DNA from: Pseudomonas anuradhapurensis
GTDB taxonomy: Bacteria; Pseudomonadota; Gammaproteobacteria; Pseudomonadales; Pseudomonadaceae
Direction: 5' to 3'
Assembly: GCF_014269225.2 (NCBI RefSeq)
Contig: NZ_CP077097.1
Coordinates: 2,553,001-2,617,000, forward strand
DNA length: 64,000 nt
Shown here: in pieces, positions 1-64,000 of the stretch
Position numbering within the stretch: the first letter of the stretch is position 1
How the letters are laid out: each line of letters opens with the position of its first letter
Program-made: the position numbers and the translations under genes
Notes under the pieces: model-generated
What the model was told of the DNA's origin: nothing
The model's input: only the letters and a program-made list of their open reading frames with translations
Databases searched by the model: none

Positions 1-545
1 ATCGCATGCTGTTACTGGTATACCTGGCGGTCACGCTGTTCTGCCTGTTCACCTTCCGCAGCTGGCGCGCCACGTTGGTCGCGATCCTGCCGCTGATGCT
101 CACCTCGGTGCTGTGCGAAGCGCTGATGGTGGCCATGGGCATCGGCGTCAAGGTTGCCACCTTACCGGTGATCGCCCTTGGCGTGGGCATCGGCGTGGAC
201 TATGCGCTGTACCTGCTCAGCGTGCAACTGCACTACCAGCGCACCGGGCTGAGCCTGGCCCAGGCCTACCAGAAAGCCGTGGCCTTCACTGGTCGGGTGG
301 TGGGGCTGGTCGGCATCACCCTGGCCGCCGGGGTGGTTGGCTGGGCCTGGTCGCCAATCAAGTTCCAGGCCGACATGGGCCTGCTGCTGACCTTCATGTT
401 CCTGTGGAACATGCTTGGCGCGCTGGTGCTGATCCCCGCGTTATCGCATTTCCTCTTGCGTGGTCAGGCCGCTGCGGTGCCTGCCGAGGCCCAGGCCACG
501 CCGCTTCCGCAAACCCAAGCAACCGAGTGCTCGCCTCATGTCTGA
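1..545 (+). CDS. RND/MMPL-family membrane transporter, C-terminal part (cut by window start)
   Basis: Only about the last 181 residues are in the window; the reading frame is open from base 3 and the true start lies upstream. Several hydrophobic segments follow one another. The segment with GVGIGVDYALYL (near base 180) carries the conserved Asp of the MMPL/RND proton-relay helix, and the following helices match the C-terminal bundle of this family. These are inner-membrane, proton-driven exporters of lipids or hydrophobic compounds; the substrate here is unknown. The stop codon overlaps the start of the acyl-CoA dehydrogenase by 8 bp, so the two are co-transcribed, which suggests a fatty-acid or lipid substrate (inference). 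Confidence 0.85.
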   Translation, partial: RMLLLVYLAVTLFCLFTFRSWRATLVAILPLMLTSVLCEALMVAMGIGVKVATLPVIALGVGIGVDYALYLLSVQLHYQRTGLSLAQAYQKAVAFTGRVVGLVGITLAAGVVGWAWSPIKFQADMGLLLTFMFLWNMLGALVLIPALSHFLLRGQAAAVPAEAQATPLPQTQATECSPHV

Positions 546-2316
546 TTACTTTCCGCCACTGCGCGACATGGATTTTCTGTTCAACGAAGTGTTCGACATC
601 CCGGCCTGGTGGGCGCAAACCCCCGCCCTGGCCGAGCAGGTCGATGGCGACACGGCCCGGGCCGTGCTCGAACAGGCCGGGCGCCTGATTGCCGAGGTGG
701 TGGCGCCGCTCAACCGCAGTGGCGACGAGCAAGGCTGCCGCTGGGACGCCGGCCAGGTACGGACCCCCGATGGCTTCGCCGACGCCTACCGGGCCTTCGC
801 CGCCGATGGCTGGGTCGGCGTAGCGGGCGCCCCCGAGTACGGGGGCATGGGCATGCCGAAAGTGATCGGTGCCCAGCTCGAAGAAATGCTCAATGCCGCC
901 AACCTGTCGTTCGGCCTGTACCCGATGCTGACGGCCGGGGCCTGCCTGGCGCTGCTCAACCATGCCAGCGAGCCGTTGAAGGCGCTGTACCTGCCGCCCA
1001 TGTACCAAGGGCGCTGGGCGGGTTCGATGTGCCTCACCGAGCCCCATGCCGGTACCGACCTGGGTCTGATCCGCACCCGTGCCGAACCAGGCGCCGATGG
1101 CCGCTACCGCATAACCGGGACCAAGATCTTCATCACGGGCGGTGAGCAGGACCTGACCGAGAACATCATCCACCTGGTGCTGGCGCGGTTGCCGGATGCG
1201 CCCGCCGGGCCGAAGGGCATCTCGCTGTTCCTGGTGCCCAAGGTGCTGGTCGATGCCGACGGTGCGCTGGGCGCGGCCAATACGCTGAGTTGCGGTTCGA
1301 TCGAGCACAAGATGGGCATCAAGGCTTCGGCCACCTGCGTGATGAACTTCGACGCTGCCATCGGCTACCTGATCGGCGAGCCGAACAAGGGCCTCAATGC
1401 CATGTTCACCATGATGAACTACGAGCGTCTGGGTGTGAGTATCCAGGGCCTGGCCCTGGGCGAACGGTCCTACCAGGGCGCCATCGCCTACGCCCGCGAC
1501 CGCCTGCAGGGCCGCGCGCCGACGGGCGCCGAAGCGCCGGGGCAAAGTGCCGACCCGATCGTCGTCCACCCGGACGTGCGGCGCATGCTGCTGACCATGA
1601 AAGCGCTGAACGAAGGTGGGAGGGCGTTTTCCACGTATGTGGCGCTGCAACTGGACCTGGCCAAGTACAGCGAAGACCCTGTCGCGCGTGCCGGTGCCGA
1701 GGCCAGGGTGGCATTGCTCACTCCGGTGGCCAAGGCGTTCCTCACCGACATGGCGCTGGAGACCACCGTGCACGGCCAGCAGGTACTGGGCGGCCATGGC
1801 TATATCCGTGAATGGGGCCAGGAGCAATTGGTCCGCGACTGTCGCATTACCCAGATCTACGAAGGCACCAACGGCATCCAGGCGCTCGACCTGGTGGGGC
1901 GCAAGCTGCTGGCCGATGGCGGCCAGGCCTATCGCAGTGTGTCCGCCGAAATCGGCGCGTTCGCCGAGGCGTTGCCGGCAGCCTGTGCCGAGTTCGGCGC
2001 GCCGCTGCTGGCTGCGCTGCGCAACCTCGACGAGCTGACCGCCTGGTTGCTCGACCGCGCCCAGGCCAACCCGCGCGAGCTGGGTGCGGCGGCGGTGGAG
2101 TACCTGCACGTATTTGGCTACACCTTCTACGCCTACCTGTGGGCACGCATGGCAGTGGTATGCCAGGGCCACCCGGCGCCCGAGCCGTTGCACCAGGGCA
2201 AGCTGGGCACCGCTCGCTTCTACTTTGCACGGCTGCTGCCGCGCATCCATTCGCTGAGCGCCAGTGTCAGGGCCGGCAGCGACAGCCTGTACCTGCTCGA
2301 GGCCGGCCAGCTATGA
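538..2316 (+). CDS. Acyl-CoA dehydrogenase, DmdC-like (592 aa)
   Basis: Flavoprotein predicted to introduce an alpha-beta double bond into an acyl-CoA. The N-terminus (DMDFLFNEVFD) and the ~590-residue length with an extra C-terminal domain fit the 3-methylmercaptopropionyl-CoA dehydrogenase (DmdC)-like branch rather than the ~380-residue short-chain enzymes. The FAD/substrate segment MCLTEPHAGTDLG and the C-terminal motif QIYEGTNGIQ, which carries the family's catalytic Glu, are both present. The ATG at 538 is chosen because it overlaps the preceding stop; the frame stays open further upstream but those 26 residues look non-coding. The stop overlaps the next gene by ATGA. True substrate is not determinable; a medium or long acyl chain is likely from the neighbouring ligase. 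Confidence 0.88.
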   Translation: MSDYFPPLRDMDFLFNEVFDIPAWWAQTPALAEQVDGDTARAVLEQAGRLIAEVVAPLNRSGDEQGCRWDAGQVRTPDGFADAYRAFAADGWVGVAGAPEYGGMGMPKVIGAQLEEMLNAANLSFGLYPMLTAGACLALLNHASEPLKALYLPPMYQGRWAGSMCLTEPHAGTDLGLIRTRAEPGADGRYRITGTKIFITGGEQDLTENIIHLVLARLPDAPAGPKGISLFLVPKVLVDADGALGAANTLSCGSIEHKMGIKASATCVMNFDAAIGYLIGEPNKGLNAMFTMMNYERLGVSIQGLALGERSYQGAIAYARDRLQGRAPTGAEAPGQSADPIVVHPDVRRMLLTMKALNEGGRAFSTYVALQLDLAKYSEDPVARAGAEARVALLTPVAKAFLTDMALETTVHGQQVLGGHGYIREWGQEQLVRDCRITQIYEGTNGIQALDLVGRKLLADGGQAYRSVSAEIGAFAEALPAACAEFGAPLLAALRNLDELTAWLLDRAQANPRELGAAAVEYLHVFGYTFYAYLWARMAVVCQGHPAPEPLHQGKLGTARFYFARLLPRIHSLSASVRAGSDSLYLLEAGQL

Positions 2317-3968
2317 ACAGCATCAGCACGGCCACCACCCGTATCATGCCTGCGGCCGAGCAGGCCTATGCCTACCCACTGCTGGTCAAGCGCCTGCTGC
2401 TGTCGGGCGTGCGCTACCAGCCCAACCAGGAAATCGTCTACGCCGACAAGCTGCGCTACAGCTACACCACGTTGCTCGAACGCATCCGGCGGCTGGCCAA
2501 TGTGCTGACCGCTGCCGGGGTGAAGCCAGGCGACACCGTGGCCTTGCTCGACTGGGACAGCCACCGTGCGCTGGAATGCTTCTTTGCCGTGCCGATGCTG
2601 GGCGCGGTATTGCATACGGTGAACGTACGGCTGTCCAGCGAGCAAGTGCGCTACACCATGAACCATGCCGAGGACCGCCTGGTACTGGTGCACGACGACT
2701 TCCTGCCGTTGATGGCGCAGTTACGCGCTGACCTGCCGACGGTCCGGGGCTTCATCCGCCTCAGCGACGGTGACCGCGACGCGCAGGGCGTACCGCTGCT
2801 GGGTGAGTACGAAGGGTTGTTGGCAGCTGCCAAGCCGCAGTTCGAGTTTGCCGATTTCGACGAGCATTCGCTGGCCACGCTGTTCTATACCAGCGGGACC
2901 ACCGGCAACCCCAAGGGGGTGTATTTCAGCCACCGGCAACTGGTGCTGCATACCCTGGTCGAGCAGGGCACCCTGGCGGCCTGCGGCGAGCTGCCGCTGC
3001 TGCGCAGTGGCGATGTGTACATGCCCATCACGCCGATGTTCCACGTGCATGCCTGGGGCATACCCTATGTGGCCACGGCGCTGGGGATCAAGCAGGTCTA
3101 CCCTGGGCGTTACGAGCCCAACCGGCTGGTGCGCCTGTACCGCGACGAGGGCGTGACGTTTTCTCATTGCGTGCCCACGGTGCTGCAGATGATGCTGGAC
3201 AGCGACGAAGGGCGACGATCCGACCTGAGCGGCTGGAAGATGCTGCTGGGCGGCAGCGCACTGACCTTGGGCCTGGCGCAGCGCGCCAGCGCGCGCGGCA
3301 TCAGCGTGCACTGTGGCTACGGCATGTCGGAAAGCTGCCCGCTGCTCAGCATCACCCACCTCAGTGCCGAGCTGCTGGCACTGCCCATGGCACAACAGCT
3401 GCCGCTGCGTATCGACGCCGGCGTGCCGATTGCCCTGGTCGACCTGCGCATCGTCGACAGCGAGGGCAGGGAGGTGCCACAGGACGGCGAAAGCCTGGGC
3501 GAAATCGTGGTGCGCGCGCCATGGCTGACCCAGGGCTACCTCCACGAACCGCAGCAGGGCGCCGCCTTGTGGCTGGGCGGCTGGATGCACACCGGTGACC
3601 TGGCCTGCATCGACGCGGCAGGGGTGGTACGTATTCGCGACCGGATCAAGGATGTGATCAAGACCGGCGGTGAATGGGTCAGTTCGGTGGCCCTGGAAAA
3701 CCTCATCAGCCAGCACCCGTCTGTCGCTTCGGTGGCGGTGATCGGCATCCCGGACCCTCAGTGGGGCGAGCAACCGCTGGCATTGGTGGTGTGTCGTGAG
3801 GGCATGCAGTTTGATCAGCCGACACTGGCTGGGCACTTGCAGCCGTTTGTCGACCAGGGGCAGCTCAACAAATGGGCAATACCCCGGCAGTTGCGTTGTG
3901 TGCTGGAGATCCCCAAAACCAGCGTCGGCAAGATCGACAAGAAGCGCATCCGCCAGGGGCTCAGCTGA
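2313..3968 (+). CDS. Long/medium-chain fatty acid--CoA ligase (AMP-binding, 551 aa)
   Basis: ATP-dependent acyl-CoA synthetase of the ANL superfamily, acting in the cytosol or at the membrane face. The P-loop-like motif YTSGTTGNPKGV is at about residues 192-203, followed by GYGMSESCP (A5 region), the TGDLACID stretch, and the C-terminal KTSVGKIDKK with the catalytic lysine. Length matches the family. The start ATG at 2313 overlaps the dehydrogenase stop (ATGA), so translation is coupled. It would activate the fatty acid that the upstream dehydrogenase then oxidises. It ends this three-gene operon, with a stem-loop 18 bp after the stop. Confidence 0.9.
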   Translation: MNSISTATTRIMPAAEQAYAYPLLVKRLLLSGVRYQPNQEIVYADKLRYSYTTLLERIRRLANVLTAAGVKPGDTVALLDWDSHRALECFFAVPMLGAVLHTVNVRLSSEQVRYTMNHAEDRLVLVHDDFLPLMAQLRADLPTVRGFIRLSDGDRDAQGVPLLGEYEGLLAAAKPQFEFADFDEHSLATLFYTSGTTGNPKGVYFSHRQLVLHTLVEQGTLAACGELPLLRSGDVYMPITPMFHVHAWGIPYVATALGIKQVYPGRYEPNRLVRLYRDEGVTFSHCVPTVLQMMLDSDEGRRSDLSGWKMLLGGSALTLGLAQRASARGISVHCGYGMSESCPLLSITHLSAELLALPMAQQLPLRIDAGVPIALVDLRIVDSEGREVPQDGESLGEIVVRAPWLTQGYLHEPQQGAALWLGGWMHTGDLACIDAAGVVRIRDRIKDVIKTGGEWVSSVALENLISQHPSVASVAVIGIPDPQWGEQPLALVVCREGMQFDQPTLAGHLQPFVDQGQLNKWAIPRQLRCVLEIPKTSVGKIDKKRIRQGLS

Positions 3969-3986
3969 GTGATGGCGGGCCTCGAC

Positions 3987-4012
3987 CCTGTCGCTGGCGT
4001 ACTGGCGACAGG
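3987..4012. terminator. Stem-loop after the acyl-CoA ligase
   Basis: Perfect 8-bp stem CCTGTCGC/GCGACAGG with a 10-base loop, 18 bp after the ligase stop. There is no T-run on either side, so it is a transcript-end hairpin candidate rather than a proven intrinsic terminator. Confidence 0.4.
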
Positions 4013-4128
4013 CTCAGGCTGCGGGCCTGAGGCCCGATCAGGCGGCGGCCATGCGGTTGACCGACGTCAAGTGGTCGGGTAAAAGGGGCCGCAGCTTCCG
4101 TTGTGTGGTTGCACTGTCCATTCCAGAG

Positions 4129-4938
4129 ATGCCATTGATCAGTACATTTTCATCGCAGCCCGGCGTTGAACGCGGGGCGTTCTGCAGCTTCGAGGCATGT
4201 CGCAATACCCAGCAGGGCCCTGTCGTGATTCTGGCCTCGGGTGCTTCAGCCAGGCACTTCCCGCTGGCCGAGTTCGCCCACCTGCCGATCATCGCCATGA
4301 ACGGCTCGGTGGCCATGACCGCCGAGCACGCTATCAGGCCGTTCTTCTACCTGTGCACGGACAAGAGCTTTCGCGAGCAGCAGCCGGCCTTGTTCGCCAC
4401 TGCCCTGCGCGACAGCGAACGCCTGGCACTGTGGCCGGAGCAATATGCCGGTGCCGAGGTGCCAGCCAGCACCGCGTGCTATGCCTTGCACAAGGCTGAC
4501 GCACCGGGGCTGCTGGGCGGTTTGCGCGGCCATGGTGACAGCTACGTGTGCAGCCGCGCACTGTGGAGCAAGCGTGCCCGCTCGATTGCCTTCAGCAAGG
4601 ACCTGGCCCAGGGCTTCTACGATGCCCGCACGGTGGCCTACGTCGCCTTGCAACTGGCCTATCACCTGGGCTTCGACAAGGTGCTGCTGGTCGGGGTGGA
4701 CCTCGACCAGACCGCTGGCCGCTTCTATGAGAGCGGCCAGGGCCAGCGTTCGCCGTGCGGGCTGGACCAGCACTGGGACAGCCGCATCCTGCCGTCGCTG
4801 ACGTTGATGGCCAGGGAGGTGGTCAACGAACACTTCCAGGTCTACAACCTGTCGGCAACTTCGCGCATTCCAGCCGAGCTGATCCCCAAGGTCGATCTCG
4901 AGCAGGCACGGCGCATCGCCGGCTGCGCGATTGCCTGA
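4129..4938 (+). CDS. Hypothetical protein, DUF115/GT42-like glycan-related fold (269 aa)
   Basis: Not firmly recognised. The N-terminal part VVILASGASARHFPLAEF followed by PIIAMNGSV resembles the nucleotide-sugar site of DUF115/MptE-like and GT42 sialyltransferase-type proteins (G/N-G-x-S near the start). The later GFDKVLLVGVDLDQ resembles their second conserved block. Such proteins are often annotated as lipopolysaccharide-core or glycosylation related. No signal peptide or membrane segment is seen. The frame is open from an ATG at 4051; the ATG at 4129 is preferred because the 26 extra residues look non-conserved, but neither has a strong Shine-Dalgarno. It stands alone between the ligase operon and ogt. 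Confidence 0.6.
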   Translation: MPLISTFSSQPGVERGAFCSFEACRNTQQGPVVILASGASARHFPLAEFAHLPIIAMNGSVAMTAEHAIRPFFYLCTDKSFREQQPALFATALRDSERLALWPEQYAGAEVPASTACYALHKADAPGLLGGLRGHGDSYVCSRALWSKRARSIAFSKDLAQGFYDARTVAYVALQLAYHLGFDKVLLVGVDLDQTAGRFYESGQGQRSPCGLDQHWDSRILPSLTLMAREVVNEHFQVYNLSATSRIPAELIPKVDLEQARRIAGCAIA

Positions 4939-5009
4939 GCAAGAAAGCGGATGCAGGCAAGGCTGTGGATGCGTACAGTGAGCTGATCGCACCCTGGCAG
5001 GAGCCCGTC

Positions 5010-5510
5010 ATGTCCAGCGCCTTCACCTTCATGCAATCTCCCGTCGGCACCTTGACCCTGGTGGCCCGTGGCGAGTGCCTGGCAGCCGTACTGTGGGAGG
5101 CGGAGCGGGAAAACCGTGTGCGTCTCGGCGCCTTGCACCGCGACGACCAGTGCCCGGTATTGCTGGAAACCGCCCGCCAGCTCGGTGAATACTTTGCCGG
5201 CAAGCGCCAGCGTTTCGACCTGGCGCTGGATTTTGCCGGCACCGAATTCCAGCGCCAGGTATGGGCCGCGCTGCTGGAGATACCCTTTGGTGAAACGCGC
5301 AGCTACAGCGACATTGCCCGGCACATCGGCAACCCTGCCGCGGTGCGTGCGGTCGGTGCTGCCAATGGCCGCAACCCGATCTCGATCATCGCCCCATGCC
5401 ACCGCGTGATCGGCGCCTCGGGCAGCCTGACCGGGTTTGCCGGCGGCCTGGCGGCCAAGCAGTACCTGTTGGCGCTGGAGGGGCGGCAAAGCCTGGCGCT
5501 GGACCTGTAG
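5010..5510 (+). CDS. ogt: Methylated-DNA--protein-cysteine S-methyltransferase (166 aa)
   Basis: Suicide DNA repair enzyme that moves the methyl group from O6-methylguanine or O4-methylthymine onto its own cysteine. The active-site motif IAPCHRVIG is present with the acceptor Cys at residue 130, and the downstream GFAGGL and K-x-LL segments are intact. Length matches E. coli Ogt (about 170 residues) with no Ada N-terminal regulatory domain. The ATG at 5010 begins MSSAFTFMQSPVG, a typical Ogt start; the frame's upstream extension is non-coding. Convergent with the small membrane protein on the other strand, 4 bp apart. Confidence 0.93.
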   Translation: MSSAFTFMQSPVGTLTLVARGECLAAVLWEAERENRVRLGALHRDDQCPVLLETARQLGEYFAGKRQRFDLALDFAGTEFQRQVWAALLEIPFGETRSYSDIARHIGNPAAVRAVGAANGRNPISIIAPCHRVIGASGSLTGFAGGLAAKQYLLALEGRQSLALDL

Positions 5511-5514
5511 CGGT

Positions 5515-5754
5515 TTAGAACCAGCTGGCGACCAGGCAGGCCAACACCGCCAGCAGCGAACCGGCCATCATGGTGTAGCGCCGCTGGGCCCGACGTGCAT
5601 GGGACCTGACGGCGCGCAGGTATTCGCCAGGTGGCGGCGCATCGGGGCGCTGGCGCAAGCCCTCGGCAATATCGGCCAACTGTCCCTGGATCAGCAGGCC
5701 GGTCAGGTAATAGGTGCAGGCATAGCTCAGCACGGCCAGAAACACATAGCTCAT
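5515..5754 (-). CDS. Small two-helix membrane protein (79 aa)
   Basis: Function unknown. There is a hydrophobic N-terminal helix (about residues 3-22), a basic and polar middle (RSHARRAQRR), and a second C-terminal helix (about 60-78), so a hairpin with the loop probably cytosolic. Its ATG overlaps the stop of the nitrilase-family gene upstream (ATGA), so the two are translationally coupled and likely work together or share regulation. A real gene is supported by the coupling and the clean membrane topology; no family was recognised. Confidence 0.6.
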   Translation of the reverse strand: MSYVFLAVLSYACTYYLTGLLIQGQLADIAEGLRQRPDAPPPGEYLRAVRSHARRAQRRYTMMAGSLLAVLACLVASWF

Positions 5755-6497
5755 GGCGAGTGCCGGCTCAGGGGTACAGCCATGGCACTGGCGGTGCTGG
5801 TGTCCAGCACTATCAACCCTTCGTTACGATCATCCAGGTTGGCCAGCAGGCGCCCTTGGCTGTCCCAGGCCGCCGAACCACCCGCGCCGATGAATGTGTC
5901 GGCCGGCCCTACGCAGTTGGCCAGCAACACCGGCATAGCCAGTTGCCGAGCCAGTTTGGGGTAGTGTGCGTAGCCCTCGCGAATGCCTTTGGCGGTTTTC
6001 GCCACGCTGACCAGGTAAAGGTCGGCACCTTGCTCCCGCGCGCTGGCCGCATGGGCCATGAACATCGATTCGTAACAGATTGCTGGCGCTATCCGGTGTG
6101 CCCCCAGTTGCAGCAGCAAGGCCTGGTCGCCCGGGGTGAACCAGGGCAGTTCATCGTCATGCAGCCGCTGCTTGGCATAAGCCTGGCGCGGTACACCGGG
6201 GCTGAAGATCGGCATGCCGATGCGGATACCCTCGGCTGCCGGCAGCGGCAGGCCCACGGCTACGCTGATGCCAAGCCGGTCACAGGCGGCCTGCAGCGGG
6301 TCGAGTTGCGCAGCATTGACGGCCAACGCGGTCTGTTGCGCAAGGGTTGGCTCATAGCCGCTCAGCGACAGTTCAGGGAACACTACCAGTTGCGCGCCAA
6401 GGGCGGCAGCCTGGTCGATGCAGGCCAGGTGGCGTTCGAGGTTGGCTGGCACATCGCCCTTGAGCGATGCCAGTTGTACGGCGCACAGCTTCATCAA
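5751..6497 (-). CDS. Carbon-nitrogen hydrolase (nitrilase superfamily, 248 aa)
   Basis: Cytosolic amidase-type hydrolase. The catalytic triad is visible: Glu42 in FPELSLSGY, Lys109 in YAKQRLHDDE, and Cys141 in AICYESMF. Length (248) and the short loops fit the Nit/omega-amidase or predicted-amidohydrolase branches rather than true nitrilases. The substrate is not known. The gene is followed with a four-base overlap by a small membrane protein. About 280 bp of non-coding sequence separate its start from the divergent phosphatase gene. Confidence 0.87.
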   Translation of the reverse strand: MMKLCAVQLASLKGDVPANLERHLACIDQAAALGAQLVVFPELSLSGYEPTLAQQTALAVNAAQLDPLQAACDRLGISVAVGLPLPAAEGIRIGMPIFSPGVPRQAYAKQRLHDDELPWFTPGDQALLLQLGAHRIAPAICYESMFMAHAASAREQGADLYLVSVAKTAKGIREGYAHYPKLARQLAMPVLLANCVGPADTFIGAGGSAAWDSQGRLLANLDDRNEGLIVLDTSTASAMAVPLSRHSP

Positions 6498-6775
6498 ACA
6501 CCCTCCCTGGTCCAGGCCGAAACGCTGAGGATACGCTGCTCGGCAGAGTGCGATCCAGTGAAGTGTTTTTCAGGTAAGCGGGGGCGTGGCAAAGCGCGCA
6601 AACCCGTCGCCGGGCCGGGCCGTTGGGCGATCGAAGCGCACTTCATCTGCGCGGCCGGGGCGGCTTGTGCCATGCTGTGGCTTAACAGGGCCATGCGCAT
6701 GGCCCTTCAGGGCGGTACGCAGGTGTTGGTGCCAGCAGTGGCTCGGGCGTGCCGCAGCAACAGAGGACGAGTGTA

Positions 6776-7501
6776 ATGGAACGCTTTCGGCGGGTGGCTG
6801 CCAATACCCGCGGGCGGGACCTGGCGGTGGGCGATATCCACGGTCACTTCCAGCGCCTGCAGGCATGCCTTGAGGCGGTCGGGTTCGACCCGGCGGTGGA
6901 CCGCCTGTTCAGTGTCGGTGACCTGGTCGACCGCGGGCCGCACAGCGAGGCAGTGCTGGACTGGCTGGCGCAGCCCTGGCTGCATGCGGTGCAGGGTAAC
7001 CACGAAGCCTTGGCGATCACCCGCCTGCGCGGTGGGCGGCTCGACCTGGACATGTATCGCGCGGCCGGCGGCGGCTGGTTTCTCGACCTGCCGCCGGGGG
7101 AGCAGTTGCGTTTCGTCGAACGCTTCGAGCAACTGCCGATCGCCCTGGAGGTGGAAACCGCCAACGGCCCGGTTGGCCTGCTGCATGCCGACAGTCCGTT
7201 TGCCGACTGGGAGCTGTTGCGTACCTGGCTGGAGCTGGATGACGACCCCGAGGTGCTGGAGGTGTGCCAGTGGTCGCGGCGGCGCTTGAAGGAAGGCGAC
7301 ACCCGGCCGGTGAAGGGCTTGCGGGCCTTGCTGGTCGGCCACACGCCGGTATTGCGGGCGAAACAGCTGGGGAATGTCTGGCACCTGGATACCGGGGGTT
7401 GGGCCAGCGGCCATTTCAGCCTCATGGACCTGGCCACGCTGCAGCTGCTCAGCGCTGCGCCAGGTGCAGCAACAGCGCCATGGCCAACACCACCAGCATG
7501 A
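6776..7501 (+). CDS. Metallophosphoesterase, PphA/PrpA-type serine/threonine phosphatase (241 aa)
   Basis: The calcineurin-like motifs appear in order: GDIHG (about 19-23), GDLVDRGP, GNHE, and GHTPV near the C-terminus, binding two metal ions. This set and the length match the bacterial serine/threonine protein phosphatase 1/2 type (PphA, PrpA). A Shine-Dalgarno AGAGGA precedes the ATG at 6776, which decides the start over the earlier in-frame ATG at 6749. Its last 53 bp overlap the tail of the convergent LysE-family gene. The protein substrate is unknown. Confidence 0.85.
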   Translation: MERFRRVAANTRGRDLAVGDIHGHFQRLQACLEAVGFDPAVDRLFSVGDLVDRGPHSEAVLDWLAQPWLHAVQGNHEALAITRLRGGRLDLDMYRAAGGGWFLDLPPGEQLRFVERFEQLPIALEVETANGPVGLLHADSPFADWELLRTWLELDDDPEVLEVCQWSRRRLKEGDTRPVKGLRALLVGHTPVLRAKQLGNVWHLDTGGWASGHFSLMDLATLQLLSAAPGAATAPWPTPPA

Positions 7502-8063
7502 CCCCCGAGGCCCGTTCCAGCCACGGCAGGCTGCGGGCGAAACGGCGCAACACCAAGGGGTTGCCGATGGCCACGGCCACCAGCAGGTCCCACAGCAGCA
7601 CGATGCTGAACATCCACACGGCGCAGGCTGCTTTCCAGCCGGCACTGGCGCTGCTGAACATGCTGGCCAGGCTGGCATAGAACAACCCGTTCTTGGGGTT
7701 GAGCACGCCCGACAGAAAACCCGTGCCCAGGCTGCGCCACCAGCCTGCCACGGCCTGGTTACCGGCCACGCTGCCCAGGCTGGGTTGCCCGGCGTGGCGC
7801 AGGAACAGCACGCCGAGGTACAACAGGTAGCCGGCACCGGCCAGTTGCAGGGTGCTGAACAGCAGGCTGCCTTGCTGGAGCACCGACAGGCCGGTGAAGG
7901 CCACGACGATGAACATGCCATTGGCCAGGGCGATACCCAGGCAGGCGCCGCTGGCAACCCGCCAGCCACTGTTGATCGAGGTGCGCGCGACCAGGAAGAA
8001 GTCCGGGCCGGGGGAAAGCAGGGCGAGGAAGTGGGCGAGGGCGACGATCAGGAACGGCTGCAT
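7449..8063 (-). CDS. LysE/RhtB-family amino-acid exporter (204 aa)
   Basis: Inner-membrane exporter with about six hydrophobic segments. The family motif LLSPGPDFFLV occurs near residues 15-25 and G-x-x-x-G rich helices follow. The start at 8063 (MQPFLIVALAHF) is the normal family N-terminus; the longer frame adds a non-membrane extension. The 3' end overlaps the phosphatase gene by 53 bp tail to tail. An AraC regulator starts its 3' end 100 bp upstream in the same direction, and a second LysE gene lies beyond it, so the three may form one regulatory unit (inference). Confidence 0.87.
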   Translation of the reverse strand: MQPFLIVALAHFLALLSPGPDFFLVARTSINSGWRVASGACLGIALANGMFIVVAFTGLSVLQQGSLLFSTLQLAGAGYLLYLGVLFLRHAGQPSLGSVAGNQAVAGWWRSLGTGFLSGVLNPKNGLFYASLASMFSSASAGWKAACAVWMFSIVLLWDLLVAVAIGNPLVLRRFARSLPWLERASGVMLVVLAMALLLHLAQR

Positions 8064-8162
8064 GGGTGGGCTGCTCTGGTGGAAAAGCCGAACTCTGCCC
8101 TGCGCCAGCCACCCCGTATTGAACAATATTGCAAACCCGATCAGCAGCGGCTGTCCGTATCG

Positions 8163-8990
8163 CTATTCAGCCCCTCGATATTGCCCTGGGGTCACCCCCA
8201 CATGGGCCTTGAACACCCGCTGGAAATGGCTCTGGTCGGCAAAGCCCAGCCGGTAGGCGACCTCTGCCAGCGCCTGCCCTTCACCCAGCAGCGCCCGGCC
8301 ACGGTTGACCCGTGCATTGACCAGGTAGGCATGCGGGGTAAAGCCAGTGGCCGCGCGAAAGGCGCGGATCAACTGATATCGGCCAACCCCGGCTTTTCGG
8401 GCCAGTGCATCGAGATTCAACTGTGCCGGGTCAAGGCCCTCTATAGCTGCGATCAACCCGCTCAAAGCATTCGCCCCCAGGGCGGGTGCCGGTGCCAGCG
8501 GTGGATGCGCGGTAAAATCCAGGTCACCCAGGAAGGCAACCAGCGCGGCATCCTTTTCGCCACTGCTGGCGCTGGAAAACAGTAACCGGTTCAGCTCGCA
8601 GAACTGTCGGTATACCTCAGGGTCGCGACAGATGCGTGCCGGTCCACCGGGGCCTTCACCGGGTTCTTCACCGGTCAGCGCCGACTCCTGGCGCAAACGG
8701 GCCAGCCAGTCGGCCGCTACATGCAGCATCTGGTAGCTCCAGGCCTGCCCGGGCTCGGGGTTGCAGGCATGCACACAGCGGGCCGGGACCATGACCAGCG
8801 TTCCGGGCGTAAGGCGTTCCTGCCCGTTACCAGCGCCGGTAAAGTGACTGACGCCAGCATCCACCGCACCGATGGAGAACGTCGGGTGGCTATGGGCCTT
8901 GTAGCAGGCCCGGCTATGGCAGGCGCGGCGGCTTTCGACATGCGGCAGGGCCGGGTCGCGCCACAGCGTGGCATGGGAACGGGGCATCAT
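8163..8990 (-). CDS. AraC-family transcriptional regulator with N-terminal cupin (275 aa)
   Basis: The N-terminal AraC-binding cupin (about 1-150; SHPTFSIGAVDAG, metal-site-like His residues) is followed by a C-terminal double helix-turn-helix (about 175-275; GVGRYQLIRAFRAATG, then LAEVAYRLGFADQSHFQRVFK). It probably senses an amino acid or related compound. The ATG at 8990 is preferred because GAGG sits 6 bases upstream; an earlier in-frame ATG at 9005 lacks this. Divergent from the LysE exporter at 9118 and directly upstream of another on its own strand, so it is the obvious candidate regulator of one or both. Confidence 0.88.
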   Translation of the reverse strand: MMPRSHATLWRDPALPHVESRRACHSRACYKAHSHPTFSIGAVDAGVSHFTGAGNGQERLTPGTLVMVPARCVHACNPEPGQAWSYQMLHVAADWLARLRQESALTGEEPGEGPGGPARICRDPEVYRQFCELNRLLFSSASSGEKDAALVAFLGDLDFTAHPPLAPAPALGANALSGLIAAIEGLDPAQLNLDALARKAGVGRYQLIRAFRAATGFTPHAYLVNARVNRGRALLGEGQALAEVAYRLGFADQSHFQRVFKAHVGVTPGQYRGAE

Positions 8991-9117
8991 GGTAATCCTC
9001 GGCATGGCCGGCAGCTTATCAGGCGCGGCGCACCCATACAGTTTTTTCCGCTGGCTGTAACTTGACCGTCAGGCCCGTATCCGCCGCAATAGACGCCTGT
9101 TCGCCAGAGGAAAGACA

Positions 9118-9741
9118 ATGGACCTTTCAAGCCTGCTGCTGTTCATCCCCGCCTGCTTTGCCTTGAACATGGCACCGGGGCCGAACAACCTGCTGTCGCT
9201 GCACAACGCCAGCCGCTACGGCCTGCGCACGGCATGTGTGGCCGGTGGCGGGCGCATCGTCGCCTTCAGCGGCATGATCGCCCTGGCTGCCATGGGCCTG
9301 GCCGTGGTGCTGCATACCAGCGAGTACCTGTTTCTGGCCATCAAGGTGCTCGGGGCAGGGTACCTGTTCTACATCGCCTGGCAGCTGTGGCGGGCGCCGG
9401 TGGGCGAAGCGCTGGTGGCCGCAGATCACCCGCGCGGCACCTGGCGCCTGGCGCGCCAGGAGTTCTGGGTAGCAGCCGGCAACCCCAAGGCGATTCTGAT
9501 CTTCACCGCCTTCCTGCCGCAGTTCGTCTCGGTCGGCAGTGCCACGCCGGTGAGCGAGCAGTTCCTCTGGCTGGGGGTATTGTTCCTGCTGTTGGAGTGG
9601 GCCGCCATCGCCATCTACGCCGGCCTCGGTGCCTACCTGCAGCGCTGGTTCAGCCAGCCCGGCCCACGCCGGCTGTTCAACCGGATCAGCGCCTCCCTGC
9701 TGGGCTGTGCCGGCCTCGGCCTGCTGGCTGCGCGCCACTAG
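9118..9741 (+). CDS. LysE/RhtB-family amino-acid exporter (207 aa)
   Basis: Polytopic inner-membrane exporter. The family motif NMAPGPNNLLSLHNAS is at about residues 19-34, and hydrophobic segments span the protein with a conserved NPKAILIFTAFLPQF block in the middle. The Shine-Dalgarno AGAGGAAA is well placed before the ATG. Divergently transcribed from the AraC gene across 127 bp, the usual arrangement for a regulator and its exporter target. A second LysE paralogue lies on the other side of the same regulator. Confidence 0.9.
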   Translation: MDLSSLLLFIPACFALNMAPGPNNLLSLHNASRYGLRTACVAGGGRIVAFSGMIALAAMGLAVVLHTSEYLFLAIKVLGAGYLFYIAWQLWRAPVGEALVAADHPRGTWRLARQEFWVAAGNPKAILIFTAFLPQFVSVGSATPVSEQFLWLGVLFLLLEWAAIAIYAGLGAYLQRWFSQPGPRRLFNRISASLLGCAGLGLLAARH

Positions 9742-9748
9742 GCGGCCA

Positions 9749-10024
9749 TCAGTCGCGATAGAAGGTTTGCACCAGGTGATAGCCGAACTTGCTCTTGATC
9801 GGCCCGTGGACCACGCGCAGGGGCTTCTTGAAAATCACCTGGTCGATGGCGCCGACCATCTGCCCTGGGCGGATCTCGCCCAGGTCACCGCCGCGCTTGC
9901 CTGAGGGGCAGGTCGAGAATTTTTTTGCCAGGACGTCGAAAGCCTCGCCATTGGCGATGCGCTGCTTGAGCTTTTCGGCTTCGTCAGCGGTCTTGACCAG
10001 GATGTGGCGGGCTTGGGCTTTCAT
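9749..10024 (-). CDS. ppiC: Parvulin-type peptidyl-prolyl cis-trans isomerase (91 aa)
   Basis: Single-domain parvulin that isomerises Xaa-Pro bonds. It begins ARHILVK, has the active-site region STCPSGKRGGDLG with FxPGQMV-type continuation, and ends FGYHLVQ, all diagnostic of PpiC/Par10. No signal peptide, so cytosolic. It is a close relative of a second 93-residue parvulin at 20866-21147. Convergent with the LysE gene, 7 bp apart. A long inverted repeat follows upstream of its promoter. Confidence 0.92.
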   Translation of the reverse strand: MKAQARHILVKTADEAEKLKQRIANGEAFDVLAKKFSTCPSGKRGGDLGEIRPGQMVGAIDQVIFKKPLRVVHGPIKSKFGYHLVQTFYRD

Positions 10025-10107
10025 GGCAGTACAGTACCTGTGCTTCGCGAGTGCAAAAGGCGCACATTATGCCCGACTTACCCCGCTTGAAGCCATTACG
10101 CATGCCC

Positions 10108-10222
10108 TGTAGGAGCGGCCTTGCGTCGCGATGGGCTGCGCAGCGGCCCCAGGTTTTCAGCTCCGCGGCACAGATTGACGGGGCTGCTGCGCAGCCCATC
10201 GCGACGCAAGGCCGCTCCTACA
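10108..10222. repeat. P. putida-type long inverted repeat (REP pair)
   Basis: Begins TGTAGGAGCGGCCTTGCG and ends with the complementary CGCAAGGCCGCTCCTACA; the arms continue through TCGCGATGGGCTGCGC to a central AT-richer spacer. Same element as at 12231, 32264, 60123 and 62745. It fills the gap between the parvulin and the acetoacetyl-CoA synthetase. Confidence 0.85.
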
Positions 10223-10239
10223 ATTGCCAGGCATAAACG

Positions 10240-12192
<1,953 letters not shown>

Positions 12193-12230
12193 GCCGTACC
12201 TCCTGCTACTGCCAGATGTGGGCCTGAACC

Positions 12231-12345
12231 TGTAGGAGCGGCCTTGCGTCGCGATGGGCTGCGAAGCAGCCCCGACAATTTGTGCTGCGAAGCTGAAAAT
12301 CCGGGCCTGCTTCGCAGCCCATCGCGACGCAAGGCCGCTCCTACA
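12231..12345. repeat. P. putida-type long inverted repeat (REP pair)
   Basis: Arms TGTAGGAGCGGCCTTGCG and CGCAAGGCCGCTCCTACA, extended by TCGCGATGGGCTGCG. It lies between ecotin and the acetoacetyl-CoA synthetase and may insulate or end the ecotin transcript. Confidence 0.85.
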
Positions 12346-12356
12346 AGGAACGGTGT

Positions 12357-12836
12357 TTACTCTACTTTAGCCCTTTGCACGTCCTGCGATGCGCTCCAGA
12401 TGCGGTAGCGCACTTCGACATCCTTGGGCACATACACCACCACCGGCAGTTTGCTGTTGTAGCGCAGCATGAAGCCTTCACCGACCACCGGCACGAAGGC
12501 CTCGGTGTGCTTGCCATCCGGGCAGGCCATCAGGGTGCTGGCCGGGCCGCTGACCTTGTCCAGGCGGTAGTAGCTGTAACCCCAGCCTTCCAGGGTACGT
12601 TCTTCCAGGCTGCCGCCCAGGCGTTGACGGTTGCAGTCCACCTGCAGGGTCTTGCCGGCGAGGATTTCCAGTTGGTAGGCCGATTCATCGGCCTGAGCCG
12701 GCAGGTGAATGACTTGCCGGGTGAAGCCTTTTTCCGCCTCGGGGTAGGGCGCGACATCTTTCAGGCTGGTAGCTGACGCTTGCGTGGCAGCCGCCAGGGT
12801 CAGGGTCAGGATTGCGGTCATCGGGGTTGGGCGCAT
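12357..12836 (-). CDS. eco: Ecotin, periplasmic serine protease inhibitor (159 aa)
   Basis: Secreted dimeric inhibitor of trypsin-, chymotrypsin- and elastase-like proteases. Recognised from [35 protein letters not shown] and [11 protein letters not shown], the characteristic ecotin blocks. The reactive loop reads STLMACPDG with Met at P1, as in E. coli, and the two Cys that tie the loop (VDCN and MACP) are present. A signal peptide ends near ATQASA (about residue 22). The ATG at 12836 follows AGGAGG; the frame is open far upstream without meaning. It sits between two ketone-body genes but has no evident link with them. Confidence 0.95.
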
Positions 12837-12891
12837 AGGGCCTCCTTGCAGATAGACGAATGCCAGGCCAGCGCCAGGACCAGGCCGCCCG

Positions 12892-13662
12892 TCACTGGGC
12901 CAACCAGCCACCATCGACGTTCCACGCGGCACCGCGAACCTGGCTTGCGGCCTCGCTGCACAGGAATAGTACCAGCTCGCCCAGGTGCTCGGGGGTAACG
13001 AAGGCCAGTGAGGGTTGCTTTTCAGCCAGCAGATCATGTTGCGCTTGTAGCGGATCGCCGCCGTTGGCGGCACGATCGTCGATCTGCTTCTGCACCAGCG
13101 GGGTCAGCACCCAGCCTGGGCAGATGGCATTGCAGGTGACGTTGCTGGTGGCGGTTTCCAGGCCCACCACCTTGGTCAGGCCGACCACGCCGTGCTTGGC
13201 CGCCACATAGGCCGCCTTGCCGGTCGAGCCGACCAGGCCATGCACCGAAGCGATGTTGATGATGCGTCCCCAGTTGCGGGTGCGCATGCCAGGCAAGGCC
13301 AGCCGTGTACCGTGAAACACGGCTGACAGGTTGAGGGCGATGATCTTGTCCCAGCTTTCTGGCGGAAACTGCTCCACCGGCGCCACATGCTGGATCCCGG
13401 CGTTGTTGACGAGGATGTCGACGCCGCCGAACGCCTGCTCGGCCTGGGTGAACAGCGCCTCGATCTGGGCCACGTCCGACAGGTCGGCCGGGTGATGGAC
13501 CCCCTTCACCCCGTACCGGGCGATCTCGGCCAGCGCCGCCGTCGGGTCGCCAAAGCCATTGAGCACGATGTTGGCGCCCGCGCGGGCCAGCACCTGGGCA
13601 ATGCCCAGGCCGATGCCGCTGGTCGAACCGGTCACGAGTGCAGTCTTGCCGTTGAGGGTCAT
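12892..13662 (-). CDS. hbdH: 3-hydroxybutyrate dehydrogenase (SDR, 256 aa)
   Basis: NAD-dependent oxidation of D-3-hydroxybutyrate to acetoacetate. Classical SDR signatures: the cofactor loop TGSTSGIG at 11-18, NNAG at about 86-89, and the catalytic set Ser139, Tyr152, Lys156 (YVAAK). The long C-terminal part VQKQIDDRA and the ending VDGGWLAQ are typical of bacterial 3-hydroxybutyrate dehydrogenases. The ATG at 13662 follows AAGGAG; the upstream ATG in frame lacks this. It starts 10 bp after the GntP permease and is surely co-transcribed with it. Confidence 0.93.
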
Positions 13663-13672
13663 GCAATGCTCC

Positions 13673-15064
13673 TTAGACGATACCAGTGGCATAGAACGTG
13701 GCGATGACCACGAACACCGCCAGGGTCTTGATCAGGGTAATACCGAAAATATCCTTGTAAGCCTCGCGGTGGGTCAGCCCGGTCACCGCCAGCAAGGTGA
13801 TGACTGCGCCATTGTGCGGCAGGGTGTCCATGCCGCCGCTGGCCATGGCCGCTACCCGGTGCAGCACTTCCAGCGGAATGTTGGCGGCATTGGCCGCGGC
13901 GATGAAACTGTCGCCCATGGCCGCCAGGGCGATGCTCATGCCGCCCGAGGCAGACCCGGTGATACCGGCCAGCAAGGTCACGGTGATGGCCTCGTTGACC
14001 AGCGGGTTGGGGATGCCGCGCAGGGCGTCGGCCAGTACCAGGAAGCCCGGCAGCGAGGCGATCACCGCACCAAAACCGTATTCCGAGGCGGTGTTCATGG
14101 CTGCCAGCAAGGCGCCGGCCACGGCACTCTTGCTGCCTTCGGCCAGGCGTGTGCGAATGGCGCCGAAGGCACACACCAAAACCATCAGGATGCCCACCAG
14201 CAAGGCCGCCTGCACCGCCCAGATCGCCGTCAGCTTGGCCACGTCGCTTTGCACCGGCGCGCTCATGCCGGGCAGCTGCAGGCTGTGGCTGGGGCCGTAC
14301 CATTGCGGGATCCAGTGGGTGAAGAGCAGGTTCATAACGCCCACCAGCAGCAGCGGCGACAAGGCCAGCCAGGGGTTGGGCAAGGCCAGGTCGGCGGCGG
14401 TTTCCGGTTCGTTGCGCAAGTTGCTGCCGTAGCCTTCACCGGCACGTTGCGCCTTGTTGCGCTGGCGCTGCAGGTAGGCCATGCCCGCACAGAACACGAA
14501 CAGCGTGCCGATCAGGCCCAGCCAGGGCGCGGCCCAGGCAGTGGTGTTGAAGAAGGTGCTGGGGATGATGTTCTGGATCTGCGGGGTGCCGGGCAGGGCG
14601 TCCATGGTGAACGAGAATGCGCCCAGGGCGATGGTGGCCGGAATCAGTCGTTTGGGGATGTTGCTCTGGCGGAACATCTCGGCGGCGAACGGGTACACCG
14701 CGAACACCACCACGAATAGCGAAACACCGCCGTAGGTGAGCAGGGCGCAGACCAGCACGATCACCAGCATCGCCTGGCGGGTGCCGAGCACGCGGATGGC
14801 CGCGGCGACGATCGAGCGGGAGAAGCCCGACAGCTCGATCAGCTTGCCGAACACCGCCCCCAGCAGGAACACCGGGAAGTAGAGTTTGATGAAACCGACC
14901 ATTTTTTCCATGAACACCCCGGTGAAAGCAGGCGCTACGGCAGACGGGTCGGTGAGCAGCACGGCGCCGAGGGCGGCGATCGGGGCGAAGAGGATTACGC
15001 TGTAGCCACGGTAGGCGGCGAGCATCAGCAGGGCCAAGGCGGCGAGGGCGATGAGCACGGTCAT
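13673..15064 (-). CDS. GntP-family permease, probable 3-hydroxybutyrate uptake (463 aa)
   Basis: Polytopic inner-membrane transporter of the GntP/CitM-like ion transporter superfamily, with about 12 hydrophobic segments and family-type glycine-rich helices (TGSASGGMSIALAAMG). GntP relatives carry gluconate or other hydroxy acids; its position directly before 3-hydroxybutyrate dehydrogenase and after a sigma-54 activator points to D-3-hydroxybutyrate (inference). The start MTVLIALAALALL is supported by GGAG-type sequence just upstream. A -24/-12 promoter lies 50 bp before the start codon. Confidence 0.88.
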   Translation of the reverse strand: MTVLIALAALALLMLAAYRGYSVILFAPIAALGAVLLTDPSAVAPAFTGVFMEKMVGFIKLYFPVFLLGAVFGKLIELSGFSRSIVAAAIRVLGTRQAMLVIVLVCALLTYGGVSLFVVVFAVYPFAAEMFRQSNIPKRLIPATIALGAFSFTMDALPGTPQIQNIIPSTFFNTTAWAAPWLGLIGTLFVFCAGMAYLQRQRNKAQRAGEGYGSNLRNEPETAADLALPNPWLALSPLLLVGVMNLLFTHWIPQWYGPSHSLQLPGMSAPVQSDVAKLTAIWAVQAALLVGILMVLVCAFGAIRTRLAEGSKSAVAGALLAAMNTASEYGFGAVIASLPGFLVLADALRGIPNPLVNEAITVTLLAGITGSASGGMSIALAAMGDSFIAAANAANIPLEVLHRVAAMASGGMDTLPHNGAVITLLAVTGLTHREAYKDIFGITLIKTLAVFVVIATFYATGIV

Positions 15065-15113
15065 CGGGGTGGGTCTCCTGGGTGAGTCTTGTTTTTATCG
15101 GTGCCCAGGCATT

Positions 15114-15129
15114 AGCGGGAATCGTGCCA
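15114..15129 (-). promoter_or_regulatory. Sigma-54 (-24/-12) promoter for the permease-dehydrogenase operon
   Basis: On the minus strand the sequence TGGCACGATTCCCGCT has the invariant GG and GC exactly 10 bases apart and a perfect -24 TGGCACG half; the -12 half is CCGC instead of TTGC. The predicted start of transcription would be about 39 bases before the permease ATG. The neighbouring regulator is an RpoN-dependent activator, which supports the call. Confidence 0.75.
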
Positions 15130-15180
15130 GTTTCTAAGTTATTGAATTTTATGGTTAATTTGTTTTTAACTTGGTTTTTG

Positions 15181-15194
15181 TCTCTGATTTGAGA
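15181..15194. promoter_or_regulatory. Candidate activator binding site (inverted repeat), proximal
   Basis: TCTCTGATTTGAGA, an imperfect palindrome with TCTC/GAGA ends, 52 bp upstream of the -24 box. The same arrangement recurs at 15327-15340. Candidate upstream activating site for the adjacent sigma-54 activator. Confidence 0.45.
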
Positions 15195-15216
15195 TTTTTC
15201 TGACCGCTTTGCGGCC

Positions 15217-15283
15217 ATCGCGACGCAAGGCCGCTCCTACACAGACACCGCGATAACCTGTAGGGGCGGCCTCATGTCGCGAT
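15217..15283. repeat. Inward-facing pair of REP half-sites
   Basis: ATCGCGACGCAAGGCCGC (ending TCCTACA at 15241) followed by a diverged copy TGTAGGGGCGGCCTCATG to 15283. The two half-sites are arranged in the opposite order to the other repeats in the window. It sits between the two candidate activator sites. Confidence 0.65.
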
Positions 15284-15326
15284 CGTGGGCGCAGCTTTCG
15301 CAGCAATCTCCAGATAGAAAAGAAAG

Positions 15327-15340
15327 TCTCAAATTAGAGA
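15327..15340. promoter_or_regulatory. Candidate activator binding site (inverted repeat), distal
   Basis: TCTCAAATTAGAGA, an almost perfect palindrome with the same TCTC-N6-GAGA plan as the site at 15181. It covers the stop codon of the activator gene, about 200 bp upstream of the sigma-54 promoter. Confidence 0.45.
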
Positions 15341-16716
15341 CCAAGCGCTACCATCTTCTTGTACAAGGTCGATCGACCCAGCCCCAACGCGGCTGCAGCC
15401 TCTGGCACATTTCCTTCATGCTCGGCCAGTGCCCTGGCAATCAACTCGCGCTCGAACTGCGCACAGGCCTCACGATAGCTCTGGCGCACGGGCGCCTCCG
15501 CCGCCGGGCACAACGGCCCCAACGCCGTACGCAGGTCGCCAGCCCCGAGCCGCGGCTGGTCTGCCAGCAAGGCGGCCCGCTCCAGCACATTGCGCAATTC
15601 GCGGATATTCCCCGGCCAGGCATGTCGCGCCAGCAGTTGCTGCGCTTCAGGCTCCAGCTCGTACTGGCTGCCGAGCTCGCTGAGGATGGCCTCGCACAGT
15701 GCCGGCAGGTCCTCCAGCCGTTGTCGCAGCGGTGGCACCTCGATCGGTAGCACGTTGAGCCGGTAATACAGGTCGGCACGGAACGCGCCGCGGGCGATGG
15801 CGGCCTGCAGGTCGATCGAGGTGGCGGCTATGATGCGCACGTCGCTGCGCAGCATCTGGTTGGAACCAACCGGTTCGTATTCCTTCTCCTGCAGCACGCG
15901 CAACAGCTTGCTTTGCAGCGCCAGCGGCATGTCACCGATCTCGTCGAGAAACAGCGTGCCGCCTTCGGCCAGTTGCAGCTTGCCACTGCGGCCCTTGCGG
16001 TCGGCGCCAGTGAAGGCGCCGGGGGCGGTACCGAAGAATTCGGCCTCCAGCAGCGTTTCCGGGATCGCTGCGCTGTTGATGCTGACAAAGGCCTTGTGCG
16101 CGCGCGCCGATGCTGCGTGGATGGCGTGGGCCAGCAGCTCCTTGCCGGTGCCGGTTTCGCCCAGCAGCAACACCGGCGAATCACTGCTGGCGCCACGCCG
16201 GGCGCGGCGCTTGGCCTCCAGGCTGGCAGCGCTGCTGCCAACGAACTGGGCGAAGCTGTATTTGGCCTGGCGGGCGCGTAGCTGCGAGCGGGTCGAGGCC
16301 AGTTCCTGCTGCATGCTGGAGTAGCGTTTGAGCAGGGGCGACAAGCTGCGCAGTTGATCGAACAGGGCAAAGCCGATGGCACCGATCAGCGTGCCCTGGT
16401 CATCGTGGATGGGCAGGCGCATGACCACCAGCGGCTCGTTGGAGGTATCGAGCATGTCGAGCAGGATCGGCCGGCCATTGTTCACCACCTCGCGCATCAG
16501 GCTACCCGGTATCACTGCCTCGCACGGCTGGCCGATGGCGCCGGCGGCATCGGCCAGGCCAAAACGCCGGGCATAGCGTTCGTTCATCCACACGATGCGT
16601 GCCTGGCGGTCGACGATCACCGTGCCTTCGCTGGACTGTTCGATGATCTCGAACAGCGAGCGGATCGCCAGTTGCCGTACCTGGGGGTAGTCCTTGAGGC
16701 TGTCGCTGTCGTGCAT
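15334..16716 (-). CDS. Sigma-54-dependent Fis-family activator with PAS domain (460 aa)
   Basis: Enhancer-binding protein that activates RpoN promoters by ATP hydrolysis. The N-terminal PAS sensor is at about residues 20-125 (GTVIVDRQARIVWMNERYARRFG). The AAA+ domain (about 155-385) has Walker A GETGTGKE at 186-193, the sigma-54 contact loop GAFTGA at 233-238, and Walker B LFLDEIGDMP. The C-terminal Fis-type helix-turn-helix (EAAAALGLGRSTLYKKM) is complete. It is upstream of, and on the same strand as, the permease and dehydrogenase genes, so it is the likely activator of 3-hydroxybutyrate use; the PAS ligand is unknown. Confidence 0.92.
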   Translation of the reverse strand: MHDSDSLKDYPQVRQLAIRSLFEIIEQSSEGTVIVDRQARIVWMNERYARRFGLADAAGAIGQPCEAVIPGSLMREVVNNGRPILLDMLDTSNEPLVVMRLPIHDDQGTLIGAIGFALFDQLRSLSPLLKRYSSMQQELASTRSQLRARQAKYSFAQFVGSSAASLEAKRRARRGASSDSPVLLLGETGTGKELLAHAIHAASARAHKAFVSINSAAIPETLLEAEFFGTAPGAFTGADRKGRSGKLQLAEGGTLFLDEIGDMPLALQSKLLRVLQEKEYEPVGSNQMLRSDVRIIAATSIDLQAAIARGAFRADLYYRLNVLPIEVPPLRQRLEDLPALCEAILSELGSQYELEPEAQQLLARHAWPGNIRELRNVLERAALLADQPRLGAGDLRTALGPLCPAAEAPVRQSYREACAQFERELIARALAEHEGNVPEAAAALGLGRSTLYKKMVALGL

Positions 16717-16749
16717 GGGTCAAGTTCCGAATCATGTAAAAGCAGTGCC

Positions 16750-16843
16750 GGCCTGTTCACGGGTAAACCCGTTCCCGCCGGCTCAACGTGAAGGCTGAAT
16801 TCCGTGGGATACCTGTGGCAGCGGGTTTACCCGCGAACAGGCC
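16750..16843. repeat. Inverted repeat, GGCCTGTTC...GAACAGGCC type
   Basis: Arms GGCCTGTTCACGGGTAAACC and the complement around GGTTTACCCGCGAACAGGCC (one base different), with a ~50-base spacer. A different repeat class from the TGTAGGAGCGG family; the GCGGGTTTACCCGCG core is another common P. putida form. It fills the gap between the activator promoter and the transporter operon end. Confidence 0.7.
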
Positions 16844-16855
16844 AGGCTTGAAAGC

Positions 16856-17872
16856 CTACCCTCTGGGGTCGAACGCCTCGCGCAAGGCATCGCCGATAAA
16901 CACCAGCAACGACAGGATCACCGCCAGTGCAAAGAACGCGGTAAAGCCCAGCCACGGCGCCTCCAGGTGTTGCTTGCCCTGGGTCACCAGCTCACCCAGC
17001 GAAGCGCTCCCGGCCGGCATGCCGAAGCCGAGAAAATCCAGTGCCGTCAGGGTCGTGATCGCCCCGGTCAGCATGAACGGTACATAGGTGAGCGTGGCGT
17101 TCATCGCATTGGGCAGTATGTGCCGCAGCATCACCTGGTTGTCCGGCAACCCCAGCGCCCGAGCCGCCTTGACGTATTCCAGGTTGCGCCCGCGCAGGAA
17201 CTCGGCGCGCACCACATCGACCAGGGTCAGCCAGGAAAACAGCGCCATGATCCCCAGCAACCACCAGAAGTCCGGTTCGACAAAGCCGCTGAGGATGATC
17301 AGCAGGTACAGCACCGGCAGCCCCGACCATACCTCCAGCAGGCGCTGCCCGAGCAGGTCGACCCAGCCGCCGTGGTAGCCCTGCAGGGCGCCGGCCGCCA
17401 CGCCGATGAGGACGCTGACCACGGTCAGGGCAAAGGCGAACAGCAACGATACCCGAGTGCCATACAACACACGGGCCAGCACGTCGCGGCCCTGGTCGTC
17501 GGTGCCCAGCCAGTTGCTGGGGCTGGGCGGGCTGGGCGTGGGTACCTGCAAGTCGTAGTTGGGCGTATCGGCACTGAACGGGATGGGCGCGAACAGCATC
17601 CAGCCGCCCTGGTCGGCGATCAGTTGGCGCACGTAGGCGCTGCGGTAATCCGGCTGGAACGGCAGCTGGCCGCCGAACTGCTGTTCGCTGTAGCGCTTGA
17701 GCGCCGGCACGTACAATTCACCCTTGTAGCCCAGCAGCAGCGGCTTGTCGTTGGCCACCAGTTCGGCACCCAGGCTCAGTAGCAGCAGGCAGGCGAACAG
17801 CCACAGCGAGACCCAGCCAAGGCGGTTGCGGCGAAAGCGTTGCAGGCGACGGCGCGATACCGGTGAAAGCAT
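16856..17872 (-). CDS. yejE: ABC transporter permease, YejE-like (338 aa)
   Basis: Inner-membrane permease of the peptide/microcin C class. An N-terminal helix and a long periplasmic stretch that mentions the family pattern (YRSAYVRQLI, NWLGTDDQGRDVLARVLYGTRVSL) are followed by five more helices and the EAA loop (EYVKAARALGLPDNQVMLRHILPNA). This resembles YejE and OppC. Its ATG shares one base with the stop of the upstream permease gene (TGATG). It is the last gene of the operon; no ATP-binding subunit follows, only a repeat and an unrelated regulator. Confidence 0.88.
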   Translation of the reverse strand: MLSPVSRRRLQRFRRNRLGWVSLWLFACLLLLSLGAELVANDKPLLLGYKGELYVPALKRYSEQQFGGQLPFQPDYRSAYVRQLIADQGGWMLFAPIPFSADTPNYDLQVPTPSPPSPSNWLGTDDQGRDVLARVLYGTRVSLLFAFALTVVSVLIGVAAGALQGYHGGWVDLLGQRLLEVWSGLPVLYLLIILSGFVEPDFWWLLGIMALFSWLTLVDVVRAEFLRGRNLEYVKAARALGLPDNQVMLRHILPNAMNATLTYVPFMLTGAITTLTALDFLGFGMPAGSASLGELVTQGKQHLEAPWLGFTAFFALAVILSLLVFIGDALREAFDPRG

Positions 17873-18930
17873 CAGTGCGCCCTCGTGTCGAAGTCGATAC
17901 GCGGGTCGAGCAAGGTATACGACAGGTCGCCGATCAGGCGGATCAACAGGCCCGCCAGGGTAAAGATGAACAGCGTGCCGAACACCACCGGGTAATCGCG
18001 CGATAGCGCCGCGTCATAGCTCATGCGGCCCAGGCCATCGAGCGAGAAGATCACCTCGATCAGCAACGAGCCGGCGAAGAACACCGTGATCAACGCCTGC
18101 GGCAACCCGGCCACTACCAGCAGCATGGCATTGCGCAGCACATGGCCATACAGCACCCGGCGCTCGCTCAGGCCCTTGGCGCGGGCGGTGACCACGTATT
18201 GCCGGGCAATCTCGTCGAGGAAGGCGTTCTTGGTCAGCAGGGTCAGGGTGGCGAAGCCGCCGATGACCAAGGCGCCGACCGGTAGCACCAGGTGCCAGAA
18301 GTAGTCTGCCACCTGGCCCAGCAGGCTGAGTTCGTCGAAGTTGTCCGAAACCAGGCCGCGCACCGGGAACCAGTTGAGCGAGGTGCCGCCGGCGAACACC
18401 ACGATCAGCAGCAGGGCGAACAGGAACGAGGGCAGGGCGTAGCCGACCACGATCAGCGCGCTGCTCCAGGCATCGAAGCGGCTGCCATGGCGTACCGCCT
18501 TGCGGATGCCCAGCGGGATCGAGACCAGGTAGGTGATCAGCGTGGCCCACAAGCCCAGCGACAGGGTAACCGGCAGCTTGTCGAGGATCAGCTGGGTGAC
18601 CTTGGCGCCGCGGAAGAAGCTGTTGCCGAAGTCCAGCCGGGCGTATTGGCCGAGCATCAGCCACAGGCGCTCGGGGGCGCTCTTGTCGAAGCCGTATTGG
18701 CGCTTGATCTCTTCGATCAGTTTCGGGTCCAGGCCGCGGCTGGCGCGGGACTCGCCATGCACCACCTCGGCGCGGGCAGCGGGCGCACCGGCGCCAAGGC
18801 CTTGCAGGCGCGCCACCGCCTGTTCCACCGGGCCGCCCGGTGCCGCCTGGACGATGGCGAAGTTGACCAGCAGGATCGCCAACAACGTCGGGATGATCAG
18901 CAACAGGCGCCGCAGAATGTAGCTGGTCAT
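17872..18930 (-). CDS. yejB: ABC transporter permease, YejB-like (352 aa)
   Basis: First permease of the importer. N-terminal helix ([23 protein letters not shown]), then the YejB-type extension with [13 protein letters not shown] and [20 protein letters not shown], then the membrane domain with EAA loop ([27 protein letters not shown], shortened here for brevity as residues about 250-275). The ATG at 18930 overlaps the stop of the binding-protein gene (ATGA); the longer frame upstream lies within that gene and is not used. It pairs with YejE to form the membrane pore. Confidence 0.88.
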
Positions 18931-20771
18931 GGCGAAGCCTTCAGGCGCTCGGCCATCTGCGCATTGGTCAGCGCGCTGGGGCTGACCTCCCACCAGGTGT
19001 CCAGGCCTTCGTCATAGGCCGCCTGGACCTTGGGCCGGCCGAAGCGGTTCCACCACACGGTGGAGCTGCCCGGCGGGTAATAGTTGGGGATCCAGTAGTA
19101 GTTCCATTGCAGCACCCGGTCCAGGGCGCGGGCATGCTGCAGCATGTCGGCCTGGCTGGCGGCGCGCACCAGGCCGTCGACCAGGCGGTCCACGGCAGGG
19201 TCCTGAAGCACCATCAGGTTGTTGGAACCGGGGTCATGGGCCGCTGCCGAGCCAAAGTAGTTGTACAGCTCGGCGCCAGGCGACAGGGTGACCGGGTAGC
19301 CGGTGACGATCATGTCGTAATCGCGGGCCATCAGGCGGTTGACGTACTGGGCCGAGTCGACATTGCGGATGTTCAGGGTGATGCCGATCTGCGCCAGGTT
19401 GCGCTTCCACGGCAGCAGCAGGCGCTCCATGCCCGCCTGGCCATTGAGAAAGGTGAACGCCAACGGCGTGCCTTGGCGGTCGACCAGGCGGTCGCCCTGC
19501 GGGTGCCAGCCGGCCTGCTCGAGCAGGGCCAGGGCCTGCAACTGCTGCTGGCGAATGATCCCTGAGCCATCGGTGACCGGCGCGCTGAATACCTTGCTGA
19601 AGACCTCGTCCGGCACCTGGCCACGCAGCGGCTCGAGCAGTTGCAGCTCACCGGCATCGGGTAACTGGCGGGCGGCCAGCGGGGTGTTGGAAAACACGCT
19701 TTGCTGGCGAATGTACAGGTTGCGCATCATCTGCCGGTTGCTCCATTCGAAATCCCACAGCATGCCCAGCGCCTGGCGCACGCGGCGGTCCTTGAACGGC
19801 GGCTGGTCGAGATTGAACACGAAGCCCTGGGCAACCTGCGGCTTGGCCGGGCCCAGGTGAGCGCGCTGCAGACGCCCGTCATCCAGTTGCGCGCCGGCGT
19901 AGCCCAGTGTGTAGGCGGTGGCGGAGAATTCGCGATTGTAGTCGTAGCCCCCGCCCTTGAGCACCTGCCGCGCCACTTCGGTGTCGCCGAAGTACTCGAT
20001 GCGCAACTTGTCGAAATTGTAGCGGCCACGGCTGACCGGCAGGTCCCGCGCCCACCAGTTGGGGTCACGCTCGAAGGTGATGCTGCGGCCATTGTCGATG
20101 CGCCCGATACGGTACGGCCCGCTGCCCACCGGCTTGTCGAAGCCGGCGCCGTTGGCGAAATCGCGCTGTTGCCAATCGTGCTCGGGCAGCACCGGCAGGC
20201 TGGCGAGGTCCAGTGCCAGGGTGCGGCCATGCCCGGGCTTGAGGTCGAAACGCACACGCTGCGGGCCTTCCACGGTTACCCCGGCCACATCGGCGAACTG
20301 GGTGCGGTACTTGAGGCTGCCCTTGTTCATCAGCAGCTCGAAGGTGAAGCGTACGTCTGCGGCACGTACCGGCTGGCCATCGGCGAAGGTTGCGCGCGGG
20401 TCGATCTCGAAACGCAGCCAGGCGTCATCCGGGCCGCGCTCCATGCGCCGGGCAATCAGGCCATAGACGGTATAGGGTTCATCGAACGAACGCATGGCCA
20501 AGGGTGCATAGAGCAGGCCATCGACCTCGCTGACGCCGATGCCTTTGTCGATGTACGGCAGGATATGGTCGAACTGGCCGATCTCGATCGCCGAGCGGCG
20601 CAGGATGCCGCCCTTGGGAGCGTCGGGGTTGACGTAGTCGAAGTGCTGGAAGCTGGCGGCGTAGCGGGGGGCTTCGCCGTAGACGGTGAGGGCGTGGGTG
20701 GGGGTGGCGTGGGCGTTGAAGGCAAGACCAAGCAGGAGCAGACAACGCAACCACCGTGGCAGCGGGTTCAC
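18927..20771 (-). CDS. yejA: Periplasmic peptide-binding protein, YejA-like (SBP_bac_5, about 614 aa)
   Basis: Extracellular solute-binding protein family 5, likely for oligopeptides or microcin-C-like compounds. After the signal peptide, typical YejA blocks follow: [29 protein letters not shown], and the C-terminal WWNRFGRPK with GLDTWWEV. Start choice is uncertain: no ATG lies near a good signal peptide. A GTG at 20771 (reading [21 protein letters not shown]) gives a clean signal sequence and 614 residues, close to E. coli YejA; the frame also allows an ATG at 20852, but that would put a repeat element into the coding region. The 3' end overlaps the YejB start. Confidence 0.82.
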
Positions 20772-20840
20772 CCGCGAATGCGCCCGTGCAGGCAATCTTG
20801 TTGCCTGAACTGACACATTCGCGGGTGAACCCGCTGCTAC
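20757..20840. repeat. Inverted repeat, GCAGCGGGTTCACCCGCG type
   Basis: GCAGCGGGTTCACCCGCGAAT and, inverted, ATTCGCGGGTGAACCCGCTGC (one copy each side, 45-base spacer). Same general REP class as the 16750 element. It covers the translation start region of the YejA gene. Confidence 0.75.
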
Positions 20841-20865
20841 CGGGGCCTTCATCGCCTGCGAGGGC

Positions 20866-21147
20866 TTAGTCCTGGCGGCTGGTCACTTCCAGCAGGTGGT
20901 AGCCGAACTGGGTCTTCACCGGGCCTTGCACGGTGTTGACCGGGGCGCTGAAGACCACGGTGTCGAACTCCTTGACCATCTGGCCCGGGCCGAACGAGCC
21001 CAGGTCACCGCCCTGGCGGCTGGACGGGCAGGTGGAGTTGGCCTTGGCGATTTCAGCGAAGTCGGCACCGGCTTCGATCTGCGCTTTCAGTTCGTTGCAT
21101 TTCTCTTCGCTGCTGACCAGGATGTGGCGGGCGGTTGCACGGGCCAT
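20866..21147 (-). CDS. ppiC: Parvulin-type peptidyl-prolyl cis-trans isomerase (93 aa)
   Basis: Single-domain cytosolic parvulin. It starts ARATARHILVSSEEKC, has the conserved NSTCPSSRQGGDLGSFGPGQ active-site stretch, and ends KTQFGYHLLEV. Very similar in length and layout to the parvulin at 9749-10024, so the two are paralogues 11 kb apart. The ATG follows AAGGAGCAGTACCC, a good Shine-Dalgarno. It lies upstream of the YejA gene on the same strand but is separated from it by the repeat. Confidence 0.93.
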   Translation of the reverse strand: MARATARHILVSSEEKCNELKAQIEAGADFAEIAKANSTCPSSRQGGDLGSFGPGQMVKEFDTVVFSAPVNTVQGPVKTQFGYHLLEVTSRQD

Positions 21148-21225
21148 GGGTACTGCTCCTTGGGGGTAAAAAAGGCAAGCCTAGCGCACTTGTCCGGGGT
21201 ATGTCTCGCCAGGCTTGCAAGCGGC

Positions 21226-22290
21226 CTACCGGAGTTTTTCCGCCGCCTGGCGCAACAGGGTCTCGGTCGACGCCCAGCCCAGGCAGCCGTCGGTGATCGA
21301 CACGCCGTATGCCAGTGGGCCCTTGCCCAGCGCCTGGCAGCCATCGAACAGGTGGCCCTCGAGCATGACCCCGACGATCGAGCGGTCGCCGGTCAGGCGC
21401 TGGGCCAGCACGTTGTCGAACACGGCAGGTTGGCGCGCGGGGTCCTTGCCGCTGTTGGCGTGGCTGCAGTCGACCATGATGCGCGCCTGCAACCCGGCCT
21501 TGGCCAATGCCTGGCGGGCCATGGCGATGCTCTCGGCATCGTGGTTCGGGCCGGTGTGGCCGCCACGCAGCACCAGGTGGGTATCCGGGTTGCCCAGGGT
21601 TTCGATGATGGCCGGGTAGCCCTGCGCATCCATGCCGAAGTGGCGGTGCGGATGGGCGGCGCTGCGCATCGCGTCGCTGGCGATGGCGATGCCGCCGTCG
21701 GTACCGTTCTTGAAGCCTACCGGCAGCTCCAGGCCACTGACCAGTTCGCGGTGGATCTGCGATTCGGTGGTACGCGCGCCAATCGCGGCCCAGGCCAGCA
21801 GGTCATCGAAGTAGCCGGCGGCCATCGGTTGCAGCAACTCGGTGGCAATCGGCAGGCCGCGTTCGAGCATGTTCAGCATCAACCCGCGGGACAGGGCGAT
21901 GCCGGCATGCATGTCGTCGCTACCGTCGAGGTGCGGGTCGTAGGCCAGGCCTTTCCAGCCGACCGTGGTACGGGGTTTTTCGACGTAGGCGCGCATCACC
22001 AGCAGCAGCTGGTCGTCGACTTCGCGGCTGAGGGCGGCAAGGCGATCGGCGTATTCCAGGGCCGAGCGTGGGTCGTGGATCGAGCATGGGCCGACGATCA
22101 CCAGCAGGCGCTGGTCGTGGCCGTCGAGGATATCGCGGATGGCCTGGCGGTGGGCATGGACTTGCTGGGCCAGTGCGCTGGACAGCGGCATTTGCTGCTT
22201 GAGCAGGTGCGGGCTGGGCAGGCGCTGGCTGACGCTGGTATTGGCCGCTTGCGGCTGGGTCAGGGGCAGGGCGAGGCTGGAAGCTTGCAT
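21226..22290 (-). CDS. aroF: 3-deoxy-D-arabino-heptulosonate-7-phosphate synthase, type I (354 aa)
   Basis: First step of the shikimate pathway: condensation of phosphoenolpyruvate and erythrose 4-phosphate. The E. coli AroF/G/H-type motifs are present: LLVIVGPCSIHDP near residue 65, MRAYVEKPRTTVGWKG (PEP binding), and the metal-site segments VLRGGHTGPNHD and VDCSHANSGKD. Length matches the feedback-regulated type I-alpha enzymes. The first 40 residues (QASSLALPLTQPQ) are variable, so a start a little downstream is not excluded. Upstream lie two aromatic-rich leader peptides and a terminator, which suggest attenuation by charged tRNA-Tyr, -Phe or -Trp. Confidence 0.94.
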   Translation of the reverse strand: MQASSLALPLTQPQAANTSVSQRLPSPHLLKQQMPLSSALAQQVHAHRQAIRDILDGHDQRLLVIVGPCSIHDPRSALEYADRLAALSREVDDQLLLVMRAYVEKPRTTVGWKGLAYDPHLDGSDDMHAGIALSRGLMLNMLERGLPIATELLQPMAAGYFDDLLAWAAIGARTTESQIHRELVSGLELPVGFKNGTDGGIAIASDAMRSAAHPHRHFGMDAQGYPAIIETLGNPDTHLVLRGGHTGPNHDAESIAMARQALAKAGLQARIMVDCSHANSGKDPARQPAVFDNVLAQRLTGDRSIVGVMLEGHLFDGCQALGKGPLAYGVSITDGCLGWASTETLLRQAAEKLR

Positions 22291-22338
22291 GGCGTTTTTC
22301 CCTGGGCGGACGGCGGGTTGTGGCCCGCGCTGTCGGCC

Positions 22339-22488
22339 CTATCGAGGTGTTCGACAGATCGTTGAATTGCTATTGGCTGTTGCATTGCCACCTGTGCAAG
22401 ACCGAACGGAGGCGGCAGGCTGGCCCGAACGGGATTGGCTAAATCGCCAGGCGTAGGTGTTGGCGGAGTAATAAGTGGCGTAGTTCAT
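22339..22488 (-). CDS. Leader peptide 2 of the DAHP synthase gene, Tyr-rich (49 aa)
   Basis: ATG at 22488 preceded by TTGAGGACCGATTC, a strong Shine-Dalgarno (GAGGA, 7-base spacer). The first 14 residues read MNYATYYSANTYAW and hold four Tyr and a Trp; the rest is Ser/Gly/Asn-rich without a recognisable fold. It ends 48 bp before the DAHP synthase start. It lies after the intrinsic terminator, so it is made only on read-through transcripts. Candidate regulatory peptide (ribosome stalling at Tyr codons) or a small structured protein; no homology was recognised. A longer frame upstream exists but would translate the terminator hairpin. Confidence 0.55.
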   Translation of the reverse strand: MNYATYYSANTYAWRFSQSRSGQPAASVRSCTGGNATANSNSTICRTPR

Positions 22489-22530
22489 GAATCGGTCCTC
22501 AATGTGAATCGGTGTTGTGCAAAAGGCCGG

Positions 22531-22569
22531 AAAAGCAAAACCCCCGGTCGGGAGGCCGACCGGGGGTTT
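22531..22569 (-). terminator. Intrinsic terminator between the two leader peptides
   Basis: On the minus strand a 14-bp stem AAACCCCCGGTCGG/CCGACCGGGGGTTT with a CCTC loop is followed by TGCTTTT. The U-rich tail exists only on this strand, so it acts on transcripts heading for the DAHP synthase. Placed 57 bases after the stop of leader peptide 1, the usual position for an attenuator. Confidence 0.85.
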
Positions 22570-22603
22570 GAGTATGCTCATGTTCGGCGGCCCCTCGAAG
22601 GTG

Positions 22604-22646
22604 GGCGCCGCATGGGTATCGGCGCCTAGTGGCTAAACCAATACCC
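22604..22646 (-). promoter_or_regulatory. Mutually exclusive hairpins of the DAHP synthase attenuator
   Basis: The GGG-TAT-TGG codons of leader peptide 1 (22638-22646) can pair with CCGATACCC (22614-22622). The latter overlaps the arm of a second hairpin, GGCGCCG/CGGCGCC (22620-22626 with 22604-22610). A ribosome stalled on the aromatic codons would block the first pairing. This is a reading by eye; no folding was computed. Confidence 0.5.
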
Positions 22647-22745
22647 GAAGTAATAGCTGGCAGGTGCCACGCAGCCGGCAACAGCCAGCACAGGGCGCAG
22701 GGTGCGACCGGTGTGGTTGGCGTGGTTGCGGTTGTGTTTCGGCAT
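22626..22745 (-). CDS. Leader peptide 1 of the DAHP synthase gene, aromatic-rich (39 aa)
   Basis: ATG at 22745 preceded by GGAGAGCAGC, a good Shine-Dalgarno. The 39-residue product starts MPKHNRNHANHTG, has a short hydrophobic middle, and ends YYFGYWFSH: three Tyr, two Phe and one Trp in seven residues, just before the stop. This cluster next to the stop, followed by alternative hairpins and an intrinsic terminator and then a DAHP synthase gene, is the classical plan of transcription attenuation. The His/Asn-rich start is unusual for a leader. A membrane-peptide function is a weaker alternative. Confidence 0.65.
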   Translation of the reverse strand: MPKHNRNHANHTGRTLRPVLAVAGCVAPASYYFGYWFSH

Positions 22746-22769
22746 GCTGCTCTCCAATGAATGAGCCCG

Positions 22770-22799
22770 AGCTTACTTCAGTTCGGCTGGGCCATTCAA
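22770..22799 (-). promoter_or_regulatory. Candidate sigma-70 promoter for the attenuator leader
   Basis: Minus strand TTGAAT (22799-22794), 18-base spacer, TAAGCT (22775-22770), about 25 bases before the leader peptide start. The -10 is a poor match, so this is tentative. Confidence 0.3.
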
Positions 22800-22862
22800 T
22801 GGATAAATGCCATCGCGGTGATCATTTGTTTTCTACGGCATGGCGCAAAGCCCCGGTCCACC

Positions 22863-23174
22863 TCAATGGCTGTCCTGGTCTTCGGCATTGCCACCGGTAT
22901 GGCCCGCGCCCGAGCCAGTGGCTTCGCCGGTGCTGTTGGAGCCGCCCGCGGCGCCGTCGGCTGCATCGCTGTTACTGCCAGTGTCGCTGCTGTCGTTGTC
23001 GGTGCTGCTGCCAGGGCTGTTGACGCTGCTGCCTTCACCGGCGGTCTTGCCACCGCTCTGGTCGGTTTGCGGATGGGTGTCGGTGTGGGTGCTTTCGGTG
23101 GCAGCGAAGCTGGTACCGGCCAGGGCGGCCAAGGCCAGGGCGAGGGACAGCGAGAGAGGGCGAATGCGGATCAT
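22863..23174 (-). CDS. Small secreted Ser/Gly/Asp-rich protein (103 aa)
   Basis: Signal peptide (IRIRPLSLSLALALAALAGTSFA, about 24 residues with the start Met) and then a low-complexity acidic tail rich in Ser, Gly, Thr, Asp, Asn and Ala with no hydrophobic core and no Cys. It is therefore probably disordered and periplasmic or secreted. The ATG at 23174 follows AGGAG with a good spacer; an upstream ATG in frame at 23204 is poorer. No family recognised; similar short acidic exported proteins are common in Pseudomonas and often stress-induced (inference). It is monocistronic between the DAHP synthase leader and an MFS gene. Confidence 0.7.
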   Translation of the reverse strand: MIRIRPLSLSLALALAALAGTSFAATESTHTDTHPQTDQSGGKTAGEGSSVNSPGSSTDNDSSDTGSNSDAADGAAGGSNSTGEATGSGAGHTGGNAEDQDSH

Positions 23175-23256
23175 GGCAAAACTCCTGGGTGGATGATCTG
23201 TCATTCGTTGGGCTGGGGGAGCGAGGCGCGGTGCCTTCCGCGCGACGAGTGGTAAC

Positions 23257-23275
23257 GGGGCTGCGCAGCAGCCCC
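23257..23275. terminator. Hairpin between the MFS gene and the small secreted protein
   Basis: Perfect 8-bp stem GGGGCTGC/GCAGCCCC with a three-base loop, just after the MFS stop on the minus strand. There is no T-run, so it may act as an RNA stability end rather than a full terminator. Confidence 0.4.
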
Positions 23276-23281
23276 CCAGGC

Positions 23282-24577
23282 TCAGTGGGTTTCGCTGTGG
23301 TTAGCCGCTACGGGCTCGGCGGGCGTCAGCGGCGGGTGCTCCTGTGCTGCATGCATCAGGTCTTCAGTCACCCGCAGCTCGGCACCGGTCGGCGAGAAGG
23401 TGGTCGAAGCGGTGAACGGCGCCGGGTGCTCGGCCGCCGGGCGCTTGCCACGGCGCCACATGAAGAAGCACACCATGGCCAGGTTGACCACGGCAAAGGC
23501 CCAGAACAACCCGGCCTCGCCAAATTCGGTCATCACCGGCGAGATCGCCACCGGTGCCATGGCCGAGCCCAGCGAGTTGATCAGCAGCAGGCCCTGAATC
23601 ATCGGCACCAGTGCATCGGACGGCGCCCGGTCGGCTGCATGGCTGACCGCCACCGGGTACAGGGTGAATACGCCGCCGCCCAGCAGGAACAACATGGCCG
23701 GCAGCAGGGCCGAGTCCGACGGCAGGAACACCGTCACCAGCGACAGCAGCATGCACAGCGCAGCCAAGGCGATCAGTACATCCTGGCGGTCCTTGCGGTC
23801 GGACCAACGCCCGACCGGGTATTGCAGCAGCATGGCGCCGAGGATCACCCAGGCCATCATGTTGCCGACCTCGCCTACATCCAGGCCGATGCGTTGCAGG
23901 TACAGCGGCAGCAGGGTGTAGATGCCGGCAATGGCCACACCCGAACCAAAGCAGCCGACCAGGCCCGATGGTGCCACGCCCAGCAATTGCCGCGGCTTGA
24001 GCGGTTCGACCTGGTCCAGCAGCGGCGATACCCGTGGCAGGATCACGATCGGCAGCACCGACAGCGCGGCCAGCACGCCAGCCAGCATGAACGGCGCGGT
24101 GTCACCCAGGTGGGTGATTTCGCCCAGGCCCGCCTGGGCGATCACCCCCGCCCCGTAGAAGGCGATCATGTATAGCGCCAGGAGGCGGCCACGGATCTTG
24201 GCGTCACCGGCCAGCAACAGCCAGCTTTCGATCACCAGGAACACGCCCACCGCTGCCCAGCCGTTGATCAGGCGTAGCAGCGACCACCAGGTGACCTCGT
24301 AGAACAGGCCTTGCAGCAGGATGGTCACCGCGATCAGCGCGGCGAAGCTGGTGTAGGCGCGGATATGGCCGATGCGCAGGATCAGCCGGTCGTTGAAGAT
24401 GGCGCCCAGGGTCAGGCCGATGAAATAGGTCGACGAGACGATACCGATGGTGGTGGCCGATTCGCCGGCAGCGCCCAGGCGCAGGGTGGTCAGGGAAGAC
24501 ATGAAGCCGTTGCCCAGGGCGATGATGAACAGCCCGAGCAGGGGCGCCAGCGCCATGGCCAGCAAACGCGGAGACAT
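23282..24577 (-). CDS. MFS transporter, YcaD-like (431 aa)
   Basis: About twelve hydrophobic helices; first-half loop IFNDRLILRIGHIRAYT and second-half loop QYPVGRWSDRKDRQD are the MFS A-type motifs. Resembles the YcaD/UMF group; the polar tail of about 45 residues is extra. The substrate is unknown. The start at 24577 (MSPRLLAMALAPLLG) gives a normal first helix; a long frame extends upstream without membrane character and is rejected. Divergent from the AEC transporter across 156 bp. Confidence 0.88.
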   Translation of the reverse strand: MSPRLLAMALAPLLGLFIIALGNGFMSSLTTLRLGAAGESATTIGIVSSTYFIGLTLGAIFNDRLILRIGHIRAYTSFAALIAVTILLQGLFYEVTWWSLLRLINGWAAVGVFLVIESWLLLAGDAKIRGRLLALYMIAFYGAGVIAQAGLGEITHLGDTAPFMLAGVLAALSVLPIVILPRVSPLLDQVEPLKPRQLLGVAPSGLVGCFGSGVAIAGIYTLLPLYLQRIGLDVGEVGNMMAWVILGAMLLQYPVGRWSDRKDRQDVLIALAALCMLLSLVTVFLPSDSALLPAMLFLLGGGVFTLYPVAVSHAADRAPSDALVPMIQGLLLINSLGSAMAPVAISPVMTEFGEAGLFWAFAVVNLAMVCFFMWRRGKRPAAEHPAPFTASTTFSPTGAELRVTEDLMHAAQEHPPLTPAEPVAANHSETH

Positions 24578-24733
24578 AGGTACCTCGAGTGGGATCGGCC
24601 CGCCAGGGCGGCAGGCGAAAAGGACGCGCGATTCTAAGGGCTTCGCAGGTTTTGCCCAAGGGGGCCGAGCATGCGACGAGACGCCGCAGCCTGCGGCATA
24701 ATGCTGCCCCCATCCCCAAGCAAGGCAGGCCCC

Positions 24734-25609
24734 ATGTTCGCCTCGTTGTTCGCAGTCCTGGCCCCGGTTTTCGTGGTTGCCGGCATCGGCTATGGCTGGG
24801 CCCGCAAGGGCCTGGACTACCCCACCGAATTCATCGCCCGGGTGGTGATGAGCATTGGCACGCCGTCCTTGGTACTGTCTACCCTGAGCCGTACCGAACT
24901 GCAGCCGAGCGCCTTCGCCAGCATGGCCATGGCCTGCCTGCTGTGCACCCTGGGCATGGCCCTGGCCGGCTGGCTGGTGTGCCGCGTTACGGGCCGACAC
25001 TGGCGGGTGCTGTTGCCGGCGTTCATGTTCCCCAACACTGGCAACATGGGCCTGCCAATCAGCCTGTATGCCTTCGGCGAACATGGCCTGGCCCTGGCCG
25101 TGGCGTTCTTCCTGACATTGTCGATCGTGCAGTTCACCCTCGGCATGGCGATTTCAGGTACGGCTGCTTCGTTCAAGGCATTGCTGCGCAACCCCATCGT
25201 GATCAGCCTGGCCGGGGCCATGCCGATCATCTTTCTCGACTTTGAACTGCCCCGTTGGCTGGCCAATACCGTCAACCTGCTGGGCGGCATGACCATCCCC
25301 CTGATGTTGCTCACCCTGGGTGTGTCGCTGGCCAGCATCCGCCTGCGCCAGGTGGGCAGCGGCTTGCTGCTGGGTGGCTTGCGCATTGGCCTGGGGGCTG
25401 CGGTGGGCTGGGCGGTGGGCGTGGCGCTGGGCCTGGACGACCTGGCGCGCGCGGTGCTGGTGGTGCAATCGGCGATGCCGGTGGCGGTGTTCAACTACCT
25501 GATGGCAGTACGCGCCAACCGCGAGCCGGAGCAGGTGGCGAACCTGGTGATGTGCTCGACGGTACTGTCGTTTGCCTGGCTGCCAGTGGTGCTGGCCTGG
25601 TGGATGTAG
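24734..25609 (+). CDS. AEC-family (auxin efflux carrier) transporter (291 aa)
   Basis: About ten hydrophobic segments. The N-terminal FASLFAVLAPVFVVAGIGYGWA and the LPAFMFPNTGNMGLPI block with the conserved N-x-G-x-x-G of AEC/MdcF-type permeases are present. These carry malonate or other organic acids or export metabolites; the specific substrate is unknown. The ATG at 24734 (MFASLF) is chosen over an in-frame ATG at 24671 because the latter adds a non-membrane stretch. Convergent with the HAD gene, with a strong hairpin between them. Confidence 0.85.
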   Translation: MFASLFAVLAPVFVVAGIGYGWARKGLDYPTEFIARVVMSIGTPSLVLSTLSRTELQPSAFASMAMACLLCTLGMALAGWLVCRVTGRHWRVLLPAFMFPNTGNMGLPISLYAFGEHGLALAVAFFLTLSIVQFTLGMAISGTAASFKALLRNPIVISLAGAMPIIFLDFELPRWLANTVNLLGGMTIPLMLLTLGVSLASIRLRQVGSGLLLGGLRIGLGAAVGWAVGVALGLDDLARAVLVVQSAMPVAVFNYLMAVRANREPEQVANLVMCSTVLSFAWLPVVLAWWM

Positions 25610-25690
25610 AACGCAGACGCGGAAGTTCTCCTGAGGGTCTGTTCTTTGTCGATGTGCATGGGGGGCGGCATCGGGTTTATGGTGGCGTTG

Positions 25691-25724
25691 AGATCGAGCG
25701 CCGCGCGGGCGGCGCTCGATCTCG
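25691..25724. terminator. Bidirectional hairpin between convergent genes
   Basis: Perfect 15-bp stem starting GAGATCGAGCGCCGC with a GCGG loop, between the AEC transporter and the HAD gene. No T-run on either side. The GAGATCGAGCGCCGC palindrome is a form often found between P. putida genes. Confidence 0.55.
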
Positions 25725-25739
25725 AACACACCACACATC

Positions 25740-26396
25740 TCAAACCCTGCGCTCGATCAACGCCCACAATCGCGGATCATTGAAATCATCGACCACCAAC
25801 CCAGCCCCCGCCGCCAGCAACCGTTCCGGCGTCTGGGTCGTGGCCACGCCCACGGTGAAGATCCCCGCGCCGCTCGCCGCCGCCACCCCTGGCAGCGAGT
25901 CCTCGAAGGCCAGTGCCTGCCCGGCCTCGGCACCCAGCCGCTGCAGCCCGGTCAGGTAGGGCAGCGGGTCCGGCTTGGGCCGCGCCAGTTCCTCGGCCAC
26001 CAGCACGTGCTCGAAATGCCGGCCCAGGCCCATGGCGCCCAGCATGTGTTCGGCATTGAGCCGCGGTGCGTTGGTCACCACGCACAGGCCCAGGGCATGA
26101 GCGCGGGCATGTTCCAGCAGGCGCAGCAGGCCGGGCATCGGCTCCAGGCTGGGCGACAGGGCGCGGAACAGCGCCTCCTTGCGCTCGGCCAGTGCCCGGC
26201 ATTGCTCGGCACTGGCGCCGACAAACAGCTCGGCGAACAGCTCGCCATTGGCGCGGCCGCTGACCTGGGCCTCGAACTGTGCCTGGCTCAGTTCGCGGCC
26301 GTCATGCTCGTGCAGCAGCTGGCGAAACGCCTGCAGGTGCAGGGTGTCGGTGTCGGTGAGGGTTCCGTCGAGGTCGAACAGCAGGGCAGTCAGCAT
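25740..26396 (-). CDS. HAD-superfamily phosphatase, beta-phosphoglucomutase/Gph-like (218 aa)
   Basis: The HAD motifs are present in order: FDLDGTLTDTD (motif I, residues 7-16), VVTNAPR (motif II), and the KPDPLPYL / AFEDSLPGV pair (motifs III and IV). The small helical cap after motif I is of the type C1. A phosphoglycolate- or sugar-phosphatase role is likely, but the substrate cannot be read off. Divergent from lexA2. Confidence 0.87.
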   Translation of the reverse strand: MLTALLFDLDGTLTDTDTLHLQAFRQLLHEHDGRELSQAQFEAQVSGRANGELFAELFVGASAEQCRALAERKEALFRALSPSLEPMPGLLRLLEHARAHALGLCVVTNAPRLNAEHMLGAMGLGRHFEHVLVAEELARPKPDPLPYLTGLQRLGAEAGQALAFEDSLPGVAAASGAGIFTVGVATTQTPERLLAAGAGLVVDDFNDPRLWALIERRV

Positions 26397-26481
26397 TGGG
26401 TATCCAGATAAAAAACCACGCGCCTGGGCATGATAGCGAAAGCTGACGACGAAGGGGGCTGTTCAGCGTGCTCCGAAAAGA

Positions 26482-26493
26482 GTACAAATGTGC
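26482..26493. promoter_or_regulatory. LexA2 operator (GTAC-N4-GTGC)
   Basis: GTACAAATGTGC matches exactly the GTAC-N4-GTGC box described for the second LexA of Pseudomonas putida. It ends 3 bp before the preferred lexA2 ATG at 26497 and contains another in-frame ATG. Bound LexA2 would cover the translation start, so the gene is autoregulated and the mRNA may have a very short leader. Confidence 0.85.
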
Positions 26494-26496
26494 TCC

Positions 26497-27105
26497 ATGG
26501 ATACTCTGACCCCCAAACGCCGCGCGATCTTCGACTTCATCCGCGAGCGCATCGCCGACCACGGCCAGCCACCGAGCCTGGCCGATATCGCCACGCGCTT
26601 CGGTTTTGCCTCGCGCAGCGTCGCCCGCAAGCACATCACCGCCCTGTGCCAGGCCGGCTACATCGACGTCACGCCGAACCAGGCGCGCGGCATTCGCCTG
26701 GCCGAACCGCTGCGCCGGCCGGAAATCCTCGAAGTACCGGTGCTCGGCCAGGTGGCGGCAGGTGCCCCCATCGGCCCGGACCTCGACATCCACGAGCAGC
26801 TGCTGCTCGACCCCAGCCTGTTTCGCCGCACCCCCGACTACCTGCTGAAAGTGCGTGGCGACTCGATGATCGACGACGGCATCTTCGACGGCGACCTGGT
26901 CGGCATCCTGCAGCAGGCCGACGCCCGCGACGGGCAGATCGTGGTCGCGCGCCTGGATGGCGAAGTGACCATCAAGCGCCTGCAGCGCCAGGGCAGCGGT
27001 TATCGGCTGTTGCCGCGCAACCCGGCCTATGCGCCCATCGATGTGCGGCCTGAACAGGAGTTCTTCATCGAAGGCGTATTCTGCGGCTTGCTGAGGCGTG
27101 ACTGA
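26497..27105 (+). CDS. lexA2: LexA2 SOS repressor (202 aa)
   Basis: Self-cleaving repressor of the downstream mutasome operon. The N-terminal winged helix (LTPKRRAIFDFIRERIADHG, helix-turn-helix around SRSVARKHITAL) is followed by the C-terminal S24 peptidase. The cleavage site Ala88-Gly89 (VAAGAP) and the catalytic Ser123 (GDSM) and Lys160 (EVTIK) are present. Length equals E. coli LexA. The ATG at 26497 is preferred over the ATG at 26488 because the latter lies within the operator. Its recognition helix differs from canonical LexA, in keeping with the different operator. The stop overlaps the imuA ATG by one base. Confidence 0.95.
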   Translation: MDTLTPKRRAIFDFIRERIADHGQPPSLADIATRFGFASRSVARKHITALCQAGYIDVTPNQARGIRLAEPLRRPEILEVPVLGQVAAGAPIGPDLDIHEQLLLDPSLFRRTPDYLLKVRGDSMIDDGIFDGDLVGILQQADARDGQIVVARLDGEVTIKRLQRQGSGYRLLPRNPAYAPIDVRPEQEFFIEGVFCGLLRRD

Positions 27106-27725
27106 TGGGCGCGGTGGTCGATCTCGACAGGCTGCTCGACCAGCGCCGGGTATGGCGCGGCCGGCAGGCCCAGGCGCGGCCACTCGGGCTGCAGCCCACC
27201 GGCCATGCCGCGCTCGACGAACGCCTGCCGGAAGGTGGTTGGCCGGCAGCGGCCCTCAGTGAGCTGTTGCTGGCCAGCCCTGGCTGTGGCGAATTGCACT
27301 TGCTGTGGCCAACGCTGGCCCGCTTGAGTGCTGACGCTGGCCGGGTGGTGCTGGTGGCGCCGCCCTTCATCCCGTACGCCCCGGCCTGGCAGGCTGCCGG
27401 GGTGGACCTGCGCTGGCTGGTGCAGGTGGATGCCGAACCCGCCGATGCCTTGTGGGCCGCCGAACAGTGCCTGCGCTCCGGCAGTTGCGCGGCGGTACTG
27501 TGCTGGCCGGAACGTGCCGACGACCGCGCCCTGCGGCGCCTGCAGGTGGCCGCCGAAACCGGCCAGGCGCTGGCCTTTGCCTGTCGGCCGCAACAGGCGG
27601 CGCACAACCCTTCACCCGCCGCGCTGCGCATTGCCGTCGATACCCGCCCGGCACAATGGCGTGTGCTGAAAAGCCGTGGCGGCATGCCACCGGCGCTGCC
27701 TATCGCCTGCCCACGGCTGGGCTGA
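27105..27725 (+). CDS. imuA: ImuA, RecA-like SOS mutagenesis factor (206 aa)
   Basis: SulA/RecA-like partner of ImuB and DnaE2 in translesion synthesis. Blocks PTGHAALDERLPEGGWP and VLVAPPFIPYAPAWQ are typical of ImuA. The P-loop region is degenerate, as usual in this family. The start overlaps the lexA2 stop by one base (TGATG), so translation is coupled. The gene is followed 6 bp later by imuB. Expressed on DNA damage when LexA2 is cleaved. Confidence 0.93.
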   Translation: MGAVVDLDRLLDQRRVWRGRQAQARPLGLQPTGHAALDERLPEGGWPAAALSELLLASPGCGELHLLWPTLARLSADAGRVVLVAPPFIPYAPAWQAAGVDLRWLVQVDAEPADALWAAEQCLRSGSCAAVLCWPERADDRALRRLQVAAETGQALAFACRPQQAAHNPSPAALRIAVDTRPAQWRVLKSRGGMPPALPIACPRLG

Positions 27726-27731
27726 TGCACC

Positions 27732-29150
27732 ATGCTCTGGGCCTGCATCCTGTTTCCGCAGCTGGCGCTGGACACGGTCCTGCGTGAGCGTGACGACCCC
27801 GATACCCCCTTGGTGCTACTTGGTGGGCCGAGCCAACGGCGGGTGCTGCAGGCGGTCAACTCGGCAGCGGCCTCACTCGGCCTGCGGGCCGGGCAAACCC
27901 TGACCGCCGCGCGTGCCCTGGCCGAGGGGTTCAGCTGTGTCGAAGCCGACCCCAGGCGCATCGACCAGGTGCAACAGTTGCTGGCGGCCTGGGCCTACCG
28001 CTTCAGTGCCCAGGTCAGCCTGCACTACCCACGCGCGTTGTTGCTGGAGGTGGGCTCCAGCCTGCAACTGTTCGGTCCCTGGCCGGTGTTCGAGGCACGC
28101 CTGCGCCAGGAACTGGCGGAGCTGGGGCTGCGCCAGCGTATCGTCCTGGCCAGCAATCCGGTGGCGGCGCGCATCCTCGCCAACCGCCACGACGGCCTGG
28201 CCGCAGGTGATGCCGAGGCCACCCGAGTGGCGCTGCTGGGCATGCCCATCGAGCGTATCGGCCTGCCTGCGCAGGCTGCCGAGGCCTTTGCGCGCATGGG
28301 CCTGCGACAGTTGGGCCAGGTCCTGGCCTTGCCTCGCGACACCTTGGCCAGACGCTTTGCGGCCCAGGTGCAGCTGCACCTTGACCAGTTGCTTGGCCTG
28401 CGCAACCTGGGGCTGGCCTTCTACCAACCCCCGGACCGTTTCGAAACCCGCCTGGAGCTGAACTTCGATGTCGAATCACACCAGGCCCTGCTGTTCCCGT
28501 TGCGGCGCATGCTCAACGACCTTGCCGCATTCCTCGCCGGGCGTGATTGCGGCGTGCAGCGGTTCTGCCTGTACCTGGAGCACGCCGACGGGCCGGATAC
28601 CTTGCTCAAAGTGGGCCTGCTAGCCGCCGAACGCGATGCCGCGAGGCTGTTCGAGCTGGCCCGCGGGCGCCTGGAGTCGCTACGCATTCCCGCCCCGGTG
28701 CGTAACCTGCGGCTGGTAGCCGAGGACCTGCCACCTTTCGTCCCACAGCACCAGGCATTGTTCGACCCGCGGGCGCAACAGGCGCAGCCCTGGGAGCAAC
28801 TGCGTGAACGGCTGCGCGCGCGCCTGGGCGACGAGGCGGTCAAGAGCCTGAGCGTAGCCGCCGACCACCGCCCCGAATACGCTTGGCAGCCGGTAGCGCA
28901 GGGCGGGCAGGGCAACCTGCCGGTGGCCCCTGGCAGCCGCCCGGGCTGGTTGCTGCCGGCGCCGATGAGGCTGGACGAAACCGGCTACCGCGTGCAAGGC
29001 CATGCCGAGCGCATCGAGTCGGGTTGGTGGGATGGCAGCGACGTGCGCCGTGACTACTACCGTATCGAAACCCGCGACGGTCTGCGCGGCTGGGCCTACC
29101 GCGACCTGAGCCAGGCCGGCCCGTTGTGGCTGCAAGGCTGGTTTGCATGA
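27732..29150 (+). CDS. imuB: ImuB, inactive Y-family polymerase-like protein (472 aa)
   Basis: Clamp-binding scaffold of the ImuA-ImuB-DnaE2 mutasome. It has the Y-family fold ([12 protein letters not shown] start, [13 protein letters not shown] palm, little-finger region about 230-330) but the acidic residues that hold metal in DinB are not in place, as is normal for ImuB. A candidate beta-clamp motif QHQALFD lies at residues 339-345, after the little finger. The C-terminal tail carries the partner-binding region. The stop overlaps the dnaE2 start (ATGA). Confidence 0.94.
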
Positions 29151-32100
29151 ACGCCCCGGGTTATGCCGAGCTGCATTGCCTGTCCAACTTCAGCTTCCAG
29201 CGCGGCGCGTCGAGTGCCGACGAGCTGTTCCGGCGTGCCCGCGAGCAGGGCTACCAGGCCCTGGCGATCACCGACGAGTGCACCCTGGCCGGCATCGTCC
29301 GGGCTTGGCAGGCGGCAAAGGAACACCAGCTGCAGTTGATCGTGGGCAGTGAAGTCCAGCTGCAGGACGGCCCCAAGCTGGTGCTGCTGGTGCAGGACCT
29401 GGCGGGCTACCAGAACCTCTGCGCGCTGATCACCCGGGCCCGGCGGCGCGCACAGAAGGGCGAGTACCAGCTGTTTCGCGATGACCTGCAGCAGCACCAC
29501 CAGGGCCTGCTGGCCCTGTGGGTGGCCGATGACAGCGGCGATAGCGCTGCGGGGCAGTGGCTGTACAGCGTGTTCGCTGAGCGCCTGTGGCTGGCGGTGC
29601 ACCTGCACCGGGGCAGTGACGATGCCGTGCGTCTCGAGCGCCTGCGCAGCCTGGCAGCCAGGGTCGGTATTCGTGCCGTGGCCTGCGGCGACGTGCACAT
29701 GCACATACGCGGCCGCCGCGCCCTGCAGGATTGCATGGCCGCCATCCGCCAGCATTGCCAGGTGGCGGAAGCCGGGTACTTTCTGTTTGCCAACGGCGAA
29801 CGTCACCTGCGCAGCCAGGCGCAACTGGGCGAACTCTATCCAGCCGACCTGCTGGCCGAGACCTTGGCCATCGCTGCGCGCTGCCGCTTCGAGCTGAGCG
29901 AGTTGAAATACCAGTACCCACGCGAACTGGTGCCCGAGGGGCATACCCCGGCGAGCTGGCTGCGGGCGCTGTGCGAGCAGGGGTTGCCGTCGCGCTGGCC
30001 GGGCGGGGCGAGTGGCAAGGTGCGGGAAGTGCTGGCCAAGGAATTGGCGCTGATCGAGGAGCTGGGCTACGAGAGCTATTTCCTGACCGTGCACGACATC
30101 GTCGCCTTCGCCCGCAGGCAGGGGATTCTTTGCCAGGGCCGCGGGTCGGCTGCCAACTCGGTGGTGTGTTTCGTCCTCGGCATCACCGAACTCGACCCCA
30201 TGGAACACCGCCTGCTGTTCGAGCGCTTTCTCTCGCGCGAGCGCAACGAGCCGCCGGATATCGATGTGGACTTCGAGCACGATCGCCGCGAAGAAGTGAT
30301 CCAGTATGTGTTTCGCCGCTACGGTCGGCACCGAGCGGCGCTTACCGCGGTGGTCAACACCTATCATGCCGCCGGTGCGGTGCGGGATGTGGCGCGGGTG
30401 CTGGGGTTGCCCGCCGACCAGGTGGATGCACTGGCCAAATGCTGTGGCCGCTGGAGCGATCGCATACCCGATGACCAGCGCCTGGCCGAGGCCGGTTTCG
30501 AGCCGGGCAGCCCTTCGCTGCGGCGGGTGCTGGTGCTGGCCGGTGAGTTGATCGGTTTCCCCCGGCACCTGTCGCAGCACCCGGGCGGCTTCGTCATTTC
30601 GCAGCAACCGCTGGACGAACTGGTGCCGGTGGAAAATGCCGCGATGCCGGAACGCACGGTAATCCAGTGGGACAAGGACGACCTGGACATGGTCGGCCTG
30701 CTCAAGGTCGACGTGCTGGCGCTGGGCATGCTCAGTGCCCTGCGCCGTTGCTTCGACCTGCTGTACCGCCACCGCGGCCGGCACTTGACCCTGGCGACCA
30801 TCCCCGCTGAAGACCCGGCCACCTACGCGATGATCAGCCGTGCCGAGACCATGGGCGTGTTCCAGATCGAGTCGCGCGCGCAAATGGCCATGCTGCCTCG
30901 GCTGCGCCCGGTAACCTTCTATGACCTGGTCATCGAGGTGGCCATTGTCCGCCCTGGGCCGATCCAGGGGGACATGGTCCATCCTTACCTGCGCCGGCGC
31001 CTGAAGCAGGAGCCAGTGACCTACCCCTCGCCGCAGCTCAAGGCCGTGTTCGAGCGCACCCTGGGGGTGCCGTTGTTCCAGGAGCAGGTGATGGAGTTGG
31101 CCATGGTCGCAGCCGACTACAGCCCCGGCGAGGCTGACCAGTTGCGCCGCAGCATGGCTGCCTGGAAGCGCCACGGCGGCCTGGAGCCGCACCGCCAGCG
31201 GCTGGTACAGGGTATGTTGCGCAATGGTTACGAGCTGGCATTTGCCGAGCGCATCTTCGAGCAGATCAAGGGCTTTGGCAGTTATGGCTTCCCGGAATCG
31301 CACGCGGCCAGCTTTGCCTTGCTGTGTTATGCCAGCAGTTGGCTCAAGTGCCATGAACCGGCGATCTTTACCTGTGCGCTGGTCAACAGCTGGCCCATGG
31401 GTTTTTACAGCCCCGACCAGTTGCTGCAAGAGGCTCGACGCCAGGGCATCGAGGTCAGGCCAGTGGATGTCTGCCACAGTGACTGGGACTGCACGCTTGA
31501 GCCTGACGCGGGCGCGGCCCTGGCCATCCGCATGGGGTTGCGTCTGGTGCGTGGTTTTGCCGAGGCCGATGCCAGGCGCCTGATGCAGGCGAGGGCGCAG
31601 CGGGCATGGCGTGATGTCGAGGACGTGTGCCTGCGCGCAGGGCTCGACGCGCGTGCCCGCGCCCAGCTGGCCGATGCTGGCGCGCTGCGCGCCTTGGCTC
31701 GTGATCGCCATCAGGCGCGCTGGCAGGTGGCGGCGGTGCAGCCGCAGCTGCCGTTGTTCGCCGACGTGGAAGCTGTGCCGGAAGACACCGTTGAACTGCC
31801 TGTCCCCAGTGTGGCGGAGAACCTGATGGCCGATTACCAGACCCTGGGCACCACGCTTGGGCCGCATCCGCTGGCCTTGTTGCGTTCACGGCTGAGGGCG
31901 CTGGGCTGTCGCAGTTCGGCCGAACTGCAAGGTGTCGAGCATGGCGACAACATTGCCGTGGCCGGGCTGGTGGTGGGCCGCCAGCGGCCACAGACGGCCA
32001 GTGGCGTGACCTTCGTCACCCTGGAGGATGAGCACGGCATGCTCAATGTCGTGGTGTGGCGCGACCTGGCCGAGCGGCAGCGACGGGCACTGGTGGGGGC

Positions 32101-32227
32101 GCAGTTGCTCAAGGTCGGCGGGCGGCTGGAGCAGGCCGACGGCGTGCGTCACTTGATTGCGCGACGGCTGGAAGATGTCAGCCAGTTGCTGCAGGGGCTG
32201 GATGTGCGCAGCCGCGATTTCCATTAG
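29147..32227 (+). CDS. dnaE2: Error-prone DNA polymerase III alpha subunit, DnaE2 (1026 aa)
   Basis: C-family polymerase that extends past lesions, giving SOS mutagenesis. The N-terminal PHP domain ([17 protein letters not shown], residues about 5-22) is followed by the palm with [15 protein letters not shown], which holds two of the catalytic Asp, a helix-hairpin-helix zone and a C-terminal OB fold ([19 protein letters not shown]). Length ~1026 fits DnaE2 and is shorter than replicative DnaE1. The ATG at 29147 overlaps the imuB stop. Last gene of the operon; a long inverted repeat follows. Confidence 0.95.
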
Positions 32228-32263
32228 GCCCAGGCCCCAGTACGCCATGCCTGCGAGGTCCCT

Positions 32264-32378
32264 TGTAGGAGCGGCCTTGTGTCGCGAAAGGGGTGCGAAG
32301 CGCCCCCAAGGCTGTGCATCACCGCAAGATTGCCGGGGCCGCTCTGCGGCCCTTTCGCGACACAAGGCCGCTCCTACA
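32264..32378. repeat. P. putida-type long inverted repeat (REP pair)
   Basis: Arms TGTAGGAGCGGCCTTGTGTC and GACACAAGGCCGCTCCTACA, extended by GCGAAAGG/CCTTTCGC. It lies between the convergent dnaE2 and aldo/keto reductase genes. Confidence 0.85.
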
Positions 32379-32398
32379 AGTAAGCCTGGTGTTGCCCG

Positions 32399-33220
32399 TC
32401 AGACCATCGCCAGGCGCTGCTTGCGCGTCGGCGGCGGGAACGCGCGGTCGATTGCCCGCAGGTCCTCGCTGGTCAAGGTCAGCGAACCCGCCGCCGCATT
32501 CAGCCGCACATGCTCGGGCGCCACGGCCTTGGGGATGGCGATCACCCCGTCGTTACGGGTCACCCAGGCCAGGCTGACCTGGGCTGCTGTGGCGCCGTGC
32601 CGTTCACCGATTTGCGCCAGCACCGGGTGCTGCAACAGGCGCCCAGCCTGGGCCAGCGGGCAATAAGCCATGGTCGGCAGGGCGCGCTGTTCGCACCACG
32701 GCAACAAGTCGAACTCGATGCCCCGCTGCGCCGGGTTGTACAACACCTGGTTGGTCGCGCAATCGGGGTTGTGCAATTCGCGCAAGTCGTCGACGTCGAA
32801 ATTGGAAACGCCCCAACGCCTGATCTTGCCTTGCTCGCGCAAGCGCTCGAAGGCTTCGACGGTTTCTTCCAGCGGGTGCTGGCCTCGCCAGTGCAGCAAA
32901 TACAGGTCGATGCAATCGGTGCCCAGGCGCGTAAGGCTGCGCTCGCAGGCAGCCGCCATACCGCGCCGGCTGGCATTGTGTGGGTACACCTTGCTGACCA
33001 GGAACACCTGGTCGCGGCGCCCGGCAATGGCCTGGCCAACCACTTCTTCCGCACCACCTTCGGCATACATCTCGGCGGTATCGATCAGGCTCAGGCCAAG
33101 CTCGATGCCTTGTTGCAGGGCCGCCACCTCGGCTGCCCGGCGGCCTGGATCTTCACCCATGTACCAGGTGCCTTGGCCGATGGCCGGAACGCTCGAACCT
33201 GCCAGTGTCACGTAACGCAT
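32399..33220 (-). CDS. Aldo/keto reductase (273 aa)
   Basis: NADPH-dependent carbonyl reductase with a TIM barrel. The catalytic tetrad Asp47, Tyr52, Lys77, His110 is complete ([28 protein letters not shown]). Overall layout resembles E. coli YeaE-type methylglyoxal reductases. The start at 33220 lies 13 bp inside the 3' end of the LysR gene, so translation is coupled to it. Substrate unknown; detoxification of small aldehydes is plausible. Confidence 0.9.
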
Positions 33221-34113
33221 GTCACCTCCGGAATGCGGGTATTGGAAAGCAGCACCTCGAGCAGCGCCTGCGCCGCCGTGGAAAGCTTGTGTTCGCTAAG
33301 GGCAATCACGCCGATGCGGCGCTCGACCGTGGGCTCGACCAGGGCCACGCAGCGGGCGCCAAGCTCCTGCATCTGGTTGATACACAACGCCGGCACGGCA
33401 CTGACCCCCAGGCCACTGGCGACCATGCGGCCGATGGTGGAAAGCTGGTGGCTCTCGAACGCCACCGCCAGTTTGCCGTGCCGTGCGGCAACGTTCTGCT
33501 CCATCAGCAGGCGCACCGCCGAAGGGCGCTGCAAGGCCACGAAGTCTTCGCCCAGCAGTTGCGCCCAGCTGACCTGGGGCAATCGGGCCAGCGGTGAATC
33601 GGCCGGCACCACAGCAACGAAACGGTCCATGTACAGGGGGTGGAAGTCCAGGCCATCGATGTTTTCCGGTTCGAAGCCGATGCCCAGTTCGACGCGCCGA
33701 TGGCGCACCAGTTCCAGTACCTGCTCGTTGATCACATCGTGCACGGTGACGTTGACCTTCGGGTAGCGCTGGCGAAACACCTTGAGCGCATGTGGCAACA
33801 GGTTGCCGGCGAAGGACGGCATGGCCGCTACCGAAACCCGGCCCAGTTGCAGGGTGAAGCGCTGGCGCAGCAGCTCTTCGGTGTCGTCCCAGTCGGCCAG
33901 CAGGCGCCGAGCCAACGGCAGCAGCACCTCACCTTCGGCGGTCAGGCTGACGCTGCGGGTGGTACGGCTGAGCAGGGCGCCCCCCAGGTTCTCCTCCAGG
34001 GCCTTGATGGTCAGGCTCAGGGCCGGTTGCGAGACATGCAGGTGCTCACCGGCCTGGGCGAAGCTCTGGTACTTGGCCACGGCGACAAAGGCGCGCAGTT
34101 GCTTGACATTCAT
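33208..34113 (-). CDS. LysR-family transcriptional regulator (301 aa)
   Basis: The N-terminal winged helix-turn-helix ([20 protein letters not shown] and [17 protein letters not shown]) is followed by a substrate-binding domain (about 90-295). The start at 34113 is the normal LysR N-terminus; the longer frame upstream is AT-rich intergenic DNA. Divergent from the acetoacetate CoA-transferase operon across 141 bp and overlapping the aldo/keto reductase gene at its end. By position it regulates the CoA-transferase operon; the coinducer may be a short-chain fatty acid or acetoacetate (inference). Confidence 0.9.
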
Positions 34114-34254
34114 GACGGGCCTGCTGGTTGTTTTGTAAAAATTATCAATCGATGACGAAAACAAAATTAACAAATCAGTCGCTTGCGGTGAAGATGTCCT
34201 CCACACGCTCACCGACAGCCTCGTCGGTTAAACAACTACAAAAGGCGGATCAGC

Positions 34255-34953
34255 ATGGCCGGACTGGACAAGCGCGTTGCAACCTATGAACAGGCCCTCG
34301 AAGGCCTGACCGACAACATGACGGTACTGGCAGGCGGTTTTGGCCTGTGCGGCATTCCGGAAAACCTCATCAACGAAATCAAGCGGCGTGGCGTCAAGGG
34401 CCTGACCGTGGTCTCCAACAACTGCGGTGTCGATGGCTTCGGCCTTGGCGTGCTGCTGGAAGACCGGCAGATCCGCAAGATGGTCGCCTCGTACGTGGGC
34501 GAAAACGCCGAATTCGAGCGCCAGTTGCTCAGCGGCGAGCTGGAAGTGGAACTGACCCCGCAGGGCACCCTCGCCGAGAAGATGCGCGCTGGCGGTGCCG
34601 GCATCCCGGCCTTCTACACGGCCACCGGCTACGGTACCCCGGTAGCCGAAGGCAAGGAAGTGCGCGAGTTCAACGGCCGCAAGTACATCCTCGAAGAATC
34701 CATCACCGGTGATTTCGCCATCGTCAAGGGCTGGAAGGCCGACCACTACGGTAACGTGGTGTACCGCAACACGGCACAAAACTTCAACCCGCTGGCGGCC
34801 ACCGCCGGCAAGATCACCGTGGTCGAAGTGGAAGAAATCGTCGAGCCCGGCGTACTGCTGCCCAGTGAAATCCATACCCCGGGCATCTACGTCGACCGCG
34901 TCATCGTCGGCACTTTCGAGAAGCGTATCGAAAAGCGCACCGTCAAGGCCTGA
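34255..34953 (+). CDS. atoD: Acetoacetate/3-oxoacid CoA-transferase, subunit A (232 aa)
   Basis: Alpha subunit of a family I CoA-transferase that moves CoA between acyl-CoA and acetoacetate or another 3-oxo acid. It has the family's N-terminal [15 protein letters not shown] and [14 protein letters not shown] glycine-rich CoA-binding blocks and ends RIEKRTVK. Paired with subunit B 35 bp downstream. Shine-Dalgarno AAAAGGCGG is before the ATG. The neighbouring AtoE transporter points to short-chain fatty acids or acetoacetate. Confidence 0.92.
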
Positions 34954-34988
34954 GCGCCATCCATCAGAACAACAAAGAGACCCTGACC

Positions 34989-35645
34989 ATGGCACTGACC
35001 CGCGAACAGATGGCGCAACGCGTCGCCCGTGAATTGAAAGACGGCTATTACGTCAACCTCGGTATCGGCATTCCGACCCTGGTGGCCAACTATGTACCCG
35101 CCGACATGGATGTGATGCTGCAATCGGAAAACGGCCTGCTCGGCATGGGCGAGTTCCCCACCGAGAGCACCCTGGATGCCGACATGATCAACGCCGGCAA
35201 ACAGACCGTCACCGCCCGTCGTGGCGCCTCGATCTTCGACTCGGCGCAATCCTTCGCCATGATCCGTGGCGGCCACGTCGACCTGACCGTGCTGGGCGCG
35301 TTCGAGGTGGACGTGCACGGCAACATTGCCTCGTGGATGATCCCCGGCAAGCTGGTGAAGGGCATGGGCGGCGCCATGGACCTGGTGGCCGGTGCCGAGA
35401 ACATCATCGTCACCATGACCCACGCCTCCAAGGATGGCGAGTCCAAGCTGCTGCCGCAGTGCAGCTTGCCGCTGACCGGTGCCGGCTGCATTCGCAAGGT
35501 GCTGACCGACCTGGCCTACCTGGAAATCGCAGATGGCGCCTTCATCCTGCGTGAGACCGCGCCCGGGGTGAGCGTTGAAGAAATCATCGAGAAGACCGCC
35601 GGCAAGCTGATCGTGCCGGATGATGTGAAGGAAATGACCTTCTAA
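34989..35645 (+). CDS. atoA: Acetoacetate/3-oxoacid CoA-transferase, subunit B (218 aa)
   Basis: Beta subunit with the catalytic glutamate in QSENGLLGMGEFP (the SENG motif), the residue that forms the CoA thioester. The C-terminal block VEEIIEKTAGKLIVPDDVKE is typical of this family. Together with subunit A it would activate acetoacetate by CoA transfer, a second route parallel to the acetoacetyl-CoA synthetase at 10240. A strong intrinsic terminator with a REP-like stem follows 20 bp after the stop. Confidence 0.93.
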   Translation: MALTREQMAQRVARELKDGYYVNLGIGIPTLVANYVPADMDVMLQSENGLLGMGEFPTESTLDADMINAGKQTVTARRGASIFDSAQSFAMIRGGHVDLTVLGAFEVDVHGNIASWMIPGKLVKGMGGAMDLVAGAENIIVTMTHASKDGESKLLPQCSLPLTGAGCIRKVLTDLAYLEIADGAFILRETAPGVSVEEIIEKTAGKLIVPDDVKEMTF

Positions 35646-35664
35646 TCATTCGCCGCAAACTGCC

Positions 35665-35713
35665 CCCGTAGGAACGCCCTTTCGCGACACAAGGCCGTTC
35701 CTACGGGTTTTTT
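35665..35713 (+). terminator. Intrinsic terminator built on a REP-like half-site
   Basis: 12-bp stem CCCGTAGGAACG/CGTTCCTACGGG with a 19-base loop, followed directly by TTTTTT on the plus strand. The loop holds TTTCGCGACACAAGG, the core of the TGTAGGAGCGG repeat family, so a repeat seems to have become the terminator. It ends atoDA and would limit expression of the atoE gene 45 bp later. Confidence 0.8.
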
Positions 35714-35757
35714 GCGTTGCTGTTGTATCCAATAAAACCAATAAAAGGAATTGAACC

Positions 35758-37176
35758 GTGGCCGCTGAAATTCAAGACAGCCGCTCCGCCCGCTTTGCCT
35801 TGCGCTGCTCCAACTGGGCCGAACGCTGGTTCCCTGACTCCTGGGTATTCGCTGCCCTGGCGGTGATGCTGGTGGGCATCGGCGCCCTGGCCATGGGCGC
35901 CAAGCCGACCGACACTGCCAAGGCGTTTGGCGATGGCTTCTGGAGCCTGATCCCGTTCACCATGCAAATGGCCTTCGTGGTCATCGGCGGCTACGTGGTG
36001 GCCAGTTCGCCGCCCGCCGCGCGGCTGATCGATCGTCTGGCGCGCATTCCCGGCAATGGCCGCTCGGCGGTGTGCTGGGTGGCACTCATCTCGATGCTGG
36101 CGTCGTTGCTCAACTGGGGCCTGTCGCTGGTGTTCGGCGGCCTGCTGGTGCGCGCGCTGGCGCGGCGTACCGAGCTGCAGATGGACTACCGCGCCGCCGG
36201 TGCCGCTGCCTACCTGGGCCTGGGCGCCGTCTGGGCGCTGGGGCTGTCGTCGTCGGCGGCGCAGCTGCAGGCCAACCCGGCCAGCCTGCCACCGTCAATC
36301 CTGTCGATAACCGGGGTGATCCCGTTCACCGAAACCATCTTCCTCTGGCAGTCCGGGGTGATGCTGGCCGCGCTGGTAGTGGTCTCGCTGGTGATCGCCT
36401 ACGCCACCGCGCCTGGCCCGAACAGCGCGCGCAGTGCCCAGGACTGTGGGGTCGACCCCAGTTTCAGCGCGCCACCGGCACCCCAGCGCACCCGCCCGGG
36501 CGAGTGGCTGGAGCACAGCCCGATCCTGATCCTGCTGCTGGTCGCGCTGGCTGCCGGCTGGCTGTACCAGGAGTTCGCCACCAAGCCGGCAATTACCGCC
36601 ATTTCCGGGCTGAACACCTACAACCTGCTGTTCCTCATGCTCGGTGCCTTGCTGCACTGGCGCCCACGCAGCTTCCTGGATGCAGTAGCCCGTGCGGTCC
36701 CGACCACCACCGGGGTGCTGATCCAGTTCCCCTTGTATGGTTCGATCGCGGCCATCCTCACCCAGGTGAAGGGGGTCGATGAACAGACCCTGGCCCATCA
36801 TATTTCCTTGTTCTTCACCCAGATCGCAACCCATGACACCTACGCCGTACTGATGGGGGTGTATTCGGCAGTACTGGGCTTCTTCATCCCCTCGGGGGGC
36901 GGCAAGTGGATCATCGAGGCCCCTTACGTGATGCTGGTGGCCAACGACCTGCAGTACCACCTGGGCTGGGCGGTACAGATCTACAACGCCGCCGAAGCCC
37001 TGCCGAACCTGATCAATCCGTTCTACATGCTGCCACTGCTGGGCGTGCTGGGACTGAAGGCGCGCGACCTGATCGGCTTCTCGTTCGTGCAGTTGCTGGT
37101 GCATGTGCCGCTGGTGCTGGTGCTGCTGTGGGCACTGGGTACCACACTGCAGTATGTGCCGCCGGTAATGCCCTGA
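35758..37176 (+). CDS. atoE: Short-chain fatty acid transporter, AtoE-type (472 aa)
   Basis: Polytopic inner-membrane protein of the AtoE/DcuC-like family, with about ten to twelve hydrophobic segments. It begins RFALRCSNWAERWFPDSW and has the family block PSGGGKWIIEAPYV near residues 380-393. Start is GTG at 35758, supported by AAAAGGAATTGAACC; no ATG lies nearby. Located after the CoA-transferase genes, so it would bring in acetoacetate or butyrate. A terminator lies between atoA and this gene, so its expression may rely on read-through or an own promoter. Confidence 0.9.
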   Translation: MAAEIQDSRSARFALRCSNWAERWFPDSWVFAALAVMLVGIGALAMGAKPTDTAKAFGDGFWSLIPFTMQMAFVVIGGYVVASSPPAARLIDRLARIPGNGRSAVCWVALISMLASLLNWGLSLVFGGLLVRALARRTELQMDYRAAGAAAYLGLGAVWALGLSSSAAQLQANPASLPPSILSITGVIPFTETIFLWQSGVMLAALVVVSLVIAYATAPGPNSARSAQDCGVDPSFSAPPAPQRTRPGEWLEHSPILILLLVALAAGWLYQEFATKPAITAISGLNTYNLLFLMLGALLHWRPRSFLDAVARAVPTTTGVLIQFPLYGSIAAILTQVKGVDEQTLAHHISLFFTQIATHDTYAVLMGVYSAVLGFFIPSGGGKWIIEAPYVMLVANDLQYHLGWAVQIYNAAEALPNLINPFYMLPLLGVLGLKARDLIGFSFVQLLVHVPLVLVLLWALGTTLQYVPPVMP

Positions 37177-37177
37177 A

Positions 37178-37201
37178 GCCGGGGGCGCTTCGCGCCCCGG
37201 C
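37178..37201. terminator. Hairpin after atoE
   Basis: GCCGGGGGCGCTTCGCGCCC followed by CGGC: a GC-rich stem with one bulge, two bases after the atoE stop. No T-run. Confidence 0.4.
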
Positions 37202-37209
37202 GCGCCAAA

Positions 37210-37267
37210 CCGGCTCCCACTTTGGCCGCATCGATCTCAAGCCATGCGCAGCCACTGTGGGAGCCGG
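37210..37267. repeat. Inverted repeat CCGGCTCCCAC...GTGGGAGCCGG
   Basis: Arms of 11 bp with a 36-base spacer. GTGGGAGCCGGCTTGCCGGC is another REP form of P. putida-group genomes. It lies in the gap between atoE and the XRE-cupin regulator. Confidence 0.65.
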
Positions 37268-37360
37268 CTTGCCGGCGATGGCCTGCGCAGTAGCCCCAGC
37301 ATTTCCTTGGCAGTCCACGTATCATTGCCCGGCTGCTTTCGCCTGGGAATCCGCGTTTAT

Positions 37361-37903
37361 ATGTCTATCCGATTGAAACTGCTGCGCAAGAAACTGGGGA
37401 TGACCCTGGAAACGCTGGCCGAAAAGACCGCCATGACCAAAAGCTACCTGTCCAAGGTCGAGCGTGGCCTGAACACACCGTCGATCGCCGCCGCGCTGAA
37501 ACTGGCGCGGGCGCTGAACGTCAATGTCGAAGAGCTGTTCGCCGAAGAACAGGCCGGCCAACACCGTTACAGCCTGGTGCGCCATGCCCAGCGCCAAGCC
37601 CTGGTGGGTGACGGGGCAGGGCCGGGGTACGCGGCCTTGACCAGCCAGGTCGGGCAACGCAGCCTGTTGCCATTCCTGATCCAGCCCCCGCTCGAGTTCA
37701 GCGACCCCACCTTCAAGGAACACCTTGGCGAGGAGTTCTTGTTCGTCCACGCCGGCCAGGTAGAAGTGGACTTCATGAACGAACGGGTGCTGCTGGAGCA
37801 AGGCGATGCCCTGCATTTCAACGCCCAGACACCGCATCGGTTGCGCTCGGTGGGGCCGTTGCCAGCGCAGTTGCTGGTGGTGGTGCACCACGCCGATGAA
37901 TGA
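37361..37903 (+). CDS. XRE-family regulator with C-terminal cupin (180 aa)
   Basis: The N-terminal helix-turn-helix (about residues 5-60; LGMTLETLAEKTAMTKSYLS, VERGLNTPSI) is followed by a short linker and a cupin (about 105-178; EEFLFVHAGQVEVDF, GDALHFNAQTPHRL). This SinR/PuuR-like layout senses small metabolites. The start at 37361 (MSIRLKLLRKK) fits the family; the longer frame runs through a repeat. Position suggests regulation of atoE or an unrelated distant operon. Confidence 0.88.
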   Translation: MSIRLKLLRKKLGMTLETLAEKTAMTKSYLSKVERGLNTPSIAAALKLARALNVNVEELFAEEQAGQHRYSLVRHAQRQALVGDGAGPGYAALTSQVGQRSLLPFLIQPPLEFSDPTFKEHLGEEFLFVHAGQVEVDFMNERVLLEQGDALHFNAQTPHRLRSVGPLPAQLLVVVHHADE

Positions 37904-38051
37904 AGCCACGGAGCCGTAGTGCCCCGGCCGTTGCCTTTCTCAGCGATGAAACGCTATCAGCGCCGACGGAGCACGGGCATGCACAATTTGTCTGTCGTTT
38001 TTTTGACGAATCGCTCGGGCGCCTATTGAATTTTATTATTGTGTCGAATCA

Positions 38052-38080
38052 TTGACGCATTGCCATTGTGCTCATAAGCT
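38052..38080 (+). promoter_or_regulatory. Candidate promoter of the small PEP-CTERM-like gene
   Basis: TTGACG (38052-38057), 17-base spacer, TAAGCT (38075-38080), 73 bp before the ATG at 38154. It lies in a stretch (37990-38150) that is clearly AT-richer than the rest of the window. The -35 is good, the -10 weak. Confidence 0.35.
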
Positions 38081-38153
38081 CAATTCAACAGCGAACAACT
38101 CCTGCACTACCACGCCAATAACTTATTGATTTTCCTCTTTAAAGGAGGGGCGT

Positions 38154-38330
38154 ATGCGCACGGCTCTGATAATCAAATCGATGTCTTTGCTGGCGCTGTT
38201 AAGTGGCGCGGCGCGCGCAGCGGATTTATATATCAACCAGAACAGTGTCATCCCCGTGTCAACCGCAGGTTGGCTGTTTGCCTTTGCCGTCGTTGGTTTT
38301 GTGGCAGTTGCCAATAGAAGGAAGATCTGA
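38154..38330 (+). CDS. Small exported protein with PEP-CTERM-like sorting tail (58 aa)
   Basis: A complete short gene with a very strong Shine-Dalgarno (AAAGGAGG, 6 bases before ATG). Residues 1-22 are a signal peptide (basic start, SLLALLSG core, ARA cleavage site). The mature part is only about 12 polar residues (ADLYINQNSVIP), then IPVSTAGWLF, a hydrophobic helix (FAVVGFVAVA) and the basic end NRRKI. This order, short Pro motif, aromatic W-L-F, helix and final Arg/Lys cluster, is that of PEP-CTERM/VPLPA-type exosortase signals, though Pro-Glu-Pro is degenerate (P-V-S). It stands 230 bp before the exopolysaccharide export genes. No exosortase was seen in the window. An ordinary small inner-membrane protein is the alternative. 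Confidence 0.72.
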   Translation: MRTALIIKSMSLLALLSGAARAADLYINQNSVIPVSTAGWLFAFAVVGFVAVANRRKI

Positions 38331-38351
38331 GCGGCTGCGGCCGCGCCTTCC

Positions 38352-38379
38352 TTGTCAATTTGCCATCCGTTGCTATATT
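38352..38379 (+). promoter_or_regulatory. Sigma-70 promoter candidate for the export operon
   Basis: TTGTCA (38352-38357), 16-base spacer, TATATT (38374-38379): five of six bases match the consensus in both boxes. Predicted transcription start near 38386, giving a 5' leader of about 175 bases with GGA motifs, including one in the ribosome binding site. Confidence 0.55.
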
Positions 38380-38560
38380 GCCAGTAGCCCTTGAAGGTCC
38401 ACGGTTGCTGGCAGCGTAGCCCAGGCTGCACAGCGTCAAGGTGAAGGCCTCCAGGCAGGTGAGGCGGTCGCGGCGGGCGTATGCCGCAATGCGGAGCGAG
38501 CGTTGGTGGGCTGTTCTCATTCAGTGCTCTTCGTCGGGCCTTTGGGCCGGAGGGACCCTC

Positions 38561-39115
38561 ATGGTGCGTTCAATGTTTGCCGCGTTCTGCCTGTTGATGC
38601 TGGGGGCCGGTGCCAGCAATGCCGAACCGAACAGTACCTACCTGCTCAGCCCCGGCGATGTGGTGATGGTTTCGGTGTGGCAGGAAGACAGCCTGCGTCA
38701 GGAAGCCACGGTACTGCCCGATGGCAGTATTACCTTTCCCCTGGCCGGGCGTATCGAAGTTGCCGGGCTGGATGTAACGGCGGTGGAAAAACAAGTGGCC
38801 GCCAAACTCGAGAAATTCCTCCCCGACCCGAACGTCAGTGTGGTCGTCAAGAGCATCGCCGGCAACCTGGTTTATGTTCAGGGCAAAGTGATCAAGCCCG
38901 GGCCGGTACAAATGGCCGGCCCTACTGCAGTGCTGCAGGCCCTGAGCATGTCCGGCGGCCTGGACAAGTTTGCCGATGAAAGCGAAATCAAAGTCGTGCG
39001 GGGTGCCGGCGCTTCCCAAAAAATCCTGCCTGTGCGATATAAAGACCTGGTGTCGGGCAGGGACATGTCCACCAACATCCAACTTAAGGCTGGCGATACG
39101 CTGGTCGTTCCTTGA
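38561..39115 (+). CDS. Polysaccharide export protein, Wza-like OPX (184 aa)
   Basis: Periplasmic/outer-membrane export component. A signal peptide (cleavage near ASNA, residue 21) is followed by the Poly_export domain (about 25-105; YLLSPGDVVMVSVWQEDSLR, VLPDGSITFPLAGRIEVAG) and one SLBB domain (about 108-184; VYVQGKVIKPGPVQMAG). No Cys follows the signal peptide, so it is not a lipoprotein, and it lacks the C-terminal amphipathic helix of Wza; it may need the barrel protein encoded next to span the outer membrane. The ATG at 38561 follows GGAGGG. Confidence 0.93.
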   Translation: MVRSMFAAFCLLMLGAGASNAEPNSTYLLSPGDVVMVSVWQEDSLRQEATVLPDGSITFPLAGRIEVAGLDVTAVEKQVAAKLEKFLPDPNVSVVVKSIAGNLVYVQGKVIKPGPVQMAGPTAVLQALSMSGGLDKFADESEIKVVRGAGASQKILPVRYKDLVSGRDMSTNIQLKAGDTLVVP

Positions 39116-39139
39116 TCTTGCCTTTAATAAGAACACTTA

Positions 39140-40255
39140 ATGCCTCTTCTTAGAACAACTCGCATTGCAACGGCAATCTTGGTCTTGCCATTTACCGACG
39201 CCGCCCTGGCGGCAAATTGGCAGTCGACGGTGGTAGTACCGACCTCCGTCGAATACGACAGCAACCCTTTGCTGCTGTCGTCGGATGAAAAGGGCATAAC
39301 GCGCACGATCATCGCGCCCGATTACACCCTGATCGGCACTTTCGACCGTGATGAATTGCGCTTGGGGCTGGGCATGCATGTCATGCGTTCGTCCGACACG
39401 GCCGTGGTGGACAACCGTGAGGACCCGGATGTGAGCCTGGGCTGGCAACGCCAGACCGAACGTGGGCGCTTTGGCCTGCTGGCGCGCTACAACGAAAGTT
39501 CGACGCTGTCGGGGACAGTGCTGGATACCGGTGTGGTCACCACCGATGGCACGCAGAAGCTCTATACCCTGACCGGCAACTGGAGCCAGGCAGTCACCGA
39601 ACGTAGCACCTTGAGCAACGAGACCACCTACAACCGGGCGCGTTATGACATCAGCACGCTGACCGGTTACGACGAACTGGGCAACGTGTTCACCTGGACC
39701 TACGCCTGGAGCGAGCGGGCCGATGTGTACAGCCGCTTTGACGTGCGCCGCTACGAGCCCGAGCAGGACCAGACGGCAACGGCTTCGAACAGTTACAGCC
39801 CGGCGATTGGCGTCAAGTATCAGTTGTCCGAACGCCTCAGCGCCGATGTCCACGTCGGTGCCACTGAAGTCTCCGGTAACGAAGGCGGTGGGCGTGGCGA
39901 GGGCGGTGTGGCGCTGCTGTACACCGGTGCGCGTGCCCTTGCCAGCTTCACTGCCGAGCGCAGCACGGTGGCCAGCGCCGAGGGCGGCTTCGCCCAGCTG
40001 GACCAGGTGCGCGGTGTATGGAGTTACGCGGTCAGCGAGCTGACCCGGGTGGGGGCGGACGCCGCCTGGCAGGACAGCAAAGGGCAGACACCCAACACCC
40101 TGCAGACCTACAGCGTGTGGGCCAGCCGCGAGTTTTCGCCGTACTGGGACCTGCGCCTGTCGCTGATGTACAAGCAACGGCAGCAGGATCGCGAAGCCGA
40201 TGCGAGCGCTACGATCGTGGGTTTGACGTTGACGTACAGGTACCCCGACATCTGA
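39140..40255 (+). CDS. Outer-membrane beta-barrel protein of an EPS locus (371 aa)
   Basis: Signal peptide (to about ALA, residue 24), then repeated beta-strand-like stretches with alternating aromatic and polar residues, starting VVVPTSVEYDSNPLLL and ending with an aromatic final strand (VGLTLTYRYPDI). The Y/F-D-S-N-P/L start and the position between OPX and PCP genes resemble the outer-membrane barrels (TIGR03016-type) found in PEP-CTERM/exopolysaccharide loci. Likely role: outer-membrane channel or anchor for the polymer together with the OPX protein (inference). Start 24 bp after the OPX stop. Confidence 0.8.
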   Translation: MPLLRTTRIATAILVLPFTDAALAANWQSTVVVPTSVEYDSNPLLLSSDEKGITRTIIAPDYTLIGTFDRDELRLGLGMHVMRSSDTAVVDNREDPDVSLGWQRQTERGRFGLLARYNESSTLSGTVLDTGVVTTDGTQKLYTLTGNWSQAVTERSTLSNETTYNRARYDISTLTGYDELGNVFTWTYAWSERADVYSRFDVRRYEPEQDQTATASNSYSPAIGVKYQLSERLSADVHVGATEVSGNEGGGRGEGGVALLYTGARALASFTAERSTVASAEGGFAQLDQVRGVWSYAVSELTRVGADAAWQDSKGQTPNTLQTYSVWASREFSPYWDLRLSLMYKQRQQDREADASATIVGLTLTYRYPDI

Positions 40256-40274
40256 ACTTCAGGCAGGTGGCCCC

Positions 40275-41837
40275 ATGAAGTCTGACTACGAACTGTCCCT
40301 CAGAGATTACATCGCCATTATCAAGGACCGTGCCCTGTTATTGGTGGTGAGTATCGTAGTCATTCTGGCGGCGACCGTCGCAGTCGCGGTGATGGTGCCA
40401 CCGATCTATCAGTCGGCCGGCACCATCCTGGTGGAGTCGCAGCAGATTTCCCCCGAGCTGGTGTCGACCAACAACACCAGCTTTGCCGACGAACGCATCG
40501 AGGTGATTCGCCAACGAGTGATGACCCGCGAGAACCTGCTACGCATCATCGACAAGTACAACCTGTTCGCCGACGAGCGTTTCAGCGAAAGCGACAGGAT
40601 CGACCAGATGCGCAGTGCCATCGTGGTCCAGCCGCTTACCACCTATGTACGCGGGCGGGGGGAAGCGACCGTGGCGTTCAATGTGTCGTTCGAGCACAGG
40701 CAAGCGCAAGTGGCCAAGCAAGTCGCTGATGACCTGGTCACGCTGTTCCTCGACGAGAACCTCAAGCAGCGCACCGAGCGCGCCAACGAAACCACCGAGT
40801 TCCTGACCCAGGAAGCGAACAAGCTGGGGGCCGAACTGGCCAGCCTGGAGAACCAGCTGGCAGACTTCAAGCAGGCCCATGCCAACGCCTTGCCCGAGCA
40901 CCAGACCCTGCGCATGAACATGCTGTCGCGCTCGGAGCTGGAATTCCGCGAAGTCGACCGCGACTACAAGGCCGCCCAGGAAGAGCTGCGTTACCTGGAG
41001 CTGGAATTGTCCGCGGCCAATGCCGGGCTGGCCACCAAGGTTGGCGAGGGCCCGCGGGCGACGACTGCCGACGAGCCCCAGGACCTGCCAAGCCTGAAGG
41101 CCGAGTATGCCCGGCTGCTGAGCCGCTACAAGGAAGCCCACCCCGACGTGGTGGCGGTCAAGCGCAAGATCCAGGCACTCCAGGCCAGCGGCAACGCAAC
41201 AGCGGCGGTTTCCACCGGCAACCTCGATGCCGCGCGCGTGCGGGCCAAGATCAGCGCGGCACAGGAGCGCATCGCGTCGCTGGCCGAGCAAAAACGCGAA
41301 CTGACCAGGAAGATGGAAGGCTACGAGGCCGAGATTCTCGAGGCGCCGCAGGTCGAGCGTGGCCTGGTGACCTTGATGCGTGACCATGACAACGCGCGCA
41401 AGAAGTACGAGGAAATCCGTGCCAAGGAGATGGGCGCGAAGATCACCGAGAGCCTCGAGCAGGAAAACAAGGCCGAGCGCTTTGTGCTGCTGGAACCACC
41501 GCTGCTGCCCGAGAAGCCGATCAAGCCCAACCGCAAGAAGATCGCCGCCCTGGGCCTGGTGCTGGCACCGGCCGGGGGTGGTGCGCTGGTGATGCTGCTG
41601 GAAATGTTCAACCAGCGTATTCGCGGCGTCGGCGCCCTGGAGAACCTGCTGGGCAGACGCGTGCTGGTGGCGCTGCCATACATCGATACCAAGGCCGACG
41701 TGGCCCGGCGCAAGCGTTGGCGCAACTGGCTGTTGCTGGCGGCGCTGGTACTGGTGGCTATCCTGATGGTGCTGGTGCACGTGTTCTACCTGCCACTGGA
41801 TGTGCTGTTGTTCAAAGTCATGTCTCGGTTTGCATAA
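40275..41837 (+). CDS. Polysaccharide chain-length determinant (PCP/Wzz family, 520 aa)
   Basis: Inner-membrane co-polymerase that sets chain length. First helix about residues 20-42, then the Wzz domain (PPIYQSAGTILVESQQ), a long periplasmic coiled coil (about 165-335, heptads rich in Glu/Leu/Lys) and a second helix about 483-505. The layout matches the PEP-CTERM-locus PCP type, which lacks a cytosolic kinase domain; the kinase is encoded by the next gene. Segment EAPQVERGLVTLMRDHDNARKKYEEI is the usual GNVR-like region (residues about 355-380). Confidence 0.92.
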   Translation: MKSDYELSLRDYIAIIKDRALLLVVSIVVILAATVAVAVMVPPIYQSAGTILVESQQISPELVSTNNTSFADERIEVIRQRVMTRENLLRIIDKYNLFADERFSESDRIDQMRSAIVVQPLTTYVRGRGEATVAFNVSFEHRQAQVAKQVADDLVTLFLDENLKQRTERANETTEFLTQEANKLGAELASLENQLADFKQAHANALPEHQTLRMNMLSRSELEFREVDRDYKAAQEELRYLELELSAANAGLATKVGEGPRATTADEPQDLPSLKAEYARLLSRYKEAHPDVVAVKRKIQALQASGNATAAVSTGNLDAARVRAKISAAQERIASLAEQKRELTRKMEGYEAEILEAPQVERGLVTLMRDHDNARKKYEEIRAKEMGAKITESLEQENKAERFVLLEPPLLPEKPIKPNRKKIAALGLVLAPAGGGALVMLLEMFNQRIRGVGALENLLGRRVLVALPYIDTKADVARRKRWRNWLLLAALVLVAILMVLVHVFYLPLDVLLFKVMSRFA

Positions 41838-41848
41838 GGAAAGCAGCG

Positions 41849-42655
41849 ATGGACGGGACCAAGCCGGCTGTTGGCCACACGCTTCACCCGGTGACCCCGG
41901 GTACCCCGCAGGCATTGTCTCCAGCCCCTGGCACGGCGCTGAGGGAAATGCCTGGCGAGTTCGACTACGTCAACACCAAGGTGGTGCCGCTGCGCGCCGA
42001 GCACCTGGAGCGTCACCGCATCGTCGCGTACAACAAGAACTCCAGCATGAACGGGCCGATCGACCTGCTGCGCACGCAAGTGCTCAGGGCGATGGACGAG
42101 AATGGCTGGCGCACCCTGGCCATCACCTCGCCAACGCCTGAAGCGGGCAAGACCGTGCTGGCCATCAACCTGGCCATGAGTATCGCCCACCACACCACCA
42201 GGACTGCATTGCTGGTGGACTTCGACCTGCGTCGGCCCAAGGTCGGCAGCAGCCTGGGCCTGCCCATGGAGCAGTCATTGAACGAGTTCCTGAGCGACCA
42301 GGCCGAGTTGCAGGACTGCCTGGTCAACCCGACGCTGCCACGCTTCGTGGTACTGCCCACGCGGGTGCCGGTGCCGATGTCCACCGAAATGCTGTCGTCG
42401 CCCAAGGTGAGCAACCTGGTCAGCGACCTGCGCAACCGCTATGAGTCGCGCATCTGCATTTTCGATTTGCCACCGTTGCTCAGCTCTGACGATGCGATCA
42501 CCGTGATACCCAAGTTCGATTGTGTATTGCTGGTGGTGGCCAACGGCATGAACAACAAGAAGGAAATCGAGGATTGCCTGCACCACCTGGCCAGGGTGAA
42601 CCTGGTCGGCACGGTGTTGAACAAGGCAGACGAGCAACCGCGAACCTATTACTGA
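41849..42655 (+). CDS. Bacterial tyrosine autokinase of the EPS system (268 aa)
   Basis: BY-kinase that controls the PCP. Walker A SPTPEAGKT at about 94-102 (an Ala in place of the usual Gly), Walker A' LLVDFDLRRP at 121-130 and Walker B ICIFDLPPL at 202-210. The C-terminus ends RTYY, a very short version of the Tyr cluster that is phosphorylated. Start ATG at 41849, 11 bp after the PCP stop, with AAGGAAAG upstream. Resembles the CpsD/CapB and PEP-CTERM-locus tyrosine kinases. Last gene of the forward export module; convergent with galE. Confidence 0.88.
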   Translation: MDGTKPAVGHTLHPVTPGTPQALSPAPGTALREMPGEFDYVNTKVVPLRAEHLERHRIVAYNKNSSMNGPIDLLRTQVLRAMDENGWRTLAITSPTPEAGKTVLAINLAMSIAHHTTRTALLVDFDLRRPKVGSSLGLPMEQSLNEFLSDQAELQDCLVNPTLPRFVVLPTRVPVPMSTEMLSSPKVSNLVSDLRNRYESRICIFDLPPLLSSDDAITVIPKFDCVLLVVANGMNNKKEIEDCLHHLARVNLVGTVLNKADEQPRTYY

Positions 42656-42715
42656 ACCATTTGCTGCCAGGCAGGCATAGCGCATACCCGCTGCCACAGG
42701 TGTGCCCGGCGTGCC

Positions 42716-43690
42716 CTAGCGCTGGCGCATCAGCCATGGATACTGCAACTCCCACTGCCACGCATGCCGCACGATCTGTTCCAGCTCGGCAAACTGCGGG
42801 CGCCAGCCCAGTACACGCATGGCCTTGCCAGCATCCGCCACCAGCCGCGGCGGGTCGCCCGCACGGCGCGGGGCATCGAGGCTGCGAATCCGTCGGCCGG
42901 TCACGCCACCGGCGGTATCGATAACCTGCTGCACCGAGAAGCCCAGCCCATTGCCCAGGTTGAACGCGGTGCGTTCGCCACCTGCCAGCAGGTAATCCAC
43001 CGCCAGCGCATGGGCCGTCGCCAGGTCGGCCACATGCACGTAGTCGCGGATGCAGGTGCCATCCGGCGTGTCGTAGTCGCGGCCAAACACCGTGATCGCT
43101 TCACGCCGGCCCGAAGCGGCCTGCAGGATCAGCGGGATCAGGTGGGTTTCCGGGTCATGGCATTCCCCCAACTGGCCCTGCGGGTCAGCGCCGGCGGCGT
43201 TGAAATAGCGCAGGCACACCGACTTCAGGCCGTAGGCGCGGTCGAAGTCCTCGAGAATCTGTTCGACCATCCACTTGCTCAGCCCATAGGGGTTGATCGG
43301 CCCCTTGGCATGCGCTTCGTCGATCGGCACATACTGCGGGTTACCGTAGACGGCAGCGCTGGAAGAAAACACCAGGTGCCGTATGCCGGCATTGACCATG
43401 GCCTGCAGCAGGCTGAGGGTCGCCGCGACATTGTTCTGGTAGTACTTGCCGGGCACGCTGACCGACTCGCCCACCTGGATGTACGAGGCAAAGTGGAACA
43501 CCGCATCGAAGCGGCAAACAGCGAACAGCACATCCAGGGCCGGCTCGTCGGCGATGTCCAGTTTCGCCCACTGCACACCAGGGCTGGGTGAGACCAGATC
43601 GGCCACTACCACCTCATGGCCAGTACCGAGCAGATGCTTGACCATGTGCGAGCCAATGTAGCCTGCGCCACCGACAACCAGAAACTTCAT
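42716..43690 (-). CDS. galE: UDP-glucose 4-epimerase (324 aa)
   Basis: NAD-dependent extended SDR that interconverts UDP-glucose and UDP-galactose. The cofactor motif GGAGYIGSH is at residues 7-15, the catalytic pair Ser and Tyr is in SSSAAVYG and NPYGLSKWMVE (Y-x-x-x-K), and RYFNAAGADPQGQLGE and GTCIRDYVHVADL are diagnostic of GalE. The start at 43690 is the normal family start. It provides UDP-galactose for the polymer. Transcribed against the export genes, after the glycoside hydrolase gene, in the order wzy-hydrolase-galE. Confidence 0.93.
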   Translation of the reverse strand: MKFLVVGGAGYIGSHMVKHLLGTGHEVVVADLVSPSPGVQWAKLDIADEPALDVLFAVCRFDAVFHFASYIQVGESVSVPGKYYQNNVAATLSLLQAMVNAGIRHLVFSSSAAVYGNPQYVPIDEAHAKGPINPYGLSKWMVEQILEDFDRAYGLKSVCLRYFNAAGADPQGQLGECHDPETHLIPLILQAASGRREAITVFGRDYDTPDGTCIRDYVHVADLATAHALAVDYLLAGGERTAFNLGNGLGFSVQQVIDTAGGVTGRRIRSLDAPRRAGDPPRLVADAGKAMRVLGWRPQFAELEQIVRHAWQWELQYPWLMRQR

Positions 43691-43798
43691 CCAAGCCTCC
43701 TGGACTCTGCTGTTGTTCAGCCGCAGTGAATCATCCCTGGTCAAGACCGGGCGGGCGCTTCAGCTACAGGTCTGTTTGAGGGTAGATGGCCATATGCC

Positions 43799-46417
43799 CT
43801 ATTTCAAGAACAGCCAATTGGACATGTACTGGCCATCGAAGGTGATGCGGTAATGCCCATCCTGGTAGGCCACGGGCAAGGCCTTGAGTTGTGCCGCTGG
43901 CTCCCGGGCGTACAGTTTCAGGCCAGCAGGCGCCTTGATGTTCAAGGTGCCGGCAAGCGGCTCGACGTTGAACGCTGTGTTGGCATCGGCTTTGGGCATG
44001 GCCCGGGTGCCCAGCGACACCAGCAGCTCGCGCGACTGGCCCAAGGGGCGACCGTCCAGGCTTTGCACCACGACGCTGGCATAGGGTGTCTGTGCCTGCA
44101 CCTGGATGGCGTCAAGGCTGATCGAGCGGCCACCCAGCCAACCGCTGGCGGCTTGGGTCAGCGCGGTGTCGATGGTGTAGATGCCTTGTTGCCAGTTGCG
44201 TTTGAGTTCACCCGTGTCGGTAACTGCCTCGTTGGCGTTGGCCGCCAGCAAGGCTTGCCCCGGGTCGTTCAGCACCTGCGCATCGGCCGGGATGGCGGCA
44301 GGTTTCAGCCAGGGCAGTTCCGGCGTTTGCGGCAGGGCGATCTGCAATTGGCCCTTTTCCATGGCCGTGCGCAGCAGCACGGAATTGCGCGGGGTGATTT
44401 CCTGGCCGTACAGCGTGGCAGGCGTCGGTGCGAACACGTAACGGGTGGTGGCCGGGTGCACGTCCGCACGGCGGTAGAGCAGGGCGGCAGCGGGCAGGGT
44501 AGCGAGCATCGCCGGGTCGTTGTAGGCGTGCCAGTTGTCCGCCGTGCGCCAGCCTGGATTGAAGGCTTGCTGGCTGTAGGCATACTGCAGCATGGCGTCC
44601 CAGCCCTGGTGGCTGGCGGTAGCGGCCACATACAGCGGCAACGAATGACGATCGGGCAGCGGGAAGGGCTCGGCGTTCCACTCGCTGACGGTCATCGGCT
44701 TGCCGACCACCTGGGCGGCAGCGAGCCAGTCGATCATGCCGTCGCTGGTCAGTGGGTTCTTCTCCAGCTGGCCATTGGCGCCGTAGCTGTGGGCATCGAT
44801 TACATCGCCTGCGCTCAGCGCTGGCAGCGCACTCAGGCCATTGCCGCCCCAGGTGCTGGTGGTAGCGATCGGTACTTTCACGCCGAGGTTGCGCAGGTGC
44901 GCAATCATGTCGGCATTGAAACGTTGTTCCAGGTCGTTGAGGAACAGCTTCGACGGGCCATGCTCCCAGGCATGCCAGGTAAGGTCGCTCGGCAGCCCAT
45001 GCTGGCGGGCGAACGCCTTGGCAGCGTCCATGTAGCGTGCGCTGTGGCGGGGCACGTCCTTGTCTGGCAGCAAGGCGTTGCCGTAGTGCTGGGTGAGGTC
45101 GTCCTCGTTGGTGATCAGCACCGCGGCAATCGCCGGGTCATCCTTGTAGGCCAGGCCGGTGTACGGGTTCACATGGCCCAGGTACTGCTCGGCAAAGCGC
45201 TTCATGGCCTGCTGGATGCTGCGGTTGACATAGGCGTAGCCCTTCAGGTCGACATGATCCTGGCCCTTGGCGATCTCCTGGAAGTCGTCAATGTCGTCGT
45301 TGGCGGTAAGCGCGCGCTGGACGTGCATGTCCAGCCAGACGTAGATGCCTTCGTCCTTTAGCGCCTTGATCCACAGGTCGAGCTTGCGCATCGACTCGGC
45401 ATCGAGTTGGCGGGTATCGCGTACCACGGTGGCGTCGCCGAACACGTTCGGGCTGACCCACGGCGAGTCGTGGTGGTGCAGGCGTACCAGGTTGAAGCCC
45501 AGCGCCGACAGGCGCTTGGCCTGGTGGCGGATTTCTTCGTCCGGGCTTTTGAACAATGCATAGGCGGACAGGTTGGTACCCCAGAAGCGCGCCGGGGTGT
45601 TGTCCTCGAACAGCAGCTGTTCGCCGACAGCCCTGACGAAGCCGCGCTTGCCCGCGGGCTTTTCCGCAGCGTTGAGGAACGACAGGTCGACCGGCGAGGT
45701 GCGCCAGTCCAGATGGTCATCCGGCCAACGGTTGGGGTCGGTCAGGCCGAAGCGTTCGCTGGGCGTAGGCCCCAGCTCGATGTCACCGCTGACGTTCAGT
45801 ACCGCCTTGATCTGCTGCTGGCCGGCGTTGATCGGGTCGCCGTAGAGAAACGCACGCAATTCGGACGGGTTGCCGCGCTCGAAATACACCTTGGCCAGCG
45901 GCGGGTCGAAGCGCATCTCGATGCGTCGACCCTGCTCAGCCTTGCCCCACGACCAGCCACGGTTGCCGGGCAGCAACTGCGGCGCCCCCATGCCCCCGGC
46001 AATTTGCCCCGGGTCGAACTGGAACACCATGCCACCGCCCATCACCCCGGCCTGGCGACTGTGCGCGGCAAGGTCGAAAACCCAGCTCAGGGTTTGCGCC
46101 TGCTCCTTGCGTATATCCGCCGCCAGGTCGAAATCCAGCGCCTTGTTGCTGCCCTGCAGCGTGTAGTGGTAGGGGCCATTGACCTTGACCGCGGTGTCGA
46201 AGCCGGTCCAGCTCCAGTTGGCCGCCCAGAAGTCGAACTTGGCTTTCATCACCGGCCCGCCGCCGAGGGTCACCATGGGCAGGCCATTCTGTTCATCGAC
46301 ACTGACTTGCCACGCCGATGCCCAGCCGCCAGATGGCAGCAGGGCCAGGCCGGCCAGGGCCGAAACGCGCAGGGTTTGCATGGCCGAGCGGCGCAGCAGA
46401 AGCAGGTTCATAGGCAT
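43799..46417 (-). CDS. Secreted glycoside hydrolase, clan-A (GH5-like) fold (872 aa)
   Basis: Signal peptide (MQTLRVSALAGLALLP core, cleavage near WASA), an N-terminal beta-rich domain to about residue 250, then a TIM-barrel domain. Clan-A features: Asn437-Glu438 (ITNEDD) as acid/base and Glu579 (VSEWNAEPF) as nucleophile, plus RLHHHDSPW on strand 2. A C-terminal beta domain follows. Probably cuts or edits the exopolysaccharide made by this locus in the periplasm or outside. The start shares one base with the Wzy-like stop (TAATG), so it is coupled to it; the exact family is uncertain. Confidence 0.82.
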   Translation of the reverse strand: MPMNLLLLRRSAMQTLRVSALAGLALLPSGGWASAWQVSVDEQNGLPMVTLGGGPVMKAKFDFWAANWSWTGFDTAVKVNGPYHYTLQGSNKALDFDLAADIRKEQAQTLSWVFDLAAHSRQAGVMGGGMVFQFDPGQIAGGMGAPQLLPGNRGWSWGKAEQGRRIEMRFDPPLAKVYFERGNPSELRAFLYGDPINAGQQQIKAVLNVSGDIELGPTPSERFGLTDPNRWPDDHLDWRTSPVDLSFLNAAEKPAGKRGFVRAVGEQLLFEDNTPARFWGTNLSAYALFKSPDEEIRHQAKRLSALGFNLVRLHHHDSPWVSPNVFGDATVVRDTRQLDAESMRKLDLWIKALKDEGIYVWLDMHVQRALTANDDIDDFQEIAKGQDHVDLKGYAYVNRSIQQAMKRFAEQYLGHVNPYTGLAYKDDPAIAAVLITNEDDLTQHYGNALLPDKDVPRHSARYMDAAKAFARQHGLPSDLTWHAWEHGPSKLFLNDLEQRFNADMIAHLRNLGVKVPIATTSTWGGNGLSALPALSAGDVIDAHSYGANGQLEKNPLTSDGMIDWLAAAQVVGKPMTVSEWNAEPFPLPDRHSLPLYVAATASHQGWDAMLQYAYSQQAFNPGWRTADNWHAYNDPAMLATLPAAALLYRRADVHPATTRYVFAPTPATLYGQEITPRNSVLLRTAMEKGQLQIALPQTPELPWLKPAAIPADAQVLNDPGQALLAANANEAVTDTGELKRNWQQGIYTIDTALTQAASGWLGGRSISLDAIQVQAQTPYASVVVQSLDGRPLGQSRELLVSLGTRAMPKADANTAFNVEPLAGTLNIKAPAGLKLYAREPAAQLKALPVAYQDGHYRITFDGQYMSNWLFLK

Positions 46418-47943
46418 TACCCGGTTTGAAGGGCTGAGCCGGCCAGCTCGCTGACCTGGCTGTCGTGAAGCCGCCGTACCATCTGGCTATAGCCCACGCC
46501 CAGCCCGGCGATCGTCCAGTACACCACTGGGATGAAGGTGATGCTGCTGACGGTGAAGATGATCACCAGGATGCCGGCCAGCGTCGCCAGCAACGCTCGG
46601 CCGAGCTGGCGTCGCTCGTCGTCCTTGTCGGGGAAACTGCGCATGGCCTTGCGCAGGCCGAGCAGCACGCTGGCGAAGAACGCCAGGAACAGGCCGAGCC
46701 CGACCAGCCCGACCCGCAGCGCCACATTGATGTAGGTGTTGACGATGTCGATGATGCCTTCACCCTGGATCATCGATTGCATTTCCGGGGTATTGCGGAA
46801 ATCGAACGAGCCGAACAGCGGGTTGCGCTGGATGACGATCCACGCATTGTCCATCAGCCGCTCGCGGTAGGTGATGTTGTCCTTGTCCACGTTGCCGATG
46901 TACGGCAGCAGGTCCAGGACCTTGTCGCCACCGGGCACGGCGGTCAGCAGGGGCAGGGCCAGCATGCCGGCCGCAGCCAGCAGTGCCAGGCGCCTGAGCG
47001 CACCTTTGCCGAGGGCGACGAATACCACAACGATGACCATGGCCCCGATCCACGGGCCGCGCGACAGCGGCGCGAACAGCCCGGCGGCCAGCAGCAGGGC
47101 TCCCATCAAACGCTGCCAGGGGCGGCGTACGTAACCCTGGACGAAGAGGAACAGGCCAATGGCCACGCTCATCACATAACCCAGCACAATGGCCTGCCCG
47201 GTGGTGACACTGGCGCGCAGCGAACCGCCGCGGTCCAGGTAGCCGGACATGCTCCATGGCACGCCCATGGCGTCGACCAGGGCACTGTACAGCAGCCAGT
47301 GGCGCACATACTCGGCGACACCGATCAGGGCCAGCAGGAAGGAGGCGAGCACGAAGGCCAGCAGGGTGTCCTTGAAATCGCTGATCTGGCGCAGGCCACG
47401 GCTGGCCACGTAGTACGGCAGGAGCACGTCGATATACAGGTAAAACGTCTGGCGCAGGGTGTCGGTCAGGGTGGTTTCGCGCAGGTACAGCACGCTCATC
47501 AGCAGCAGCTCCGCCGCCAGCAGCCTGTCGGGCCAGGTGCGGCCGAAGCGCAGGGTGTCGCCTTGGCGGCGCAGGGCCAGCGCTGCCGGCAACAGCACGC
47601 ACACGCTCAACAGGCGGATATGGTTGAGTTCGACCAGGAAGTTGACCAGGCCGAACCCCGGCACCTGCAGCGAAGCCGGCGGGATCAGGAACAGCAGCAG
47701 GTAGAACAGCGCCATGGGGTTGTGCTCGCGGCGCCCGGCGATGTACAGGATGACTGCGCCTGCGCCCAGGTACAGCCAGAAACTGTGCGAGAAGAAGGCC
47801 AGCAGGGTCAGCAGGAACCACAGGTTGCGCCGGCGCTTGAAGTCGCGCAGCGGGATAAGGTCGCAGGCAGGCCGCCGGGCCAGCAGAAAGACCACGCTAG
47901 CCAGGAACAGGATGACGATCAACGCACGCAAATGTTCAGGCAT
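46417..47943 (-). CDS. Wzy/O-antigen-ligase-like exopolysaccharide polymerase (508 aa)
   Basis: Inner-membrane protein with about twelve hydrophobic segments and a large periplasmic loop after the ninth, holding the Wzy_C-like stretch SRGPWIGAMVIV and later NPLFGSFDFRNTPEM. This fits the O-antigen ligase/polymerase family. It would join repeat units at the periplasmic face. It is the first gene of the minus-strand operon; its start at 47943 faces the flippase gene across 92 bp. Confidence 0.85.
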   Translation of the reverse strand: MPEHLRALIVILFLASVVFLLARRPACDLIPLRDFKRRRNLWFLLTLLAFFSHSFWLYLGAGAVILYIAGRREHNPMALFYLLLFLIPPASLQVPGFGLVNFLVELNHIRLLSVCVLLPAALALRRQGDTLRFGRTWPDRLLAAELLLMSVLYLRETTLTDTLRQTFYLYIDVLLPYYVASRGLRQISDFKDTLLAFVLASFLLALIGVAEYVRHWLLYSALVDAMGVPWSMSGYLDRGGSLRASVTTGQAIVLGYVMSVAIGLFLFVQGYVRRPWQRLMGALLLAAGLFAPLSRGPWIGAMVIVVVFVALGKGALRRLALLAAAGMLALPLLTAVPGGDKVLDLLPYIGNVDKDNITYRERLMDNAWIVIQRNPLFGSFDFRNTPEMQSMIQGEGIIDIVNTYINVALRVGLVGLGLFLAFFASVLLGLRKAMRSFPDKDDERRQLGRALLATLAGILVIIFTVSSITFIPVVYWTIAGLGVGYSQMVRRLHDSQVSELAGSALQTG

Positions 47944-48035
47944 CGGCTATGGGCACCTTTCCCTCGGTGGGCAACGGCTAGCATCGTGGCTAATTGAAAC
48001 TATAGTGACTTTTTAGTCAGTCAGAGATTGATGTC
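47944..48035. promoter_or_regulatory. Divergent control region between polymerase and flippase genes
   Basis: Holds the palindromes ACTATAGT (47999-48006) and TGACTTTTTAGTCA (48006-48019) side by side. TATAGT reads as a -10 box on both strands. It is the only place from which both the reverse (wzy) and forward (wzx) operons can start. Confidence 0.4.
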
Positions 48036-49412
48036 ATGCCGTCGATTGATGTGTCAGCCGCCGCGAGCCTGCGCAAGCGGGCCCTCAAGGCCGGGTCGTG
48101 GAACCTGGTCTCGCAGGTGGCGTCACAAGCGATGCGCCTTGGCGGCAATCTGCTCATGGCCCGCCTGCTGGTGCCGGAAATGTTCGGGGTGATGGTCATT
48201 GCCAACACCGTTTCGGTACTCCTGCATCTGTTGTCCGATGTCGGCCTGCGGCAGAACATCGTGCAGAGCCAGCGCGGCGATGACCCGCAGTTTCTCAATA
48301 CCGCCTGGACGGTGCAGATCATCCGCGGCCTGGTGCTGTTCGTCCTGACCGTACTGCTGGCCCTGGCGGCCTGGCTTGCCCAGCGCGCCGAGGTGTGGCC
48401 GGCAGATTCCACCTATGCCGAACCCGAGCTGCCGATGGTGCTGGCGGCCACCGCGCTGTCGGCGGTGATCTGGGGTTTCCAGTCCACCAAGATAGATGTG
48501 GCTGTGCGCACTTTCCAACAGAAGCGCGTGGCGCTGGTCGACCTGGCCTCGCAAGTGGTCGGCCTGGTGGTGATGCTGGTGCTGGGTTACCTGACCCACT
48601 CGGTCTGGGCACTGGTCATCGCCGGCCTGGTGTCGGCCCTGGCCTGGACCCTGTTCGGCCATACTGTTCTCGAGGGGCCGCGCAACCGCCTGCAGTGGGA
48701 CCGCAGTGCGTTGAACGAATTGATCGTGTTTGGCCGCTGGATCCTGTTGTCGTCGATGGTGGGTGTGCTGGCCATGTACGGTGACCGCATCTGGTTCGGT
48801 GCCAGCATGACGACGGCGCAACTGGGGGTCTATTCGATTGCCGTACTCATCCTGGGTGCGGTGCAGACCGCACTGATGAAGATTTTCGGGGCGGTGGCGC
48901 TCCCCGCCTTCAGCGAGGCAGCCCGGGCCGGCGACCAGGAGCGCCTGAAGGCGTTGTATCACCGCTTCCGCCTGCTGGTCGACCTGCTGGTACTGTTCAT
49001 CTGTGGCGGGTTCCTCACTGCCAGCCCGTTGCTGATCGGCTGGATGTACGACGACCGCTACCGTGAAGCTGGCCCGATGCTGGCTATTCTTTCGCTGTCG
49101 TTCCTCACATTGCGCTATACCTTGGCACACCAGGTGTGGATTGCCCTGGGCCTGACCAAGTACCAGGCCATCGACAACATCATCCGCCTGGTCTCGCTGT
49201 GGGGGCTGCTGCCGTTGTTGCTGATGCTTGGTGGCGTGGACTGGGCGATCTGGGGGGTGGCACTGCACACCCTGCCGACGCTGGTGCTGATCGTGTACGT
49301 GAATTGCAAGCTGGATATCTTCAGCCTCAAACGTGAGCTGATGGTGCTGCCGATGCTACTGATCGGCGCGCTTTGCGGGGCGCTGCTGACAGCCTTTTTC
49401 AACTGGCTGTGA
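48036..49412 (+). CDS. Wzx-type polysaccharide flippase (458 aa)
   Basis: MOP-superfamily transporter (Polysacc_synt) with about twelve hydrophobic segments. Motifs near the start (LKAGSWNLVSQVASQAMRLGGNLLMARLL, residues about 17-45) and LGVYSIAVLILG in the middle are typical of lipopolysaccharide/teichoic acid flippases. It would move undecaprenyl-linked repeat units to the periplasm. First gene of the long forward operon. Confidence 0.9.
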   Translation: MPSIDVSAAASLRKRALKAGSWNLVSQVASQAMRLGGNLLMARLLVPEMFGVMVIANTVSVLLHLLSDVGLRQNIVQSQRGDDPQFLNTAWTVQIIRGLVLFVLTVLLALAAWLAQRAEVWPADSTYAEPELPMVLAATALSAVIWGFQSTKIDVAVRTFQQKRVALVDLASQVVGLVVMLVLGYLTHSVWALVIAGLVSALAWTLFGHTVLEGPRNRLQWDRSALNELIVFGRWILLSSMVGVLAMYGDRIWFGASMTTAQLGVYSIAVLILGAVQTALMKIFGAVALPAFSEAARAGDQERLKALYHRFRLLVDLLVLFICGGFLTASPLLIGWMYDDRYREAGPMLAILSLSFLTLRYTLAHQVWIALGLTKYQAIDNIIRLVSLWGLLPLLLMLGGVDWAIWGVALHTLPTLVLIVYVNCKLDIFSLKRELMVLPMLLIGALCGALLTAFFNWL

Positions 49413-49454
49413 TGCGGCTTGCCGAAAGAGACTTTCAAGGGCACAGGCCGGGCC

Positions 49455-49649
49455 ATGGACAAGTTGACTTTTTGTGCTGGGCAGTTGGGGCGCAGGGGCT
49501 TTATCCAGAGTTGTGTCTTGCTGGGCGTCGGCGGGGCAGTGTTCGCTACTGCTACAGCCATTGCCAGCGAACGTGGCGGCAAGCGCGGGCACGTGCTGAT
49601 CAATGGCTGGGTGTTGCCGTCCCGTTACTTCCGGAACGAGCAAGCATGA
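49455..49649 (+). CDS. Tat-signal mini-protein coupled to the GMC oxidoreductase (64 aa)
   Basis: The product starts with LGRRGFIQS, a twin-arginine motif (RRxF), followed by a moderately hydrophobic core (VLLGVGGAVFATATA) and a likely cleavage site near IASE. What remains is only about 25 basic/polar residues ending SRYFRNEQA. The ATG at 49455 is chosen for the position of the Tat motif. Its stop overlaps the ATG of the GMC gene (ATGA). By analogy with gluconate dehydrogenase, where a small Tat subunit carries the flavoprotein partner, it may export or anchor the oxidoreductase that lacks a signal of its own (inference). Confidence 0.65.
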   Translation: MDKLTFCAGQLGRRGFIQSCVLLGVGGAVFATATAIASERGGKRGHVLINGWVLPSRYFRNEQA

Positions 49650-51112
49650 TCAAGGATTACCAACAGCAGAAGACCCTGCGCGACAGCTACGACGTCTGCA
49701 TCATCGGCGCTGGCCCGGCCGGCATCACCCTGGCCCTGCGCCTGGCTGCCGCTGGCTGGCGCGTGCTGCTTGCCGAAGGGGGCGGGCGCGAGTATTCATC
49801 GCTTTCGCAAGACCTGTATGCCTGCAAGTCCACCGGCCTGGAGCTGTATGCCAAGGAGTCCCGCCTGCGTTACCTGGGTGGCACCTCCAACCACTGGGCA
49901 GGCCGTTGCAGGCCGTTCACTGCCTCGGATTTCGCCCTTCCGCCGATCGGTGGCTTGCCTGGCTGGCCGATCCCCTATGCGGAAATTGCCAGCTACCTGC
50001 CTGCCGCCATGGACATCGTCGACTTGCCACCTGGGTCGGATTTCGAGGCAATCAACAGCGGGCTCGGTGGCGACGAATTCGAACCGGACCGCTTCCTGCT
50101 CAGCCCGCCCACGCGGTTTGCGCAGAAATACGCCGCCGCCCTTGAGCAGACCGACGGCCTGGACGTGTTCATCAACTGCAATTGCGTGGACCTGGAGTAC
50201 GACGAGGCCACCGGCAGCCTGGCTGCGGTGGTCCTGTCCGATTACCAGCGCAACCGCCAGCGCCTGGTGGCGAGAACCTTCGTGCTGGCCACCGGCGGCA
50301 TCGAGAATGCCAGGCAACTGCTCAACAGCGAATCGTTGCTGAGTGCGGGCATCGTGAGCAAGGATGGGCTGGTCGGGAGCTGTTTCATGGAGCACCTGAA
50401 CATCGACCTGGGCACCTTCATCCTCAAGTCGGGGCTGGCCCCGGAGCCACGCGAGTACTTCACCACCGATACCTTCATTGACGCGTACAAGGCCGGCAAG
50501 GGCAATGTCAGGGCCGCCCTGTTGGCCGAAGTGCAGACCTACGGGCGCACGGCCGAGGTCAAGAACTTTCTGGAAAACCTGGCCTGCGACATGGGGGTCG
50601 CCAGCAAGATCGCCTTCGTCGCCCGGTTCAGTTGCCCCGGCGACGGCCTCATCAGCACCCTGATCGAACAGTTCCCCAACCTGCACAGCCGCATTTCGCT
50701 GCTGGACGAGAGGGACGCGCTCGGTGTCGCCAAGGTCAACGTCAACTGGGCCCTGACCGCTGATGACCGGCACACCATCAAGTGCATTGGCAGTGAACTG
50801 GCCAAGCAATGGGCCGACACCGACCTGGGTTTCATCAAGCTCAATGACTATGTCTATGACACCTCGATACCGCTGAGGATGTCGCCACATGCCCACCACA
50901 TGGGCACCACGCGCATGGCGTCCTCCGCACAAACCGGTGTCGTCGACCGCGATTGCAAGGTGTTCGGGATTGCCAACCTGTACATCGCTGGCAGCAGCAT
51001 CTTCGCAACCGGCGGTGCCTCCAATCCGACCTTGCCGTTGCTGCAGTTTGCCTTGCGCCTGGCCGACCACCTGGATGCCAGGATGAGCGCGGCCAGGGAT
51101 GCTATGGGGTGA
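49646..51112 (+). CDS. GMC-family FAD-dependent oxidoreductase (488 aa)
   Basis: Flavoprotein with dinucleotide-binding motif CIIGAGPAGITLALRLAAAG at residues 18-37, the RYLGGTSNHWAGRC block, and the GMC C-terminal domain (HAHHMGTTRMASS with the catalytic His region, and GASNPTLPLLQFALRLADH). It lies among sugar transferases, so a sugar or sugar-alcohol is the likely substrate. No signal peptide is seen. Coupled to the Tat mini-protein gene. It could oxidise a hydroxyl of the polysaccharide or an intermediate; the substrate is unproven. Confidence 0.87.
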   Translation: MIKDYQQQKTLRDSYDVCIIGAGPAGITLALRLAAAGWRVLLAEGGGREYSSLSQDLYACKSTGLELYAKESRLRYLGGTSNHWAGRCRPFTASDFALPPIGGLPGWPIPYAEIASYLPAAMDIVDLPPGSDFEAINSGLGGDEFEPDRFLLSPPTRFAQKYAAALEQTDGLDVFINCNCVDLEYDEATGSLAAVVLSDYQRNRQRLVARTFVLATGGIENARQLLNSESLLSAGIVSKDGLVGSCFMEHLNIDLGTFILKSGLAPEPREYFTTDTFIDAYKAGKGNVRAALLAEVQTYGRTAEVKNFLENLACDMGVASKIAFVARFSCPGDGLISTLIEQFPNLHSRISLLDERDALGVAKVNVNWALTADDRHTIKCIGSELAKQWADTDLGFIKLNDYVYDTSIPLRMSPHAHHMGTTRMASSAQTGVVDRDCKVFGIANLYIAGSSIFATGGASNPTLPLLQFALRLADHLDARMSAARDAMG

Positions 51113-51217
51113 TAAACGTTGTGAACGGGTTGAGTGCGTTGCGGTCAGCACCCACAAGAACGAGACCGGATGCGCCTCAGGAACAGTCCAGATTGCTTAG
51201 AGTGCGAGGCTGGCAGC

Positions 51218-51835
51218 ATGAAGGGATGGATACGCAAGGCCGTGGCGCAGTTTGTCCATGCAACCGGGCGCGGCAGCTCGTTCTACCGCAGGTTTTGCAG
51301 GCCCACAGCGCTCGAGTGGGGCGCGTACCTCAGCCGCTGGGGCAACTTTCATTCGGTGGGCAGCCACTTTCACGCCAACCCAGGCAGCAAGTTCCTCGAC
51401 CCTTCATTGGTGCGTATCGGCAACAGTGTGGGCCTGGCCGACTGCACACTGATCGGTCATGACGGGGTGGTATTGCTGATCGAGCACCGCTTCGGCAAGC
51501 ACCTGGATTCGGTCGGCTATATCGACATCAAGGACAACTGCTTCATCGGCCATGGCGCGATCATCATGCCGCGCGTGACCATCGGGCCGGAGTCGATCGT
51601 CGCCGCCGGCGCGGTTGTGACCAAGGACGTGCCGCCAGGCACGGTGTTTGGTGGCAACCCGGCAGAATTCATCTGTACCACCGAAGAGTTGATCAAACGG
51701 GTCGAGGCACGTTGCGAAGCCTACCCGTGGATCGACCTGGTCAAGCAGCGCAACGGCGCCTATGACCCCGAGCTGGAGCCGCTGCTGATGGCGCAACGGC
51801 GCCAGTACTTCTTCGGGGATGGCAGCAATGGCTAG
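51218..51835 (+). CDS. Left-handed beta-helix acyltransferase (205 aa)
   Basis: Hexapeptide-repeat transferase (WcaF/xenobiotic acetyltransferase-like): repeats such as SLVRIGNSVGLADCTLIG and CFIGHGAIIMPRVTIGPESIVAAGAVV, followed by DVPPGTVFGGNPAEF. It probably O-acetylates the exopolysaccharide repeat unit. The start at 51218 (MKGWIRKAV) follows GAGG; longer starts at 51170 or 51134 are possible. The stop lies within the start of the next glycosyltransferase gene, so it belongs to the same operon. Confidence 0.85.
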   Translation: MKGWIRKAVAQFVHATGRGSSFYRRFCRPTALEWGAYLSRWGNFHSVGSHFHANPGSKFLDPSLVRIGNSVGLADCTLIGHDGVVLLIEHRFGKHLDSVGYIDIKDNCFIGHGAIIMPRVTIGPESIVAAGAVVTKDVPPGTVFGGNPAEFICTTEELIKRVEARCEAYPWIDLVKQRNGAYDPELEPLLMAQRRQYFFGDGSNG

Positions 51836-52784
51836 CAAACCGGTCGATGTCCTGGTGGTCAACTTCAACACGGCCGGGCTGCTGCAGCCGATGTTCGATG
51901 CGCTGCGCCGGGCCGACGGCGAACGGCTGGCCAACTACCTGGTGGTGGACAACGCCTCGGTGGATGACTCGCTGCAGCGCATGGCCACGGTGTGCCCGCA
52001 GGCGCTGTTGCTGAGCAACAAGCACAACGTGGGTTTCGGCCGGGCCAACAACCAGCTGCTGGCGCACCTGCAGGGCAAGTACGCCTTGCTGCTGAACACC
52101 GACGCCTTCGTGGCTGCCGACTCCTTGCAGAAGACCCTCGAGTACATGGAGGCGCACCCCGAGTGCGGCGTGCTGGGTGTGCGCCTGGAGGGCCGCGACG
52201 GCGATCTGCAGCCCAGTTGCCGCTACTTTCCGACACCGCTCAACGTGTTTGTCGGGCGCACCGGGCTGGGGCGCTTGTTCCCGGGGCTGAAGATGGTCGA
52301 CGAGATGGACTGGGACCACGCATCGGTGCGCGAATGCGACTGGCTGCCTGGCTGCTTCTACCTGGTGCGCCGCGAAGTGCTCGACCAGGTGGGGCTGTTC
52401 GACCCGCGCTACTTTCTCTATTACGAAGAGGTCGACCACTGCAAGCGGGTGAAGGCGGCGGGCTGGAAGGTGGTGTTCTACCCGCACACCACAGTGGTGC
52501 ACATCGGTGGCGAGAGCTCGCGCTCGGTCGCCGAACTGGAGGCAGCCAGCCGGCAGATCTCGGCGTACCAGATCGAAAGCGAACTGCTGTACTTTCGCAA
52601 GCACCACGGCTTGGCCGGGCTGGCCCTGCACATGCTGCTGGTGACCCTCGGCGACCTGGTGCTGGCACTCAAGGCGCTGTTGAAACGACGCGGCTGGGGC
52701 GCGATAAGCGCCTGTTGGCGTCACTGCCGGGCGACCTGGTCACTGTTGTTCAAGACCCGGTACGCCAGCCAACCGACAAGGTAG
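51828..52784 (+). CDS. Glycosyltransferase family 2, rhamnosyltransferase-like (318 aa)
   Basis: GT-A fold enzyme. N-terminal VDVLVVNFNTAGLLQPMFDALR, then VVDNASVDDS, the NVGFGRANNQ block and LLLNTDAFV (DxD-like), then LPGCFYLVRREVLDQVGLFD and YYEEVDHCKRVKAAGWKVVF, all like WbbL-type rhamnosyltransferases. A short hydrophobic C-terminal stretch may touch the membrane. The ATG at 51828 has GGGGA 8 bases upstream; an ATG at 51819 in the same frame is also possible. It overlaps the end of the acyltransferase gene. Confidence 0.9.
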   Translation: MASKPVDVLVVNFNTAGLLQPMFDALRRADGERLANYLVVDNASVDDSLQRMATVCPQALLLSNKHNVGFGRANNQLLAHLQGKYALLLNTDAFVAADSLQKTLEYMEAHPECGVLGVRLEGRDGDLQPSCRYFPTPLNVFVGRTGLGRLFPGLKMVDEMDWDHASVRECDWLPGCFYLVRREVLDQVGLFDPRYFLYYEEVDHCKRVKAAGWKVVFYPHTTVVHIGGESSRSVAELEAASRQISAYQIESELLYFRKHHGLAGLALHMLLVTLGDLVLALKALLKRRGWGAISACWRHCRATWSLLFKTRYASQPTR

Positions 52785-52792
52785 GTGGAGCC

Positions 52793-53317
52793 ATGTTCGA
52801 AAATGTACGTGCCGACCTGCGGGCCCATGGGGGCGACTGGGGTGCCCAGGGCTTCTGGGTATTGCTGGTGTACCGCTTCGGCCGCTGGCGCTATGGCGTG
52901 CGCCCGGCACCGCTGCGCAAGCTGTTTTCGCTGCTGTACAAAGTGTTGTTCAAATGCGTGCAAATCCTCACCGGCGTGGAGTTGCCGTGCGAAGTGGTGA
53001 TTGGCCGCAACTTCGTCATCGACCATTTTGGCGGCATCGTGATCAGCGGCTATGCCCGGTTTGGCGATGACTGTCGCATCCGCAACGGCGTGGTGGTGGG
53101 CCTGAAGAACGTCAGCGAGCCGATTGCACCGGTGTTCGGCAACAATGTCGATATCGGCAGTGGGGCCAAGGTGCTGGGCAGCATCCGCATTGGCAACAAC
53201 GTGGTGATCGGTGCCAATGCCGTGGTGCTGGTGGATGTGCCGGACAACTCGCTGGCGGTAGGGGTGCCGGCCACCATCAAGGCCCGGCAAGTGGCCAGCA
53301 CGGTGCCGGTCGAGTGA
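52793..53317 (+). CDS. Serine acetyltransferase-like hexapeptide transferase (174 aa)
   Basis: An alpha-helical start (FENVRADLRAHGGDWGAQGFW) and then a left-handed beta-helix (VVIGRNFVIDHFGGIVISG, NNVDIGSGAKVLGSIRIGNNVVIGANAVVL, with DVPDNSLAVGVPA). Such CysE-like proteins in polysaccharide operons acetylate sugars rather than serine. The ATG follows GGTGGAG and starts 9 bp after the previous gene; the stop overlaps the next ATG. A second acyltransferase of this operon. Confidence 0.87.
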   Translation: MFENVRADLRAHGGDWGAQGFWVLLVYRFGRWRYGVRPAPLRKLFSLLYKVLFKCVQILTGVELPCEVVIGRNFVIDHFGGIVISGYARFGDDCRIRNGVVVGLKNVSEPIAPVFGNNVDIGSGAKVLGSIRIGNNVVIGANAVVLVDVPDNSLAVGVPATIKARQVASTVPVE

Positions 53318-55314
53318 AACCCATGGCGAGCGGGATCGGCGTGGTGGTGATTGGCCGCAACGAAGGCCAGCGCCTCGAGCGTTGCTTGCGTTCGCTGATG
53401 CATGGCGCGGACCAGGTGCTGTACGTCGACTCGGGGTCTTGCGACGGCTCACCGCAACTGGCTCGCAGCCTGGGGGTGGAGGTGCTGGCGCTGGACATGG
53501 GCCAGCCGTTCACCGCCGCCCGCGCGCGCAACGAAGGCTTTGCCGCCTTGCAACAGCTGCTGCCGTCGCTGCGCCTGGTGCAGTTCGTCGACGGCGATTG
53601 CGAGGTCGCCGCTGGCTGGCTGGCGGTGGCGCAGGCGTTTCTCGACAGCCACCCCGACGTGGCGGTGGTGTGTGGCCGGCGACGTGAGCGTTTCCCCGAG
53701 CGTTCGGTATACAACCTGTTGTGCGAGCTGGAATGGGATACCCCGATCGGTGAGGCCAAGGCCTGTGGTGGCGATGCCCTGATGCGGGCAGATGCGTTTG
53801 CCGCTGCCGGCGGCTTCTGCGCCGGGCTGATCGCTGGCGAAGAGCCTGAGCTGTGCGTCCGCCTGCGCGCCCAGGGGTGGAAAATCTGGCGTCTGGACGC
53901 CGAGATGACCCTGCACGACGCCGCCATCAGCCGTTTCAGTCAATGGTGGCGGCGCAGCCTGCGCGCCGGCCATGCCTACGCAGAAGGGGCTTACCTGCAT
54001 GGGCGGGCGCCCGAGCGGCACTGGCTGCGCGAATCGCGCCGCGCCTGGGTCTGGGGCCTGGGCATCCCCGTGGCGACGTTGCTGGCCTGCCTGGCATTGG
54101 GCAGCTGGGGCCTGCTGTTGCTGCTGGTCTACCCGCTGCAGGTCGTGCGCCTGGCCCGCCGCGGTGGCAGGTCGGCGCGGCAGAACTGGCTGCAGGCAGT
54201 GTTCCTGGTGTTGGGCAAGTTCCCGGAAATGCTCGGGCAGCTGCGGTTCCTGCAGCAGCGCTTCGTGGCCGGCACGCCGGCCTTGATCGAATACAAGCAA
54301 GAGGGACCATGGATGCTTGGCACGATCGTGAAAAGCGTGTTCACCCTGCAACCGGGCTACTCGTTGCGGGCGTTGAACAACAAGTACCGGTTGATGGGTC
54401 AGATTGCCCGGCAATGGCCGCAACTGAACGCCTTTGTGCAGCGCATGAGGTTGGCCCTGGGCGAGGCGCGCTGGCGACGGCTGGGCGTGGATTGCATCGG
54501 CGTGGTGCAGTGGCCCTACATCAGCAGATGCTGGGAAGCACCCCAGCGCCTGGAGGTGGTGGCCTCGCACTTCGAGGTGGTGGCCGGGCAGTTTCCGGCC
54601 CTGTTGCTGCTGGAACGGACAGCCAGCCAGGTAGTGTGCGAGCTGTCCAATTATTCCCCCGGCTGCCGCCTGGTGCTCGACCGGCCGATCTGGTTCAAGC
54701 GGGAAGGCGAGTTGGTGCTGAACCTGTTCCGCAACGACCTGCGCGTCGCCTCCCTGGCATTCACCTTGTGCCGCAGCCAGGGCGAGCTGTGCCTGTTCAT
54801 CGGTGCCGTGCAGGGCATTCACAAGGGCGTCGACAGCGCAACCTCGCTGGCCATCTACCGCGACCTGACCAAGGACTTCGAGGGGCTGCGCCCGCGCAGC
54901 CTGCTGCTCGAAGCGCTGAAGTGCCTGGCCAGGACCTTGTGCGTGGTGCATCTGTATGCCGTCCGGGATGCCTGCCGCCACCACCGGCACGCGTATTTCG
55001 GCCATGACAAGGGCGAGGACCTGGTCGCCAACTATGATGCGATCTGGCAGGAGCACGGCGCCATTGCCAGCGAGCGTGCAGATTTTTTTGCCCTGCCAAT
55101 GGCTCCGGCACAACGGGCGAACGAGGACATCCCGAGCAAGAAACGGGCGATGTACCGCCGTCGCCAGGTACTGCTCGAGGATGTTTTCGCGCGTTTGCAG
55201 GCGGCTTTGGCAGGCAACGGTCACAACCTTGGGCTACAAGAGAAGCAGGGGGATGCACCTGACCAAGGGGCATCGGCGGGGCGCCAGCCGCCGGTAGTCG
55301 ACAGCCTGGAGTGA
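53314..55314 (+). CDS. Fusion of a GT2 glycosyltransferase and a DUF535/VirK-YbjX domain (666 aa)
   Basis: Residues 1-333 form a complete GT2 (IGVVVIGRNEGQRLERCLRS, LYVDSGSCDGS, VQFVDGDCEV, then a membrane region about 245-275). Residues 334-666 match the DUF535 family (LNLFRNDLRVASLAFTL, YRDLTKDFEGLRPRSL, IPSKKRAMYRRR), whose members are usually separate proteins of about 300 residues. At the join, Met334 (54313) has GAGGGA six bases upstream, so the second half could also be translated alone. The start overlaps the previous stop (ATGA-type). A fusion in one frame is seen directly; its function, perhaps linking glycan addition to envelope integrity, is inference. Confidence 0.85.
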   Translation: MKPMASGIGVVVIGRNEGQRLERCLRSLMHGADQVLYVDSGSCDGSPQLARSLGVEVLALDMGQPFTAARARNEGFAALQQLLPSLRLVQFVDGDCEVAAGWLAVAQAFLDSHPDVAVVCGRRRERFPERSVYNLLCELEWDTPIGEAKACGGDALMRADAFAAAGGFCAGLIAGEEPELCVRLRAQGWKIWRLDAEMTLHDAAISRFSQWWRRSLRAGHAYAEGAYLHGRAPERHWLRESRRAWVWGLGIPVATLLACLALGSWGLLLLLVYPLQVVRLARRGGRSARQNWLQAVFLVLGKFPEMLGQLRFLQQRFVAGTPALIEYKQEGPWMLGTIVKSVFTLQPGYSLRALNNKYRLMGQIARQWPQLNAFVQRMRLALGEARWRRLGVDCIGVVQWPYISRCWEAPQRLEVVASHFEVVAGQFPALLLLERTASQVVCELSNYSPGCRLVLDRPIWFKREGELVLNLFRNDLRVASLAFTLCRSQGELCLFIGAVQGIHKGVDSATSLAIYRDLTKDFEGLRPRSLLLEALKCLARTLCVVHLYAVRDACRHHRHAYFGHDKGEDLVANYDAIWQEHGAIASERADFFALPMAPAQRANEDIPSKKRAMYRRRQVLLEDVFARLQAALAGNGHNLGLQEKQGDAPDQGASAGRQPPVVDSLE

Positions 55315-55350
55315 CAGCTGAGGCTACTGCGGCGGGTCAGAAGGTTCATC

Positions 55351-56577
55351 ATGCGGGTCTTGATCTGGATTTCTATGCGCATTGCCTATTTCATCAACCA
55401 GTACCCGAAAGTCAGCCACAGTTTCATCCGTCGCGAGATCCTCGCGCTGGAGCGGCAGGGGCTTACGGTGCAACGTATTGCCTTGCGCGGCTGGGACGCC
55501 GAGCTGCAGGACGCCGAAGACGCGATGGAACGTAGCAACACCCGCTATGTGTTGCAAAGCGGCATCAAGGGTTTGCTGCAACCCACCTGGCAAGTGCTGC
55601 GCAGGCAGCCACGGCGCTTCTGCCGCGCGCTGTGGCTGGCCATGCGCCTGGGCTTGCGGGCCGATCGCGGCTGGCCCTACCACCTGGTCTACCTGGCCGA
55701 GGCCTGCCAGCTGCTGCAATGGTTGCATGCCGGCGAGGCGCAACATGTGCACGCGCATTTCGGTACCAACTCCACCGAGGTGGTGATGCTGGCCCATGTA
55801 TTGGGCGGGCCGGCCTACAGCTTTACCGTGCACGGCCCGGAAGAATTCGACAAAGCACAGTTGCTGCACCTCGGCGAGAAGGTGCAGCGCGCCGCTTTTG
55901 TCGTGGCGGTCAGTTCGTACGGGCGCAGCCAGCTGTTCCGCTGGGTGGCACACGACCAGTGGGCCAAGGTGAAGGTGGTGCATTGTGGCCTCGAGCGCAG
56001 TTTCCACGATGTGGCGCCAGCCAGCGTACCGGCGGCGCTGCGCCTGGTGTGCGTAGGGCGCTTGTGTGAACAGAAAGGCCAGTTGTTGTTGCTTGAAGCA
56101 GCACGGCTACTGGCGGCACGGCCAATCAGCTTCGAGCTGGTGCTGGCCGGTGACGGCGACATGCGCGGGCAGATCGAGGCATTGATTGCCCGCTACGGCT
56201 TGCAGCAGCACGTGCGTATCACCGGCTGGATCAGCAGCGCGCAGGTGCGTGGGGAAATCCTGGCCGCCCGCGCGTTGGTGCTGCCCAGCTTCGCCGAGGG
56301 TTTGCCGGTGGTGATCATGGAAGCCATGGCGTTGCGCCGGCCGGTGCTGACCACCTATGTGGCAGGCATTCCCGAGCTGGTGCAGCCGGGCGAGAATGGC
56401 TGGTTGTTTCCCGCCGGCGCGGTGGACGAACTGGCGACAGCCATGGCCGAGTGCCTGGCGCAACCTGTCGAAGTGCTGCAGCGGATGGGCGAGGCGGCCC
56501 GCCAACGTGTGCTGCAACGGCATGATATCGACACCGAGGCGGCCCGGCTGGCCAGCTATTTCAAGGCATCCGCATGA
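55351..56577 (+). CDS. Glycosyltransferase family 4 (408 aa)
   Basis: GT-B fold. N-terminal acceptor domain (RIAYFINQYPKVSHSFIRREI, HVHAHFGTNSTEV, FTVHGPEEFDK) and C-terminal donor domain (RLVCVGRLCEQKGQLLLLEA, VLAGDGDMRGQIE, ALVLPSFAEGLPVVIMEAMA with the E-x7-E motif). It resembles colanic-acid WcaL/AmsK-type transferases. The ATG at 55351 has AAGG six bases before it; an in-frame ATG at 55375 is another option. The stop overlaps the next start (ATGA). Confidence 0.92.
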   Translation: MRVLIWISMRIAYFINQYPKVSHSFIRREILALERQGLTVQRIALRGWDAELQDAEDAMERSNTRYVLQSGIKGLLQPTWQVLRRQPRRFCRALWLAMRLGLRADRGWPYHLVYLAEACQLLQWLHAGEAQHVHAHFGTNSTEVVMLAHVLGGPAYSFTVHGPEEFDKAQLLHLGEKVQRAAFVVAVSSYGRSQLFRWVAHDQWAKVKVVHCGLERSFHDVAPASVPAALRLVCVGRLCEQKGQLLLLEAARLLAARPISFELVLAGDGDMRGQIEALIARYGLQQHVRITGWISSAQVRGEILAARALVLPSFAEGLPVVIMEAMALRRPVLTTYVAGIPELVQPGENGWLFPAGAVDELATAMAECLAQPVEVLQRMGEAARQRVLQRHDIDTEAARLASYFKASA

Positions 56578-57761
56578 TAAGTGTATTGGCTTGGTTTCTC
56601 GGCCTGCTGGCGATCATCGTCCTGCTACCGGTGCTGTTGCTGTTGCTGCAAGTGCTGCTGGCTTGCCTGCCCAGGCCGGTACAGCCGTTCGCCAGCAGCA
56701 GGCGTGCGCAGGTGGCTGTACTGGTGCCAGCCCATGACGAAGCTTCGATCATCCGCGCCACGCTGGCGAGCATCACCCCACAATTGCAGCCTGGCGACCG
56801 CCTGCTGGTGGTGGCCGACAACTGTACCGACGATACCGCGCAACTGGCGCGCGAGGCCGGCGCCGAGGTCGTGGAGCGGCACGATCTGCACCTGCGTGGC
56901 AAGGGTTACGCCTTGGACTTTGGCGTGCGGCACCTGGCGCGCCAGCCGCCCGAGGTAGTGATCGTGGTGGATGCCGATTGCCGGGTGGGCGAGGGTGCGA
57001 TCGAACGCCTGGCGCTGCGCTGCCAGCAAGTCGCCCGCCCGGTCCAGGCGTTGTACCTGACCCATGCCCCGGCGGGGGCCGGGCCGAAAGTGCAAGTCGC
57101 TGAATTCGCCTGGCGGGTCAAGAACCTGGTCCGCCCACGTGGCTGGTCCCGGTTGGGCCTGCCGTGCCAGTTGATGGGCGCCGGCATGGCGTTCGGCTGG
57201 CATGACCTGGCCCTGGTCGACCTGGCCAATGGTCACCTGGTGGAGGATGTGAAGCTGGGCCTGGACCTGTGCCAGCAAGGCAAGCCGCCGATCTTCTGCC
57301 CCGAGGCCTTGGTCACCAGCCAGTTCCCAGCTAACGAGCAAGGCCTGAACAGCCAGCGCACCCGCTGGGAGCATGGCCACCTGGGGCTGATGCTGAGCGA
57401 TGCGCCCAGGCGCGCGCTGGCCGCCCTCAAGCACGGTAACGGCAGCTTGCTGGCCATGACCCTGGACTTGCTGGTGCCGCCCTTGGCCTTGCTGGTGCTG
57501 GCTCTGGTCGCGGTCAACCTGCTGGCCTGGCTGGCCTACCTGCTGTTCGGCGTGGCGGCACCGGCATGGATCGCCCTGTGCGGGTTGGCCTTGCTCGGCC
57601 TGGCGGTCGCGCTGGCGTGGGCGCGTTTCTGTCGCGAACTGATCCCGTTTTCCGTGCTGCTGTACGCGCCGTTCTACGCGGCAAGGAAAGTCCCCATGTA
57701 CCTCGGGTTCCTGATCAAGCGCCAGGTTGACTGGGTTCGTTCGAAACGGGATGACGACTGA
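56574..57761 (+). CDS. Membrane glycosyltransferase family 2 (395 aa)
   Basis: N-terminal helix (residues 5-33), a GT2 catalytic domain (VAVLVPAHDEASII, VVADNCTDDT, VVDADCRVG with the DxD, HLVEDVKLGLDL, and QRTRWEHG as the QxxRW-like motif) and C-terminal helices (about 305-365). This is the layout of processive or lipid-linked membrane GT2 enzymes. It may add a sugar or make a beta-linked stretch. Its start overlaps the previous stop, and its stop shares one base with the next ATG (TGATG). Confidence 0.9.
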   Translation: MISVLAWFLGLLAIIVLLPVLLLLLQVLLACLPRPVQPFASSRRAQVAVLVPAHDEASIIRATLASITPQLQPGDRLLVVADNCTDDTAQLAREAGAEVVERHDLHLRGKGYALDFGVRHLARQPPEVVIVVDADCRVGEGAIERLALRCQQVARPVQALYLTHAPAGAGPKVQVAEFAWRVKNLVRPRGWSRLGLPCQLMGAGMAFGWHDLALVDLANGHLVEDVKLGLDLCQQGKPPIFCPEALVTSQFPANEQGLNSQRTRWEHGHLGLMLSDAPRRALAALKHGNGSLLAMTLDLLVPPLALLVLALVAVNLLAWLAYLLFGVAAPAWIALCGLALLGLAVALAWARFCRELIPFSVLLYAPFYAARKVPMYLGFLIKRQVDWVRSKRDDD

Positions 57762-58513
57762 TGGCCGCCTGGCTGACACGCTGGGACAGCATCATCGGCA
57801 AGCTTGAAACGGTGGCCGACGACGCTGCAACGCAGCGCCTGCTCGAGCGCCTCGCCGTTGCGCAAGCGCCAACGGTGCTGGGTTTCGTCAATGCCCATGC
57901 GATGAACCTGGTGGTACGCGATCGCGCCTACAGCCAGGCATTGTCGGCGGCCGACGTGCTGCTGCGCGACGGTGCCGGCATGGCGATGCTGTATCGTCAC
58001 CTCGGCCTCGAGCCCGGCCGCAACATGAATGGCACCGACTTTATTCCCCAGCTGATGGCTGCCTACCGCGGGCGGCGGGTGGCCTTCTGGGGGACCCGGC
58101 AACCGTACCTGGACCAGGCCGTGCAACGCTGCGCGGCATTGTTCGGGGTGCTGCCGGTGTCGGTTCACGATGGCTTTGCCAGCATCGAAACCTATCTGCA
58201 ACTGGCCAGGGAGCGGCAACCGGAGTTGATCGTGCTGGGCATGGGCATGCCCAGGCAGGAGGCCGTGGCGGCGCGGCTGGTGGCCACTGGCGGGCCGTGC
58301 CTGATCGTCTGCGGCGGGGCCATCCTGGACTTTCTCGGTGGCAAGGTCAGCCGCGCACCGAAGTGGCTGCGAGGGTTGGGGGGGGAGTGGCTGTACCGGC
58401 TGTCGCGTGAACCCAAGCGCCTGTTCACCCGTTATGTGGTGGGCAACCCGTTGTTCCTGCTGCGTACCCTGCTGTACCGCCGCAGCAAAGGCGCAGGCAG
58501 GCTCGCCCGGTAG
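57761..58513 (+). CDS. WecG/TagA/CpsF-family glycosyltransferase (GT26, 250 aa)
   Basis: Typical GT26 order: VLGFVNAHAMNLVVRD, then the ADVLLRDGAGMAML block, GTDFIPQLMA, GMGMPRQE near residue 165, and WLYRLSREPKRLFTRYVVGNP at the C-terminus. It usually adds the second sugar to the lipid-linked primer. Here it could act right after the priming transferase encoded next. Followed by a 177-bp gap. Confidence 0.92.
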   Translation: MAAWLTRWDSIIGKLETVADDAATQRLLERLAVAQAPTVLGFVNAHAMNLVVRDRAYSQALSAADVLLRDGAGMAMLYRHLGLEPGRNMNGTDFIPQLMAAYRGRRVAFWGTRQPYLDQAVQRCAALFGVLPVSVHDGFASIETYLQLARERQPELIVLGMGMPRQEAVAARLVATGGPCLIVCGGAILDFLGGKVSRAPKWLRGLGGEWLYRLSREPKRLFTRYVVGNPLFLLRTLLYRRSKGAGRLAR

Positions 58514-58690
58514 GCCGGCTGGAAGGTACGCCAGCGGCGTTGCCGGCACACTGGTGGCGGTTGGCTGCTACAGTGAGAGCAAGGGTCGTGGGCGGCACGA
58601 TCCTGTTTCGCTGGCTTTGCATATGGGCCGTTTTCAAGGCTTGCGGTTGGATCAAAGGCACTTGCTGCGCTCGAATTGAAGAGGTCTGAA

Positions 58691-60112
58691 ATGGTCTTCG
58701 AACCCAGGAGCAGTCGTTCCTTGCTTCAGCGAAGAAGCAGCGTCAGCAACGCCATCCAGGCCGGCCTCGATGGCATCGCAGTCACCGGCATCGCCTGGTA
58801 TCTGATCTACGACCAGTTTGGCTATATCACCTCCGACTACGTGATCATGCTGCTGTTGCTGGTTGGCGCGCTGGCAGTCATCTACGACCACTATGCGATC
58901 TACCGCACCAACGTCGGGCTTTCCATCAAGGCTTTCCGGCTGTTCAAGGCGTGGTCGGCGACCTTTTGCTTCCTGGTGGTCATGGCCTTCCTGACCAAAC
59001 AGAGCGAAACCTATTCGCGGCTGCTGGTCGTGCAGCTGTTCATCATCGGCTACATCGCCCAGCTGTTTCTGCACTTTGCCGTGCGCGAGCTGCAAAAGCG
59101 CTTTAGCGCGCATGCACGCCTGGACAATGCCCTGATCATCGGCGCCGGTGACCTGGCCAACTTTCTCTACCAGAAAATCAGCAACAACCCCTGGTTCGGC
59201 GAACGTGTGCTGGGTTGCGTGCTGATCGACAAACTCGACGAGCCGGGGCGCGAGGGTGCCGAAGGCAAGCCACGCCTGCCGGTGCTGGGGCAGATTGCCG
59301 AGCTGGACGAGATCGTCGCCCGGCACGCCATCCGCACGGTGTACCTGGTGACGCCGCTAGGCGGTTCCGAGGTGATCAACGATGTGTACTTCAAGCTGCT
59401 CGACAAGTGCATTGCGGTGAACTGGGTGCCGGATATCTTCTCCTTGCGCCTGATCAACCACAGCGTGCGGGAAATCGCCGGCATCCCGGTGCTGACCTTG
59501 TCGGAAACCCCCTTGACCGGCATGAGCCTGTTCCTGAAGAACCTCGAAGACCGGGTGTTGGCGGCGCTGATCCTGCTGCTGGCATCGCCGTTGCTGCTTG
59601 CCGTGGCGCTGGCGATCAAGCTCGATAGCCGCGGCCCGGTGTTCTTTCGCCAGGAGCGCACCGGCTGGACCGGGGAAGCGTTCCGTATCTGGAAGTTCAG
59701 GAGCATGCACGTGCACCAGCCGGAGCAGGGCGTGATCCGCCAGGCGCAGCGCAATGACCCGCGGCTGACACGGGTCGGTGCCTTTATCCGCCGCACCAGC
59801 CTGGATGAGTTGCCGCAGTTGTTCAATGTGCTGACCGGCGAAATGTCGCTGGTCGGGCCACGGCCGCATGCCTTGCAACATGACACGCTGTATTCGCAGG
59901 ACATCGTCGATTACTTCGCCCGCCACAACATCAAGCCAGGCATGACCGGCCTGGCCCAGGTGCGCGGGTTCCGCGGCGAGACCAAGGATATCGAGCAGAT
60001 GATCCAGCGGGTCGACTCGGACATCGAATACATCAACAACTGGTCGCTGTGGCTGGATTTCGTGATCCTGGTACGCACGCTGAACGCGTTTACCGGCAAG
60101 CAGGCTTATTGA
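58691..60112 (+). CDS. Undecaprenyl-phosphate sugar phosphotransferase, WcaJ-type (473 aa)
   Basis: Priming enzyme that puts glucose-1-phosphate or galactose-1-phosphate on undecaprenyl phosphate. Four N-terminal helices, a CoA-binding-like domain (ALIIGAGDLANFLYQ), a fifth helix and the C-terminal transferase (KLDSRGPVFFRQERTGWTG, WKFRSMHVH, SLDELPQLFNVLTGEMSLVG, RPH, KPGMTGLAQVRGFRGET). The ATG at 58691 follows GAAGAGG; a TTG five codons earlier is an alternative. It ends the operon, with a repeat after it, and has 177 bp of its own upstream sequence, so it may also have its own promoter. Confidence 0.93.
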   Translation: MVFEPRSSRSLLQRRSSVSNAIQAGLDGIAVTGIAWYLIYDQFGYITSDYVIMLLLLVGALAVIYDHYAIYRTNVGLSIKAFRLFKAWSATFCFLVVMAFLTKQSETYSRLLVVQLFIIGYIAQLFLHFAVRELQKRFSAHARLDNALIIGAGDLANFLYQKISNNPWFGERVLGCVLIDKLDEPGREGAEGKPRLPVLGQIAELDEIVARHAIRTVYLVTPLGGSEVINDVYFKLLDKCIAVNWVPDIFSLRLINHSVREIAGIPVLTLSETPLTGMSLFLKNLEDRVLAALILLLASPLLLAVALAIKLDSRGPVFFRQERTGWTGEAFRIWKFRSMHVHQPEQGVIRQAQRNDPRLTRVGAFIRRTSLDELPQLFNVLTGEMSLVGPRPHALQHDTLYSQDIVDYFARHNIKPGMTGLAQVRGFRGETKDIEQMIQRVDSDIEYINNWSLWLDFVILVRTLNAFTGKQAY

Positions 60113-60122
60113 GCTGGCTTGT

Positions 60123-60235
60123 TGTAGGAGCGGCCTTGTGTCGCGATGGGGCGCGCAGCGGCCCCGGTGATTTCGGCGTCGACGCACGGATTTCCGGGGC
60201 CGCTGCGCGCCCCATCGCAACACAAGGCCGCTACA
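60123..60235. repeat. P. putida-type long inverted repeat (REP pair)
   Basis: Arms TGTAGGAGCGGCCTTGTG and CACAAGGCCGCTACA (a slightly shortened right arm), extended by TCGCGATGGGGCGCGCAGCG. It lies between the end of the exopolysaccharide operon and the LysR gene and marks the boundary of the locus. Confidence 0.85.
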
Positions 60236-60245
60236 AAGACCGCGT

Positions 60246-61196
60246 TCAGGTTGGTTGGTCCTTGCTTAGCGGGTGCAACTCCCTGAACCCTCGCGCTTCT
60301 TCCACCAGCCAGTCATGTACCGCCCGCGCCCCCGGCTGGTTCAACCCACCTGGCGGGTAATGCACCACGTAGCGCTTGTGGTTGGCAATCGGCACCCCGA
60401 ACGGCACGATCAGTGCCCCGCGCTCCAGTTCGTCGTTGAGCAGTGTGCGTCGCGCAATCGCCACGCCAATGCCGGCAATCGCTGCCTCGATGGTCAGGTG
60501 GTTACGGTTGAACGTGTGCCCGCGCCGTACATCCAGGCCAGCAGCGCCGATGCCCTCCAGGTAGAACTCCCATTCGGCGTACTCCGAACTGCCGCGCCAG
60601 GCAGTGATGTCATGCAGCAGCGGATAATGCGCCAGGTCTGCCGGCCCGTGCAGCGGCGGGCGGCCGCGCAGCAGGGTGGGGGAACACACCGGGAAGATCT
60701 GCTCGTCCAGCAGTGGCGTCGAGAGCATGCCGGGGTAGCTGCCATCGTTCAGGTCGATGGCCAGGTCGAAATCACCCGGGGTCAAGGCCTGGGCGCTGTC
60801 TTCGGCGACCAGGCGCAGCTCGATGTCCGGGTAGCGCTGCTGGAAACGCGGCAGGCGCGGCGTGAGCCACTTGGCCAGGAACGACGGGATCGAACGCAAG
60901 CGCAAGGTGCCGCGGATTTCGCCCGCGTCCAGGCGCAACAGTTCGGCTTCGATGCTGCCGTAGGCTTCGGCCACCGTCTGCGCCAGGCGCTGCCCTTCGG
61001 CGCTCAGTTCGACGCCGCGCGCCCGGCGCAGGAACAAGCGATAGCCCAGGCGCTCTTCGAGCTGGCGCATCTGCTGGCTGACCGCACCGGGGGTGATGTG
61101 CAGTTCTTCGGCGCAGCGGGTGAAGGACAAGTGCCGGGCCGCACAGGCAAATACATGCAGCCAGACGAACACCTGGCCATTGAGTTGTCGACGCAT
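60246..61196 (-). CDS. LysR-family regulator, GcvA/DsdC-like (316 aa)
   Basis: The N-terminal helix-turn-helix ([22 protein letters not shown] and [17 protein letters not shown]) is followed by an effector domain with the GcvA-like block ([20 protein letters not shown]). It is divergent from the L-serine ammonia-lyase gene across about 146 bp and so is its likely regulator, sensing serine or glycine (inference). The ATG at 61196 fits the LysR family. Confidence 0.88.
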
Positions 61197-61342
61197 CGTT
61201 TAGTACCGCTAAAGCCTTGCTTAGGAAGTTTCGTTGGTCATCCATGAGCCAGCGCGGCAGTATCGCGCAACTTCGCAATACCGCTCAATTTTTTCCGATT
61301 ACCGTGCCGCGGCTACATGGCCGGGTACGCTCAGGCATTAGC

Positions 61343-62719
61343 ATGGCTATCAGTGTTTTCGACCTTTTCAAAATCGGCATCGGCCCGTCCAGCTCCCATA
61401 CCGTCGGCCCGATGCGGGCAGCAGCGACCTTTGCCCAGGCCCTGCGTGAGCAAGGGCTGCTGGGCCGGGTGCGCCGTGTCGAGGTGCGCCTGTATGGCTC
61501 GCTGTCGGCCACCGGCGTTGGCCACGCCACCGACCGCGCCTGCCTGCTCGGCCTGATGGGACAGTGGCCCGACCGTATCGACCCGGCCACCATCGAGGCG
61601 CGTATCGCCCAGGTCATGCAGGCGCAATGCCTGATGCTCGATGGCAGCCACTCGCTGCCGTTCGAGTACAGCCGAGACCTGCTACTGCTCGACGAAAACC
61701 TGCCTTACCACCCCAACGCCATGAGCCTGGAAGCCCTGGACGGGCAGGCCAGCCTGTTGCGCCAGACCTACTATTCGGTGGGTGGTGGCTTTATCGTCGA
61801 GCAAGCCGATATCGATGCGCCACCAGGCGCAGCGAACGCGGTGCAGCTGCCGTACGAGTTCGATAGCGCTGCGCAGTTGCTGGCCTTGTGCAAAACCCAT
61901 GGTTTGAGCGTGGCGCAATTGATGATGGCCAACGAGTGCGCCTGGCGCCCGGAGGCCGAAGTCCGCGAGGGCCTGCTGCGGATCTGGGCGGCCATGCGTG
62001 AATGCGTCGACAACGGCCTGCGCAACGAAGGCATCCTGCCCGGCGGGCTGCAGGTCAAGCGGCGCGCGGCACGGTTGCATCGCAGCCTGCAGGAGCTGGG
62101 CAAACCCAACGTGATCGGTTCCACCCTCAGTGCCATGGAATGGGTCAACCTGTTCGCCCTGGCGGTGAACGAAGAGAACGCCGCCGGCGGGCGCATGGTG
62201 ACCGCGCCGACCAATGGCGCGGCCGGCATCATCCCGGCGGTATTGCACTACTACATGAAGTTCAACCCCGGCGCTTGCGATGCGGATGTGGTGGACTTCC
62301 TGCTGGGCGCAGCGGCAGTCGGTATCCTGTGCAAGAAGAACGCGTCGATTTCCGGGGCAGAGGTGGGCTGCCAGGGCGAGGTGGGCTCGGCCTGTTCGAT
62401 GGCCGCTGCCGGCCTGGCCCAGGTACTTGGCGCGACGCCGCCGCAACTGGAAAACGCGGCCGAGATTGCCCTGGAGCACAACCTTGGCCTGACCTGCGAC
62501 CCGGTGGGTGGGCTGGTACAGGTGCCCTGCATTGAGCGCAACGCGATCGCCGCCGTGAAAGCGATCAACGCCGTGCAGATGGCCTTGCGCGGGGATGGCG
62601 AGCATTTCATCTCGCTCGATCGGGTCATCCGCACCATGCGCGATACCGGGGCGGACATGCACGCCAACTACAAGGAAACCTCGCGCGGCGGTTTGGCTGT
62701 TGCGTTCGTGGAGTGTTGA
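61343..62719 (+). CDS. sdaA: L-serine ammonia-lyase (L-serine dehydratase, 458 aa)
   Basis: Iron-sulfur enzyme that turns L-serine into pyruvate and ammonia. The start [20 protein letters not shown] is characteristic. The alpha domain holds the cluster cysteines ([23 protein letters not shown] and the later VPC) for a [4Fe-4S] centre. One-chain arrangement and length match SdaA/SdaB/TdcG. The ATG at 61343 is taken because it begins the conserved start; the longer frame is upstream DNA. Regulated probably by the divergent LysR. Confidence 0.95.
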
Positions 62720-62744
62720 GTAACCTCATCGCCTACCGCGCTTG

Positions 62745-62855
62745 TGTAGGAGCGGCCTTGTGTCGCGAAAGGGCTGCAAAGCAGCCCCGTTTCATCTATC
62801 TGCATTGAAATCCCGGGGCCGCTTTGCGGCCCTTTCGCGACACAAGGCCCCTGCA
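62745..62855. repeat. P. putida-type long inverted repeat (REP pair)
   Basis: Arms TGTAGGAGCGGCCTTGTGTC and GACACAAGGCCCCTGCA (right arm diverged at its end), extended by GCGAAAGGGC/GCCCTTTCGC. It lies between convergent sdaA and the DUF3313 lipoprotein gene. Confidence 0.8.
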
Positions 62856-62863
62856 ACGGGCGG

Positions 62864-63544
62864 TTATTGGCGGGCTTTCTGTTTCGCTGCCAGGAAGCTC
62901 GCGCGCATGTCCTTGGCCCAGCCATCCAGCACCGGCTTGACATCGTTCAGGGTCAGCTTGGTGGTCTTGTTTTCCAGTTCCTGTCCTGTTCCCTTGCGCA
63001 CCACCTGGGCCAGCACCTTCTGGCTGGCACCATCGAGGAAGGCCGCCTCGACGCCAACATCCACCTCCTGGTCGCGGCCGCCCATGGCGGTGTTCACGCC
63101 GGCCGAGATCAACGCGATGGGAATGATCTCGTAAGGCTTGAGGCCTTCGTTGCTGGTGGACACTGCAGTGATGGCCGGGCGCACCACCATTACCCCCGGG
63201 CCGGGGCCCTTGGCCAGGGGCACGACGCTGCCCATTTCACGGCGCAGGGCCTCATTGAAGTAGCGGGTGATTTCCTGCAGCGTCTGCGCCGAGATGACCT
63301 CTGTCGGCTGTGGCTTGGGGTAGAACTGGCTGGGCTCGATGTAGACCTGGCTGTACTGGTTGACGTTGACCTTGGGGTCGATCCAGCGCATCACCGGGTC
63401 ACCCGAGGGGCTCTTGGCTTCTGCCAGCCGGCTGTAGTCCTTGAGGAAGCCGGAGTAGTCCTTGGGGTCCACGCGGTTGCTGGAGCAGGCAGCAACGGCG
63501 AGCAATGCGGCGCACAACAGGGTAATGCGAGGCAGTGATTTCAT
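62864..63544 (-). CDS. DUF3313 lipoprotein (226 aa)
   Basis: Lipoprotein signal with lipobox VAAC (SLPRITLLCAALLAVAAC, Cys about residue 20), so it is anchored to the inner leaflet of the outer membrane or to the inner membrane. The body fits DUF3313 (GFLKDYSRL, KVNVNQYSQVYIEPSQFYP, and a VGVEAAFLDGASQKVLAQV strand). Function unknown for the family. Start at 63544; the longer frame is not lipoprotein-like. Convergent with sdaA. Confidence 0.87.
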   Translation of the reverse strand: MKSLPRITLLCAALLAVAACSSNRVDPKDYSGFLKDYSRLAEAKSPSGDPVMRWIDPKVNVNQYSQVYIEPSQFYPKPQPTEVISAQTLQEITRYFNEALRREMGSVVPLAKGPGPGVMVVRPAITAVSTSNEGLKPYEIIPIALISAGVNTAMGGRDQEVDVGVEAAFLDGASQKVLAQVVRKGTGQELENKTTKLTLNDVKPVLDGWAKDMRASFLAAKQKARQ

Positions 63545-63655
63545 GATCAACATGCATCCATGTGGAGTCGGCCAGAACAACGCTAGCAGGTGCGCGACAG
63601 ATGGCCAGTGGCTGAGTTCAATCGCCATGAAAAATGGCCCCGCTGTCGCGGCTGT

Positions 63656-64000
63656 TCAGCCCAGCGCCTCGCGCAAGCGGTACCACAACATCCCCAGCGC
63701 CAGTAGCGGCGAGCGCAGTGCCTTGCCGCCAGGGAAGGTCAGGTGCGGCACCGCACTGAATACATCCAGCCCGCGGCTGTGGCCGAGCGCAATGCTTTCG
63801 GCGAGCAGCTTGGCGGTCCAGTGCGTCACGTTCAGCCCATGCCCGGAATAGCCCTGGGCGTAGTACACGTTGCGCTGCTGGCTGAGGCGGCCGACCTGGG
63901 GAAAACGGTTGGCGGTGATGCCGATCATGCCGCCCCACTGGTAGTCGATCTGCACGTTGGCCAATTGCGGGAACACCTTGAGTACCTTGGGCCGCATGTA
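63656..64000 (-). CDS. FAD-dependent oxidoreductase, PuuB/DadA-like, C-terminal part (cut by window end)
   Basis: Only the last 115 residues are present; the frame continues out of the window. GGMIGITANRFPQVGRL and YYAQGYSGHGLNVTHWTAKLLAE are typical of the DAO-family C-terminus, as in gamma-glutamylputrescine oxidase PuuB and related amine oxidases. The final FAD-contact glycine run (GYSGHG) is complete. The start and substrate domain cannot be seen. Confidence 0.85.
   Translation of the reverse strand, partial: YMRPKVLKVFPQLANVQIDYQWGGMIGITANRFPQVGRLSQQRNVYYAQGYSGHGLNVTHWTAKLLAESIALGHSRGLDVFSAVPHLTFPGGKALRSPLLALGMLWYRLREALG

Follow-up and report, generated by a model that had tools for sequence, protein, structure and literature searches.

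EppA, a 58-residue protein of Pseudomonas exopolysaccharide loci, as a probable remnant of an XrtD substrate

Main finding

A 58-codon gene, eppA, stands at the head of an exopolysaccharide (EPS) locus in the window (the whole 64-kb stretch of DNA analysed here). Comparison across the genus provides good support for an origin of its product, EppA, as an XrtD substrate that was orphaned by its exosortase and shrank to a signal peptide and a sorting tail. Our main reading, to which we assign a probability of roughly 0.6, combines this origin from an XrtD/VPLPA-type substrate with a present role in which the uncleaved tail would stay in the membrane and aid the EPS machinery. What the sequences themselves show is homology to longer proteins, a recurrent gene order, joint occurrence with the locus to which the gene is constantly linked, the loss of xrtD and purifying selection.

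The eppA gene and its product

The window holds an unbroken 58-codon frame that encodes MRTALIIKSMSLLALLSGAARAADLYINQNSVIPVSTAGWLFAFAVVGFVAVANRRKI and is preceded by AAAGGAGGGGCGT (both read from the window sequence, Table 1). A first-pass annotation had credited this frame with a strong Shine-Dalgarno sequence and no interruption, and direct reading agrees; a GGAGG is found no more than 20 nt from the start codon in 37/44 short and 19/23 long forms of the gene (see below), with near variants elsewhere. The protein matches the NCBIfam model NF046088 (‘EPS-associated small membrane protein EppA’) over residues 1-58 of 58 with 119.6 bits against a curated cut-off of 90 bits, and is therefore a full-length member of a family that NCBI has already named. 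Hence the earlier remark that the gene is too short for gene finders holds in part only, as an NCBI equivalog model covers it. A 58-codon gene scores above the NF046088 cut-off in 44 of 398 genomes of the genus without a single indel, which is far beyond chance and confirms eppA as a real gene. No EppA match was found in the plasmid and phage collections.

Judged by eye, the N-terminus of EppA resembles a Sec signal peptide, being hydrophobic and ending in an AxA site (A20-x-A22 followed by A23-D24) whose A20 and A22 are invariant in 44/44 short forms. The tail consists of P-(x5)-W-L-F, a hydrophobic stretch and RRK. Alignment of this tail with the PEP-CTERM and VPLPA profiles, which the first-pass annotation had proposed as a check, came out negative: TIGR02595 (PEP-CTERM) gave no match at E<=10 at the place of eppA, and an NCBIfam scan of the window’s EppA gave none to TIGR03370 (VPLPA-CTERM), so that neither domain is present above cut-off. 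The tail of its homologue in genome G240 reaches 25.0 bits with TIGR03370, just short of the cut-off of 25.35. Across the 67 EppA genomes the first proline of the motif is kept in 61 and replaced in 6, and the second is kept in 9. Two candidates for other PEP-CTERM proteins in the source genome (E 1.15 and 2) were both below the cut-off and were rejected.

Table 1. Positions of eppA, its parts and the neighbouring genes in the window.
Feature	Position	Strand	Evidence
FleQ-type box GTCAAAAAAACGAC, start 160 nt 5′ of eppA	37994..38007	-	sole match to the consensus with <=2 mismatches in the 64-kb window
Shine-Dalgarno AAAGGAGG	38141..38148	+	read directly; GGAGG in 37/44 short forms
eppA, exported micro-protein, 58 aa	38154..38330	+	NF046088 match; purifying selection
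Signal peptide, residues 1-22, likely signal-peptidase site between ARA and AD	38154..38219	+	A20, A22, A23, D24 invariant 44/44
C-terminal tail, residues 34-58: P, W-L-F, hydrophobic helix, VANRRKI	38253..38327	+	invariant residues, 67/67
OPX polysaccharide export protein	38561..39115	+	PF02563, SLBB; closest NCBIfam TIGR03027, below cut-off
Outer-membrane barrel-like protein	39140..40255	+	weak PF13505, below cut-off
PCP / Wzz-type chain-length determinant	40275..41837	+	PF02706; TIGR03007 238.5 bits, cut-off 278.85
Tyrosine autokinase	41717..42655 (frame limits)	+	TIGR03018 143.3 bits, cut-off 230.65
NAD-dependent sugar epimerase/dehydratase	42716..43744	-	PF01370, PF16363
GH5-like glycoside hydrolase, 872 aa, locus marker	43799..46417	-	PF00150; in 66/398 genomes, all with eppA
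Wzy/O-antigen-ligase-like polymerase (Wzy_C)	46417..47943	-	PF04932
Wzx-type flippase	48036..49412	+	PF13440
GMC-type oxidoreductase	49643..51112 (frame limits)	+	PF05199
Acetyltransferases and glycosyltransferases: hexapeptide, GT2, hexapeptide, GT2-DUF535, GT4, GT2, WecG	51134..58513	+	
Undecaprenyl-phosphate sugar transferase	58691..60109	+	TIGR03023 465.8 bits, cut-off 410.75

The EPS locus and the distribution of EppA

eppA is the first gene of a presumed operon and is separated from the OPX gene by 230 nt. The first-pass annotation had tied the gene to an EPS locus of the kind that accompanies exosortases, and this is supported: the closest NCBIfam models of the OPX, the PCP and the kinase are XrtA-system ones, all matched below their curated cut-offs. 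The sugar transferase was found in 67/67 EppA genomes; that of the window is 73% identical to its G240 homologue, which lies 3′ of xrtD in that genome. One frame of the window (53314-55314) fuses a GT2 domain to a DUF535 domain.

EppA was found in 67 of the 398 Pseudomonas genomes, 44 times at full length over the NF046088 cut-off and 23 times below it. The 23 weaker matches cover model positions 17-29 to 58 only and sit at the end of longer frames, the longer orthologues of the window protein. The GH5-like locus marker occurs in 66/398 genomes, every one of which has EppA; among the 332 genomes lacking the marker, G240 alone has EppA, and this is an incomplete MAG (77% complete) whose contig ends inside OPX. 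Two copies of the marker were seen in G264 (C1 2712621-2715176 and 4828630-4831188).

The suggestion that the gene might always be next to OPX held for 48 of 50 tabulated related loci, in which no other recognised locus gene intervenes between EppA and the OPX gene 3′ of it. It failed for the other two (G228 and G079), where the cluster is rearranged with OPX at its far end; there eppA and OPX face each other from opposite ends of the cluster. OPX is also present in each stretch retrieved from the remaining 17 EppA genomes, which lie outside the adjacency table.

Long forms and the origin of the short form

EppA has exactly 58 codons, with no indel, in 44 genomes and 114-218 residues in 23, the start codons of the long forms having been picked by hand from the frame and the ribosome site. 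The sizes form a series, from 218 aa in G240 and 205 aa in G204 through nineteen proteins of 154-165 aa to 141 aa in G079, 114 aa in G228 and finally 58 aa. Long forms carry a signal peptide similar to that of EppA and VPLPA-like tails such as NAVPLPAAAWLFSSALFGFIVVANRRKI. Aligned by eye, EppA DSYINQNSIIPVSTAGW (as found in several relatives) corresponds to G240 GSYVNQLNPVPLPAAAW, which indicates that the 58-aa form consists of the signal peptide, the last ~11 mature residues and the tail; a 12-row alignment also brings those ~11 mature residues together. Between the G240 protein and that of G204, identity is 48% across 222 columns, and PEP-CTERM-like proteins of the same order but of different families match the mature part of the G240 protein, at best with 41% identity (E 1.2e-20). 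Therefore, the domain was lost rather than gained.

A tree of OPX and the N-terminal part of the barrel protein was built with 67 tips and rooted on G240, which contributes only ~133 OPX residues and no barrel. All 44 short forms group in a single clade with a support of 93, and the remaining long forms, 22 without G240, make up a second (support 74), in which G204 branches first and the next node has a support of 83. As the short forms are monophyletic, a single reduction produced the 58-aa form. Size series and alignment thus place EppA in descent from a protein with a PEP-CTERM/VPLPA-CTERM tail, and the homology to the long forms vindicates the initial idea of a sorting-type substrate pared down to signal peptide and tail. 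Were EppA just a small peptide of the inner membrane with a fortuitous likeness to a PEP-CTERM tail, the missing PEP-CTERM and VPLPA-CTERM profile matches in the NCBIfam scan would be expected. However, it is homologous to long forms with VPLPA-like tails, among them the 218-aa protein encoded beside an intact XrtD, and relatives retain remnants of xrtD (see below); size series and gene order together refute a chance likeness, and we give it next to no credence.

Loss of the exosortase

The absence of an exosortase from the window, noted at the outset, extends to the whole source genome: its single contig of 5.39 Mb contains no match to PF09721 (E<=0.001), TIGR02602 or TIGR04178 (both E<=1). 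The window’s EppA therefore shares its genome with no exosortase recognised by these three models, and an intact XrtD is present in only 1/67 EppA genomes. This is G240, whose XrtD contains an EpsI domain, scores 556.9 bits against a cut-off of 400 and belongs to the same locus as the 218-aa PEP-CTERM-like protein; on the contig, XrtD is followed by a TPR gene, an ATPase gene and the sugar transferase, after which come the 218-aa protein and then OPX. A search of the 67 genomes with the G240 XrtD protein found no intact XrtD in the other 66. Weak matches (E 0.004-0.08) in ten other EppA genomes hit other parts of the protein in unrelated frames and were taken as chance.

Across the genus, TIGR02602 was matched over its cut-off in 1/398 genomes (G240), with weaker matches in 12 others. 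Two of these 12 genomes carry EppA, and their matches, in G128 (23.3 bits) and G311 (17.4 bits), were rejected on reading their frames, without a family scan, as chemotaxis-receptor-like and pentapeptide-repeat-like, respectively. Eight EppA-negative Pseudomonas genomes reach 43-55 bits; these were set aside, the two examined (G180 and G333) being exosortase Q over its own cut-off. G240 also encodes, on contig C391 (26-30 kb), a second exosortase (TIGR02602, 144.9 bits), XrtB-like by reading, with a separate EpsI-like gene, and near it two PEP-CTERM-type proteins whose tails read VPEPETYAMLL..RRRK and VPLPGAAILML..HRRHR. This genome, which is assigned to Pseudomonas, thus has two neighbouring exosortases.

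For remnants of xrtD, ~4 kb 5′ of the sugar transferase were searched in 43 of the 67 genomes, including the window, G079 and G228. Three of the 43 stretches contained a remnant on the right strand. G079 keeps the last 29 residues at 76% identity (E 2.9e-9), with ~50 nt between their end and the sugar transferase. The remnants in the other two are short: G204 retains the last 20 residues (65%, E 0.002) with an internal stop, and G135 retains 18+14 aa in two frames (E 3e-4) just before the sugar transferase. Directly after the G204 remnant follows a TPR gene that is still intact, with 72% identity across 801 residues, and in G228 there is a TPR remnant of 34 residues (E 0.001). The decoy control, with 21 queries, gave one match at E 0.021. 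In the other 39/43 stretches, that of the window included, no trace of xrtD or TPR was found at E<=0.05. These remnants place XrtD in the locus of the ancestors of several species that now lack an exosortase; by sequence, XrtD has been lost in the Pseudomonas lineages examined. The TPR gene of G204 (L205 1417-3888) is PrsT-like (TIGR02917, 296.8 bits, cut-off 312.2) and has stayed intact despite the decay of xrtD beside it.

Since no exosortase able to cut EppA was found, the peptide of about a dozen residues that had been expected after exosortase cleavage is unlikely to be formed.

Selection and the fate of the tail

All dN/dS values given here pool non-independent pairs. The pooled value for the short forms is 0.075, from a set that is near saturation (dS 1.76) and yields no separate estimate for the 11-residue mature part. 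For 51 close pairs of short forms dN/dS is 0.10 overall, with 0.074 for the signal peptide, 0.187 for the mature N-part and 0.082 for the tail. The corresponding pooled values for the 22 long forms without G240 are 0.43 for the signal peptide, 0.50 for the middle and 0.10 for the tail, and 51 close pairs of long forms give 0.61, 0.51 and 0.15. In the long forms, the tail is constrained while body and signal peptide are not, or only loosely, so the tight conservation of the signal peptide is a feature of the short form alone. Moreover, W40, G48, F49, A53 and N54 are invariant in 67/67 short and long forms. A permutation test for a single conserved face along the helix of the tail gave no significant result (p 0.05-0.21 for three choices of limits).

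These data bear on whether EppA is still of use. The ‘relic substrate’ proposed at first was right about origin, given the XrtD locus of G240 and the remnants in G079, G204 and G135, but a useless relic is contradicted by the pooled dN/dS of 0.075 and by 44/44 intact 58-codon frames. The loss of the exosortase and of the globular domain is what a functionless gene on its way out would show. However, purifying selection is strong, every frame has stayed intact since one ancestral reduction, and EppA is present in 66/66 genomes with the GH5-like marker; selection and co-occurrence largely refute a dying relic, which we consider very improbable. That selection still acts on the remnant hints at a separate task for the sorting tail.

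Under a rival reading, the tail is still cleaved. An unrelated intramembrane protease (a rhomboid, CPBP or other) may have taken over from the exosortase, in which case a periplasmic peptide of ~11 residues would be released or re-anchored. The tripartite architecture of the tail has been retained, myxosortase is an unrelated protease that serves such tails (according to PMC11980579), and the source genome encodes a rhomboid-like protein. The last of these says little, because its match to TIGR03902 (55.7 bits) is below the cut-off of 84 bits and 14/14 control genomes also match this rhombosortase model below cut-off; no rhombosortase exceeds the cut-off in the source genome. Moreover, the VPLPA motif has decayed at its second proline far more than at its first (9/67 and 61/67 kept), the mature N-part that would be released is the least constrained of the short form in close pairs, and no protease is among the family matches of the locus genes scanned. 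A takeover of this kind seems unlikely to us, if worth keeping in mind.

Under the reading we favour, EppA would be all that is left of a PEP-CTERM surface protein of VPLPA type, formerly the substrate of an XrtD encoded in the same EPS locus. XrtD was lost in the lineages examined and the globular domain decayed, selection keeping the signal peptide and the sorting tail. Today the first gene of a FleQ/c-di-GMP-controlled EPS operon would yield a 58-residue precursor, from which signal peptidase I would take off residues 1-22. With no exosortase cut, the tail would remain as a 36-residue single-pass inner-membrane peptide, its N-terminus periplasmic and its ANRRK end cytosolic. It may then assist the machinery for EPS polymerisation and export as a small accessory subunit, with the PCP, Wzy or the kinase as its partner, making contact through the invariant W-x7-GF-x3-AN motif. 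We infer its topology, lack of cleavage, partner and effect on EPS from these patterns, and the naming of a partner among the EPS proteins is a guess. A role at the polymerase/PCP complex is favoured because so minimal a tail peptide could hardly bridge matrix and cell.

The upstream region

With at most two mismatches to the P. putida FleQ consensus (taken from PMC6120874), 0.12 sites would be expected in the window and a single one was found, 5′ of eppA. Allowing three mismatches, a FleQ-like box lies within 300 nt of eppA in 39/67 genomes (28/44 with the short form and 11/23 with a long form), compared with 3.9% of 1340 shuffles. In 37 of these 39 genomes, the start of the box and the start codon 3′ of it are 149-163 nt apart. 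The best box at eppA of G240 has 5 or more mismatches. In strain KT2440, PMC6120874 places a ChIP-seq FleQ peak upstream of the export-protein gene PP_3126, near the pea locus, which would fit FleQ control of the eppA locus if PP_3126 is the same OPX. Control of the eppA operon by FleQ is suggested by the position and recurrence of the box. Scans of 37800-38700 returned one sigma-70-like promoter site (38352-38379, between eppA and OPX) and one terminator-like site within eppA, each at chance level. An HTH regulator gene lies 5′ of eppA (37244-37903); it is present in some relatives and was not found within the ~1.5 kb examined in others.

Its shortness, its place at the head of the presumed operon and its distance of 230 nt from OPX would also suit a regulatory leader, the translation or nascent peptide of which controls OPX downstream. 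Against this, selection acts on the amino acids of the signal peptide and the tail, long forms of up to 205 aa occupy the same place in genomes without XrtD, and in G228 and G079 eppA is apart from OPX. Moreover, an Rfam scan of 37500-39200 gave no match at E<=1. We regard a leader function as improbable.

Relation to known systems

The ancestral system would be XrtD/VPLPA-CTERM (TIGR04152, TIGR03370), for which G240 has an XrtD over the cut-off and a tail just below it. EppA differs from it in that, among the EppA genomes, an exosortase was found in G240 only, the tail motif has decayed and the short form lacks a mature domain. PepA, a flocculation-associated PEP-CTERM protein (NF033554), shares with EppA an EPS setting; it sits beside prsT and, unlike EppA, has a globular domain. 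The five long forms scanned against NF033554 matched weakly (E 2e-4 to 0.009), far below the cut-off. In another bacterium, PMC9850573 describes a shift of polysaccharide from soluble to bound upon PepA overexpression. Rhombosortase/GlyGly-CTERM and myxosortase/MYXO-CTERM have in common with EppA the tripartite tail architecture, whereas their signature motifs are different.

Exosortase systems are known chiefly through genome comparison and, to our knowledge, the reason why they travel with EPS loci is still open. We tentatively suggest, at somewhat less than even odds, that a PEP-CTERM tail is not just an address label for the exosortase and that here it acts as an uncleaved transmembrane module docking on the EPS secretion machinery. 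If true, this would explain why the tail has outlived both the enzyme and the body of the protein. Tails of intact exosortase systems might then also contact the EPS machinery, giving a physical reason for the association of exosortases with EPS loci (PMC1569441). The natural series described here, with the enzyme gone and the tail under selection, separates the tail as label from the tail as working part, and makes the distinction testable in ordinary laboratory strains of Pseudomonas. Moreover, a small family that had a name but no explanation gains an origin, and its place behind a FleQ-type promoter box in a polysaccharide locus is now marked. In the part of the literature open to our searches by licence, we found no published work on the EppA family, nor any account of its descent from a substrate of XrtD, of remnants of xrtD or of selection centred on the tail. 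Searches of the same scope gave no matching paper for VPLPA-CTERM together with exosortase or exosortase loss, and nothing relevant by title, among the matches listed, for EppA with exopolysaccharide.

Occurrence in other collections

Within genomes of the order, the 218-aa G240 protein was matched in 34/293 (the source genome included) at E<=0.001, many of them by the tail only. By tblastn, the four best loci from outside the genus contained no EPS-locus genes except for one weak TPR match, and one of these loci is only 5.3 kb long; for these reasons no ancestral gene order was drawn from them. A collection of named records, separate from the 398-genome set, contributed 59 loci. Here the full 58-aa protein was matched in P. 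monteilii, P. fulva, P. parafulva, P. capeferrum WCS358, P. entomophila, P. mosselii and P. taiwanensis, and the tail only in strains of P. frederiksbergensis, P. mandelii and P. fluorescens. The 58-aa eppA also occurs in two records titled Pantoea sp. (Ap-967 and Cy-639), the names of which are probably wrong.
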